Translations under genes and position numbers: made by a program
In this document: positions 1-64,000 of the stretch, piece by piece
How the letters are laid out: every line of letters starts with the position of its first letter
How positions within the stretch are numbered: the stretch's first letter is position 1
Assembly (NCBI RefSeq): GCF_000003815.2
Contig: NC_049995.1
Span: 3,278,788 to 3,342,787, forward strand
Direction: 5' to 3'
Source: Branchiostoma floridae
Lineage: Eukaryota > Chordata > Leptocardii > Amphioxiformes > Branchiostomatidae
DNA length: 64,000 nucleotides
The notes under the pieces: model-generated
The model's database searches: none
Told to the model about the DNA's origin: nothing
The model's input: only the letters and a program-made list of their open reading frames with translations

Positions 1-1545
1 CAATAAGAACTGTATATAGCAAACTAATAGCGGAAAAGTGTTCAGGAGACAAACTGTGTCAATTTGAATGACACACTTGCAGATAGCGCAATAAGAAATG
101 TATATAGCAAACTAATAGCGGGAAAAGTGTTCAGGAGACAAACTGTGTCAATTTGAATGACACACTTACAGGTAGCGCAATAAGAAATGTATATAGCTAA
201 CTAATAGCGAAGTGTAACGTGTTCAGAAGACAAACTGTGTCAATTTGAATGACACACTTGCAGATAGCGCAATAAGAAATGTACATAGCTAACTCATAGC
301 GAAGTGTAGTGTTCAGAAGAGAAACTGTGTCAATTTTAATGACACACTCACAGAACAGTAAGAACTATAATAACGTTATGAAGCTACATGTAATAGCGCA
401 AAACGTGTTCAGGAGACAAACTGTGTCAATTTGAATGACACACTTGCAGATAGCGCAATAAGAACTGTATATAGCAAGCTAATAGCGGAAAAAGTGTTCA
501 GAAGACAAACTGTGTCAATTTTGAATGACACACTTACAGGTAGCGCAATAAGAAATGTACATAGCTAGCTCATAGCAAAGTGTAACGCGTTCAGTTGACA
601 AACTGTTTCAATTTGAATGACACACTTGCAGATAGCGCAATAAGAACTGTATATAGCAAACTAATAGCGGAAAAAGTGTTCAGGAGACAAACTGTGTCAA
701 TTGAATGACACATTTATAGAACAGCGATGTAAGTAAGAACTGTATATATCAAACTTAAAGCGAAAAACGTGTTCAGAAGACTACCTGTGTCAATATGACA
801 CATTATAGAACAAAGCTGTAAGAACTGTATATAGCAAACTAATAGCGAAAAACGTGTTCAGGGGACAAACTGTGTCAATTTGAATGGTACACTTGCAGAA
901 TAGCGCCGTAAGAACTGTATATACATGTAGCTAGCTTAAAGCAGAAAGCGTGTTCAAGAGACAAACTGTGTCAATTTTAATGACACACAGAATAGCGCCA
1001 AAAAACTGTATATATATATATATAGCTAACTTAAAGCATAAAGTGAGTTCAGAAGACTACCTGTGTCGATTTGAATGACACACCTATAGAATAAGCACTG
1101 TTACAACATGTATATATATTTAGCTAACAGCGCAACGTGTTCAAGAGACAAACTGTGTCAATTTGAATGACACATTATAGAACAGTGCTGTAAGAACTTT
1201 ATATAGCAAACTAATAGCGAAAAACGTGTTCAGGAGACAAGCTGTGTCAATTTGAATGACACACTTACAGAATAGCGCCGTTAAAACAGTATATAACTAA
1301 CTTAAAGCGAAAAGTGTATTCAGTAGACTACCTGTGTCAATTTGAATGACAGATTTATAGAAAAGTGCTGTAAGAACTGTATGTAGCGTAAAACGTGTTC
1401 AGGGGACCAACTGTGTCAATTTGCATGACATACTCACATTATAGCGCCGTAAAAACAGTACATAGCTAACCAATTTTTAAAAAAAAACGTGTTTAGGATA
1501 CAAAATGTGTCTATGTGAATGACACATTCATAGAACAGCGAGGTA
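1..1545 (-). repeat. ~90-bp satellite array, left polarity
   Basis: Tandem units of roughly 90 bp run from the window edge to about 1545. Each holds a core reading TGTGTCAATTTGAATGACACA-like, in which TGTGTCA and TGACACA form a 7-bp inverted repeat, then a TAGCGC segment and a TATATAGC segment. The units read in the opposite direction from those after 1.63 kb. The array probably continues left of the window. No gene is supported here. Confidence 0.93.
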
Positions 1546-1559
1546 AATTGATTTTGACG

Positions 1560-2640
1560 AAAGCTTGCTCTAACAAAAACTTTTTCAATCGGATGATCAT
1601 ACTATTTAATTATCGCTTTACTTTACTTGTGTGTCATATGAATTGACACAGTTGCCCTCCTAACAAAGTTTTCTGTTGTAAAATGGTTATATGCAGTTCT
1701 TACAGCGCTTTTCTTTAGGTGTGTCATACAAATTGACACAGTTTTGTGTCCTGAACACATTAGCCGTTAAGATTTAGTCATACATTTGTATACTATACGT
1801 TCGGCGCTATTCTACAAATGTGTCGAAACAAATCGACACAGCTGTGCTTTTGACTACGTTTTCAGCAATAAAGTTGTTAGGTACAGCCCAAAGTACACTT
1901 TTTACCAGTGTGTCATATAAATTGACACAAATTCTTTACTGTCCAACTTTTTTCCGTGATCAATTTTACACACGTTAAACAGCGCTTTTCTAATTGTGGG
2001 TGATATAGATTGACACAGTTGTCCCCCGGAAAAACGTTTTCCATTTTTAAGACACGGTTCAAACATCGCTTACAAAGGTGTCAGACAAATTCACACTATT
2101 TCCCTCCTGAAAAAGTCGTCCGCCATCAAGACAATTTTACACTGATTTCACATCGTGTTTCATAGTGTGTCATATGAAATAACAGTTGTCCTCCTGACAA
2201 GGTTTTCTGTCATTTGATACAGTTGTCGTCCTGACCGTGAGGGTTTTCCGTTTTGCGAAATTTTAATAAGTTTTAAAAAACTTGTTAATGACACAGTTGT
2301 CGTCCCAACCAAGTCTTCCATCAGTTTAATACTGTTTAATCATCGCACTAGTGTGCCATACTATCAGTGACAGTTGTCCACCAAAGTTTCCGCCATGAGG
2401 CAATTTTATACTGTTTAACACTCGGTTATTAATTGCAAAGCCGTCCTCCTGACAAAGTTTTCTGTTATAAACTATTGTGTCAATTAATGTGACAAACTAG
2501 CAAACTGAATAGATATGCCTAAATCGTATAATCATTCGATTGAAAAAGTTTTCGGCAGAGCGAGTTTTCCGTCATAAGATAGTTATTATGCGTTTCAAAA
2601 GTGTGTCATATGATTGACACAGTTTTCAGCTCAGACAGCG
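1560..2640 (+). repeat. Diverged satellite units after the polarity switch
   Basis: Degenerate copies of the same unit, now in the opposite orientation (GTGTCATATGAATTGACACAG-like cores near 1630, 1720, 1820 and 1910). They are much more diverged than either flank, and several have lost the palindrome. This looks like the older centre of an inverted array. Confidence 0.8.
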
Positions 2641-2830
2641 CAGTACTAGAATTGACAGTTTACTTGAACAAGTTAGTATTTCAGTTACTTTAAACCCTAC
2701 CATGGTCCAAACTCCAGTAATCAGTTGTTACTCGATATGAAATAACCGCATCTAAAGTCATATATATACGAAGGAACGCCAATTAGTTCGTAAGAAGGGA
2801 CCTTAGAACTTGTCTGACACACTTGCAGAA
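2640..2830. other. Spacer interrupting the satellite
   Basis: Non-repeat sequence of about 130 bp ending in a boundary motif (2772-2809) that recurs at 5121-5158 at the right end of the array. A short left-polarity unit fragment follows before right-polarity units resume near 2850. Confidence 0.6.
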
Positions 2831-5120
2831 TAGCGCTGCCTGAACCGCGCTATTATGTAATTGTGTCATTCATATTGACACAGTTTGACTTCTGAACACG
2901 CATTAATATTCCGCTTTAAGTTAGCTATATACAGTTCTTACGGCGCCATTATATAAGTGTGTCATTCAAATTGACACAGTTTGTCTCCTGAACACGTATT
3001 TTGCTATTAGTTAGCTATATACAGTTCTTACGGCGCTATTATGTAAGTGTGTCATTCAAATTGACACCGTTTGTCTCCTGAATACGTTTTCGGTATTAGT
3101 TTGTTATATACAGTTAATTGGGCGCTGTCTACAAGTGCGTCATTCAAATTTACACAGTTTGACATTTGAACACGCATTCCGCTTTAAGTTAACTATATAC
3201 AGTTCTTACAGCGCTATTCTATAATGCATTGTGTCATTCAAATTGACACAGTTTGTCTCCTGAACATGTTTTTCTCTCCTAGTTAGCTATATACAGTTCT
3301 TACGGCACTATCATGTAAGTGTGTCATTCAAATTGACACAGTTTGACTCCTGAACACGTTTTCCGCTATTAGTTAGTTATATACAGTTCTTTTAGCTTTG
3401 TTCTATAAGTGTGTCATTCAAATTGACACAGTTTGACATTTGAACACGCATTGCGCTTTAAGTTAGCTATATACAGTTCTTACAGCGCTGTTCTATGAAT
3501 GCATCATTCAAATTGACACAATTTGTCTCCTGAACACCCTTTTTCGCTATTAGTTAGCTTTATACAGTTCATTCAGCTTTGTTCTGCAAGTGTGTCATTC
3601 AAATTGGCACAGTTTGACACCTGAATACGTACGTTTTCCGCGATTTTCTTAGCTATATACAGGTCTTACATTGCTGCTCTATAAATGTGTCATTCAAAAT
3701 GACACATTTTGTCTCCTGAACACGTTTCTCGCTATTAGTGAGCTATACACAGTTCTTACGGCGCTATTATGTCAGTGTGTCATTCAAGTTGACATAGTTT
3801 GTCTCCTGAACACGTTTACGCTATTAGTTAGCTATATACAGTTCTTACGGCACTAATTATGTAAGTGTGTCATTCAAATTGACACAGTTTGACTCCTGAA
3901 CACATTTTCCGCTATTAGTTAGCTATATACAGTTCTTTTAGCTTTGTTCTATAAGTGTGTCATTCAAATTGACACAGTTTGACATTTGAATACGCATTGC
4001 ACTTTAAGTTACCTATATACAGTTCTTACAGCGCTATTCTATAATTCATTGTGTCATTCAAATTGACACAGTTTGTCTCCTGAACACGTTTTTCGCTATT
4101 AGTTAGCTATATATATACAATCCTTACGGCACCATTATGTAAGTGCGTCATTCAAATTGACACAGTTGGACAAATGAACACGTTTTTCGCTATTAGTTAG
4201 TTATATACATTTCTTTCAGCTTTGTTCTATAAGTGTGTCATTCAAAGTGACACATTTGGACTCCTGAACACGCATTGAACTTTAAGTTACCTATATACAG
4301 CTTTTTTACAGCGCTGTTCTATGAAAGCATCATTCAAATTGACACAGTTTGTCTCCTGAACACGTTTTTCGCTATTAGTTAGCTGTATACAGTTCATTCA
4401 GCTTTGTTCTATAAGTGTGTCATTCAAATTGACACATATTGACATTTGAACATGCATTCCGCTTCAAGTTAACTATATACAGTTCTTACAGCGCTATTCT
4501 ATGATGCATTGTGTCATCCAAATTGGCACAGTTTGTCTCCTGAACATGTTTTTCGATCCTATAGCTAGTTAGCTATATACAGTTCTTACGGCACTATCAT
4601 GTAAGTGTGTCATTCAAATTGACACAGTTTGACTCCGGAACACGTTTTCCGCTATTAGTTAGCTATATACAGTTCGTTTAGCTTTGTTCTAGAAGTGTGT
4701 CATTCAAATTGGCACAGTTTGACACCTGAATACGTTTTCCGCGATTACTTAATAGCTATATACAGGTCTAACATCGCTGTTCTATAAATGTGTCATTCAA
4801 AGTGACACATTTTGTCTCCTGAACACGTTTCTCGCTATTTGTTAGCTACATACAGTTCTTACGGCGCTATTATGTAAGTGCGCCATTCAAATTGACATAG
4901 TTTGTCTCCTAAACACGTTTATCGCTATTAGTTAAGCTACATTGTAGTTCTTACGGCGCTATTATGTAAGTGTGTCATTCAAATTGACACAGTTTGTCTC
5001 CCCAAGGATCGAGGTCTCCCGAACACGTTTTCCGCTATTAGTTCCCTGTATACACTTCTTACAGCACTGTTCTATAAATGAGTTATTCAAATTAACACAG
5101 TTTGTCTCCTGATGTCTACG
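2830..5120 (+). repeat. ~90-bp satellite array, right polarity
   Basis: About 25 well-conserved units of GTGTCATTCAAATTGACACAG followed by TTTGTCTCCTGAACACG, a CGCTATTAGTTAGC stretch and ATACAGTTCTTAC. Spacing between cores is about 90 bp (for example 2957, 3048, 3138). Short open frames here are by-products of the repeat and are not called as genes. Confidence 0.95.
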
Positions 5121-6290
5121 AGAATGCCAGTTAGTTCGTTCGGAAGGGACCTTACAACCGTTGCAGATTCGCAACGTGGGCCGAGACGATACGAACAAAC
5201 ACAAACTTAAAAAAACGTTCTGCAAGTTCAAACATACTTTCGCCAAGAGTCCCTTAACAAACCTAATTTAACAATATGCGTAAGCCTGACTTGAATCCTC
5301 CTCTACCGAACCTAGCGCAGACTGAGACCGTCAAGAGACCTGGTGACCCGCGTTCAATGACCTCACTCGTACGACCCGGAAGTATATGATCGTAATCGGT
5401 TGCACGGAAACCCCCATGCAGTGCGAAATCGAGGCCGAAAACAAGCATAAAGAGCTAGTTTGAAGGCTAACTTTGACTCTTCAAATCTCATCCCGAAATA
5501 ATATTTGAATCAACACGAGTACTGTAGGCGATAGAACAACTCGTGGGGATTACGTGGGCACCTTTGACAGCCTGATTTGGGCCACCGCGATTTTTTAATC
5601 TTTTTTTTACGCGACCATGTCAAGTGCCTCAAACGGGCGTCCAACAAACATGGTGGCACTACTGCACGCTGATAAAAACAAAATAGGCTTTCTGCACTCG
5701 CAAACATGGAGAGTTGAAAAAAAAAATTATCTATTTCCACAGCCGCCCGTATGTAAGACCTGGCAACGAAGCATAGTATTTTGATTTTTATCAATTTAGT
5801 TCAGATAACCTGTTAAAGACTGAAAATCACAAAGAATTGAACCTTAGAGAGTTTAGTAAGACTATTTCCGTCGAACGCGAACCTTACCTCGTAACGCAAA
5901 AACACAAAGCTTCCTGGAGCCCAGATAACCAGATACTGCAGTGGAGAGTCTTAGCAGGCACCGGAATCGCATTCAGGGCTGTTTATATCGTCATTCTGGT
6001 TGCTTTATAGGCCGCAAGTAATGTCTGACGTGTGTGGCGTGTTTTGGCTTACTTCCTCATTGCTGAAAAATGCGGAAGTGAAACCCTCACAAAAGCGTCG
6101 CCTGGCGGTTTGTATCAAGTATGCATGTGTTGCAAGTGTACTTAATAATATGTACTCAAGTGTACTAATGTAAGATCACAACAATCTGGTTAAGTTGAAA
6201 TAGTATGCATCAGTACTTGTTCAAATTAGAACCCAACGATCGATGAAAAACTAGAAATTTTACCACCCCTTCTGTTGTGTGAATGTAACA
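5121..6290. other. Gene-free flank between satellite and locus A
   Basis: Starts with the second copy of the array boundary motif (5121-5158). The rest is unique-looking sequence with no convincing exon, tandem repeat or transposon end. Short open frames around 5263-5448 and 5510-5794 have no recognisable protein content. Confidence 0.5.
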
Positions 6291-6337
6291 AATATCCCAA
6301 AGGAGAATCCCCCTTCCCAGACGCCACTGCGTGACAG
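6290..6337 (+). other. Possible untranslated first exon ending at a strong donor
   Basis: The sequence GTGACAG|GTGAGT at 6331-6343 is a near-perfect splice donor 860 bp upstream of the first coding exon of locus A. An acceptor-like tract (TTCAACTCTTTTACAG) ends at 7124. A non-coding first exon joined to 7125 would carry the start codon at 7198. The exon start is not visible, so this is inference from splice signals only. Confidence 0.3.
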
Positions 6338-6349
6338 GTGAGTACACCT

Positions 6350-6359
6350 GGGGATTTCC
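6350..6359 (+). promoter_or_regulatory. NF-kappaB-type site
   Basis: GGGGATTTCC fits the GGGRNNYYCC consensus exactly. It sits 13 bases after the candidate donor at 6338 and just before two CRE-like cores (ACGTCA, TGACGT at about 6364-6378). Its position upstream of locus A makes it a candidate regulatory element; a single 10-bp match is weak alone. Confidence 0.3.
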
Positions 6360-7197
6360 GCATACGTCACATTGACGTGCGTTGGTAACGTTATTTTCAC
6401 CTGCGCCTGCTATCTGAACATGAACACTGCTTTTTTACGCCAACAAGGCTGCTATTATTCACTGCTGGTGGTACCGAGTGCAATGTGGACCCAGGATATT
6501 GTTGATGAATCCTTGTTTAACGTCCGATTCACTAGACGTTGTCTCTTGGTGCTTGTTTTCACTTGTTCCAGTTATGAGTCAAAAGTCTGTCTTGGTATTC
6601 AACTCCTGGTGACTTGAGCTTGAGTGTTTGCTGAAGTGTTTCTAGGAGAGAAAGACACAGGAAGACTACAAAGGTGTGTACATGACTTCATCTATTATGT
6701 ATGTGCTCTTAGTCTTGCAGGGGATTGGGGTATGTTTATTTGTTTTCAGTTTTGCATACCCGCTCCTGATATTTTTGTGGTGTACTGATGTGCACTTTGA
6801 ATTTACGTACTAGATGTGTGGATCTTCCCAAAACACTGGACCTCCATTCTATCAGAAGGACGTCCCTAACCGAAGCATTTACTCAAGAGTCAAGTGAGTA
6901 ATAAATCTGTGTTCACCACATGCCTCTAGATCTCCCAGGGGCACAAACAGATCTCCCAGGGAAAGTGCAAGTTGATACATAAACATAAAGGGGGGATTCC
7001 AGACAGGGGAAGTTGGCATTGGTACATTATTATTAAACAGTTCTGTGCCCATGTAAAATTTACAAATGACATATATTCCTGCCCTCCACCTTTCTCAAAG
7101 TGTTTTTCTTCAACTCTTTTACAGAAGAGCTTCAATACAAAATCGGACAGATTAAGAATTTCAATATTGCCGGAAAAAAGTAAGAAATTGGAGAAGT

Positions 7198-7938
7198 ATG
7201 GAAAGCCTGTCAGGAACAACAGGCATACAAATGACCATGTCCAGACTCTCAGATGTGGCTGAGGAACTTCGAGAATTGGATGTGATGTTTAACAGTGGAT
7301 TTGATCTGGATGTTGTGGAGAAAGGATTCGCACGTAAGCTGATCCATGCTATCAGTACTGAAGATGAAGTCTTGGAATGTGAGGCGTTGAAAAGTCTTGG
7401 CGATTTGTACTTGCGGAAAGCTAAGATGAAGGATCACAAGGCTGAGAATTTTAGTAAAGCATGTGGGCTGTACATAGATGTCCTGAGATATTGTAGAAGT
7501 GCAGATGAGAAACAAGTTATAGAACATCGTATTAAATATGCAGAGAAGTGTACTAAACTAAAATACTGTCAAAGTCACATGGAATCAGACATTGAGGTTT
7601 CAGATACCCACACACTGGCTGTGTCGATGGAGCTTCACAACTTGAAAAAGAAAACCAAGCTGAGGGGCTATGGTATAGTTCCCTTAATTGAAGCTTATAC
7701 CAAATACTTTGTAGCAGCAGTTGCTTGTACATGTAAATGTAAACACAAGGAAGTAGAATCCTTGAAGAGCATTGGAGACCTATATCTTGACAAGGGAAGG
7801 ATTGGCAGAAACAATGCAGCATTCAACAAAGCAGTCGGCCTATACCGAGCTGCAATGGACCGCTGTGACGATTCAGATGGCAGAGAAACGCTGGAGCACC
7901 GCATCGAGTACGCGGAGAAAGTCAAACGAAGAATGAAG
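7198..7938 (+). CDS. Locus A exon 1: helical repeat N-terminal region (247 residues)
   Basis: Open from an ATG with a good start context (A at -3, G at +4) to the donor AAG|GTATGA, ending in phase 0. An in-frame stop lies at 7153-7155, so this ATG is the earliest usable start unless an upstream exon is joined. The protein contains two copies of one helical module, each reading roughly LKSxGDLYLxKxx, then FxKAxGLYxxxxxxC, then LEHRIxYAEKxxK (residues about 62-122 and 180-245). This is TPR-like by appearance. No catalytic motif is present and I do not recognise a named family for this part. The same module returns at the start of exon 4, just ahead of the nucleotidyltransferase domain. The phase suits splicing to exon A2 at 8237 and equally to exon B1 at 17701. 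Confidence 0.8.
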
Positions 7939-8236
7939 GTATGACAGCTAAAAGCCATTTACAATTTCGTCAGTGATGTGGTTCTCGGTCTTTTTGTTCG
8001 TTTGTCTTGTTGTGTGCTTACAGTTCTATGATTGTCGGAATGAATTGATTTTTTTTAACTTAACAGTAGCATATCTTTCTCTCAAGGTCGTATTTTACAT
8101 AGTCATATTCATTATGCTCGATTCTCCAAGAAAACGATGCTTTGTATGAAGTGCGAACTTAACGTCAGGATATTGTGTTTTACCTTACAAACGCAGTGTG
8201 AAATGCGAAATCCATACCACTTTATTTTGTTTTCAG

Positions 8237-8331
8237 AAGCGACAAGAAGTTGGACAATCCAGGAACAACCTGGTAGTACAGGCCAGTGGACACATAGATA
8301 TCAATGGCAAACAACAGGAAGACACTGACAG
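8237..8331 (+). CDS. Locus A exon 2: polar linker
   Basis: Preceded by TTTGTTTTCAG and followed by GACAG|GTTGGT, a slightly poor donor. Read in phase 0 it gives 31 codons starting KRQEVGQSRNN and ends two bases into a codon. Exon B1 of the second locus starts KQQETKG in the same phase, which supports both the boundary and the frame. The segment is hydrophilic and carries no recognisable domain; it is a linker between the helical N-terminal region and the next helical exon. Confidence 0.7.
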
Positions 8332-8574
8332 GTTGGTGGACAGTTTTTTAATTCTAACTTGAAACCTCAGGTCTAATTTGAAGGAACGAATTGGTTGTAA
8401 TGATAGCTCATGTCTGATATAGTTAGATACAAATTATGTAAATTGAGGCTTGAATTTTTTTTAAAAAGACGGAATTTTACAGTTCTTGTATTTGATATTA
8501 TGGGAATTTCATTTATTGTAATATATGGTGGGCAGAAAATTGCTAGATATCAATTACTCTATGATCTGCTACAG

Positions 8575-8681
8575 TGACTACATGGAAGAGCTGCAAGAGG
8601 GGTGCAGGGCCCTGCAGACAGGGGACCTGGATGCTGCGGAACAACACTTTGCAGCTGCGCTTAAGGCCGTTCATGTGAAAG
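8575..8681 (+). CDS. Locus A exon 3: helical hairpin
   Basis: Bounded by GATCTGCTACAG and AAAG|GTGAGA. Encodes [17 protein letters not shown] and then an A-rich helix ([13 protein letters not shown]), a typical TPR helix pair. The exon is 107 nt, exactly the size of its counterpart at 19295-19401, with about two thirds of residues shared. The entering phase (one base) and leaving phase (one base) fit exons 2 and 4. Confidence 0.8.
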
Positions 8682-9107
8682 GTGAGACAAGATGCCTTAA
8701 ATATTCACATTTCATTGAAATTATAATTATAATTATAATTTTGTTCTTGTGCTCTTTTGAAATTCTAGCTAAGAAATGTACTGTTGTGTTTTCAATGTAT
8801 CTAAATACCAATAGGCAATACAGCACAATCACAGGCAAAACGCACATGATAAATTACCTACAATGCATAAGTAACCCAGGGCCAGGGTTTCACTATAAAA
8901 TAGTCTTTTCCACTGTGATTGACCACCCTAGCAATGTAAACCAGAAATGAAATAATAAATAAACCCACAAAATTGTCTGTATATTTTTAAGACTTTATTT
9001 TGACATAGTGCGTTCCAGGTTAGCACCGATTCATAACATGAAAATGAATTAAAATAAGATAACCTTTGATAACCCAAATCTGATTTGTCATTCAGATTCA
9101 ACTACAG

Positions 9108-12100
9108 ATGAATACAAAGAAGAGGCGGAGCCACTGTGCAAGTTGAGTGACGTTTACCTGGAAAAAGGAATCCAGTCGAAAGACGGAAGTGACTTCAATG
9201 CAGCACTGGTAAGAGCAAAAATAGAGGATAGGGAGGGCATCAAACAAATGATCCTAAGAGTTAGTCAGTTATTTCTTGAGCATGTATTGATGGTAGATAA
9301 TGTAGTGGACATTGGCGACTCAGGAATTCAGAAGTCCATATTGAAGAAAGATCGAAAGTACATAGAAGAAGAAATGAAACGAATCGACCAAGAGGTCGAC
9401 CCTTATACCATTGATGACGACGACCCAACGATTAGAGAAGTGGAGAAGGAGAGAGCGGAAGCAATCAAAGTATTGTTTCAGGCAATTGTTCAGCAGCGAA
9501 AAACGTTCATAGCTGGCCTTGTAGATGAATGTATTGAAGCCATGGGCCCACCTCCCTGTAAGTACGCAATTATAGGTTTGGGCTCACAGGCCACAGGATT
9601 GGTAATCCCATACTCTGACCTGGAGTTTGCTATTTTGGTAGAGGATGAAACCAAGCAAAATGTGAAGTATTTCCGCAACCTCACTCATTACCTGCATCTC
9701 AAAGTGATCAATCTGGGAGAGACCATTCTACCAGCCATGGGGATTAAGTCTCTGAATGATTTCTACTCAGATGATCCAATGGAAAACTGGTACTATGACT
9801 CTGTTACACCGCGTGGGTTTGCGTTCGACGGAGCCATGCCGCTTGCATGCAAAACTCCACTGGGCAGACGAACAAGTGAGCTCATTCACACACCTAGCGG
9901 TATGATCAGTGTTCTAAAAGACGACATTACCCTGCATTTAAAGAAAGGCTACCATCTTGCTAGTGTACTGGGCAATGTGTCTCTGATCACAGGAGAACAG
10001 GGCTTGGTCGAAGAGTACATGTCGTTATGGAATCAGCAAATGAAAGAAAATAATGGAACAATTCATTTTCTAACGGTAATAACTATGCTGATTGAAAATC
10101 AACCAACGTTTGTTATTAAAGATCTAACTGCAAACCTGATGAATGTAAAGAAAGAAATTTATAGATTTTCAAGCCTTGCCTTGACTTGTTTGGCGCTACT
10201 TCATAACAAACAACCCAAAACTATCTGGGAGACTATTCAGGAGCTGTTAAACGATGGGGTTGTCAATAGTGAAAACGCACATCACTTGATGGTGATGGTC
10301 AGTATCTCAGCAGAACTGAGGCTGCGGACATACATGAACAATGGTGGGCAGGTGGAAAACTTGTCAGCTATGTCGTCAATGTCGACGAATACAGATATTG
10401 CGACAAGATTGAAGAAAGTGTTTTACTTCTCAAATAGAAAGCAGCTCATGAGATACTATTACACAGCACGGCCGCTAAAGCAATGCATTTCCCAGATAAG
10501 AGACGGCAGGGTACAAAAAGTACACGCAATATTCTTTGACAACTCTTCAGAACTAAAAGCAGAGATCTACGAAAGCTTGTGTGATTACGAAAGTTATAAG
10601 ACGTGCACAGAGCAAACGCTTCAAAAGTACCTATCAAAATATGGTGAGCACACTGCACATGTTAATACTGCTAAGGCACTTGTTGAGTTGGGAAACGCAT
10701 GTAACAAACTTGGTAATCACAGAAAGGCTATTAGTTATTATGAACGGTCACTGCAAATAGAACGCCGTATTTATGGCGAATACACTGCACATCTAAGCAT
10801 TGGCTCCACACGTAGCAACTTGGGAGTCGCTTGGAGTAACCTCGGTGATCACAGAAAGGCAATCAGCTATTATCAACAGTCACTACGGATGAAGCGGAGT
10901 ATCTATGGTGCGGACACTGCACATCCTGACATAGCCTTATCACTTAACAACTTGGGTGCTGTCTGGAGCGACCTTGGTGATCATAGAAGGGGGATCTGCT
11001 ATTATGAACAGTCACTACAGATGAGGCGGAGTATCTATGGTAAGGACACTGCACATTCTGACATAGCCGACTCATTTATCAACTTAGGTAACGCATGGGG
11101 CGACCTTGGTGATTACAAAATGGCGATCATCTATTATGAACAGTCACTACAAATGATGCGGAGTATCTATGGTGAACGCACTGCACATCCTCACATAGCC
11201 TACTCATTAAACAACTTGGGTATTTCCTGGAGTGGCCTTAGGGGTTACAGAAAGGCAATCAGCTATCATGAACAGTCACTACAGATGAGGCGAAGTATCT
11301 ACGGTGAGGACACTGCACATCCTGACATAGCCTCCTCACTTAACAACTTGGGTACCACCTGGAGCAACCTTGGTGATCACAGAAAGGCGACCAGCTATTA
11401 TGAACTATCATCAGAGATGAGGCGGAGTATCTATGCTGAAGATACTGAACATCCTGAAATAGCAGGCTCACTTAACAACTTGGGTACCGCCTGGAGCAAC
11501 CTTGGTAATCATAATAAGGCGATCAGCTATCATGAACAGTCACTACAGATGCAGCGAAGTATCTATGGTGAGGTCACGGCACACCCTGAAATAGCCGTCT
11601 CACTTCACAACTTGGGTTCCACCTGGATAAACCTTGGTGATTACCAAAAGGCGATCAGCTATTATGAACAGTCACTACAGATGAGGCGAAGTATCTACTC
11701 TGAAGACACTGCACATCCTGACATAGCCGACTCACTTAACAACTTAGGTAACACATGGAGCGAGCTTGGTGATTACGAAAAGGCGATCAGCTATTATGAA
11801 CAGTCATTACAATTGATGCGGAGTATCTATGCTGAAGACACTGCACATCCTTATATAGCTTACTCATTTAACAACTTGGGTATTGCCTGGAGTGGCCTTA
11901 GGGGTTACAGAAAGGCAATCAGCTATTATAAACAGTCACTACAGATGAGGCGGGCTATCTATGGTGAGGACACTGCACATCCTGACATAGCCGACTCACT
12001 TAACAACTTGGGTACCGCCTGGAGCAACCTTGGTGATCACAGAAAGGCGATCAGCTATTATGAACAGTCGCTACAGATGGAGCGGAGTATCTATGTTGAG

Positions 12101-14460
12101 GACACTGCACATCCTGACATAGCCTTATCACTTATAACTTGGGTAAGGCCTGGAGTGGCCTTGGGGGTTACAGAAAGGCAATCAGTTATTATGAACAGTC
12201 ACTACAGATGAGGCGGAATATCTATGGTGAGGACACTGCACATCCTGACATAGCATCCTCACTTAACGACTTGGGTAATACCTGGAGCAACCTTGGTGAT
12301 CACAGAAAGGCGATCAGCTATTATGAACGGTCATTAGAGATGAGGCGGAGTATCTATGCTGAAGACACTGAACATCCTGACATAGCCGACTCACTTAACA
12401 ACTTAGGTAACGCCTGGAGTAACCTTGGTGATCACAGAAAGGCGATCAACCAGCATGAACAGTCACTACAGATGAGGTGGAGTATCTATGGTATGGACAC
12501 TGCACATCCTGACATAGCCAACTCACTTAACAACTTGGGTACCACCTGGAGCGACCTTGGTGATCACAGAAAGGCGATCAGCTATTATGAACAGTCACTA
12601 CAGATGAGGCGGAGTATCTATGGTGAGGGCGCAGCGCATCTTGACATTGCCTCCTGTCTTAGTAACTTGGGTACTGCCTGGAGTGGCCTTGGTGATCACA
12701 GAAAGGCGATCAGCTATCATGAACAGTCACTACAGATGATGTGGAGTATGTATGGCCAGGGTACTGCACATCCTGGCATAGCCTCCTCACTAAACAACTT
12801 GGGGCTCGCCTTGAGTGGCCTTGGTGATCACATAAAGGCGATCGTCTATTATGAAGAGTCACTACAGATGATGAACACTATCCATGGTGAAGACACAGCA
12901 CATACTAACATAGCCTCCCCACTTAACAACTTAGGTAAGGCCTGGAGTAAACTTGGTGATAACAGAAAGGCGATCAGCCATTTCGAACAGTCACTACAGA
13001 TGAGGCGACGTATCTATGGTGAGGACACTGCACATTCTGACATAGTCGCCTCACTTAGCAACTTGGGTGAAGCCATGTGTCACCTTGGTGACCACAGAAA
13101 GGCGATCAGCTATTATGAAGAGTCACTACATATAAGCCGGAGTATCTATGGTGAGGGCACTGCAAATCCTGACATAGTCAAGTCACTTAACAACTTGGGT
13201 GCTGTCTGGAGCGACCTTGGTGATCACAGAAAGGCGGCCATCTATCTTCAACAGTCACTACAGATGGAGCGGAATATCTATGGCGAGGACACTGCACATC
13301 CTGACATAGCCTTCTCACTTAACAACTTGGGTAACGCCTTGAGTGATCTTGGTGAACACAGAAAGGCGATCAGCTGTCATGAAGAGTCACTACAGATGAT
13401 GCGGAGTATCTATGGTGAGGACACTGCACATCCTGACTTAGCCGGGTCACTTAACAACTTGGGTATCGCCTGCAGCGACCTTGGTGATCAGAGAAAGGCA
13501 ATCAGCTACCATGAACAGTCACTACAGATGATGCGGAGTATCTATGGTGAGGGCACTGCACATTGTGACGTAGCCAAATCGCTTAACAACTTGGGTGCTG
13601 TCTGGAAAACCCTTGGTGATTACAGAAAGGCGATCGGCTATTTTGAAGAGTCACTACAGATGAGACAGCGTATCTATGGTGAGGGCACTGCACATTGTGA
13701 TGTAGCCGACTCACTTAATAACTTGGGTGCTGTCTGGAGCGATCTTGGTGATCACAGAAAGGTGATCAGCTATCTTGAAAAGTCACTACAGATGAAGCGG
13801 ACTATCTATGGTGAGGACACTGTACATCGATATCCTGACATAGCCAACTCACTTTGCAATTTGGGTAATGCCTGGAGCAACCTTGGTGATCACAGAAAGG
13901 CGATCAACTATCATGAACAGTCACTACAGATGAAGCGGAGTATCTATGGTGAGAATAATGCTCATTCCGACATAGCTGGCTCACTTAACAACTTGGGTGC
14001 CGAATGGAGCGACATTGGTGATCACAGAAAGGCGACCGGCTATTATGAACAGTCACTACAGATGTGGCGGAGTATCTATGGTGAGGGCACTGCACATCCT
14101 GACATAGCCGTCTCACTTAACAACTTGGGTACCGCCTGGAGTGACCTTGGTGATCACAGAAAGGCGACCGGCTATTATGAACAGTCACTACAGATGTGGC
14201 GGAGTATCTATGGTGAGGACACTGCACATCCTGACATAGCCTTCTCACTTAACAACTTGGGTGCCAACTGGAGTAGACTTGGTGATCACAGAAAGGCATT
14301 CAGCTATTATGAACAGGCACTACAGATGAGGCGAGCTATCTTAAGTGAGGACACTGCGCATCCTGAGATAGTCTCCTTACTTAACAACTTGGTTGTAGCT
14401 TGGAGGAAATTTTGTGATCAAAGAAAGGCGATCACGTTTCTGAACAGTCACTACAGTTAA
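9108..14460 (+). CDS. Locus A exon 4: GlnD/DUF294-like nucleotidyltransferase plus ~29 TPR repeats, frameshifted
   Basis: Acceptor ACTACAG just before 9108, aligned with the acceptor of the paralogue; 9096 is an alternative in the same phase. After a helical stretch and an acidic segment (DDDDPT), the sequence [20 protein letters not shown] at about 9569-9628 matches the nucleotidyltransferase-fold signature: GS, ten residues, then DLE, whose D and E would bind metal. GFAFDGAMP downstream may supply the third acidic residue. From about 10640 follow 44-residue TPR-like repeats (consensus around [20 protein letters not shown]), 28 complete and one partial, to a stop after FLNSHYS. One base is missing near 12133, so the continuous frame stops at 12211; the second frame runs on with perfect periodicity to 14460. 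If the break is real, the product loses 17 repeats. Length and repeats suggest a cytoplasmic scaffold with an enzymatic head. The nucleotidyltransferase assignment is firm by motif; substrate and role are unknown. Confidence 0.85.
12131..12140 (+). other. One-base deletion (frameshift) in TPR repeat 12 of locus A
   Basis: Other repeats read CTTAACAACTTGGG at this point; here the sequence is CTTATAACTTGGG, one base shorter, at the two-asparagine position of the repeat. Frame 2 ends 24 codons later and frame 1 takes over without any loss of the 132-bp register. It could be a recent inactivating change, a population variant or an assembly error. Confidence 0.85.
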
Positions 14461-14892
14461 GTGTCTATGGTGCCTTTTGCCAATTGTGAGAACACCCTGA
14501 CATTACGAGCCCATTTATCAAGTTGGGTTGCACATGGAGTAAAACCTTCGTGATCAAATTAAGGCAATCGTGTTTTCTTGCTCTTTCGAAAAAAGATGGT
14601 AAAAACCTAGGATGAGTAATTGATAGCAACGTTCTAAATTCATTCTGTATATGAATGATGGCTACCTCTTTTGTAGTCTCTTTCAGTTACAAATCATTTG
14701 TAAATATTGCTGAAATGTGGAATTTATATCCTTTTTTACGGTACTCAGGGTATTATATAGTGGACAGTGCATTTGTACTGATTTTCATTGTGACCGAGTA
14801 TATATATTTTTATCAACAATACCACAGATAATGAATAATACTTGGTTAGCGAATGTTCACTGTATATATATACATACATATATATATATATA

Positions 14893-14960
<68 letters not shown>

Positions 14961-15500
14961 GCAATTTTCTTGTAGGTGACACACTACTAGACCAGAAATG
15001 TGCAAACTCACAAAGGACAAATATACTGATGTATGTCATGATCATGTCATCTAAAAAGAACGATGTGAATGAAGAACTATATATTTGTCTACATAATGTT
15101 TTAAGAAGAGACAAAAGATTGCAGCTAAAGATGGAAAATAACATAATTTTTTCTCTTATCATGCATTTATGTTATGTCGGACATTGATATGCCATTAAGT
15201 CCTTTGCCATGATTGTAATTAAATTCATCTATCTAGATCAACAACGTTGTTCTTCCAGGGTGTTGATTATTACTGCCAATTGTGTACATTACTTTGAAAA
15301 CACGTGAATGCATTTCATATTAGCAAATACGTACATTGTAAAGTTCCCCAGTTAAGTCATTGTCATGAAATACCACCACTTTATGTACACTACTTTCCAC
15401 AACTGCAAATGATATCAAACAACCCGCTTTTGTATTAAAGACATTTTCATCTTGTCAGAGTTAAAAACATTTCGTATCTTGATGATAAGATCAAACAGAC
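14461..15500 (+). other. 3' flank of locus A, duplicated downstream of locus B
   Basis: The sequence after the stop codon (starting GTGTCTATGGTGCC) matches the region after the locus B stop at 23758, including GTGAGAACACCCTGACATT, CATTGTGACCGAGTAT and a GTAGGTGACACACTACTAG segment. The homology runs for about 1 kb. The duplication therefore covered the gene together with its 3' UTR and flank. No coding content is seen. Confidence 0.75.
14862..14955. repeat. (TA)n and (GA)n microsatellite
   Basis: Alternating TA dinucleotides pass directly into a GA run. The matching position after locus B has only a short TA tract, now next to a transposon insertion. Confidence 0.95.
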
Positions 15501-15925
15501 AGCACATTTTGTATGGTATAAATTTACCAGTACTATTTGTACTGGATAGTAGAGAAATGTGTTTGTTTTTCACATGAACCGGATTACGATGTTTGATGAC
15601 GTAAATTTGAACTTGAATACTGTTCCCGCCAAAATCTTTACGTTGCAATTGGCTGCAGTTGACATGACCTCCGCTGAGCGTCAAATAAAAGAGGGCTTTG
15701 AAAGGAAATGAGCAGGCGAACTAGAGTTAATTCTCACATTCTCACATTCTGTAGTCTGTATCTTGAACTCAACCATATTCGATTTTGGTACCTTAATTGT
15801 ACACCCTATTGTAAATTTTGAAGCGTCAAAGATTCTAAATTTGGGGTCCTTGACCATGTCAATTCCGGTCCTATAGGCGAAATCACTGTGTTCTGCTTCC
15901 TCTGCTAGCCTTCATGTAGCCTGGT

Positions 15926-15973
15926 ATCCTACCGTATTACAGAAGAGATCCGAGAGCTATAATACGGTTGGAT
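15926..15973. repeat. Hairpin repeat, 14-bp arms
   Basis: ATCCTACCGTATTA at 15926-15939 pairs with TAATACGGTTGGAT at 15960-15973 with one mismatch around a 20-base loop. CTAGCCTTCA occurs just outside on both sides (about 15905 and 15982), which may be a target duplication of a very small fold-back element. Confidence 0.55.
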
Positions 15974-16215
15974 AACAGTCTAGCCTTCAAGACCCTAGAC
16001 TAATCGAAAGAAGGTTGATAATGAGAAATGACATTGTTGTGGGTGTATTACATTATGTTCGTATTACTACAAGGAGACATTTTACCTAACATAAGATATA
16101 AACAGCTTTGGGAAAGTCCGACAAGTGCAGACCAGGAGGCAAGGACAGGGCGACGGCTACCGTCATGGCAATAGGCCTGGCCTCATTCACAGATGTGTGT
16201 ACCATAGGTCTAGCA

Positions 16216-16227
16216 GGGGGGGGGGGG
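16216..16227. repeat. Poly-G tract
   Basis: Twelve consecutive G bases; low-complexity tract. Confidence 0.9.
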
Positions 16228-16473
16228 AGACGTTTCAGCACATAATGACTAGGTGTAATTGTGGCACACTCTCTCAATTATAGAAAACGAATAAGACAGT
16301 TATTCCTTCTTTATCTGACAAGACACTTCCACCCATTAAACATGCTTGATTGAATAAGGGCATATCTAGTAGGGAAAGTGTATGATCATAAAGTCAGGGG
16401 GAAACCCCCAAAAGGGGAATTCCATGACTAGTTGGTAAGTCCACTAACGTCGACCGCGTGACTGTATTTTTTT

Positions 16474-16502
16474 GCATTTTGCGACTTGCAGTCGCAAAAT
16501 GC
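16474..16502. repeat. Perfect 13-bp hairpin
   Basis: GCATTTTGCGACT and AGTCGCAAAATGC pair perfectly around a 3-base loop. The flanks are unremarkable. Function unknown. Confidence 0.7.
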
Positions 16503-16613
16503 CTTCTGGCCAGTGTAGTCGCCGTTGTGATGTTGTGATGTTGAGATGAACGGACCTGTTCAATCCATGCCAAACATTTGTATACCTGTTAAAACAGGCA
16601 TTTCTTCAACATG

Positions 16614-16683
16614 TTCGCACTAGCGCAGTGGTAAAGTTTACGCATTCTAAACCAATGCACCCGGTTCGAATCCGGGGAGGTAG
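16614..16683 (+). other. tRNA-like sequence or SINE head
   Basis: A-box-like TAGCGCAGTGG at 16621-16631 and a perfect B box GGTTCGAATCC at 16663-16673. The T arm (CCCGG/CCGGG) and anticodon stem (GCATT/AATGC, loop CTAAACC) pair, but the acceptor strands do not and the variable loop is only one base. T-rich sequence follows. It is not a working tRNA gene; a decayed tRNA or a tRNA-derived SINE promoter is more likely. Confidence 0.6.
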
Positions 16684-16744
16684 ATTTTTTTCAACTTTTT
16701 TTTCTTTTTTACATCCATTAAAATACTAATTTTTACATCCATTT

Positions 16745-16783
16745 GGCCACACCAATTTATTTCTTTGGTTAACGGATTCGCCG
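16745..16783. mobile_element. Solitary end of GGCCACACC-type PIF/Harbinger-like MITE
   Basis: Matches the terminal inverted repeat of the elements at 35606-35959 and 37929-38377 (GGCCACACCAATTT, then TTGGTTAACGGATTCG). No partner end is found nearby, so this is a fragment. Confidence 0.6.
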
Positions 16784-17700
16784 CTTCGTTTTTTTGCCGA
16801 ATAGAAATAAAAATAAAAAAAAAAAAACTTAAAAATGCCCCGCAACAGAGCTCACTCAAAAACAGGCAATGTGTAGTGAAATTTGCTGCAGTTCACGCAA
16901 ATTTTAACAGGTGGCGTCTAGATCTGCTGCAGTTCAGGCACATATGTGAATCTCTCCATGCGCCAATATCAGGTTTAGTTATTCTGTTCTATTCATATGA
17001 CATTCTAATAACTAGAAAAAAACGTTCACACACGCAAACATTGGCAAAATGCCAGCTTTTTTAAAAGCACTTGTTACCAATACAGCTAAGATCTTGACAT
17101 TATTCATGTAGGGTACAGCCACTATTATAAAACGATAACTGCAGTCGCTATCGAGCTGACCTGTGGCGCCCGATGGGTCAGTTGGGACGCTGGGACAAAC
17201 ACCGAAAACACCGAATCAAAAAGTAAAAGAAAGCACAAGACAGCAAATGGAGGTAGGATACGGATATATTATTCTGTGCCATTGTACAATTCATACGGAA
17301 AACAGACACAAAGACACGTCCCAAATCAACATTTCCATTTTTTTATGAAGGCAATAAGGTTTTGCCTTTCTTTCCATTTGTTTGTTTGAGTTTGGATTTG
17401 CTGATGGTTATGTATTACTTGTACTATGTACATATCCTGTCACAGCCCATTATACAAGTCATGACTTGGTTTGCATATTAGATTATGAAATTTCAAAAAT
17501 CCAATTAATATTTATTGCACTTTTAGTCATGGGCCACGTGATTAACCACCGAGCAAAACTCATAGAATATACATTATTGCGAAAAGGGTTTTCATAAACA
17601 TTGTTGAGGATTGCTATAGATGTAGACTCTACATTTGTGAATTTTGTATCAGAATTCAGGTGTGCGTTTATTATCAATTTGTACCATACGTTTATCAAAG

Positions 17701-17819
17701 AAGCAACAGGAAACGAAAGGACCAGGGAAAAGGAAAGGTGGTGATGACAACAGACTCACCTCTCCTCCCACAAAACGTCAGGCAATCTGTGACGTCACCA
17801 ACCAGGGAATCAAGACTGG
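17701..17819 (+). CDS. Locus B exon 1 (visible): basic linker
   Basis: Begins after TTTATCAAAG and ends at CTGG|GTAAGT. Read in phase 0 it gives KQQETKGPGKRKGGDDNR and then a T/P-rich stretch ending NQGIKTG, leaving two bases, which matches exon B2. The start resembles exon A2 (KRQEVGQ). The acceptor is atypical (AAG), so the 5' boundary is less certain than the donor. There is no in-frame ATG in or just before it, so an upstream exon is required. Confidence 0.6.
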
Positions 17820-18073
17820 GTAAGTAATATGTAGACTTGATACATCACGACGACAAAACAGATGTAAGTTAATAGCTAAATAGAGTTCTGTGATCGCGAA
17901 TATCTGCATTTTCTGTCTTATTATGCATATACAGCATTCGTTAAGAAAGGCTTCGCGCCCTTACTACTCAATATTTTATCATCGAAAGTTTACCACGTTG
18001 GGAAATCGCAGTAAGATTAACTGCTTCACAGAAAAAGCATCATCGTTTTATGCTTTGCATCAGAACATATAAT

Positions 18074-18533
18074 TAGGGCTGGGTATCGGTACAGTGTACC
18101 GGTACAAAACCGGTTTTTCTTATTGGACCGGTCCAGAAAAACCGGACCTGAAAAAATTAGGCGGACCGGATATTGGACCGATTAGAAAATTAACAGATTA
18201 TTTTATCAGGCATTCACACGTTTTGGCGCTTGCAGGTGGAAGAAAATAACAAGAGTGAAGTAGTGTAGAGTTTATCTATAGTAGTAATTTCTACCAAGGA
18301 TTACAGTCAATCGTACAGTTGTAGTTAGCGTTGTAGGATTCTGAAACGCCAGTGTAAGTCTAATACCCCACCAAACAGATTTCTTTGTATTCTAGTGAAA
18401 TGGACCATTGGTATGAGTCATACTGAATCAGGTCCAGGTTAAATAAATAAAGGTTCAGGTCCGGACCTGGACCTGATCCTTTGGACCTGAACCGGACCTG
18501 GACTTGAATTTTCTGTACCGGTACCCACCCCTA
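18074..18533. mobile_element. hAT-like MITE, copy 1, with perfect 8-bp TSD
   Basis: Ends TAGGGCTGGGTATCGGTACAG and CTGTACCGGTACCCACCCCTA are imperfect inverted repeats, and CATATAAT flanks both sides (18066-18073 and 18534-18541). The interior is rich in ACCGGT/GGACCTG inverted motifs. The 8-bp duplication points to the hAT superfamily. It has no coding capacity. It lies in the intron of locus B, 140 bp before exon B2. Confidence 0.9.
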
Positions 18534-18673
18534 CATATAATCCATTTGATATGGATCCAGTCTACAGAACCACATATATCATCAAGACGTAATGCATATA
18601 AAGTACATAAACGATTAAGTATCACATATTCTTATCAACACTTCGGGGGTAACAGTGACTTGTTTCCTTACAG

Positions 18674-18751
18674 AACGACGGTTGGAGAATGCAGCTCTAG
18701 TACTAGACCAGTAAGCAGCACTGACAAAACAGAGGAAAACACTGATGACAG
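18674..18751 (+). CDS. Locus B exon 2: linker
   Basis: Flanked by TTTCCTTACAG and GACAG|GTATGT, both good signals. After completing the shared codon it reads TTVGECSSSTRPVSSTDKTE and ends in an acidic stretch two bases into a codon. The ending resembles exon A2 (ending DTD plus two bases). Together B1 and B2 correspond to the single exon A2. Hydrophilic linker with no domain. Confidence 0.7.
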
Positions 18752-19294
18752 GTATGTCCATTACTTACATTCGTTTTGAATTAAAGGAAGGTATTAAAGG
18801 AAACTATAAATGTACATACGGCTGGCTTACAATGTATATATAAACTTGCTGTGATCACGATACTGCTGTTTACTTTTAATCCAATATCTTCATAAATGAA
18901 AATACGTATACATTCTGGAAGGAGATAACCCCTACAGTGTACAAATAGGCAAACAATGTTTAGAATTCATAGCATGCGTCATTTTATAGTTGTCTCCAAG
19001 TTAATTGACTCATATAGTCTTGTTTGTTTGTATGTATGTATAGATGTACTTGGTCTTACGACAGTCGCTGTATTTCTGTTGTTTCAATAAATTTTGCTGT
19101 TGAATAACGCCATAAAATAGTAAAAGAATTTTCACTAAATGCACTTTGGTTGTAATCAATTTATCTAGCACTATTTCGATGTTTCCTGAAATAGGGCTCA
19201 CTGCTCAGTGAGATGTATCAACATGTCAGTCGTATCATGTTGACAAGAGTATGGAATACTTTAACGTTAAGATTATGCAACATACATTTTACAG

Positions 19295-19401
19295 TATATA
19301 TAAAGAACACCTACAGGAGGGCTGCAGGGCCCTGCAGACAGGAGACCTGGACACGGCAGAACACAGCTTTGCAGCTGCGCTCAAGAGTGTACATAATAAA
19401 G
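19295..19401 (+). CDS. Locus B exon 3: helical hairpin
   Basis: Flanked by CATTTTACAG and AAAG|GTAAGT. It is 107 nt, the same as exon A3, and encodes a matching helix pair: [16 protein letters not shown] then [13 protein letters not shown]. Phases in and out are one base each, as in locus A. Confidence 0.85.
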
Positions 19402-19841
19402 GTAAGTTTTTATAATGTATTTATCCAACACATTGCCAAAGTATTGTAAGACACTATATTCTTTAATACTAACAATACTGAAAGTGATATCTTATATAGA
19501 TATATTTGACGTGTGTATAGGTATATGTTTCGAGCTCTATGTTTTTTGTGTGCAAAACTTGGGGTCGCTCTGAATGAAGAAATGTCATTCTCAACAATAG
19601 ATGCGGCTTAAACAACATGTATATGAGTAATGGTGTCACTGTAACAAAGTTACAGGATATTTAGCAATCCTTAATTGTCATTGATGTTAGAATGATGCAC
19701 ACAAGGACACGAAAAAATATAATTGAGATGAGATTTGGCGTATTCGGATGCTCTGCATACATTAACTGCTAGAATTATGTATTGCAAAAAAGATTTAGTA
19801 TCAAAAAGTATCAATTTTCTAAAATGCTACTTTTGTGACAG

Positions 19842-22800
19842 GCCAGCACACAAAAGAGGCAGAGCCGCTGTACCAGTTGGGTGACGTCTATCTGAAGAGA
19901 GGAATCCAGTCAAAAGAGGGGGGTGATTTCACCAAGGCTGCTGCACTCTGTAACGCAGCACTGGTAAGAGCAAAAATTGAGGATAGAGAGGGCATTAAAC
20001 AAATGATCCTAAGAATCAACCAGTTATTCATTAAGCATGTAATGAAGACAGCAAAAGTCATGGACATGGGTGACACAGAGAAACACAAATCAATATTGAA
20101 GAAAGATAGAGAGTATGTAGAAGAAGAAATGAAACGAATAGAACAAGAGATAGATCCTTATTCCCTTGATGACGACGACCCAGAGATAACAGAAGTGGAG
20201 AAGAAGAGAGCGGAAGCAATCAAAGTTTTGTTACAGACAATTGTCCAACAGCGGAAAACGTTCTTGGCAGGCCTTGTAGATGAATGTATTGAGGTTATGG
20301 GTCCACCTCCCTGTAAGTACGCCATGATAGGTTTGGGTTCACAGGCCACAGGGTTGGTAACCCCATACTCTGATCTGGAGTTCGCCATTTTGGTAGAGGA
20401 TGAAACAGAGCATAATGTTAAGTATTTCCGCTACCTCACTCATTACCTGCATCTCAAAGTGATCAATCTGGGAGAGACCATTCTCCCAGCCATGGCGATT
20501 AAGTGTCTGAATGATTTCTACTCAGACGACCCGCTAGAAAACTGGTTCTATGACTCTGTAACACCGCGAGGGTTTGCGTTCGATGGAGCCATGCCGCATG
20601 CATGCAAAACTCCACTGGGCAGAGGAACAAGTGAACTTATTCACACAACAAGCAATATGATCAATGTTCTGAAAGACGACCTGACGTTGTATTTAAAGAA
20701 AGGCTACCACCTTGCTACTGTACTTGGAAATGTGGCATTGATCAAAGGAGACAAGCGCTTGGTAGATGAGTACAGGTCGTTATGGAGCCGTCAGCATGAA
20801 GAAAATGATGGAATATTTTCATCTCAAGAGGCAATTACTATGCTGAGTGAAAATGCACAAATGTTTCAAGAGCAATATCTAACTGGCAATCTGTTGAATG
20901 TAAAGAAAGAGATATATCGATTTTCAAGCCTTGCTGTGTCTTGTTGGGCGCTACTTCATAACATACAACCTACCACAATCTGGGAGACTATTCAGGAGCT
21001 GCAAAACGGTGGGTTTGTGAATGGTGACAACGCACATCACCTGGTGGTGATGGTCAGTATCTCAGCAGAACTGAGGCTGCGGACATACATGAACAATGGT
21101 GGGCAGGTGGAAAACTTGTCAGCTTTACCGCCAATGTCGACAAATACAGACATTGGGGCGAAATTGAAGAAAGTGTTTTACTTCTCAAATAGAAATCAGC
21201 TAATGAGATATTATTACACTGCCATGCCATTAAAGCACTTCATTTCAAAGCTGAACGACAGTGGGCCACAGAAAGAGCAGTCCATGTTGTTTGACAACTC
21301 TTCAGAACTAAAGGTAGAGATATACGAAAGTTTGTGTGATTACGAAAATTCTAGGAACTGGGCAGAGCAAGCACTTAATAAAAATCTTTCAAAACATGGT
21401 GAGCACACTGCACATGTTGAAATTGGCAATTCACTTGCTAACCTGGGTCAGGCTTGGACAAGCCTTGGTAATAATGGAAACGCTGTTATTTATCTTGAAC
21501 AATCTCTACAGATGTTGCGCCGTATCTATGGTGAGGACAATGCACATCTTGACATAGCCGACACACTTACTAAGTTGGGTACCGCATGGAGGTACCTTGG
21601 TGATCACAGAAAGGCAATCGAATATTATGAACAATCACTACAGATGAGGCGAAGTACCTATGGTAAGGGCACTGCATATCCTGACAGAGCCGACACACTT
21701 AACAACATGGGTATCACCTGGAGCGACCTTGGTGATTACAGAAAGGCGATTAGCTATTATGAACAGGCACTACAGATGAATCGGAGTATCTATGGTGAGG
21801 GCGATGTACATCATGGCATAGCCAACATATTTAACAACTTGGGCCTCGCCTGGAGTGACCTTGGTGATCACAGAAAGGCAATCGTCTATTATAAACAGTC
21901 ACTAAAGATAATGCGGAGTATCTATGGTGAAAATACGGCACATCCTGACATAGCAGGATCACTTAACAACTTGGGTAACGTCTTTGGGAGCCTTGGTGAT
22001 CACAAAAAGGCAATCGACTTTTATGAACAGTCACTACAAATGAATCGTCATATATATGGTGATGGCACTGAGCATCCCGACATAGCTATGTCACACAACA
22101 ACTTGGGTAACGCATGGAGCGAATTTGGTGATCAAAAAAAGGCAATCCATTATTATGAACAGTCACTACAGATAACGCGAGGTATCTATGGTGAGGACAC
22201 TGCACATCCTGACATAGCCAACTCACTTAACAACTTGGGTAACGCATGGAGTGGCCTTGGCGATCTCAGAAAGGCGATCAGCTATTATGAACAATCACTA
22301 GAGATGTATCGGAGTATCTATGGTGAGGGCACTGCACATCCTGACGTAGCAATGTCACTTAACAACCTTGGTGCCACTTGGAGCAACCTTGGTAATTACA
22401 GAAAGGCAATTGGCTATTATGAACAGTCACTACAGATAAAGCAAAGTATCTTTGGTAAGGACACCGAACATCCTGACATATCCGCGTCACTTAACAACTT
22501 GGGTAACGCCTGGAGTGACCTTGGTGATCACGGAAAGGCGATCAGCTATTATGAACAATCACTAGAGATGAATCAGAGTATCTATGCTGAGGACACTGCA
22601 CATCCTGACGTAGCTGTGAACCTGGACAACTTGGGTGCCGAATGGAGCCATTTTGGTGATCATAGAAAGGCGATCGACTATTATGAACAATCGTTACAGA
22701 TGAGGCGGAGTGTCTATGGTGAGGATACTGCACATCCTGACATAGCCGGTTCACTTAACAACTTGGGTAACGCATGGAGTGACCTTGGTGATCACAGAAA

Positions 22801-23758
22801 GGCAATTAAGAATTACGAACAGTCACTTCAGATGAATCAAAGTGTATATGGTGAGGACACTGCACATCCTGACATAGCCTCCTTAATTAGCAACTTGGGT
22901 ACCTCCTGGAGCGACCTCGGTGATCACAGAAAGACGATCGGCTATTATGAACAGTCACTACAGATGATGCGTCGTATCTATGATGAGGACACTGCACATC
23001 CTCGCATAGCCGACATGCTTTATAACTTGGGTTCCGCCTGGAACGACCTTGGTGATCACAGAAACGCTATCGGCTATTACGAGCAGTCACTACAGATGAG
23101 GCGCGTTATCCATGGTGAGGACACAGCACATCCTGACATAGCCGACTCACTTAACAACTTGGGTGTCGCCTGGAGTAAGCTTGGTGATTGTAGAAAGGAG
23201 ATCGACTATTATGAACAATCATTACAGATCAGGCGGAGTATCTATGGTGAGGACACTGCACATCCTGATATAGCCTCCTTATTTAACAACTTGGGTAACG
23301 CCTGGAGTACATTTGGTGATCACAAGAAGGCGATCAGCTATCATGAACAATCACTACAGGTGAAGCGAAGTACCTATAGTGAGGACACTGCACATGCTGA
23401 TATAGCCGACTCACTGAACAACTTGGGTACAATCTGGAGTCACCTTGGTGATCATAAAAAGGCTATCAGCTATCATGAACAATCACTACAGATGAAGCGA
23501 AGTACTTATGGTGATGACACTGCACATCCTGACATAGCCGACTCACTTAACAACTTGGGTGAAGCCTGGGGTTACCTTGGTGATCACAGAAAGGCGATAG
23601 GTTATTTTGAACAGGCATTACAGATGAGGCGAGCTATCTTTAGTGAGGACACTGGACATCCTGACATAGCCGACTCACTTAACAAGTTAATTGTCGCTCG
23701 GAGGAACCTTGGTGATCACAGAAAGGCGATCACGTTTTTGAACAGTCACTACAGATAA
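19842..23758 (+). CDS. Locus B exon 4: GlnD/DUF294-like nucleotidyltransferase plus 18 TPR repeats, intact
   Basis: Acceptor TTTTGTGACAG. One open frame of 3917 nt runs to TAA at 23756-23758. It begins with the helical module [10 protein letters not shown] and [20 protein letters not shown], then an acidic DDDDPE segment, then [20 protein letters not shown] (about 20326-20385). That is the nucleotidyltransferase signature with both acidic residues present, followed by GFAFDGAMP (about 20572-20598). The TPR array starts near 21390: 17 full 44-residue units and a partial last unit ending FLNSHYR. Unlike locus A it has no frameshift, and it keeps about 8 residues in the pre-catalytic helix that A has lost. 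Joined to B1-B3 and to exon A1 the total is 4962 nt, exactly 1654 codons. Known family logic: such NTase domains transfer nucleotides to proteins or small molecules, and TPRs bind partners. What this one modifies cannot be read from the sequence. Confidence 0.92.
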
Positions 23759-25050
23759 GTGTCTACCCTATGGTGCCTATTGCCAATTGTGAGAACACCC
23801 TGACATTGCGAGCTCAATAAGTAACTATTCACATTATCTATATATTACTAATGGCTACCTCTTTTACTTAAGGATAGCATCTTTTAGTTACAAATATGTT
23901 ATAAATATTTCAGATGACATACTTGAAAAAGATTGCTGAAATGTGCAATTTGTATCTTTTTTTTACTGTACTTAGGGTATTGCATGCTGGACAATGCAAT
24001 TTTACTGATTTTCATTGTGACCGAGTATGTATTTTTTATCAACAATACCACAGATAAGAATTAATACTTGGTTAGCGAATGTTCACTATATACAGGGTTC
24101 TACCCAGAACTTTTTAGTATAGTGGAGGGGCTGGCAAAAATAACCCGCACCAACGCGCTGCACTTTCATGAAAATGGGTTCATTTTGCAATGACAGAGGG
24201 GGTCAAATACTACAAATATAATATACTGTTGTTATTCCTTTGTTGTGAAGTGGCAAAACTACTATTGTTTTGATCATTGCTCATTCACAAGTTTTTGCAG
24301 ACAATACTGACTGGAAAAGTGATGCCACTTGGTACAAAAATCTGTGAATTGTCATTAATCTTAGCAAAACTAACAAAGAAAATAGGGAAGAAACACACTA
24401 AATTTGAAAAATAGTATAGTGGAGCTGGCTGAGAGTATAGTGGAGGGCCTCCCTTATTCCACTCTCTGGGGAGAACCCTGATATATATACATAGGAATGC
24501 GTAGTTTTCTTGTAGGTGACACACTACTAGACCAGAAATGTACAAACTTTAATACAACAGACAAAATATTGACCTATATCATGTCATCTGAAAAAGAACG
24601 ATGTAAATAGAGAACTCCATATTTGTCTACATATGTTTTAAGAAGAGACAATAGATTTAAGCCAAAGATGGATGATATTATTGTCTTATTTGCATTTAGC
24701 CCATATTGGACATTTATATGCCATAAAGTCCCTTGCCATTGTAACTATCTATCTTAATCATACCGCTGCTCTTCTAGGGCGTTAATTATTACTGCCGACT
24801 GTGTTCATTACTTGTGAAGGCATTTTATATTAGCAGATAAGTAATTTGTAAAGTTCCCCAATGAAGTCATTGTCATTAAATAACCCAATTTTATTCACAC
24901 TACCTTCCACAACTGTAAATTATATAAAACGACATGTTTTGTATCAATAACAATTTTAACTCTTCAGAATTAAGAACAATCCGTATCTTTATGATAAGAG
25001 CAGTACAAGAAGATAAGAACAGACAGTACATTTTGTATGGTATAAGATTT
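23759..25050 (+). other. 3' flank of locus B, duplicated from locus A
   Basis: Homologous to 14461-15500, interrupted by a MITE at 24093-24480. No coding content is seen. Confidence 0.7.
24093..24480. mobile_element. CAGGGTTC-ended MITE (hAT-like)
   Basis: Ends CAGGGTTCTACCCAGA and TCTCTGGGGAGAACCCTG are inverted repeats. The interior contains repeated AGTATAGTGGAG segments and no open frame. It is absent from the matching position after locus A, so it inserted after the duplication. The target is AT-rich and the target duplication cannot be fixed. Confidence 0.75.
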
Positions 25051-26200
25051 ATTCAAATTACATTTAATTTATCATCAACCCTTTCCTCTACTTGAAATAT
25101 TGACAGCATGTTTCGTGTAGACTGTAAAATACATTTCCATTAGATTGCATTGAAATATTTTAGATTTTATTTTTCTTAACCATAAAACCACCTACAGGCG
25201 CAACACATCAGTTATGTACACTCATCAAGCAGTACATAGCCGAGTTTTGCTGAACCCCCGACCCCGGCGCAGTTAGTCAGTCACTAGTCATAGTCATACG
25301 GTGTATTACAGCCCGTTGGGGTTATACCGCCCCTTATATATATATATATATATACGGGGTAGCATGCCCTTTCTTCTAGCAGGTTTCCCGTCCGGGCGAA
25401 TGATGTAAATCACCATGTGGCTGATACGGTATGGAGGTTCGCCAGACCGGTACCTCCATCCGGGTGATTTGAAGTCAACAGCAGAGCCCTCAATACGTAA
25501 TCCTTTTCAATTTCGAAGGTATAATTCTGTACTTTGAGCTTATTTCTCTAGAGCTTTGCTCCGCGTAGGTTTGCCCACTCACTAGCGCCGTCTAGCGGCA
25601 GCTCTGACCCTGCAGCATGGCTTGTCTATTCGATCTTCGCAACCTTGCAATGACGAAGGCTTCGAAAAGCAACTGAACGAGGGGTTCGGTTTTTTAAGTA
25701 AAAAATACCTCAACTTCAACAGAATCAACTTCATATGTCAACAAAAACAAACAAACAAATCAAAAAGTAACGTTGAAACGACCTGGCCTCTCATTGGTTG
25801 CTGGCCGATCATAGAGACAATTCAACGCGATCTGTGCTTTCTTTGGGAACGCGAAATTTGCAAAATATCTGACCAAAACAATTTCTTAAAGAAAAACATT
25901 GATTTTTCAACTACAAAATTTCACAGATTGTAAATAAAGTAAGTGGCAAAATCAGGGAAAGTGCTACCAGTCTGTCAATGTTGATTTTGTCCCACACAAA
26001 TCTATGTGTACACACTTCTCTTATCAATATTTACACTTCTTTAACCCACGAGGTATTTCTGCGGACTTTGAAACACCGGACTAAGAGTTTGAGGGTCGTG
26101 CTTTTTCTACAAGCCGATTAGTGAATAATCCACAAACACGCGGCTTAAAGGTGGATCTTCGCAAATCCGCGATCTCTTAGTCCCCTACTCAATATTCTCT
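25050..26200. other. Intergenic region between locus B and the cystin-like gene
   Basis: Contains a (TA)n tract at about 25335-25353 and a CTCF-like motif at 25584-25598. The open frame at 25622-25933 has no recognisable protein signature and is not called. Confidence 0.5.
25584..25598 (-). promoter_or_regulatory. CTCF-like motif
   Basis: AGCGCCGTCTAGCGG matches the reverse complement of the CTCF core with one mismatch. It lies between the TPR locus and the cystin-like gene, where an insulator would be sensible. The core GCCGTCTAGCGGC is also near-palindromic, so another origin is possible. Confidence 0.25.
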
Positions 26201-26687
26201 CCAAGTTCTAGAACGTTATTATGCGGTGGAGCGTGCCGTCCCTTGGGCGACCACTCGTACACCAAGCCGGGAGGATCACTTTGGGGGATAAGCAAACACT
26301 GCAGTTGTACCGAGGCCTTTGTTTCAAGGGGCCGTGACGATTTCAGGCGCCGTAATCACTGCCCGATAACCCTTCAAAAGCGCCTCTTGGCAACAATTCA
26401 CCCGTGAACATCACAAGTAGGGAGGAATGATCACATATTTTCTTCAAACCGTGCGACATTGATAGCAGTCTATTGCTTTCCTGTACCTCAATTGAATATT
26501 TTTATTTTGATACCCCTTATCGTATTAGACTATTTATAATAGTCGTACAATGTAAGGAATTTTTTAATAGTAGAATGCTAAAATTAACGACATTAATTAA
26601 CCAAGGAGAGAAACAAAGCACAAATCGTCAGTCCTGCCGCTTAGCCGCGAACTCTTTGTGAAACGTTTGTTTAGTGCGCGCACGCTG

Positions 26688-26760
26688 ATTGGTCGGGAGT
26701 TCAAAGCGATTTAGTGACGTCACAGCGCCGTGATTCAGATGTCAGAAGCAGTCTTATAAA
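26688..26760 (+). promoter_or_regulatory. Promoter of the cystin-like gene: CCAAT, CRE and TATA
   Basis: Inverted CCAAT box (TGATTGGT, ATTGG at 26688-26692), a perfect palindromic CRE TGACGTCA at 26715-26722, and TATAAA at 26755-26760. Transcription would start near 26785-26790, giving a 5' UTR of about 170 bases before the ATG at 26958. An RFX-like half site GGCAAC lies at 26389-26394, but a full X-box is not seen. Confidence 0.65.
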
Positions 26761-26895
26761 GAGAGCGAAGCACTTGTTATGGTGCAGGTCTGGCGTGACC
26801 ACGTATTCTGCCGTGATTCCTCTTTAGAGGCTAAAACGTGCGTCAGATAGTGACTAAGCGGCGTATTTTGGACGCTTTCACCTGAGGGGAAGAAT

Positions 26896-26919
26896 ATGTC
26901 TTGGTCAGGGAAGCGATAG
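26896..26919 (+). other. Short upstream ORF in the 5' UTR
   Basis: ATG at 26896 with A at -3 opens a seven-codon frame ending in TAG, 38 bases before the main start. It could reduce translation of the main frame. Confidence 0.5.
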
Positions 26920-26957
26920 GGGTGTTTCTGACAGGAAAGAAAGCCAGGGATGCGAAT

Positions 26958-27533
26958 ATGGGGTCGGGGTCCAGCAAGAAAACGTCGGAAGACAAACCAC
27001 AGGGAGGCGTCAAGGGGCACGTGCAAAACGGCAAAACCAGGAAAACCATCCCGCAAGACCACGGGAGAGAAGACGGGAAGGAAAGAGGCGGTGAGAAACG
27101 ACAGAAACGGGACTCGAGATCTCTGAGTGTTGGTGTTGGTGAAAATACTGGGAGGAAATCACCGTACTGGCAGACTGAGAGTGATTTTTCTGTGTCTAAA
27201 AACGTGGACGCTGAAGTGAATATTCTAACGGGAGAGCTGGACGAAGCGCTACGGGACAACAGGCAGTACACCGGCGGCAGGCAACCCGCCAACGCCCGGC
27301 AACAAAAACCGCACGCCGGGGACTCCAACAACCATCAGACTTCTAACAGCCTTGCCGTCAAGAATGACAGAAACGCTGGCCGAAGAGAGCCAAGCTTGAC
27401 TCCCGAGGGTAGAACTCGTATCTCCCCGAGGCTGGGGAAGGATCCCGACGGCACGGGAGACGACTCGGGGGTCGAAAACTACTCGCCCGAAATCGACCAC
27501 GAGATAGAAGACACCCTAGCGCCATCGTACCAG
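26958..27533 (+). CDS. CYS1: Cystin-like gene exon 1: myristoylated N-terminal region
   Basis: Starts at ATG 26958 (context AATATGG) and runs 192 codons to the donor CAG|GTGAGT in phase 0. The protein begins MGSGSSKKTSED. Glycine 2 and serine 6 with following lysines form a standard N-myristoylation signal and membrane anchor, and vertebrate cystin starts the same way (MGSGSS). The rest is hydrophilic and probably disordered, rich in K, R, G, D and N, apart from a short amphipathic stretch around ILTGELDEALRDNRQY (about residues 92-107) that may match the leucine-rich helix of cystin. Cystin is a cilium-associated lipidated protein whose loss causes polycystic kidney disease in the mouse cpk strain. 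The full coding sequence assembles from four exons to 282 residues, longer than the vertebrate protein of roughly 150-160. The extra length lies mainly in this exon. Confidence 0.8.
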
Positions 27534-28621
27534 GTGAGTCGGGCTATCATTTTTCTCATCAGTCGCTACCTATGGGGTCATGTTTCACAGGACGGATATC
27601 AGACGACAGATGTAGTGACTCAGTATTTTTAGTACCACTCCTAAAAATATCTACTCTCCAACTAAAGGGTATCCTAGAGCTTCTTTTTGACGCCTTTTAA
27701 GTCGTTTTGTTTTTAATCGAGATTTGTTCTCGGTTAGAATTCTTGATTAGAAGTCGAGATAAATAATGCCCAAAAGACGTTCAAAACATGCAAGAGACAA
27801 ACCTCCACTTGGAGAGCACAAATACTACCCCCCTCCTAATCCTTCCGTTCCTTAAACTGCAAGAGGATATGTGCAACATTCCCACGATGACCCCTTGTAA
27901 ATAGAAGGGGCCAGTCCTCTTTTGTACATAGTTTAGTGTACACAAACTTAGTGCCCGGCCGTTTCAGGAATCTTGCTCAGGCGTAGGACGACTCCCGGCA
28001 ACGCAAGCCGCCAAGGGGCCCAATTGGAACAAAAAACACCCTTGTATGCAGAAAGAATTGTCCCCATTCACTAAAGGCAAGGTCCCCCTTTTTTAGAGGG
28101 GTAGGCTCGTATGTATACAAGTGGTCTATAGGCAGGACGTGCTATAGTAGGGTGGTTAGCAACGAGGCGACCACGAAACACACACAAAACACGCAAATTA
28201 CGACCAAATGAAAAGCCACTAATGCAACACGTTGTTGTGTGCGCCCAAACCACTTTCCTTAAAATGTTTGCAATTTTCGTTGTCCTGGATTGAATTCTTA
28301 CAAAGAAAACTCCATTTTCAACATCTACTCATAGATTCTGGTTGATATACAAACATATAGGTATCAAAGATTTGTTGATAAAACTCGCGGTAAAAACAAC
28401 ACAAACAACGCCGTCGTTCCGTGGTAAAATGATCGCCCCTTCGGACCAAAACGTGCCCTGCCTAATTGAATTATCGCCGCCGTAAAATCAACTTATCCCC
28501 GGTAACTATATATGGTCATCAAAACGTGGAACGCATTCAGGACTAATTGAATCAAACAGGTGTCATGATACAACCCATGACCCCCGTGGACAGTTGAAAC
28601 ACGCATTCAATTTGTTTTATC

Positions 28622-29130
28622 TTCGATTAAATCATGATCTAATACGAATTTGTGTTTTGAAATGGATACAAATTATAGTATTTCAATACAACAAGCCTTT
28701 AAAAAAAGGATTGTACTTTGATTCACAATCAAAAGTACATCTGAGCTACAACGGCGTCGACAAAAAAACACATACATCCAATTTGGTTTACCTTTGATTA
28801 AATCATGATCTAATACGTATTTTTGTTTTGAAATGGATACAAATTATAGTATTTCAATACAGATAGCCTTTAAAAAGATATAAAAGAGATTGTACTTTAA
28901 TTTATTCTCAATCAAAAGTACATCTGAGCTACAACGAGGTCGACCAAGAAACGTACATCCTATCTGATTTACCTTTGATTAAATCATGATCTAAGAAAAA
29001 TTTTCTTTATCAAATGGAAAGAAAACATAATGTTTCAATGCAACTAGCCTTTGAAAAGATATAAATGAAGATTGTACTTTGATTTATTCACAATCCAAAG
29101 TACACCGGAGCTAGCTATAACGGGGTCGAC
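28622..29130. repeat. Tandem repeat, three copies of ~170-185 bp
   Basis: Three units beginning TGATTAAATCATGATCTAA (about 28624, 28794, 28976) and ending with a GAGCTACAACG...GTCGAC segment. Intron 1 of the cystin-like gene. Non-coding. Confidence 0.85.
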
Positions 29131-29139
29131 CGTTTTTGT

Positions 29140-31190
29140 TTGCTCTTCCCTCCTCTAAAATCAATTTTGAAACGTCCCCACCGAAATCGTTACTGGAATA
29201 CAAAGGTGTTGCGTGGGAACACTGTAACCATTTATTATCGTACCAATGAAAATACAATTACGTAAGTCAATTAGGCGTTCAAGCATTCTATTGGTGGTTT
29301 GATTTATCTTGGGTTGCGTGCAAGGGTGCGAAACACGCTAACGACACATTGAAAACACATTGACTAGCAACCGTAGATACAAATGCAAAAGAAGAGTGTT
29401 TCGTCCAGTCTCGCATTGGAAAAAAAAATAGATATTTGTTCGCATGTCAGCAACAATTCCACAAAGAAGAAAAAAAGAATTCGCAATAATGTTCTTAGTG
29501 AGGCACTGACATAGTAGTCTCAAATTGTGCATTGACCTTATCATATTGATATATGATACTTTACATACACGAAACTGGTACATTTCTTTGTGTTCTATTG
29601 TTCTAAAAAAACAGTCTAGAACAATAAGAGCCCATAAGAGTAGGTAGCAGAAAATCATCGAGGTTTTATGTTAATATCGATTAATCTAAAAAAAGTCACC
29701 AAAATTGTATTATGGATTTTTCCGTTTATTTTCTGAAGTGCTCTCAGATTATAATAACAAAATGTGACATGCTTCATATTTTATGCCTGGTTGAGTTCAT
29801 TCAAAACGGATTATGTAACGTCCCAAATGTATTTTGAAATATGATAAATTTTCATTGATATAACAGACATATAGCATACTTAAGCAACTTTTTCATTGAT
29901 AATCTCAATAAAGTTAGATTGAAATTCAACTTTACATAAGGTAACATTACGAGATTTTTGTTATTTCCATTGGCCTTGATAACATCGATTTTTTCCTGAG
30001 TCCATTCTTCGACAAGTGGTAGAGAATGCAGAACTTAATACTCCCGAACGTTATACCAGTACTTAATATTAAAAACAAGAAGCGCTTTGTTCTAAACCTC
30101 TGGTTCAGACTTTTAGTAGCAACGCCCATTATAGATAGTCTACTTCAAACTCTAAAGTGCTGTTGTATAGGTTTTCAAAATAAAAGTCTTAAACCAAGAA
30201 ATAAAAAATAAAAACATAAAATTTGACAGAAGCGTAGACAAGATCTTATTGGTCAAACCGCTAATTACCATTCTCTCATTGGTTGAACTGCTAATCATGA
30301 TAGGCAGTCGCGTGCTGTAATTTAACAGTATAATCTACAACACTGGCATTTCAAGTGCGTACCCACCTACACAAAATCAATACTAAAGGTTGGCGTTTAG
30401 TATCAATGATTTACATGGCACGGAGATATCAAGATTTCAACCTTTTAATAGATAGCCTTTGTACCGTACGAAACACATAATTAGTACATTGTTGTAGGAC
30501 GCGTCTTTGAACCCGTCACATTTGGCGAAAATCGATCGGACGACGATTTTGAGGCAATCGCCCGAGCCTCGCTAATGGTAATAATAACTTAATTTGTAAT
30601 AATAATAACATAACTTGTTCAAGGTACAAAGAATGGCTTATATGTGACAGGGACGGTTTTCAGGTGAAAAATACGCGCAACCCTCTGTCGATCTTAAATA
30701 TGGCCGATCTCCCATCGATACGCCCGAAGATCGTGGATAATGTGACAGGGGTATCAAGCAAATCACGATCTTAACCATATTTGCCACGCGATCACAAACT
30801 GAATGCATTCTTGGGATAGACGTAAATGCATCGTACGAAATTCATCTGCCTTGCTACGAAAATGGTTTTCTTAGATTCTTGTCGGTAGTTAGTTCAGTCA
30901 CAGCCTGCTTGACAATTCTACGACATCAAAAATCGTTCGGGCGTTTGAACAAGAAGTTTCGTCAACGCAACAGGAAATGTATTCCTTTGCATGGGGGGTT
31001 TCCGTTTGATCGCAGACCTTTGATTTAGAATTCCACTGTTGCATTTGTACGGCTTGGGGCAACGCAGCTTCCATAAAGGCATCCGGTTAGCGGTACCATT
31101 TTGTTTGCGGTTTGACAGTGGCAGTCTTACTCAGTTCTTTGTTGACCCTTGCCTAATATGTAACTCGACGAATAACTTCTAGGCTCTGTG
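29140..31190. other. Intron 1, no feature recognised
   Basis: AT-rich intronic sequence. Short open frames at 29338-29658 and 29947-30211 lack protein signatures. No transposon ends or tandem arrays are seen. Confidence 0.5.
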
Positions 31191-31760
31191 TCGGAAAACC
31201 TGTAGAACGGTAGTTAGTAAACAGAAACAAGAAGCAGGCAAAAAACGGTATACTACGGTAGCAAGCACAAAACAGTGGCAGTGAGTAAAAGTTATCGGCC
31301 GGAAAAACGAGGGCTACGAGATATAGAATCAGTAATCATCAAAAGCGGTATCAAGCATAAAACACTGGCAAGTAGAAAACGGCAGGACATTTCTGGACAT
31401 ACCTCAAAACGGTAGCAGCCAGGAAACAGCACAGTAGCTAGCAGCAGACGGTAGCTTGAGAAGAACCGTATCAACCAAAACGGTAGCATGCTGCAGCCGG
31501 GAAACAGTAGCAAGCAGCTAACGGCAGCAGCAAGAAAATGGTAGCAACCAAAAACTGTAGCAAACAGAACACGGTAGCAAACAGAACACGGTAGTAACTA
31601 GGAAACAGAAGCGAAATAAAAACAGTAGTAACCAAAACGGTAGCAGCCAGAAAACGGTAGCTAACAGCAAACGGTAGCAGCATAAAAACGGTACGTAGTA
31701 ACCAAAAATTGTAGCAAACAGAGAACTATTTCATTCAGAAAACGGTAGCGGACAAAAACG
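31190..31760. repeat. Degenerate AACGGTAGC short tandem repeat
   Basis: Dozens of irregular units of about 15-25 bases built on AAAACGGTAGCA and ACCAGGAAACAG. The strand is strongly A/G-rich. Open frames on the minus strand here are repeat artefacts. Confidence 0.8.
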
Positions 31761-34700
31761 GCAAATTTACCGATAATACTTCACCATCATCTGCAATGAA
31801 TGCTACATTATAATTCTCCATAGAACACTTTTAGTTTAAGCGTAATAAACATTTGATTTTTCAAATCATACCTTAATGGCATCTTTATCTTATTCTATTT
31901 CCTTTTTTCGCAAGGCTTACTATTTAAAGATCTCAGCTTTAACTGGGGCACCAAAAATTCTTCTAAAAGTAGACCTAATTCCCGGTCTGATGTTTCTCAG
32001 CACTTAGTCATATTAGCGGCTTTAGTAACCATGGTTACGGCTTCAGTGTATGACGTGTTCTTAGATTTTATAGTCCCGCTTCTGAACCAAAAAATCTTAT
32101 GTTGGACGTACTCTTATGACTTAAAGTTATTCTAAGGACAAGGCCTTTTATAATTCACGCACCAATTTCCAAGAATTGATGTATTTAATCATCCCATCTA
32201 TCCATCAATTGCAACATAGAGAGATATATGAGCTCCCATTTCTTTGTTCACGTTTTTCTTGCTCGCTCATAGTGTAAATATATCTTTAAATTTGTCCCTT
32301 TTTACAAACGCTTTGCTATACTGACGCGTTGAAAACGGCGCCATATAAGAACAAAAACACAGCGACATAAAAAGCTACAAATCCGTTAGGAGCTTGATCT
32401 TAAAACAACACAAAACAGGACAATCTTTATTCTAAAATAAATTTCTGTATATGCTTCGTTTTTAATTCTATATGCTAGTGAAAAATAAGAAATTAGTCAT
32501 ATCCTTTGTATCCTAAAATAACTAACCTTAGAAATAAGTCGTAAAATCATTTTAAAGAAAAGCTTTATTTAATACCTTTAGAATTACTTCCCGATCATGC
32601 TTCTTATACAAAGTAATCCAATACACTTACTGTGAGTGCCACGTGCTCAAAACACGCGACAAACGTTGTCTGGTGAAAGGCCAAGACTTTAAAGTGTCAA
32701 TCAAAGACATAGCCTACATTTTTCCGAGGTTGAAAATTGACGTGGTACAAAATATACACACACTCTCCTAATACATATAAAACTTAAAGAAAATGGAAAA
32801 ACAGATTCCATCAGATTTTCCCTGTTTAGAACAAAATTATGAGTCATATATTCTTTGTAAAAGCAATATTATTCATTACAGAGTGTAGAAGATATGTACC
32901 GTGTTCGATAGTGCGTGTAAGTTGTGTTTGAATCCTAGCCTACGGCGACTGGACGGACCAACGCGAAGGGTTGTACGTGCGGATAGACACTCGTAAAGAG
33001 TCGGTCTATTATACAAACGCGGGGGGGGGGGGATGCTGGTATTTAGACGTTAGACAGCGGGATTTGATTTTTTCTTTCTAGAATTGACGAAATTCACGAT
33101 GATTTGCACGCCTTTCAACTAAAAAAACCCACAATACTGCTTTGCTTGGTTTCATCCGTAGCCCTCGTTGGGCCTTTGACATTTTCACCACTTTAGGTGT
33201 ACTGACTTTGAAGGACGGTACGTGAAAGTATATTTAATTGGCGTTTGATCCATGCAAGGTTGTTGATCCATGTAAGATATCACGAAGAGCCCTGGCTTTG
33301 CGTCCATTTCTATTTGCTAAGCTACTCAGTTTTACAAATTTCATGTAACTCTATTGACCTTTGATTTCATAAAAATATGTATAACGAAAATAAACTGTAT
33401 ATGGTTGAAGTATATGTCCATGCTTCAAAGAATACGGACATTAAAGACAACCAGAAAAAAATTGCGTTTTGAAAATTGCGCATAATTTTTCTGGGTTCCA
33501 AACGGACCTACTCGAACTAGTCACACATTCTGTTATATGATATATACAACAATAAGTATGCATATACACAGTATTGTGTCAATCTACAAAACAAACGTAT
33601 ACGTAGCCTAGAAGACGGTATAGTAGATAATAATTGACAAAGTCCCAAAGTGTATTTTGCTTCGGAAAAAATAATGTTCCATAGGTAATTTCGAAAATAT
33701 AATACCTTCTTGGTCTGCACGGAGCCCGCTTGGATGTCTGAGAGTCAAACAGATCAATTATGATATAATTGTGCCAAAAATTCGTAGATCAAATCATTCC
33801 GTGTAAAGGCCCTAGACCACTTTAGGACACGTGTATTTTGTTTAACGTTAAGAGAAACCTAAACAACGTACACTTCAATAGGTAACCGAGCTCTCGAAAT
33901 TTATGACATCATATCTAAAAATATAACCTATCTATTTCCACTCAACAAAGAGGGACAAAAGACGAAAAACACGTTTATTGAAACTCTGTCAACTGTAGCA
34001 ACAAACCCTCTTGGAACCGTACTTCATTTATTTTTAAAGAGAAAGTGATATTTGTTTTGCTTCCCGAAATTCGGAGTTTTTCAAAACAAGAAGCGTTACC
34101 TCTTCTTATAGATACGTGAATAGGAAATTTGCTACATGTTTATTTTATGACATACAGGTAGGAAAATACTCGGTACATTTTCGGCCACCCCCGTCTTTAG
34201 TACCCCACGTGCCCTTTGCTTTTAAGTCAGGAAACCCCAGATGGGGTGGTGTAAATTTCATACCGTTTCGTGTAACCGAATCAGACACAAGGCCACCTGT
34301 GGTTGGCCCCACCAAGATTCAATTAACCCAAACAAAACAAAAAGGGGTGGGGAGCACTTACCAACCGACAGGGTAGATTTAAAACAACGTAGCGGTCTAC
34401 TTCAACCCAGTGGTTGGCAACACTTAAAATGAAGTAAAGCATTGCTTGACGACATGTTATACGGAACGGTTTTGATAACGTTTGGTTTAATTATTTTTAA
34501 ACATTCTCATACAAAGCAACGCCTTAGAAACGGTTTTAAACAACAGGACACACATACAATTGTATTCGTAACAGTATAGGGAGGGGGTTTTGTGTGTGAC
34601 CGCATTTAACCTCCAGTCGCAACACTATCTAGTTACGTTGGTTGTGGTAGGATAGCCATGTAACCTTGACCGCTAACATTGTTGAAATCACTCACTGCCA

Positions 34701-35290
34701 AAAGTTGAAGTCAACCTGAAAACAGTTGCCAGACTTATTCAAAGCATACAATACATCTTCTGGACGCCCCGACTTAGGATAGAATCTGAACAGTGCGGTA
34801 ACCGGCCAGGTAACGTTACAGGTAGTTATTACGTATACTGCCATCTGAAATTGACTGATCCCGACAGTCCATCACAATTAGCAGTTCAACCAATGAAAGC
34901 GTAACAATTATGTGGCCAAGCAATGAGACAACGGCTACATGTTCGTCAAATATTTACTGTTTACTATTTTTGTTTTCATTTCTACGTTCTGACCAAGGAG
35001 GGCGGGGCAACATGGGATCACAAATCTTTTGAATATCGGGTGTTCCATCTAGCAACCACAAAGATGACGTGTGTAATTGTCCTTAAAGTACTAATTTCAA
35101 AATTTAGAAGTTACTCCATATTTTCCTGCATACAGTCGCTAAACACATTTTTATCACAACAATTAGATTTTGATTATATTTTGCATGTATGTGACATTCT
35201 GCATTGCTCCCTAAAATTGTTGGCTCCTAGCGGTTATGCTAAGGTACTGCAGGTGTTTTTTTGCTTAGCGATTTACAATTTTTTCGTTTT
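31760..35290. other. Intron 1, remainder
   Basis: Contains a poly-G tract at 33021-33032. Open frames at 34116-34376 and 34923-35333 look spurious, and the latter only overlaps exon 2 in another frame. Nothing else is recognised. Confidence 0.5.
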
Positions 35291-35295
35291 TGTAG

Positions 35296-35349
35296 GTGCA
35301 GAGACCTGTACCAGTGGATGTGGAGAGATTTAAAGCTGCCAACAAAAAT
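35296..35349 (+). CDS. CYS1: Cystin-like gene exon 2
   Basis: Acceptor TTCGTTTTTGTAG and donor AAT|GTAAGT. It is 54 nt, phase 0 on both sides, and encodes VQRPVPVDVERFKAANKN. It joins in frame with exon 1 and with exon 3 (KQFIFDTEN). The segment is short with no known motif, so on its own it would be weak. The phase agreement across all four exons and the good splice signals carry the call. A tandem duplicate of its last 16 bases plus donor lies 192 bp downstream. Confidence 0.7.
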
Positions 35350-36060
35350 GTAAGTATTAAACAGTTTCACTTAGTCACATCACAAACGAAAACTTTGGGA
35401 GGGAAATATTTTACATTAGCTGGCAAATGTCACCTGCTAATATCACTCATTCACAAAGTCCTTTCAAAATCCAACCAGCTTCTCTATTATAACAATACTG
35501 CTATATGATGAATAGGTCCAAAGTGAGCTGCCAACAAAGATGTAAGTTATACATTTTTACTTAGTCACATCACCAATGAAACGATAAGGGAAATATTTTA
35601 CATTAGGCCACACCAATTTAATTTCTTGGTTCACGGATTTTTTCATAAAAAATATGGAGCGAGAGGGCGAAATAAAAATTGTAAAATGGTTGGGGTAAAG
35701 GTAACGGCTAATCCAAAACATAAAGAAAAAAGTTTTCAACTTGAAAAAAGTACAAAAACACTATTATTGTACAGTAACAGCACCTGTACCCATTCTTTAA
35801 GGAGCTTATAATATAAAGGCCGATTTGCTACACCAGAAAGTTGCTGAATGGTTTCATTAATGGTGAAAATTTGCTGAGTGGTAATTTTTATTTTCATTTT
35901 TTTTTCCAAAAAATAGGAGCGAGCAAATCCGTGAACCAAGAAATTAAATTGGTGTGGCCTTAGTTAGCAATTCCCACCTGCTAACATTCACAAAGTCCTT
36001 TAAAAATTCAAAGAGCTTCTCTATTATAACGATACTTTATGATGAATATGTACAAGCAGA
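35334..36060. repeat. 192-bp tandem duplication of exon 2 end and intron
   Basis: 35334-35525 is repeated from 35526, starting in both with AGCTGCCAACAAA and a GTAAGT donor. The second copy is split by a MITE (35606-35959) and resumes at about 35963-36060. The copies are clearly diverged (donor context and several indels). Confidence 0.85.
35606..35959. mobile_element. PIF/Harbinger-like MITE, family 1, copy 1
   Basis: Inverted termini GGCCACACCAATTTAATTTC and their complement, about 33 bp long, flanked by TTA on both sides (35603-35605, 35960-35962). Three-base TTA duplications are typical of PIF/Harbinger. No transposase frame. Confidence 0.88.
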
Positions 36061-36551
36061 ACTTAGCTGCTACAATATCGAGAAAAAATTCATGCCTGAC
36101 ATATTTCCAATATCCAATTAGCAGTGCATTGAGGACTGAATACAGTACCTGTCATAAGAGATTAACAATGGAATGGATGTCAAAAGAAAATGAATGAGTG
36201 TGTAATATAATGTTTGGAAGGGTGTACATGGGTCTCCTTGGTAGTCCAAAGGGCAGTGCACACAGACAATTGGCTCTGATCATACAACGATGTCAAACTT
36301 TATTACCTTACTGGCAGATAAATGGCATTGTTGAAGGTACCAAAATTCCAAGGCCATTAAACAGAAAACAGCGAGCAGGTCATTATTGGACTGAGCATAG
36401 CACTTAGATTGGACTAATGCTTGTAGCCTTTAACAGCATATACTTTAATATATGATATTTTGTGAGAAACTTCAGATCTCTACTATTCAACAGATCATAA
36501 TGACCCCCAGTGGAGGTCTTCACATTTTGTTGAAAAAAATGTTGAGATTTA

Positions 36552-36922
36552 GGCACGATCTAGACACGGGTTTTCCCGATATTGGCGAGCCGACAACCTC
36601 TCGCCGACAGTTTTTTTCTTCAGCGTCTAGATGGAACTGCAATATCGCCATAAAGATATCGGGAAAATTTCTCCCGAAAGGTCCGGACCATTCGCCCGAT
36701 AGCTTAGCAGGGGTCCCCGATAGCTTGGCAGGGGTCCCGGACAGCTTCTGCGTGCGTGTAGATGTGTCCCGACTTCGGGAGGGCTCATTAGCTTATAATG
36801 AGGACTCATTAGGCTATATAGCTGTTTATGACTACAAGCGCCACGGGTGTCCCAAAGCCAACGTTCCAGATCCCTCCCGACATCTCCACAGATATCGGTA
36901 AAAACTGTGTATAGATTGGGCC
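36552..36922. mobile_element. PIF/Harbinger-like MITE, family 2, copy 1
   Basis: Ends GGCACGATCTAGACAC and GTGTATAGATTGGGCC are inverted repeats flanked by TTA (36549-36551, 36923-36925). An internal 22-bp segment (GATAGCTTRGCAGGGGTCCC) is duplicated. A second copy in the opposite orientation lies at 61176-61527. Confidence 0.88.
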
Positions 36923-36952
36923 TTATACCAAATAACTTGGGACTTTGTGTTA

Positions 36953-37075
36953 AATCTTGAGATGTTTCGACTTAACCTTGAGATGTTCAAAAAAAATCTT
37001 GAGATGTTTTAAAAAAAATCTTGAGATGTTTTAAAAAAATCTTAAGATGTTTTAAAAAAATCTTTAAAAAAAGAT
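36953..37075. repeat. ~24-bp tandem repeat
   Basis: Five or six units of ATCTTGAGATGTTTTAAAAAA. Confidence 0.85.
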
Positions 37076-37120
37076 TTTTTGAAAGTTGCATTGAAAAAGT
37101 GCCATATGTGTTGAGATTTC

Positions 37121-37922
37121 AGTCTAGTATAATCAGACAGGCTCCGCATGAACATAATGGAACAATCAATGAACTCCTTGTTAAAATCTTTCACGTGAAC
37201 TATTCATCATTGAGCACACCGAGTCCTACTGCTTTTATTGTGTTGTATCTGTTAGGGCTGGGTATCGGTACAGCGTACCGGTACAAAAACGTTTTTTCTT
37301 ATTGGACCAGTCCAGAAAGAATTAGGTGGACTGGATGTTGGACCAATTAGAAAATCAACAGATTATTTTATCAGTTATTCACACGCTTTGGCGCTTGCTG
37401 GTGGAAGAAAATAACAAGAGTGAAGAAGTGTAGAGTTTATAGTAATTCCTACCAAGTTTTACAGCCAATCGTACCGGTGCAGTTAGCGTTGTAGGATTTT
37501 AAAACGCCAGTTACCCCACTGAACAGATTTGTTTGTAGTGAAATGGATCATTGGTATGAGACATACTGCATCAGGACCTGGACCTGATCCTTTGGACCTG
37601 AACCGGACCTGAATTTTCTGTACCGGTACCCACCCCTATTCATCATTGAGCATGACGAGTCCTACTGCTTTTATTGTTAAAATAATTGCCAACCTTCCTA
37701 TCATATAAATTTACCGTTAATCATTGCCGGGATCCCCATGCAGACCCTCGTGTGTTCAACCCTCTTCGAACTCACTTACCCCCCACTGAGCAGTAGGTTG
37801 GCAATTATTTTAACAATAAAAGCAGGTTGTGCTCAACAATAAAAAGTTGTTGTGAAAGATTTTGGGAATGAGTTCATTGAATTGTTCCATAATATTCATG
37901 GGGAGTCTGATTAAACAAGACT
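37121..37922. mobile_element. Fold-back element with ~100-bp arms
   Basis: Left arm from 37121 (AGTCTAGTATAATCAGAC, CATGAACATAATGGAACAAT) pairs with the right arm ending at 37922 (ATTGTTCCATAATATTCATG, GTCTGATTAAACAAGACT). A second inner pair, GCTTTTATTGTTAAAATAAT at about 37665 and its complement at about 37804, continues the stem. A hAT-like MITE sits in the left arm. Confidence 0.75.
37253..37638. mobile_element. hAT-like MITE, copy 2, nested in the fold-back
   Basis: Same ends as copy 1 (TAGGGCTGGGTATCGG, ACCCACCCCTA). Instead of a matching 8-bp duplication it is flanked by a ~40-bp direct repeat (ATTCATCATTGAGCA...GCTTTTATTGT at 37202-37241 and 37638-37678), so the region was rearranged after insertion. 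Confidence 0.8.
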
Positions 37923-37928
37923 AACTAA

Positions 37929-38377
37929 GGCCACACAAATTTAGTTTCTTGGTTCACGGATTCGCTCGATCCTATTTTTTGGAAAAAAATAAAAAATAAA
38001 AATTAACACTCAGCAAATTTTCACCATTAATGAAGCCATTCACTAACTATCTGGTGTAGCAAATTGGCCTTTATATCATAAGCTCCTTAAAATGTAGGGA
38101 TTATTATTGCAGTTATATTTTTCATTCATGAAGAATGGGACAAACATAAAAACTGACACTACTTTTGTAATTTTCAACGAACAGGTGCTGTTAATGTACA
38201 GTAATAGTGGTTTTGTACTTTTTTCAAGCTCAAAACTTTTTGTTCTTTATGTTTTGGATTAGTCCTTACCTTTACCCCAACCATTTTACAATTTTTAATT
38301 TTAATTTTTATTTCGCCCTTTCGCTCCATATTTTTTATGAAAAAATCAGTGAACCAAGAAATTAAATTGGTGTGGCC
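37929..38377. mobile_element. PIF/Harbinger-like MITE, family 1, copy 2
   Basis: Termini GGCCACACAAATTTAG and CTTGG/AATTGGTGTGGCC, flanked by TAA (37926-37928, 38378-38380). Related to copy 1 in the reverse orientation. Confidence 0.87.
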
Positions 38378-38539
38378 TAAACTAGTAAACACAGGTGGCT
38401 CTGTTATGGCTTTTGGGCAATGATAAAAAATAGCTGAGTATAAATTTGGGATAACAAAAAACACTGCATAAGGCACTGCATAGAATAAAACTGATCAATA
38501 ATGCTTCACAAACAATTAACTGACAACACTTAATGTTAA

Positions 38540-40030
38540 ATACGAGCAGGCCTGCTATAATTAACGCCTCCATTTGTAACCAAAAAAGGCGTTAGACAAG
38601 GCTGCAATCTAAGCCCTACATTGTTCAACTTATTCATTAATGACCTCGTTCATGTTCTTGATAATGCCGAATGTGAACCACCTTCCCTACATAATTTACT
38701 TGTATCGTGCTTGTTATATGCAGACGATGTGGTTATACTTTCTGAATCAGACAAAGGGTTGCTATGCGCGCTCAATAGATTAAGTGCCTTCTGCAAGAAA
38801 TGGAAACTCCAAGTTAATCTTAAGAAAACTAAAGTTATGATTTTCAACAAATCTGGCCGATCCTTCCGAAACCAAACATTTGTATTTGATCAAGACACTC
38901 TGGACGTAGTACATTCTTACTGCTATCTAGGCCTGACTATTACATCGTCAGGAAGCTTCTCCCTGACCAAAAAACAACTTTCACTCAAATCTCGTAAAGC
39001 TATGTATAGTTTGAAATCTCTCATTCGCTCATCTGTCTCGCCAAAGTGCTTGTTAAAAATATTTGATTCCTGTATAAAGCCGATTCTCCTATATGGGTGT
39101 GAAATTTGGGGCACAGAGTCTATTAATGACAACTCCCCAATTGAAATTTCCCATCACCGTTTTTGTAAAAATATACTCGGAGTTCCAAGAAATTGTAGTA
39201 ATTTAGCATCCAGAGCGGAGCTTGGCAGATTTCCTTTAGACTTAGATATATCTGTCCGTGTTATTCGTTACTGGCTACGATTATTACAAATGGATTCTCA
39301 TAGACATTTATTACAAGCTGATGCCCTTTTGTATCAACATAATTCTATTTCTAATAGTCGCAGAAGAACCTTGTTACAACGAGTGAAAGAAATTTTAGAT
39401 GGTAGTGGCCACTCCTACCTTTTCTATTCATGTAACTCACTTAGTGATATCAGATCTATATGTACAATGATAAGATCTAGAATCTCTGATATGTTTATCC
39501 AAACCTCTCGTCATAACTTGAGTATAGATACTGGTAAGCTAAGATTTTATAAGACCTGTAAAACAGCACATACTATGGAAAAATACTTAGAATTAGATAA
39601 TTTTGATTTACGCTCGGCAATCAGCAAAATTAGAATTTAAGTGCCCATCCTCTCGAAATTGAGAGAGGACGGTACAAGAGGTTATCCGTGTGTGAAAGAT
39701 TTCATGTCAAACTGCCCTCTCTATAACCAAGAAAGAAAAGAGCTGTTCAAAGAGGCCATCAAATTCCATCCAAACTTTCTTACATTCAATGATAAAAAGA
39801 AAACAGTCCTCCTTTTAACATCACAAAACTCACACATAATAGAAAAGGTGGGATCTTTCGTCTTCCACTGTCTTCAAATAAGGAGTCGAACCCAATAACC
39901 CAGGATCTAGAGTTAGCTCTCACTAGTTTTAGACTAGACACATGTGATATTGTATTTTACACTGTTTGAATCTTGTATGTTACCTGCAATTAGCCCACGG
40001 GCATGAATTTGCAATAAAACTAAAGCTATA
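38540..40030 (+). mobile_element. 5'-truncated non-LTR retrotransposon (CR1/Jockey-like)
   Basis: Starts inside the reverse transcriptase: GVRQGCNLSPTLFNLFIND from 38588, then the catalytic YADD (in CLLYADDVVIL, about 38710-38742), then the thumb region with LLYGCEIWG. The frame is open to TAA at 39640. A frameshift follows, after which HPLEIERGRYKR and then CPLYNQERKELF in a third frame show the usual C-terminal part in pieces. The 3' end has CCCACGGGCATG and AATAAA. The N-terminal endonuclease and most of the RT are missing. Plus strand, within intron 2 of the cystin-like gene. A dead copy. Confidence 0.9.
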
Positions 40031-41930
40031 ATTAACAGTAAATTAAAATAGCGACTACGCCTTACAGAAAAGGGCACGTAGACCCTCTCGTAGACATCAC
40101 GAGTTAAAAGCACCAAAAAAAGCACCAGTGTTACCGTGTATGGATGAACTAGAGCGTTACAAGTACCGTTAGGTTGGTATGCGCCACAAGAGCCCTTTCA
40201 ACTGTGCACTCTAAATCATGGGTAAAAATAACAGCGGCGGAGAAAAAAAAAGCAACAATGGTTAATCAATGCACACAACATACCAGACGCTTTTTGTGAG
40301 GATAAAATGTTACATTGAACAATTTGTAACGTCTATGCTGTTAGTTTGGCGTTGAAAGGCGACAGAACTCCGCCCAGACAATTTACGATTTGTTTGGCTT
40401 AGAGATCATTGTACAAACGAATGTACATGTATAGGAGCTTAAGGTCTGAATAGGGAGACGTAGTACTACCAACAACGCTTTACACTAAATTCATAAGTGT
40501 ACGAGTCGATTAGTAAGACCACCTTGATGCAAAAATGCTAAACTTCATGAAGTCAATTACACCAAATATTGCCTCCTTGGCATGAATGTGGATAACAAAT
40601 TACAGAAAATCTATTTAATATATACCATACAGAAATTGGCATGCATGTATTAACAATTTGAAAGTAATTCTGAGGACTTTGACAGTTATAAATTCAAGAT
40701 TAAATTTGTAAATTCAGTTGTAAATTTAGGATTAGATTTTTAATTGTTGACATTGTAATTTTTATAATATGTATGATGTATGAAAGTCTGATTGCAGTAG
40801 GTTTACCATATCAAGGAGGTGACCATATGTATACCAGGTAATTACTATATGGCTAATTACCATCATATACAGAGAGAGAAAGAAAGAGAGTTTTTTTATT
40901 CATGGGCTAAATATTCAATTGTGATCTTATGAACAACGATGCAACCAGCATTACTTGTAGTATGTCCTTACCATCTTAATGGTTCATTGAAGAAAACAAT
41001 TCAGAACCCTTAACAGACATCCGGCAGCCTCCTTAAGGGTCTCTTAAGACGGCGTGTAATAACAGCTGTTGAGCCAAGACTGTTTGAATGACGGCCCTTA
41101 AGGGCTCGATGAGTCGACCTTAAGACCGCACCTGTAGAAGTGTCTCTGAGTCAGCAGAACTTTAAGGTGTTTCCTGAAGAATCTAAGACGGGTTGATTTG
41201 AAGCACCTGTAGAATATTTATGGTACAACCAGTGTCACAGACCAGAACATGCCCCTGTTTCAAATCTACCCCAGGGCGATTTTGATCAGGGGTCTGGCCT
41301 GTTACACCCGAATCAAATGTAGATCCGTGATATAAATGTTCTGAAATAAATTAGAAAAAAGTGGAACAGGAAAGTATTTTTAGCATTACATTTGTATATC
41401 CTTCATTTCCTAAATCAGCAATACTGGCTAATAATAATAATGTGCAATAAAGGCTATTATTATTAATAATACTTGATAATAATAGTATTACTCATTTCTG
41501 ATCGGTCATAACCAGTGTTGTTGCAAGGAGCCAGTACTCCGTCCCAGGACGGAAATTTGCTTTTTCGGACAGAAAAAAATATCAATCCCAAACATCTTCA
41601 TGACACAATACTGTTGAAAATCTATTTTCATGAGCTTAAAATAACATGTTTAACAAGGAGAATCAAAGACAATTGGGTTCCCAAACAATGTGATGGACAG
41701 ACAAAATTTAAGGCTGGATAAAACCTTCATTCATAAACCCATGCCTAAACCCATAACCAATACAGAATTGGAAGCATCAAATGGCTACTTCAGTGAGCTA
41801 ATGGTGTCCTGGAGTGAGTCACATTTTTGGGGACACCCCACACGACGAAACCGCGTAGCGTTGCTGGGGGCCCGACTCACCGGTTATCACCAGTCGAGGG
41901 CTTAAAACCACCACGCAAAAGTAAACAAAC
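40030..41930. other. Intron 2, no gene recognised
   Basis: Contains perfect palindrome GCCCTTAAGGGC near 41092 with related CTTAAG motifs around 41030-41130. Open frames at 41515-41905 have no protein signature. Confidence 0.5.
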
Positions 41931-41941
41931 TCGGTAACCAA

Positions 41942-42388
41942 GTGACTGAAACTCTATTTTGTGGAGTGACGAGTCAAGTGTGGGGAGTGTTGGTTGGATG
42001 TGCAGCGAGCCTTGGAGCTTGTGTGTACTGTAAATTGTGTATTAGGGACAGTTCAGATGATATCCGAGGAGGGGTTGGGCTGTTAACATCAGATACTGTA
42101 GATTCATCTGACAAAGATTTAAACAACAAACACACAACTATTAAAAGTTCAATTAGCTTGGGGAAGCTTTCGAGACAAACTCTGTCTCTTTGTCAACCCG
42201 GAGATCTCATCTTGGAGTTTCTCTGTCATGTAACGGCTGATGGACATTGTCACGTGACAAGACACAGTCATACACAGGTGTCAGATAGTGGCGCCCCTGT
42301 CCCTGTTCAACGTGCTCTTCTGTTGTCGGATCTGCATGGCCGGATGGCCCCCTTGCAAGCCAGTCCGGATCCTGATCAAGAACTTTAA
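41942..42388 (+). other. Unassigned open frame (148 codons, no ATG at its start)
   Basis: The frame opens at GTG with no good start. It encodes a short hydrophobic stretch (VLVGCAASLGACVYC) and then polar sequence. Not recognised, and not preceded by a convincing splice acceptor. More likely chance than a gene, but it is the longest non-repeat frame in this intron. Confidence 0.2.
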
Positions 42389-43057
42389 CATTGTCCCAGT
42401 CTATCTTGTGCTGTTTCAGACACTCAGTAGATTCATTTTTCTTCTTCTCATGTCATCACTTTTTACTCTCACATTCTTCTATTTTGTCAGTGGTAGAGGG
42501 GAAAACTAGAGGGGAAAACGGACTCTGATTTTTGCGGTGTGTAGAATACATGGTTGAAACAATTCTGTAGTAAAGTTAGTAACACTGGTTCACCTTTATT
42601 CAAGGGTAACCTATATTCGTTGTTTGTACAAAAAACGTATTTAGGGATATAAAGTCGACGGTAGGTGGTTTCAAATCGGAACATTTTGAAAATATTGCAA
42701 ATTTGAAACCACAGTCAGCAGACTTGATACTCCTAAATGTGCTGTTTTTAAAGACAACGGATAAAGGTCACCCAGCGGATAAAGGTGAACTAGCGTTAAT
42801 AGTGGAAAATGTATATTTCATGGTGCCACGAATTTGCATTGGGGAGGCCACCATGAACATAAATCCACTGCAAACGTAAATGAATCTACAGCAATGTTGT
42901 AGGGACAGAACATACAATATCAAGGATGGGTATCTCACACAATGTAAAAAAAAAGAGACACAATTTGAAGCTCTCTGCACTGCCTTTTCTAAGTCTCAAA
43001 CTTTATGTTTTGAGAGCTTGTTTACTGACAATATATTTTTGCTTATTTCCTATCCAG

Positions 43058-43197
43058 AAACAATTCATCTTTGACACAGAAAACACAACAACAACAACAG
43101 AGAATAACAACACAAGCGACACAGGGCTCTACTCCAAACAGAGATTGGGTCCACCTTCTCCTGATGGCCACCGTAGCAGCAATGATCCCTCCCCTGA
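43058..43197 (+). CDS. CYS1: Cystin-like gene exon 3
   Basis: Acceptor CTTATTTCCTATCCAG, donor CTGA|GTAAGT. It is 140 nt, entering in phase 0 and leaving two bases. It encodes KQFIFDTEN, a TTTTTENNN tract, then LYSKQRLGPPSPDGHRSSND. The sequence is low in hydrophobic residues and probably disordered, like the middle of cystin. The final GA plus the C of exon 4 gives an Asp codon and continues in frame to the C-terminal motif. Confidence 0.75.
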
Positions 43198-43400
43198 GTA
43201 AGTAACAGTCTAGTAGGGACAGAACATTAATGATGGGGTGGGATTATGACACTGGATTTAAAAATAAATAAGAATAATAATGAATAGGTAAGAAGTTTTA
43301 ACCATGGCAGCAATGATCCCTCCCCTGTGTAAGAGTAGTACATTCAATGTAACAGTCTAGTAGGGACAGAACATTATTTATGGGGTGGGATTATGGTATG
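43173..43400. repeat. Tandem duplication of exon 3 end and donor
   Basis: GCAGCAATGATCCCTCCCCT followed by a GTAAG donor and CAGTCTAGTAGGGACAGAAC occurs at 43176 and again 131 bp downstream at 43307. The second copy has an extra 20-odd bases after the donor. Confidence 0.85.
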
Positions 43401-43957
43401 GGAATTTTTTGTTAAAAAAAGAGACTAACCTAAGGTAAGAAATTTTACATGGCAAGATGCAAACATTTTCTTTCATTTGTGATTTCTCTCTCTTAAGCTA
43501 TTTAAAATTGTATCAAAGAGACAAAATAATACAGTATTCTCATTGTCTGAATTCAATACTGATACTCCATAGTATCAGCAACAACAGGTGCAACATAACT
43601 GCCTCCGCCCCTGAGCCATTGCCAAAAACATTATTATATTATTTCGATAGAAAAATATATTTCAGCCCCAAGAACGTACTTCTACTGACAAATTAGCCTT
43701 GCACTCAAGAGTCAAACGTACATGTACAGAATTGTACAGCGGCACCCTTAACAACAGTATAGGCTGAATAGAATGTCGTTACTTCGCATTCCAATGCCAA
43801 GACCCAATTATTTCTCAGCGTGGGGTGTTTTCCTAACTGTGTGTACAGTTACGACTGTGGGATCTTTTCTCACACAGTTTGACAATCTGTAAGGTGGCCT
43901 TGTGGATGGGGTTGTTGCCCTAAGAATCTGATTTATGGGTACAAGGTCCAGGTGTTG

Positions 43958-44274
43958 CAGGGTTGAACAAGTCTGATTGTCCCGGGCAAGTGAAAGTGTC
44001 CATCGGGCAAGTGAATGTCCTTCCCCACTTGTCCGATCGGGCAAGTAAGATTTTTCCATGAGATTATTTTTGATATACATGTTGGTTATCACAGTTACCG
44101 CATCAAGCATTGGTCAACACAGAAAAATAGAGCCAATGTTAAAAGAATTCCATTGCTGCACGTGAAAATACATACTATTAGTGAAAAATGTTAGTTAAAA
44201 GCTGGTTCGGGCAAGTAAATTTTGCATGTACTTGCCCGATAGGACAAGTGAATTTTAGAAAACTAGTTACCCTG
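43958..44274. mobile_element. CAGGGT-ended element with CTTGCCCGAT palindromes
   Basis: Starts CAGGGTTGAACAAGT and ends ACTAGTTACCCTG; TGTTG flanks both sides (43953-43957, 44275-44279). The interior has repeated inverted GGGCAAGT/ACTTGCCC motifs. Superfamily uncertain. Confidence 0.6.
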
Positions 44275-44311
44275 TGTTGTGCCCTTGGGAATTAGCACTT
44301 TACATGTACAC

Positions 44312-44767
44312 TAGGGCTGGGTACCGGTACAGAAAATTCAGGTCCTGGTCCGGTTCAGGTCCAGAGGATCAGGTCCAGGTCCGGACCTGAACCTGGACCT
44401 GATTCAGTATGTGGACTTGTGAATGGACGATACTCAAGACAATGGTCAATTTTGCTACAGCAAAATCTGTTTTGTGGAGTATTCGACTCCCACTGGCGTT
44501 TGAAAATCTTACAAGCATAAGCTAATTACTGCCTCTGTACGATTAACTGTAAAATTTGGTAGAAATGACTATAGACTGAACTTTGCTCTCGTTATTTTCA
44601 TTGACCGGTACGCCCTAAAATGTCTGAATGACAGATCATATAATCTGTACATTTTCTAATAGGTCCAACATCCGATCCACTAATTTTTTTCAGGTCATTC
44701 TTTTCTGGACCGGTCCAATAAGAAAAACCGGTTTGGTACCGGTACACCATACCGGTACCCACCTCTA
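44312..44767. mobile_element. hAT-like MITE, copy 3, with perfect 8-bp TSD
   Basis: Inverted orientation relative to copies 1 and 2. Flanked by ATGTACAC on both sides (44304-44311, 44768-44775). Confidence 0.92.
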
Positions 44768-46463
44768 ATGTACACCAGTCACCATTATTAAATACTTTTT
44801 TTTTAAAAAGAGTCTGAAGTTTTTCGCAGAAAAAAAGGTTCAAAACAGGATACTTGCACAAAGCAGCGAATCAAGTTACGTCTTTGTTTTCTGACTGTTT
44901 CACACTTCATTTTTCAAAGTGACGTAAGGAAAAGTTCAAGGGGTGTTTTCAACTGAAGCTGCATTTTTTTCTGGCTAATTGAAAAAGTAAACAAAATGCC
45001 TGCTTTAGCATGAATAGTCCCACAACATGTTTGAGGCACAAAAGAGCACAGCTAAAACCCCATGCACACCCTCCCACAATTACAACCCTATACAGGCCCT
45101 CCTACATTTGTGAAAGGGTTTCATGAAGTAAAATGATTGACAGCTGCAGTTTCCATGGTAATATAGCTGTATCACGCAACCATTGATGTCACACAGGCAA
45201 AGCTTAATTGCCGCACTTCTTCCGAAGAAGAATTCCTTCTGCAAAAAATGTCAAGCACGAAATACTTAAAAGTTTTCAACACTGCAGACACAATACATGT
45301 TTTTTTTTTTTCATTCTGGAGCCCAGAAATTATTAGCAAGAATATTTGGCCTGTCATTCTACCGAGAACAGTTACAGTTTTTCCTGTTAACTAAGCTTCT
45401 GACATTCACCAATCAATGTACTAAGTTTTAATAAGTTTCTTCCTTTTTCGTTAAGACTTTGGCTAAATTCCTTGCCCCCCCATATAGCAATCAGTTTTCT
45501 CTAAAACAAGACGACATTGTATGATATATTATGCATTTTGGTTTGATGTACAATGTACAACGTATATGCAGGTTTGCACTCTTCGAGTGCTTTTTCTAGT
45601 CACCTGCCAGTGATTTTCTACTTTCCAGGTGTACCACCTGGCAGAGATTTATTTATGAATAGATAATCACCACGTTTTCCCTGCATCTTTTTCAAATTCT
45701 CAGATGTGAATTCCACCTGCCAAAGTGATTCTTTTCTAATTCTTAGGTGTCTTACGAGGGGCGGTCAATAAGTAATGTCCCTGACCCACTTCCAGTCGTT
45801 TGATCGAGATGAAATTTTGTATGTGTAATGATTCATATCTTTATTTTTACTCCGCGTACCGTAGGTACGCTCGGGAGTAAAAATATTGTTTTCATACTGT
45901 TTCTTTCTTTCTTTCTTTCTTTCTTTCTCCTGTCGCGATCGTTAAAGTGATTCCTCTCCGTCGTTCCTGCACCGAATGATCTGAAATTTGGCACAAGGGT
46001 AGAGTGTGCCAATGCCCAGATGCTTTTTTCTCCTTTTTTTGATAGATACCTTTAAAATGATTTTATGGATGTTTTTAGGTCCATTTCTGACCATGACTAT
46101 ATATTCTTGCCTCCTGTGCCCAGGTACTCAGTCCAAATGACCTGAAATTTGGTATGATACTGCGGGAGATAGTTATGAAAAGAACCAAGCTATCATTTTT
46201 GGCCCAAAATCACTTCATAATGATTTATAAGCCGGTTTGGCGGGGTATCTACGTGTATTTTCATGCGTTTCACGCGTTTCGCGCGTGTCACCATATATGG
46301 TCACGTCCCGCGAGTGACGTAATGTGGTGCAGCTGTGAGTTGTGCCTAAATGTAATTACCGCGTCACCAATACGCGCGGCACTTAGCGGAAGCGATGACC
46401 TGATTGGGTACAGCAAATGAGGAAGTGTCTTTCAAATTAGCAGCTTAACCATACCAGGAGAGC

Positions 46464-46491
46464 ATGTCGTCGGGGAAGAAATTTGTTAAAA
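46464..46491 (+). pseudogene. Possible captured host first exon in the Helitron
   Basis: ATG TCG TCG GGG AAG AAA TTT GTT AAA A ends at a strong GTAAGT donor, giving MSSGKKFVK. It is preceded by CpG-rich sequence with a CRE-like TGACGT. The frame at 46890-47144 (IHHQLCRHMGLC..., ending with KCKKCSH) could be further captured coding sequence. The source gene is not recognised. Confidence 0.4.
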
Positions 46492-46720
46492 GTAAGTAAA
46501 AAATCGTACTGTTTAACTTAAAATTGGCTACAATGCACAAACACAGTAACAAATTTGGGTAGCTTGTCGTCGTTATTGTGTAGTTTTTGTACGTTTAATT
46601 AACGCAAGTTTAGAGTGTCGAGTTTAGCGATACAGCAGGGCGTGCAGAATGGCGCGGCGAGTGGTACATGAAACTACACAAAGGAAATACTAATCATTGT
46701 ATTGTATTCTATTTTCTACT

Positions 46721-46880
46721 AGTCTCCAAGCAGACCCTACGGTGCCTTAGAAATAGTATCAAAGCTGGCAAGGGACTTTAGTGTAGCCCTTTGGCCGGCT
46801 ATCTCCATTTGGCCGGCTATGCTCCTTTGCCAGCTTTTATATTATCTCTAAGGCACCGATGGGTCTGCTTATTGGAGACT
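46721..46880. mobile_element. Mutator-like fold-back MITE nested in the Helitron
   Basis: Arms AGTCTCCAAGCAGACCC and GGGTCTGCTTATTGGAGACT continue inward through GGTGCCTTAGA/TCTAAGGCACC and AAAGCTGGCAA/TTGCCAGCTTT. Both sides carry ATTTTCTACT, a 10-bp duplication (46711-46720, 46881-46890), in the 9-11 bp range of Mutator-like elements. Confidence 0.9.
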
Positions 46881-47844
46881 ATTTTCTACTGGATGAAGAG
46901 GATACACCACCAGTTGTGCAGACACATGGGATTGTGCCTTGATAGAAGGTGTCAATTTGACAGTGCTAAATTTATTATTGGCCGGGTGCTGAAACTCTGG
47001 CCTGTCAGAGGGTACAATAGTCAACCGGCCACAAGTGGCACCAACAGACACCAAGAAGAGGATAGCAAAGTCAAGTGCAAGAAGTGTTCCCACATACATT
47101 ATGAAATTATGACAGAAACACCATCATTCCTGCATCGAATGACCTGAAGTTTGGCACAAAGGTAGAGTGGGCCAATACCCAGACCCGATTTTTTCTGTTT
47201 TTTTATAGATACCTTTAAAATGATTTTATGGATGTTTTTAGGTGGTGTTCTGACCGAACTGTATAATTGTGCCTCCTGTGCCCAGGTATTAAGCCCAATG
47301 GACCCGAAATTTGGTATGATAGTGCATGAGATATTTACTAAAAGGACCCCGATATCATTAGCCTGGGTACCATTCTCCGCGGTCGGCTTTGGGGTGTTTT
47401 ACCCGGCACCGACCTGCTTCTGTCAGTCTGTCTGATTAGCTGCCCTTTGAGATTTCGCCGATAGAGCTTGTAGCCGGCCTTTTGAGTTTACCCCGACTTT
47501 CTTTCTTGAAGAACAACGGTGTCTTCTTTGTTAATGTGTGAATCACTAGCATACTGTTTGCGTGTTGTAATCAAGAAATAAACGTGTGATTACTGTACAG
47601 TACTAGTATGAAAGAACCGTAATTCCGAGTCATTCTCAAACTGGATCTTTTTTTTTCAAATTCAATTTTGGAACAGTCCATTTTCGCAAGGAGGAGCGGA
47701 GTAAAAATAGCTGAATTTGCTCCTAAGCAAATACCGGCCTTTCTAGTTATAGATTATGTTGCAAAAAACAGCTCTGAACTGATATATGGTTTCTGATTTA
47801 CTGGTGTTTGAACTGAGTCAGGTGCGAAATGGACCAGGTGTGAA

Positions 47845-48169
47845 ATGGAACCAGTTGAGTGTCGCGCAGTGATCCGGTTTTTGTATTTGAAAGGATGCAC
47901 ACCAAAGAAGACTTTTGATGAAATTAAAGAAACTTATGGTGATGATGCCCCATCATATGACCTTGTAAAACGCTGGCATCCTGAATTCAAACATGGCCGG
48001 AAGTCTGTGGAAACAGCTCCCAGACCTGGTCGTCCCTCTTCTGCCATTGATGAGGCATCTGTTGGAGGACCAACTTGGGGTGTCCTACAAGAACGGTGTC
48101 CAGAGCTGCATCAAACGATGGGAGAAATGCATAACTCTGGGTGGTTCCTATGAAGAGAAAGACTACTAA
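47845..48169 (+). pseudogene. Mariner transposase remnant, catalytic core deleted
   Basis: From ATG 47845 the frame encodes a mariner-type N-terminal helix-turn-helix (VECRAVIRFLYLKG, ending with PRPGRPSS). About 65 residues later the frame jumps. In the next frame CIKRWEKCITLGGSYEEKDY, ending at 48169, is the usual C-terminal end of mariner transposases. The DD(D/E) domain between them is missing, so it cannot transpose by itself. Confidence 0.85.
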
Positions 48170-48477
48170 CAAGTTTCATTAATCTCCTGCTATGGAAAAT
48201 GGGTCAGGGGCATTACTTATTGACCGCCCCTCGTACTTCAGACTTTAAGACATTACGACTTAAAAATGCACAAATGACTCAGCCGCATTCTCTCCTAACC
48301 TGCTGATCACCCGTAACACCTGTTTGATCAGTGAAAGGATGTTACCTTTAGTTCTCCGCACGTTTGTGTCGCAAACAAGTGCGACATTTCCACCGCAAAC
48401 AAGTCACTGAGGTGTCGCTGTTCCAACAAGACCGTGCGCTGAACACACTTTCACGTGTGAAATGCAAATATGTGGAT

Positions 48478-48822
48478 AAGAAGCTCCATCTTAAGATTGG
48501 AATTCCGTTTTTCCCATTTTGAAATGTGCTAATATTTTCAATATAAAAGCACTTGGTGCAAAGTCTTTACATATGATTGACAAGTATGATGCACAGTTGT
48601 GAAATATGATAATAACTTTCATGAATATTCATTTTGAAAATTTTCTTCCTGCAGGAATTCCTGCAGGAATTCCTGCAGGAAGCGTTTTTCCTGCAGGAAT
48701 TCCTGCAGGAAGCGTTTTTCCTGCAGGAATGCTGCAGGCATTCCTGCAGAAATTCCTGCAGGAGAAAGGTAAATTCCTGCAGGAAGAATGTTTCCTGCAG
48801 GAATTTCTGCAGGAATGGCCTT
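48478..48822 (+). mobile_element. 345-bp palindrome-rich element, copy 1
   Basis: Begins AAGAAGCTCCATCTTAAG and ends AATGGCCTT. Its last ~170 bp is a tandem series of the palindrome TTCCTGCAGGAA and variants. A same-length inverted copy lies at 55494-55838. Open frames on both strands are repeat artefacts. Confidence 0.85.
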
Positions 48823-48829
48823 ATAATTC

Positions 48830-50354
48830 ATATCTAAATCAATGACACTAAGATAGGAGTGCTACACACCGGCAAAAAGTATGCAACAAACGTTTTAGTA
48901 GTAGTTTCTCCTATTCATGCGACTTTTTCCACATATACATTTACATTTTGTACTACAGTTAAATGTAGAAGTATAATCACACCCCGCGCAACATTTCTAC
49001 CCCCAGTTCAACCTGTATGACCTCACAAGCGCCATGTTCTTGTTGACTGTCGACGCATCAAAAGCCAGCCAATTTCTCAACAGTTATCATATATAATTTC
49101 AATGTCACTAAATCCTTCAAAATTATGAGGTAGTCTGGCAACATTTTGGAAGCACGACGTGTGCCCGACTCGGGGTGGTCGTGGTCGCAAGTTTGAGTTT
49201 AATCCGATTAAATGTGAACGCATTTTTTTAATCCAACAGAAAGCTTTAATCGGATTCCTCATTTAACTCACTTGTATTTTTTCATTTGAATGGGGTCCAA
49301 GTTGCCCATGACATGTTCAACAGTTGTGCCGACAGAGCCATTACGGCTGTTCACACATGGGTGTTTTCATCAAATGAAAACTGCTCTATTCGAATACTCC
49401 TTCCATGCATGCAATGATATCTTGTAAACGCAGTACCAAGTTGAACGTGGCAAAGAATAAAAGCTCCTTGGTCAGGAACTTGAGATTTGTTTGATCTGGT
49501 TGGTCATATTTTGACCATCATAAGATTAACACTTGAATTTTTGTTCCAGAGAATATTTCATAAAGTTTAAAATTGGGCCTAAGAAAGCCAGGGGCTTGCT
49601 TCCTCTTGTTGAAAATTCAAGTAAGTATGCGCTATTGTAATGCGGGTTCAAAGTAAGGTCAGCTATTGTTCTATAGATATGCAAAGGATGCTGGTGTCCA
49701 ATTATCAATTATCAAAGGACTAATTATTCCCCAGGTCCAAACATCCTGGCTACCTGTAGTGCTGAGGACCTAAGGCCTTCAGAAAGAATCCTGGAACTTG
49801 GGGGTACACTATTACAAGAAATTACAGACTGAAGAATTACAGAATTTCAGAAACCTAAGTTCACTTTTACACTAATCTATTTAAATATGAAATGGTTAAA
49901 CCTAAAGGGTAAATCAAGGTTGTCTTTGTCAATTTAAAGGTAAACTATGAATAATTTTTCTTGAAGTTTTGTGAAAATTTGATGGTAATTGTGGACTCCA
50001 TAAGGTAATAAATAGACTGCTCAAACCAAGGAGGTTTAATATAGGCATCATGGAATGAAGTCAGCACCTCTGTGCCTAATTTCCAATCCAGCTGTGCCTT
50101 GCTCAATTTGCCCTTCAAGCTGCGTTACATCAAGGAGGTCTTTCAACCTCCTTGGTTACATTAAACAACTGCTCGCTATCAGACCCCCTTCTGTCAGTAA
50201 TGACCATGGTAAAATCAGACCCGAGTGCTCGAAAATAAAAGCTGGACTGCTCCTAGTTGGGGGGGCTACTTTCAAAGTTGGTCATTTGGTCGTTTGATAC
50301 CACTGTTGCACAGTGACTATGACTGCTTCCCAAAAAACTGCTTCCCAAAAAACC
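48830..50354. other. Intron 3, no gene recognised
   Basis: AT-rich. Nothing beyond short unsupported frames. Immediately left of the gap, GCTTCCCAAAAAAC is repeated twice. Confidence 0.5.
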
Positions 50355-50454
50355 NNNNNNNNNNNNNNNNNNNNNNNNNNNNNNNNNNNNNNNNNNNNNN
50401 NNNNNNNNNNNNNNNNNNNNNNNNNNNNNNNNNNNNNNNNNNNNNNNNNNNNNN
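50355..50454. other. Assembly gap of 100 N
   Basis: Exactly 100 unknown bases, the usual placeholder for a gap of unknown size. Short repeats stand on both sides (GCTTCCCAAAAAAC left, ATTCCTTTCCCG right). Confidence 0.99.
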
Positions 50455-50869
50455 TTCCTTTCCCGGCATATATTCCTTTCCCGCAATATTCCCGATTAAA
50501 AATCGACCCCCCCTCCCACCGAAAAAAAAACGCCAAGCTTCCCAGAGAGGCCGGTGAAGGAGGCTACTAGCCTGACTAAAATCGCGCTCCTAGCGGCCGG
50601 GCCCTATAGTATTGCTGCTGCCCTAGGAGGGGTCATTAACCCCAGCCAGCGATAGATTGTGTAAACACAGGCTACTCAGCCTAAGGTGCATGCAAAAATG
50701 ACTTTCAAGCCCTGTGATGCAAAAAAAAACAAGACAGTTTTAAACGGTTTGTATTTTGCCTTATGATGCAAACTGGTACCAAGGCTAAAACCAGTTCAGT
50801 TCAGAATCGAAAAAGGGATGCATGGTAATGTGACCTTTCCCACTGACACAGAAGAGGGTCTGCATGGGG

Positions 50870-52080
50870 GGTTCTTGGTAACGCTTAACGGTGAATTCAG
50901 GAGGCCCGGTAATGCTTAACGGTAAATTCAGAAGGTCCGGTAACGCTTAACGGTAAATTCAGGAGGGGTTACAAAGCATGACAGTAAACATTGACGTTCG
51001 TTCCTCTTTGTACGGCGCTAAACTAGGTTACCTCGATGGTTGAAAATATCAGACTAATGGCATTGTGAGAAGGAAAAGGTGCCCAGAGCCCGGAGGAATG
51101 ACAGGGACAATGCCTGCTGTGTCTATGACGTTTGCTTCCCTGGGTCAGTGCTCCCACCAGAGGCGGCAACAGCAGTTTCTTGTAGGCTGGGGGGGACTAT
51201 TGCTGACAAAATTTTCAGCACATGGAGCGCCGAAGGCGCAACGCATCGTATGGGGGTAGGGGGTATGCTCCCTGGGAAATTTTTTTAAATCATGGCCCTC
51301 TGAAATGCTATTTCCTGCATTTTCCGGCAAATTTTGCTGACAGAATAATGAAATTTTCATCAAAATTACACATGGTTGTAGCAATTGACCTCCGGCCTCC
51401 GACATATTTTTACCATTTCAAGCTCGGACGGCACGAGAAATTGCCAGACAAGTCCGGGGAAATTTAAAAGTCTGGACCGTCTGAAACGCCATTTACTGCA
51501 TTTTGAAGGACAAATTTTGCTGGCCAACGAAGGTAAATCAAATGACATTTTATTAAAGAGAAAATTTTTTGGGCCAACGCCCCTGAAACAATTGTTTTCG
51601 CCAGGTCGTCGTGAGCACCAAAGCCGCAAGCCGTTGCAAGGGAGGTCTGGAGAAACCTCATTTTCTGCATTCGATGAGAAAATTTTGCCGGAAACTATGC
51701 TAAGTTGGACACTGAAATCTGTTTAAGTGAAAAGGTTTTTTGGGAGGGGGAGGGGCGACGCTTCCGCAACATATTTTTACCCGAAGCGGCCGGGAGGCTC
51801 GGAGAAATTTTGAAATCTGGACCCTTTGAAACACCATTTCCTGCATTTTCAGGGGCTCTATCTGGCATTTGACTTCGTGGGTATAACTTGTTACGAAGAA
51901 TTTCTTGGTAATGCTTAACGGTGAATTCGGGATAACAAGTAACGATTAACGTGGAATTAAAACGACCAATACGCTTCACGAAGAATATACCGATAACGCT
52001 TAACGGTGAATTAGAGTGGGTCGGTAACGATTAACGGTAAATCAAAATGGCTCGTAACACTTAACGGAAAAAGGCATGCA
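50870..52080. repeat. Repeat cluster: AACGCTTAACGGTGAATTC flanks and CATTTCCTGCATTTTC units
   Basis: GGTAACGCTTAACGGTAAATTC-like units of about 30-35 bp occur three times at 50877-50970 and about five times at 51906-52080. Between them, four diverged units of about 150-190 bp carry TCTGAAACGCCATTTCCTGC and GCAAATTTTGCTG segments (51300, 51480, 51655, 51825). It may be one element with repetitive ends. Confidence 0.7.
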
Positions 52081-52146
52081 GGCCCTCACAGAAGTGCAAC
52101 GTCCTTCACAACCTTACACTTCTGAAACACAAGAGAAAAATTTGTG

Positions 52147-52213
52147 CCTGGCTCCCAGGATTTTAACCTGGGCCCGCCAGCTCATGAACCCAACACATTT
52201 ACCACTCAAGCTA
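52147..52213 (-). other. tRNA-like sequence, minus strand
   Basis: Minus-strand A-box-like TAGCTTGAGTGG (52202-52213) and B-box-like GGTTAAAATCC (52158-52168), with a T stem CCAGG/CCTGG. The remaining stems are poor. A tRNA relic or SINE head is likely. Confidence 0.5.
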
Positions 52214-52219
52214 AAAGTT

Positions 52220-55200
52220 GACAGAACAGACTAATTAGACTAGTCAGTTGGTGTCCTCCGAACCCTACTGTGTCATTTGCACTGTGCTTCTTTGTCTATC
52301 ATGATCAGAATCTCCAAGCGGATCTTGCAGGCTGACAATACTATCTTATGCAACCGTAAGAAGCTACATTCTTTCATGGCCTTTCAAGTGCCTTCAAACA
52401 CATCCTGTTTCAAAAAAATTTTTGATTCAGAAACATGGCCTAAATATAAGATTATTATCTAAAAACTTTTATTTTCCTGGGTGACGCCACAAAGTATGAC
52501 GTCACATACCTGGATGTAACCTGGATCCAAGCTTCAATGGTATATAATATTATACATGTATTATATTATGTAAAGTGAGAGGTTGGCTAAAGTGCAATGC
52601 AGAGCACTACCTAATTTACCATTTTTCTGAATTCTAAGATTTCCATTAGTTGGCAGTTCAAAACAAAAGTGTTGAGCCAGATCAAGGAGGTTGAAAGAGG
52701 GCCAGATCAAGTTGGTGAGATCAAGGAGCTTTTATTACTCCTTAATTTGCCGATCTGGTTTAACCATTCGAATCCTGTAATCTATCCCAGAAGTGAATTT
52801 TCAGGTTTCTGCAATTTTGAAGTTCTTCTAGTTCTAATCTGGCTCAAAAGCAGTTCAGTATAGAAATATCTCAGCAAGAAGCAACCTCCTTGATCTCAGG
52901 GAGGTGTTCTGAATCTTTCCATCCAGTGCTTTGGGACAGTCCCTGTGGGACTTGCTAATTCAACTTGCTAATTGGGAAGCATGCCTTAACAATAACTGAC
53001 CTCCTTTGAACCTGCATAACAATGTGCATAATTACCAAAAAGAGGAAAGTGAATGCCTTATATACAGGCCCATGTAATAGGATTTGGAAACTACAAATAA
53101 TCTCTGGAACAAACTTTTGCCTGTTGTTTCTATATAATGAATCAATGACCTTGATTGTACATTTGTGCTCAAACAAGCTAAGTACAGATTGTAGCGCTAG
53201 TGATAATGTACAATTTTGATTAAAAAAAAGGTATCTTATCACCTCTACAAATAGTCTAATACATTCCAGTATTTACAAGTTCAACTTCTTCTCACCTCTT
53301 AAAACAGTTATAAATATAAGTACAGATGGAATCAATAATGTATGGTTGATCTAATTGCATGAGAAATATGAATTTTTTTCCGTGGTATTCAAGTATTGGA
53401 AATAGGGAACATATCTTGTATATTTTCAAAGAGGACGTTTCTTTTGTTGTTGTATAAAGTACACTAAACAATAAAGTGACACTCATCCTCTATCTTATTC
53501 AAGTTACAGTATTGGCAAATTCTTTGTTCCAGAGGAATGCGGTTATGTCGGCCTTCTGGCTTATAATGAATCATACTGGTAAACAGCTTCATAGCGGGCT
53601 TCAAGTTTATTAATAGTCAAAAAGATAATGGTTCTTTGGACCAGATAAAGCCCAGGTTATCAATAAGTTTGGTTATCAAAAAGTTTGTTGTTATTTTGTG
53701 GGCCTTTCTGCTTTTCAACGCCTGGCTCTATAGTACAAAAATTGCTTGTATTTGCAAGATACTCCAGGACCCCAAATTTTACATATCAATACCCTCCGTG
53801 TTGGCAAACTTTCCTGGTTGATTTTGAAGAGTAGAAGGCCTGTGGTATATATTTTGATGTGATACTGATAGCCATTCTGGAATGGTAGCTTTATTCTGGC
53901 TATCAGTATCAGCCTTCAAACCCATCATCAGGAACTTTTTGTCTGAAACCAAGATAAAAGCCCCTTGCTTAAACAAGAGACCTAAGGTAGCCAAGACAAG
54001 AGTAAAAGATTACCAATTGAAAGGCAAATAGTAAAAAATTATATCTATTCCAAGGTTGCTGTAAAACCTAGGTTAGGTCAGTGAGATCAGAGAATTCTAA
54101 ACTCCTTGGTGATCTACAAGGTAGTTAAACCTCTTTGGGTAAACTTTAGTCTTCTATGCAGTGTTAAATACTGACCTGTTCTATACACCAGTGGAGGCAC
54201 TGAATAAGGCAGCTACCATTCACTTCAGTCTCTAATTACCTGTCATTATAAATCAATACACGCATTGTTGTTGCTGGCTTTAAACACCTTCATGTAGGTG
54301 CAAAGGAGATTATATAATGACTTCTCTAAAGATAGGTGAGAAAGGGGAGGGGAGGTGATAATATCACACTCTTGTGATAAAAAGGCCTTTGTCCCAATCT
54401 CAAGGATTTTAGAGCATGTAAAGAGTTCCAGATGAGGACAGGGTGTTGTTCTGATTGATCAATGTTCTGTGATCTGATCTGATCTGGTGACGGTTGATTA
54501 TTATTTTCTATTGGGCACTTAGAACTTCATTAAACACAGCTGTCCAGTAGGTATCAAAAACCTAATAAATAAGATTCATTTAGCACCAGTGTTTAATGAA
54601 TTTCTAGGTGTCCACGCACCCGGCTCGGGACACTTCTAATATTGTGTTATGTAGTCATAACCAACATAAAATATGACTGGTGAATGCCACCTGGCTATAT
54701 GCTAATAAAGGATCAATGTTTTACCCTGAGGGGTGCATCATGAGATAAAGCCGCCAGTGGTTGGTTTCTATAACCCAAACACCAGCTATCAGCATGGCAA
54801 ACAAGGCGGTTCATGTCATCTACTTTTCCACCAACTGAATGTATCATTTGATTTACTACAGTTTACAATTCAGTAAATAGTTACTGGAAGTTCCGAAAAT
54901 AATTTCATCAGGTTGGCACTGATAATAGGATAAAGGTTTTTACACAACATGTAACTAAAAGTACTGTACTTTCATTGTACAGTACTTTTCTTATGGACTC
55001 CAATGATTATCCTATTAGGGCACCCTACCCTTACAGTACATGTGCAATTTACAATAATTGAATTTATACTTTTAAGGGAAGCTTAGGCCTGTCATGAAAT
55101 TTATGAATTTTGTGTTTATGTTCCTGACTTGCACCTACATGTACAATCAAATTGGCTTAGATACTAATAAACCCTAAGTGGTGATGTTAAAGAAAAAAAT

Positions 55201-55490
55201 GAAAGAAGTAACCATGCCCAAGCTTCTGTACTTCTGAAAAATATGAGTAGCCATTGAAGGAAATGCATTTTCTTGAAGTGAAGTTCATTCATAGGTCAGT
55301 TATTTCTAATGCCAGGCATCTCCAGCAACAGTCAATAAAACTAGGAAAACAAAACAATAAAAAATGCCTCCATTATATATCTGTTTTATATACATAGTTA
55401 AAGTCAAGTCTGAAACATCTAATGAAATCTAATGCATTGTTTAACAGTTTCAAAACAAAATTAAATGCATAAAGAATGCTTCCTGTCATT
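52220..55490. other. Intron 3, no gene recognised
   Basis: AT-rich sequence with several frames of 60-95 codons but no protein signature, transposon ends or tandem arrays that I can support. Confidence 0.5.
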
Positions 55491-55493
55491 GTC

Positions 55494-55838
55494 AAGGCCA
55501 TTCCTGCAGAAATTCCTGCAGGAAACATTCTTCCTGCAGGAATTTACCTTTCTCCTGCAGGAATTTCTGCAGGAATGCCTGCAGCATTCCTGCAGGAAAA
55601 ACGCTTCCTGCAGGAATTCCTGCAGGAAAAACGCTTCCTGCAGGAATTCCTGCAGGAATTCCTGCAGGAAGAAAATTTTCAAAATGAATATTCATGAAAG
55701 TTATTATCATATTTCACAACTGTACATCATACTTGTCAATCATATGTAAAGACTTTGCACCAAGTGCTTTTATATTGAAAATATTAGCACATTTCAAAAT
55801 GGGAAAAACGGAATTCCAATCTTAAGATGGAGCTTCTT
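55494..55838 (-). mobile_element. 345-bp palindrome-rich element, copy 2 (inverted)
   Basis: Reverse complement of 48478-48822. Same length, and identical wherever I compared it, including the full palindrome series. Flanking bases differ immediately outside both ends. Confidence 0.85.
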
Positions 55839-55984
55839 GGATGTCATCGGACGCTACAGTAGCAAACCTATTAAATGTGTTAAAAAGGTGTTACTTGTTA
55901 GTTACTGGCCAAAAGTTAGCAAATATACTGTATTCATGAAGTAGAAAGCAGACAGAAGGAGCAAATTAGCAAGTGACAGCATAA

Positions 55985-55997
55985 CCCCCCCCCCCCC
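55985..55997. repeat. Poly-C tract
   Basis: Thirteen consecutive C bases. Confidence 0.9.
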
Positions 55998-56515
55998 TCT
56001 TACGTATGGCTCAGTGACTTTTCAAATTGTCTTTTCAACTCCAGAGTCTGCTTCTCTGTGTGTCATGGCTATTTGAATACACTGTCATTAAGAAAAGGGC
56101 AAATACATGTGAGTGGGAAGATGACAACAGACTTGCCAGTGATTGGGAGTGGCAGGAAGCACAGTTCAAAGTTGGTAAAAATTTGTCATGAATCAGTGAG
56201 AACAATCCATCGGAGAGACTGCTGGCTCACATGATGGTCAGTTTGTCTTAACATTGATTTTGCAGTTCATAATTTTGTAATATTTTTGGAAAAGCTTGTG
56301 AATGGTCAAAATCCAATGGTTCATTTTAATTGCTAGTGTACAAAGGAATCTGTTTGATGGAGTCTCTGACTTATTGACTAATGGTGTTTTAAAATCCTAT
56401 CTTGCTGTAAACAACGCTAATTACCTATAAGTAAGTTATAGTCATTGTTAAACAACGTTTGACTAGAAACCAGTTTAAAAATGACTGTCAACTCTCCTCT
56501 ACTTTGTCTTTATTT

Positions 56516-56685
56516 TCTTGGACCTGTAAGCCTAAAAACATGTGAACGCCTGTCAGTTAAATTTTATCTTTCTTTCCAATCGGTCCAAAATCTGGTCCAC
56601 TGATTTTTTTCAAGTCCGTTTTTTCCAGACCAGTCCAACAAGAAAAAAAGGTTTTGTACAGGTACACAATACTGGTACCTTACTT
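56516..56685. mobile_element. Degenerate hAT-like MITE fragment
   Basis: CGGTCCAAAATCTGGTCCACTGATTTTTTTCA..., CCAGTCCAACAAGAAAAA and GGTACACAATACTGGTACC match the right half of copy 3 (44312-44767). The left part and the flanking duplication are lost. Confidence 0.65.
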
Positions 56686-57191
56686 GGAATGGTGATGTTT
56701 TCAGAGCACCCATTCCAAACACCTTTAAGAAAACAACGCTAAAGTACTAATGTCACGAACAGCTCATTCAGCAAGCTCGCACCAATCGAGAGGAGTATTT
56801 GCGTAACGTCACGCAGGAATGCTCACGTTTACTTGTTTTGAGTTCTAACGGCGTCAAAACTGTCAACGCTAAAAAAGCCGCCATGTCACATTAACCCTGA
56901 AAACAGTGTCGGTCTGTGTTTCAGAGTTCGTTTGAACTCGATGCAGCTAGAAAATTTAATATTGATCTAACCACCAACATTTTGTTTACCAGACTCTGTT
57001 TACGTGACATAATTGCATGAAAGAATGAAATTTTTTAAAAGAATATTACCTAAAATGGAAACAAGGGTATAGGTGGCAAGGGGGCTTTGTTGTTGGGTTC
57101 TTGACTTAGAAGTTGAAGTTAGAACCCAAACTTTGAGGTTCTGGGTTTGAAGAATAGCGACTAAGATTTTGTCTTCTCTTGTATTTTTCAG

Positions 57192-57270
57192 CTATACGAC
57201 AGTTGAGGCTCCAGTGGAATACAACGAATCCGAAGAAGACCTGATGAAAGAAATTGAGTCCAACTTCTAG
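57192..57270 (+). CDS. CYS1: Cystin-like gene exon 4: C-terminal motif and stop
   Basis: Acceptor TGTATTTTTCAG; completes an Asp codon with exon 3 and encodes YTTVEAPVEYNESEEDLMKE, then IESNF and TAG at 57268-57270. The Y-N-x-S-E-E-x-L-M-x-x-I-E pattern matches the conserved C-terminus of vertebrate cystin (Y-D-x-S-E-E-x-L-M-x-x-I-E), and the position at the extreme C-terminus agrees as well. This is the strongest evidence for identity. With exons 1-3 the coding total is 849 nt, divisible by three. The gene spans about 30 kb. No AATAAA occurs soon after the stop, so the 3' UTR may be long. Confidence 0.85.
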
Positions 57271-58068
57271 TGATGCTTTCTATCAAAACAGACATTCCAT
57301 TCAATAACCATTTTTTTTCATGTCACTTGTTCAATACTGTATTTTACAATGTATGTTCTGTTACTGGATGTTGTAAATATATAAAGAAAAGACACATATT
57401 ATTATGAATTTTGTCATTTCCCCATGTTCACTCTACACAAGGACATTTACCTTGGTCTACATTGTTTTAAATGTCTTTAATATCTTTAAATTCCATTTGA
57501 ACTCTACTTTTTGCTTTATGTTGCATTATTTTTTAATCCACAAATTGAAAAAAATATATTGTCCCACTTATAACTCCAAAAACAATCTATGTTGCTGTCA
57601 AATTGATGAAAGAAATTTTTGTTTCCAGCCAAACTTTTTTGTATCAAAAGAGACCCCTAGCAGTTCTTCATATTTCTGCACCAGGTGGCTTATGTGTACT
57701 TACAGTGAACTGAAATTCAATGTACATTCGTCAAGTTGTCAACAGATACTGTGCCTTTTATATTCTTATCAGAGACAAATTCTGCAATTGTGAAAACTGT
57801 AGAGTATAAGTGTGCAGATGCAACAGTGATAAACAATATGGATATCATGTATAGAGTTTATAACAATATTTATCTTGTGAAGACAACAATGTTCTTTGTC
57901 ATAGTAACATACCCATATGAGTATACAACAGTACTGTAGTGTCCAATTGCAGGCTAATTTACTTGCTTGCCTCTTTGATTGTTCTCAGCTACCATTCAAA
58001 GAATATTAAACAAAATTTGCAAGATGGATTTCTACATTTATGTTGTATTGTTCTCCTGCAACAGGATT
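57271..58068 (+). other. Probable 3' UTR of the cystin-like gene
   Basis: AT-rich sequence after the stop. The open frame at 57404-57793 is hydrophobic with no family signature and is more likely UTR than a gene. Confidence 0.4.
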
Positions 58069-59780
58069 TCTGTATTTATATTTCAGCCATACCATAGGTA
58101 TGGTGAAATATATTGTATTCGTAATGTTTCTTTCTTTCTTCTTTCTTTCTTTCTCCTGTCAAATCTTCGGAACACGGTATCTCCGTTGTTCCTGAACCGA
58201 TTGACTTGAAATTTGACACAAGGGTAGAGTGGGTCAATATCCCCAGACGTTTTTTTCATTTTTTTCATATCTACCTTTAAAATGATTTTATTAAGGTTTT
58301 TTGGTCATCTTAAGACCAAAACTGTATATTTGGGCCCCCTGTACCCTGGTATTATAACCGAATGAGCTGAAATTTGTCACAGATGTGCTTTGATAATTCC
58401 CCCATACAAATTCAATACCACTTTTGGTGTACAGTATAACGAAATGCTTATTTTTGCGATTTTTTGGTCATTTTTTGACCAAAAAAGGACACTTTTGGCT
58501 CCTGTACCTTGGTTTTAGAACCGGATGACCTGAAATTTAGTATAGGAGTGCCCTAGACATATGCGCACATGGATTCATTAACAGTTGAGGCATACAGTAC
58601 AACAAAATGCTTAATTTTACGATTATTTGGCCATTTTATGACCAAAAAGTACACTTTTGGCTCTTGTGCTCTGGTTTTAAAACCAAATGACCTAAATTTT
58701 GGTAAAATGGTGCACCAGATATTCATTCAAATGACACATGTATAATTTTTGTCATAGACTACGTCAAAATGATAGATTTGGGGATTTTTTTTCCAATAGC
58801 CACAGGGGTCAATGACCTTAAGGTCGTTGACCCCAGCTGCAGATTGCACCTTCTGGCATATATGTCTATTTAATCTAATTAGATAGGTAACCAATCACTT
58901 AGCCTGAATCTATATCCTAAAGAGGGGGGGGGGAGGGTGACAGCCAATCAGCGAGTCCGGTGTTATCTGGAAGAGTCCATTCTTACACGGAGGGGTTCAT
59001 TTTTTTTAAAATTCATCCTCGGACTGGTGAAGTCTTTCAGTGGGTGTATTTTTGGACAGGTCTATTTTGCAGTTTTACAGAAGGTGTGCTGGAAGAGTCT
59101 ATTCTCGCACGGAGGGGGGATTTTTTTAAATTCATATTTTGGACTTTGGTGACTTCTAGTTTGTCAAAGTCTTTCAGCAGGGTTATTTTGGACTGGTCTA
59201 ATTTGCAATTTTAAATGGGTGTGCTGGAAGAGTCCATTCTTGCATGGAGGGGGGATTTTTTAAAAATCTATTGGCTTTTTTTTAAATCCATTTTTGGGAC
59301 TTCAGTGATTATGTCAAAGTCCTATTTTAGCGGATGTATTTTTGGACTGCTCTACTTTACATGGAAGAATCCATTTTTTGCACACGGAAGGGGGATTTTT
59401 TCAAATTCAGTTTGGACGGGTGGTGATGATTCAAAATTCAATTTTTAGTGGAAGTGTTTTTAGACTGGTCTATTATACCTTTTCATGCACTGGGACCTTT
59501 TTTGCTGAATTCAATTTTGGATTTGGTTTCTTATTCAAAAGGCCAAGGTTTCAGTGGGAGTATTTCTGGACTGGTCTATTGTGCAAATTCACATAGGGTG
59601 CACTGGAGTCCATTCTTGAAGTTGAACGGGGGAATTTTGTAAGATTCATTTTTGGGTTAAACCGCCATTAGTAAAAGTGATTTTTCAAATGGGTGATTTT
59701 GAAATAGTCTATTGTTGCATGGGGAGGGAGATGGCTGAAATATGCTGTATTTGCTCTCAAGCAAATGTCGGCCTTTCTAG
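58069..59780 (+). mobile_element. Non-autonomous Helitron, copy 2
   Basis: Starts TCTGTATTTATATTTCAG and ends GGCCTTTCTAG before TT. The terminal hairpin is ATTTGCT-CTCA-AGCAAAT at 59749-59766. It shares the (CTTT)n tract and the CCTGAACCGATTGACTTGAA segment with copy 1. Inside are about four units around ACCAAAAAGTACACTTTTGG (58300-58740) and about five units of ~130 bp around CTGGAAGAGTCCATTCTTGC (58967-59640). Confidence 0.82.
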
Positions 59781-61175
59781 TTGTTTTTGTCATTGTCAAC
59801 AGCAACTTTTTTTGTGCTTAAATCTACCATAAATTTTGGCAACTATAGTGGTCACGTGATCAGGTAATGCCCTTATTTGGTTACGCAGAGTTGCTGTTGC
59901 ATGATGGGACATGAGCAGAAAAATAATAGGCAAACATGTTTACTAACATTTGTATGAATCAGGAATTAATCTGACCAAGCTTCAACCTGCTAATCTAGTC
60001 CATAACTAGATAATCTTGATCCATGCTTATGCAAATCAGGGATCTCCATTATAAACAATCATTTTCCAGTAATCCAGTAATGTCTAATCTTTTATGTGGG
60101 ACTTTTTCCAAAGTCTCCATAATAGAAAAAGCTTGTAGTTGTATAGAACATATTCTGTCTGATGAATTAGCATAACTTAACTGTCTGCCAAAAGGAGATC
60201 ATAATAACTGTTATGTATCAGTATTTGGAACATGCCATATTTTTATGTTCATTATGACGCCTCTTTTGTTTTGTTGAAAGAGAATGTTTTCTGTTATGAT
60301 AGAAGAGACGATAGAAAAAAGTTCATTTCTTGATTTCTCACAACTTTTTTGTTTTGTTTTAAACATGATGTTGTGTATTGACTAGTGTATTTTGTATGGA
60401 TACAAAAAGCTAGATTCGAGCTGTTCCATTAAATTCCAAAGGGAGATTTCTGGATTATTTTGTTAACAGAAATCCATGAATAGGGCTTTTCCATTTGCCT
60501 TTAATCCCGTCCCTCCCCCTGGAATGTTATTGGAACAGCCCCTAGTTTATCCATGTAGTCACTTGTGAAAGCTAGTATGTAGTTTCATGTCACAAATATG
60601 CAAACAAAGTCACTGTAATGTACAGTATAACTGTAAGACATCACAAATATGTAAATGAGGTAAACTTGAAATCATACGTTTGTGCCATACACTTTGTATG
60701 TTAACAATTGTTTGTTAGTCCGATTGTGTCAATATTGATAGTCTATGGACATGCAATGCTTATTGATAAATACGTTTAGCAACGACAATGTATTAGACTG
60801 TGTATATTATGTATAATATGGTGACCTACGTCTATGATTGTCTTTAACTTATTTCAGAGTATCGTACAAGGATTTTGCAATAGGTGTAGAAGGATGTTGT
60901 ATGTAAAAGTCACTAAGTTTTATCCATCAGATGTGGTTCTTTCATTCAAAAAGGAGAGTTGATGTTGTAGGAAAAAACGGAGCCATTTTGAACAATAAAA
61001 CTGTACAATTCCTGTATTCTTCACGTAAATGTTTGAATGTGTTTGTGACACAGACTATAGTAGGAGTGAACCGGTGTCCTTGGTTATGAAAGTGAGCTCC
61101 ACATACTTAAAGCCCGTCACACACGGCCAACCATGGTCTAGCTTCCGACCTTCTCCAAACCATGGTAAAGAGTAA
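59780..61175. other. Region downstream of Helitron copy 2, with possible poly(A) signal
   Basis: No gene recognised. AATAAA at 60994-60999, followed by CTGTACAATTCCTG and a T-rich stretch, could end a long cystin-like transcript. This is speculative. Confidence 0.35.
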
Positions 61176-61527
61176 GGCCCAATCTACACACAGTTTTTAC
61201 CGATATCTGTGGAGATGTCGGGAGGGATCTAGAACGTAGGGACAACCATGGCGCTTGCAGTCATAAACATATAGCGCAATTTTCCAAATGGCGTTATATG
61301 CTAATGAGCCTTCCCGAAGTCGGGAAGCATCTACACGCGCGAGAATCTGTCGGGGACCCCTGCTAAGCTATCGGTAAGGTATCGTACGAATGGTCCGGAC
61401 CTTTCCGGAGAAATTTTCCCGATATCGTAATGGCGATATAGTAGTTCCATCTAGACGCTGAAAAAAAGCTGTCGGCGAGAGGTTGTAGGCTCGCCGATAT
61501 CGGTAAAAACTGTGTGTAGATCGTGCC
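61176..61527. mobile_element. PIF/Harbinger-like MITE, family 2, copy 2
   Basis: Ends GGCCCAATCTACACACAG and CTGTGTGTAGATCGTGCC, flanked by TAA (61173-61175, 61528-61530). Opposite orientation to 36552-36922, and without the internal 22-bp duplication. Confidence 0.9.
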
Positions 61528-61653
61528 TAAGTCATGAGCAAGCCAACTGTGGTTAGGAGTTATCTAACTATACGTTTGAATATAAAAGAGTCATATTTTA
61601 CTCAGACATGATCTGAGGAGTAGACCGGAGCTAGTCAGGATGGATTCGAGGCT

Positions 61654-61686
61654 ACTCCCAACCCAGCACCGACCTGGGTTGGGAGT
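61654..61686. repeat. Perfect 13-bp hairpin
   Basis: ACTCCCAACCCAG and CTGGGTTGGGAGT around a 7-base loop. Function unknown. Confidence 0.75.
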
Positions 61687-62721
61687 GGTCGGGAGCAAAG
61701 TTGTTGGAAGGTTCTAAATGTATGACAGTCTATCTGACTTGTATATCAAGAAAATTTGCTTGAATAATGACAAGAGAAATGTGTCACTCTTCAACATGTT
61801 TGATACCTTTTAATTCTTTACCTTTAACCATAAATCTTATAATCAATAATGTGCACATTTAAACTTTTGATTATAATTCAAGATTAGGAATCGTTATTCA
61901 TTCTTACTAGCACGTAATCTATTATCATGCCTGGAATGTTTACAAAAAACATTTAATGTTTCACAGTATTACTTTAAAGTGAAAAATAATAAAAGTTTCT
62001 GACTCACCATACATATACAAATATGTTCAAATAAATACAACCAATACCTGCAACTAGAAGAGATTTGGTAATTCAAATCTTGATATTATCTAATATATGC
62101 AAATAATTTACATTCTAATATTGCACCAATATATTTCACCTCTTGTGAAATATATAAATAAACTAATCCTGAACTAGTTATATACCTCAAAACTAATAAA
62201 CACCCTTTGCCGAAATATACACATTAAAACTTTGAGCACATGTGACAACTAGTCACTGTCAGCAGCAAGTTTCTGAACTTTTCCACATTTGAATAGTGCA
62301 CTGAGGCCCCCTAGCAGGTGTGACCATAACTGCAGCAGCATACGGCAGCAATATACCTGTCCAGTAAACCGCTACCAGTACTACTTGTCTTTCCTTTCTA
62401 AAACTCTGTTGCCAATTCCTCTTGGTTTATTCTTAACACAATATAGTTTGATTTCTATACACGCAGCTCCTTGTATGCAGTCTTTCCCTGAAAAAACAAA
62501 GTTACACGAAAATCTCTAGCATAAAAATGCCAGAGTTTAAATACGCAATTGATTGACTCACATTGACTTCTGTAGTACCTAAAGCTCTGTTCGAATGAAA
62601 GCTCATCTGTGCCTTGGAAGTAGTAAAGTTTAATCTTTGTTTAACACAAAGAAAGCTCTATTGTATTACATAATCTAACGTAACAAGTGTTTCATATTCA
62701 TCTTTTCTATGCTGCCATTGG

Positions 62722-62885
62722 TTAAAAGACGCTTGCCTTGCTGCCCTTTTCCCGCGTGTCGGCCTGTCCGGTGATGGCGTCTTTCACGCGGTACGCTGCC
62801 TGCACCACATTCAGCGCCTCCTGGTCCCGGACAACGTTCTGCTTCCACGTGGCCAGCTGGGTCAAAATGTCCGCACTGAAACCAG
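62722..62885 (-). CDS. Terminal coding exon of an unrecognised minus-strand gene
   Basis: Minus-strand acceptor TTTTCTTTTAG ends just before 62885. Two bases complete the previous codon, then 53 codons lead to TAA (plus-strand 62722-62724). The peptide begins GFSADILTQLATWKQNVV, continues through ALNVVQAAYRVKDAITGQ, and ends GSKASVF. It has high GC, codon-like composition and a helical, amphipathic pattern, unlike the AT-rich surroundings. I do not recognise the family. The preceding exons lie beyond the window or in its last kilobase, where none could be identified. Confidence 0.7.
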
Positions 62886-63019
62886 CTAAAAGAAAAAAAA
62901 AACCATCAAGATTCAGTCTGATTTTGCACTGGAAGGTCTTGAAGCTTGTTTAAATTCCTGTGTTTTGGGATGTTTGTGATCTTGTGTGTCTGTAGCTACT
63001 TGAATACATTGACAGTCAG

Positions 63020-63320
63020 TTAAGTCGCCAGCTGGGTCAAAATCTCCGCACTGAAGCCAGCTAAAAGAAAAAACAACATCAAGATTTAGACCCTAGTCTG
63101 TAACTATTTGAAAACAGTAGCTGTCAGTAAAGTTGCAGCAGCCTGGTTTGAAGCTGAAGCCGCTGCATTCAAACCAGCTAAAAGAAAAACATCAAGATTT
63201 AGTAGGATTCAAAGGTAAAAGGTGTAAGTTTTGTTTTTTGTGCGATGTTTGTGTGTTCTGTGCTTCCACGTGGCCAACTGGTTCAAAATCTCCCCACTGA
63301 AACCAGCTAAAAGAAAAACA
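63020..63320 (-). repeat. Tandem copies of the exon's splice acceptor edge
   Basis: Three extra copies of GTCAAAATCTCCGCACTGAA-like sequence plus GCCAGCTAAAAG occur at about 63027-63066, 63150-63184 and 63263-63313. On the minus strand each contains the acceptor and the first ~30 coding bases of the exon at 62885, and each is followed by ACATCAAGATTTAG. Confidence 0.85.
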
Positions 63321-63463
63321 ACATCAAGACTTAGTCTAATTTTGACGTGAAAGGTGTAAAGAGGTTTTATTTCCTGAGTGGTGTGAATGTTTGTGTTCTG
63401 TAGTTATTTGAATACTCTGTCAGTAGATAGGCAGGAAGTGAGTGGGAAAATGGTGTCACTTAA

Positions 63464-63988
63464 AGGGGCATTCTACTCCACACGGGAGTGTTATTTTCCT
63501 ATAGATATGAATTTTAGGAAGTAATAAATACATACTATGTCACATCATACGATAAAGTACCCAGTTACTCCACGTGCCTCAAAAGCATTCAGTCTTCTAC
63601 TAAACTCCCCAAGTACCCGCTAATTGAATTAATCCTATGGTTGAATACAATGCAAAATTTTTAGGTAAGGTTACAAAGCTAATTTCAGGGGCGCTAAGAA
63701 AGATACGTCTTGTTATGCGTTCTTTGATATCTTGTGAACAATTGAACTTCTTGGTGTGCTTAGCGCCCCTCATTTATGCCTAAATTATTCACGATAAAGG
63801 AAGTGTCTACACGTATAGGGAATGCATTGGTAGGGTCTGCATGGGTTTAGTGAGCGTCATATTGTTTTACAAAACACTCATCGCGAAATTTATCCCAAGG
63901 TGAATTCAACAAAATTCGGCTGATTATGTATTCATTGACACATTATCTATCGGAAAACATCACCCCCCATCTGGAGTGGAATGCCCTT
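63464..63988. mobile_element. TTAA-flanked element with ~38-bp imperfect inverted ends
   Basis: AGGGGCATTCTACTCCACA at the left and TGGAGTGGAATGCCCTT at the right, with TTAA on both sides (63460-63463, 63989-63992). The interior contains GGGGCGCTAAG/CTTAGCGCCCC as an inverted pair. A TTAA target suggests a piggyBac-type MITE; there is no transposase. Confidence 0.75.
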
Positions 63989-64000
63989 TTAAAAAAAAAC

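Follow-up and report, generated by a model that had tools for sequence, protein, structure and literature searches.

NEX2 is an F-box/DUF294/TPR family of Neochlamydia, which are amoeba-dwelling chlamydiae, and its members were published as putative effectors (Domman et al. 2014, PMC4209131). Substrate recognition by TPR repeats has been described for FICD, a metazoan AMPylase, and the same source presents SidM_N as the AMPylase domain at the N-terminus of SidM (PMC12409994). No description of a family uniting a DUF294-type nucleotidyltransferase (NTase) with TPR repeats in an animal was found in the literature searched, which for the most part excluded subscription journals, preprints and supplements; judging by title and opening of the abstract, none of the papers containing "DUF294" concerns animal DUF294 proteins. 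Two such genes lie side by side in the window analysed here, a stretch of 64,000 nucleotides from the amphioxus Branchiostoma floridae (contig NC_049995.1, positions 3,278,788 to 3,342,787).

Gene models

The pair occupies positions 7198 to 23758 of the window, from the ATG of the first exon of gene 1 to the last base of the gene 2 stop codon. The domain order common to both genes is a DUF294-type NTase, a DUF294_C-like region and a TPR array with a 44-aa unit. The features are as follows.

7198..7938, + strand: gene 1 exon A, N-terminal module of 247 aa, TPR-like by eye (ORF, GT donor)
8237..8331, + strand: gene 1 exon B (AG/GT borders, frame kept)
8575..8681, + strand: gene 1 exon C, TPR-like by eye (AG/GT borders)
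9096..12211, + strand: gene 1 exon D, which encodes the NTase, the DUF294_C-like region and the initial TPR units, ending at a premature stop
12212..14460, + strand: continuation of the TPR array of gene 1, in a different frame (ORF 12118-14460)
17247..17252, + strand: possible start exon of gene 2 (ATG GAG), tentative (frame and GT donor only)
17701..17819, + strand: gene 2 exon encoding a run of basic residues (KRK...TKRQ; AG/GT borders, frame)
18674..18751, + strand: gene 2 exon (AG/GT borders, frame)
19295..19401, + strand: gene 2 exon C, homologous to 8575-8681 of gene 1
19842..21397, + strand: N-lobe of gene 2, its DUF294 NTase carrying GS-x10-DLE and, in FAFDG, a candidate third Asp, and its DUF294_C-like region (PF03445 match)
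21398..23758, + strand: TPR array of gene 2 with 17 complete 44-aa units, together with the C-terminus and stop codon

For gene 2 the model is complete, at 1408 aa. Gene 1 contains a one-base frameshift within the TPR array, in the unit starting at 12095, after which the first frame ends at the 12211 stop and the next frame is open to 14460. This frameshift is absent from the preliminary description of the locus. Exon A gave no Pfam match at E ≤ 0.01, and its N-terminal module has 220 matches across the amphioxus genome. Sharing of this module with other effector types found no support, as the two of 41 unpaired copies that were checked (L126 and L127) both belong to NTase-TPR genes. The exon C segments 8585-8686 (gene 1) and 19305-19406 (gene 2) are 78% identical, and by pattern search 12 of 20 paralogues have an exon C-like segment upstream. 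A tRNA-like stretch near 16610 was rejected, with no tRNA found there.

The nucleotidyltransferase domain

Pfam DUF294 (PF03445) matched both genes above its curated cut-off of 21, with 27.0 bits for gene 1 and 25.5 bits for gene 2, which, together with the tandem 44-aa arrays in both, confirms the two neighbouring NTase-TPR loci of the preliminary description. Behind the NTase, DUF294_C scored 12.6 bits (gene 1) and 16.2 bits (gene 2), below its cut-off of 22.5; this cut-off was exceeded in one of three scanned Neochlamydia relatives (23.0 bits). With hhalign, a profile built from 42 NTases of amphioxus and 10 of Neochlamydia aligned to three bacterial DUF294 proteins at a probability of 97.4% (E 1.2e-11), in one comparison of 277 columns spanning the NTase and the C-terminal helical domain. 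Against a single GlnD sequence, from E. coli, the same profile reached 23%, and a two-protein profile (gene 1 and gene 2) against GlnD alone reached 1.4, so that GlnD was rejected as a candidate. No GlnD_UR_UTase, HD or ACT domain was reported by Pfam for the NTase region. Because the profile probability is 97.4% as against 23%, the domain of both genes is assigned by sequence comparison to DUF294 rather than GlnD; of the earlier label "GlnD/DUF294-like", only the second half holds. The MntA antitoxin model of NCBIfam was rejected at 14.6 and 16.5 bits, far under its cut-off of 60, and PHROGs gave weak matches only (best E 0.023). A PDB search by sequence returned no relative of the window proteins, and AlphaFold models of the two window sequences (pLDDT 31.7) were unusable for fold assignment.

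The GS-x10-DLE motif is present in both genes, as had been described. Its GS-x10-D-x-E spacing equals G-x11-[DE]-x-[DE] as given for Pol-beta-type protein AMPylases (PMC8097203) and GSx10DxD as given for MntA (PMC7641770). Loss of the acidic residues in most paralogues, which the preliminary description had named as counting against its reading, is not seen: D-x-E was read in 108 of 109 scored copies, GS in 106 and a candidate third Asp in all 109. Copies in which GS or D-x-E was not read have a masked, frame-broken or missing stretch there, and no substitution was read. For the third acid, hhalign places a gap at FAFDG and pairs the next strand of DUF294 with residues that are not acidic. Amphioxus has D-x-E as its catalytic pair, versus D-x-D in GlnD and the three bacterial DUF294 proteins. 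According to the MntA report, changing both Asp residues to Glu abolished modification (PMC7641770), and because of this loss and the D-x-E pair, NTase activity is not to be assumed for the amphioxus proteins. The median dN/dS of the NTase is 0.23 (231 pairs, 22 genes), and its core has a dN/dS of 0.19 between gene 1 and gene 2; in the same gene comparison the DUF294_C-like region is less constrained (0.45, with one 50-codon block at 1.15). The NTase of the family is likely to be a working enzyme, in keeping with the earlier suggestion, and the catalytic residues are conserved while TPR positions vary.

The TPR arrays

The 132-base (44-aa) tandem unit extends over 10709-14456 in gene 1 (28.4 copies, 81% matches) and 21496-23756 in gene 2 (17.1 copies, 78% matches), so that the earlier count of 18-29 repeats was about right. 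The term "near-identical" was too strong, since the mean within-gene nucleotide identity of units is 0.777 (22 genes). Pfam matches of the TPR part include the nephrocystin-3 TPR model. Groove positions of TPRs in general are variable. Among 279 units of 22 genes, entropy is highest at unit positions 2, 9, 31, 12, 13 and 33. Seven ligand-contact positions, as published in PMC1261162, have a mean entropy of 2.46 bits versus 1.05 elsewhere, a value reached by 17 of 100000 random position sets; position 31 is variable but absent from the published list. The dN/dS is 1.5-1.8 at positions 2, 9, 13 and 33 as against 0.37 at other positions, 0.83 (0.72-0.94) for the published seven pooled, and only 0.21-0.37 at positions 5, 12 and 34. 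As judged from the aligned units, TPR variability is concentrated at known ligand-contact positions.

Family size and relationship to Neochlamydia

At least 109 scored NTase copies, 60-100% identical to the query, were found in the amphioxus genome, and 78 of them sit in 17 same-strand clusters. This number is an undercount, because NTase-TPR genes absent from the list of 109 are present at L126 and L127, the NTase of L127 representing a second subfamily. The pair described earlier is real, but by sequence similarity its genes belong to a large family of predicted enzymes, expanded within the lineage, and are not an isolated couple.

Across collections of genome contigs, viral contigs, phages and plasmids, the closest homologue is the Neochlamydia NEX2 family, retrieved from plasmids; the genome contigs, viral contigs and phages held no close prokaryotic or viral relative. 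NTase identity between 42 amphioxus and 10 Neochlamydia sequences is 30-37% (median 33.5), and identity to the three bacterial DUF294 proteins is lower, at 15-21% (about 17%). An N-terminal F-box was found in two of three scanned Neochlamydia relatives, and SidM_N exceeded its cut-off of 27 in one of three (33.6 bits). In amphioxus, no Pfam F-box match was obtained in exon A (E ≤ 0.01) and none was reported in 9116-10630 or 19823-21379 (E ≤ 10); the scan covered exon A and both NTase regions. Because the F-box is without a match in the regions scanned, the amphioxus family is classified as a homologue, not a member, of NEX2.

In a phylogenetic tree, amphioxus (support 98/95) and Neochlamydia (98/83) sequences form one clade each. 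Exchange of the family between chlamydiae and animals or other eukaryotes, in either direction, has an about even chance of being its history and is compatible with each of the functional readings below. The higher identity to Neochlamydia than to the three DUF294 proteins, the single clades, the identical domain order and the similar TPR period all point to exchange, but old common inheritance through unsampled lineages may explain them, the search for relatives having covered the four non-eukaryotic collections named above and the tree having been rooted on an outgroup of just three proteins, of which two have long branches.

Proposed function

The family may be a lineage-expanded repertoire of protein nucleotidyltransferases of the AMPylase/UMPylase type with substrates chosen by the TPR array, a reading whose chances we put at about one half. 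A target protein would be bound by the TPR superhelix, within its concave groove, and an NMP (AMP or UMP) would be moved from NTP onto a hydroxyl of the bound protein. Each paralogue would acquire a different target by duplication and by point changes in the groove, with the catalytic core staying fixed while the groove diversifies.

Three other functions are each considered unlikely. A ligand in the TPR groove might activate the NTase to make a cyclic or linear oligonucleotide, as in cGAS-like receptors and CD-NTases; the sensor-plus-synthase layout and the common Pol-beta superfamily motif fit such a second messenger, but PADLOC, which contains CD-NTase models, gave no match at E ≤ 1, Pfam reported no cGAS/Mab21 model for the NTase region (E ≤ 10), and the DUF294_C-like region follows the NTase as described for the GlnD/GlnE/DUF294 group (PMC3710099). 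A similarly low chance is given to a pseudo-enzyme, in which the NTase fold would be a binding domain and the protein an adaptor like other large animal TPR proteins. The nephrocystin-3 match, D-x-E in place of D-x-D and the third acid without placement by hhalign would suit a scaffold, whereas retention of GS (106 of 109) and of both D and E (108 of 109) at 60-100% identity and the NTase dN/dS of 0.23 argue for catalysis. Pol-beta NTases include enzymes acting on RNA or small molecules, and a weak, sub-cut-off Pfam match to NTP_transf_2 in the NTase region is consistent with such a substrate, the TPR array merely localizing the enzyme; this is the least probable of the three, as the best models are DUF294 and DUF294_C and variable groove positions would be needless in a simple localizer.

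A repertoire of protein nucleotidyltransferases would most likely serve to recognize proteins of intracellular microbes, or the host proteins that these target, and to modify them. A role in defence is plausible, on the basis of layout, copy number and chlamydial homology only. No Death, DED, CARD or TIR domain is among the Pfam matches listed for the window proteins, PADLOC gave no match for the NTase regions, and the words tetratricopeptide, TPR and nucleotidyl- are absent from the main text of a paper on dispensable amphioxus immune genes (PMC12373286). In its widest form, the proposal would give a chordate well over 100 protein nucleotidyltransferases of the Pol-beta type, forming a third class in addition to the two classes of metazoan AMPylase counted in a 2021 review. 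Diversifying TPR grooves would determine their specificity, and the family would have been exchanged with intracellular chlamydiae (where it makes up a set of putative effectors) and be used by the animal against intracellular invaders; this combination is speculative and unlikely to hold in full. The homology to putative chlamydial effectors opens a host-microbe exchange to direct testing, and the contrast between a catalytic core that stays fixed and groove positions that vary singles out specific residues to test.

Comparison with known systems

Bacterial DUF294/DUF294_C proteins resemble the amphioxus proteins in the NTase and C-terminal helical domain, as the above profile probability indicates, and differ by D-x-D in place of D-x-E; the three compared are 613-622 aa long. 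GlnD/GlnE and SidM/DrrA have the same motif spacing, G-x11-[DE]-x-[DE] (PMC8097203), with different accessory domains; the match of GlnD to the amphioxus NTase is weak and local, and SidM_N of SidM/DrrA has no reported match in the amphioxus NTase region at E ≤ 10. Coral TPR-CHAT and glycosyltransferase-TPR families, as reported in PMC12314368, likewise join a catalytic-type domain to TPRs of variable length and are greatly expanded in a marine invertebrate; their domain is other than an NTase, and the TPRs of TPR-CHAT are N-terminal versus C-terminal in amphioxus. FICD performs TPR-guided protein nucleotidylation (PMC12409994) and is alike by analogy only, its Fic domain having no similarity to the NTase fold. 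The published NEX2 proteins share with the amphioxus family a mid-protein DUF294 domain followed by C-terminal TPRs, two NTase sequence blocks (12 and 15 residues) and expansion under purifying selection (50 proteins, published dN/dS 0.29; PMC4209131). They differ in the N-terminal F-box of most published members, replaced by another N-terminal module in amphioxus gene 1, in an additional OTU domain in ten published members (PMC4209131), and in a TPR period of 42 aa (four of four chlamydial proteins examined) versus 44 aa in amphioxus.

Gene models and duplication of the two window loci

Two neighbouring loci combine a DUF294-type nucleotidyltransferase (NTase), a DUF294_C-like region and a C-terminal array of 44-aa TPR units.

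10709-14456, (+) strand: TPR array of gene 1, 132-base tandem unit, 28.4 copies
21496-23756, (+) strand: TPR array of gene 2, 132-base tandem unit, 17.1 copies
7198-7938, 8237-8331, 8575-8681, 9096-12211, (+) strand: gene 1 model, splice-consistent, 1352 aa up to the first stop
17247-17252 (tentative), 17701-17819, 18674-18751, 19295-19401, 19842-23758, (+) strand: gene 2 model, splice-consistent, 1408 aa

In both loci, the NTase region lies upstream of the array in the same open frame and exceeds the Pfam DUF294 cut-off of 21 (27.0 and 25.5 bits), followed by a sub-threshold DUF294_C match. Gene 1 carries a one-base frameshift within the TPR unit starting at 12095, with the alternative frame open until 14460, and, as only one assembly is at hand, the frameshift may reflect either a misassembly or a genuine null allele. 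The NTase exons of the two genes are tandem duplicates, with an 80% match between 9114-13004 and 19848-23759; dN/dS between the genes is 0.19 in the NTase core, 0.45 in the DUF294_C-like region and 1.15 in a single 50-codon block.

Elsewhere in the window, a 90-base satellite forms two arrays (1-1540 and 2847-5001), the consensus units of which appear by eye to be mutually reverse-complementary, and one and the same palindromic minisatellite, TTCCTGCAGGAA, occurs at 48646-48763 and 55553-55670. An open frame of 359 aa containing a YADD motif (38561-39640) resembles, by eye, a reverse transcriptase piece, and a GC-richer patch (26843-27632) holds open frames of 163 and 248 aa overlapping on opposite strands. 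A tRNA-like B-box stretch, GGTTCGAATCC, was recognized by eye at ~16610-16690; ARAGORN found no tRNA in this stretch, which is perhaps a SINE.

Family size and catalytic residues

A six-frame search of the same genome gave 111 listed matches, merged to 109 copies (two rows being split pieces); as the scored candidates were 109 of 319 at first look, the family comprises at least 109 copies. Their identity to the query is 60-100%, and 104 of the matches lack an internal stop, which is present in 5. Seventeen same-strand clusters, the largest of 16 copies, contain 78/109, with 31 singletons, and 20 long paralogues have 7 to 21 TPR units per gene. The product of the first exon of gene 1 (N-module; 7198-7938, 247 aa) has 220 matches in this genome. 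Among 78 longer ones drawn from part of these, 37 are followed within 9 kb by one of the listed NTases; both fetched loci (L126 and L127) of the 41 unpaired copies contain NTase-TPR genes absent from the 109. These genes have the same N-module as gene 1, the TPR units of L127 being very uniform, and perhaps represent a second subfamily.

The motifs were read across the 109 copies (2 window loci, 20 long loci, 20 whole NTase matches and 67 short core stretches). GS is present in 106 and D-x-E in 108 (97 copies by pattern and the remaining 12 rows by eye, x being M or I in some), and a candidate third active-site carboxylate, the Asp of F(A/S)FDG or a similar stretch, is found in all 109 (108 by pattern, 1 by eye). 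The copies without a readable motif are L120, with GS masked by N, L122, with the frame broken upstream of GS, and L123, with the stretch carrying both GS and D-x-E unreadable. All three features are kept in 10/10 Neochlamydia NTases; three bacterial DUF294 proteins have D-x-D, not D-x-E. Profile alignment of the NTase family with bacterial DUF294 does not place the third acid, and an AlphaFold model from 2 sequences (pLDDT 31.7, pTM 0.21) was unusable.

Selection and TPR variability

Pairwise dN/dS in the NTase has a median of 0.23 (range 0.14-0.34; 231 pairs, 22 genes). In 279 TPR units from the 22 genes, with gene 1 taken until its stop, positions 2, 9, 31, 12, 13 and 33 vary most. The published most variable, concave-face positions are 2, 5, 9, 12, 13, 33 and 34 (PMC1261162); here these seven average 2.46 bits versus 1.05 for the rest of positions 1-34, a mean matched by 17 of 100000 random position sets, with modest variability at 5 (1.76 bits) and 34 (0.91 bits). 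Within genes, dN/dS is 1.5-1.8 at positions 2, 9, 13 and 33, 0.37 at 12, 0.21 at 5 and 0.30 at 34; it is 0.83 (0.72-0.94) for the seven pooled and 0.37 for the remaining TPR positions. The six positions of greatest variability, a set picked from the same data, give 1.12 (0.96-1.29). Because TPRs in general vary at such contact positions, the pattern argues for recognition of targets rather than for immunity in itself. The closest unit belongs to the same gene for 78 of the 279 units (expectation 4.6%), and mean identity is 0.777 within versus 0.757 between genes; judged from these comparisons, homogenisation is only mild.

Neochlamydia and bacterial relatives

A tblastn search against plasmids gave a single strong record, Neochlamydia sp. 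S13 pS13 (E 2e-46, 35.3% over 98% of the query, 11 places); the other 9 records match weakly and over short stretches (E 0.007 to 7), 7 of them with annotated DUF294. Thirteen pS13 CDSs were compared with the NTase: 10 match across it (E 3e-55 to 4e-47), 2 partly and 1 not at all. Two adjoining CDSs (L003, a pS13 piece: 4372-5397 and 5510-8152) match successive NTase portions and therefore look like one broken family member. The pS13 'plasmid' carries rpsA, nusA, infB, murC/D/F/G and ftsW, and thus looks like a chromid or chromosome piece.

Amphioxus NTases are 30-37% identical to those of Neochlamydia (median 33.5) and 15-21% to 3 bacterial DUF294 proteins (median 17.2), and the tree gives one clade each for amphioxus (n=42; 98/95), Neochlamydia (n=10; 98/83) and DUF294 (n=3; 100/100). 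For three chlamydial proteins, Pfam scans of the N-terminal portion detected DUF294 in 3/3 and F-box in 2/3, with DUF294_C and SidM_N above cut-off in one each; the TPR period is 42 in 4/4 examined. The pS13 relatives show the layout published for NEX2, a family of putative effectors with F-box, OTU in ten members, DUF294 and TPR (Domman et al., PMC4209131). In that paper, secretion was predicted for two members only, and a type III secretion signal was found in a surrogate assay of the tested member(s). Because no F-box was detected in the amphioxus genes, these are NEX2 homologues, not members.

Proposed mechanism and comparison with known systems

Activity, substrate and role are inferences that go beyond the observed homology and conservation. 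Given the motif spacing, the DUF294_C-like region and a TPR array variable at contact positions, the simplest reading would be a protein nucleotidyltransferase, the TPR array selecting its substrates. DUF294_C has been grouped with the helical domains that occur in fusion with NTases of the GlnD/GlnE kind (PMC3710099). Against this reading stand D-x-E in place of D-x-D and the unplaced third acid; in MntA, a double Asp-to-Glu change abolished modification (PMC7641770).

No published description of an animal DUF294-TPR family was found among the matches listed in a literature search. The motif spacing of the amphioxus NTases is common to MntA (PMC7641770) and to Pol-beta-type AMPylases, the motif of which is G-x11-[DE]-x-[DE] (PMC8097203). 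FICD would be a functional analogue of the proposed enzyme, with an unrelated catalytic domain (PMC12409994). Among invertebrates, the TPR-CHAT and glycosyltransferase-TPR expansions of corals present a layout comparable to that of the amphioxus NTase-TPR genes (PMC12314368).
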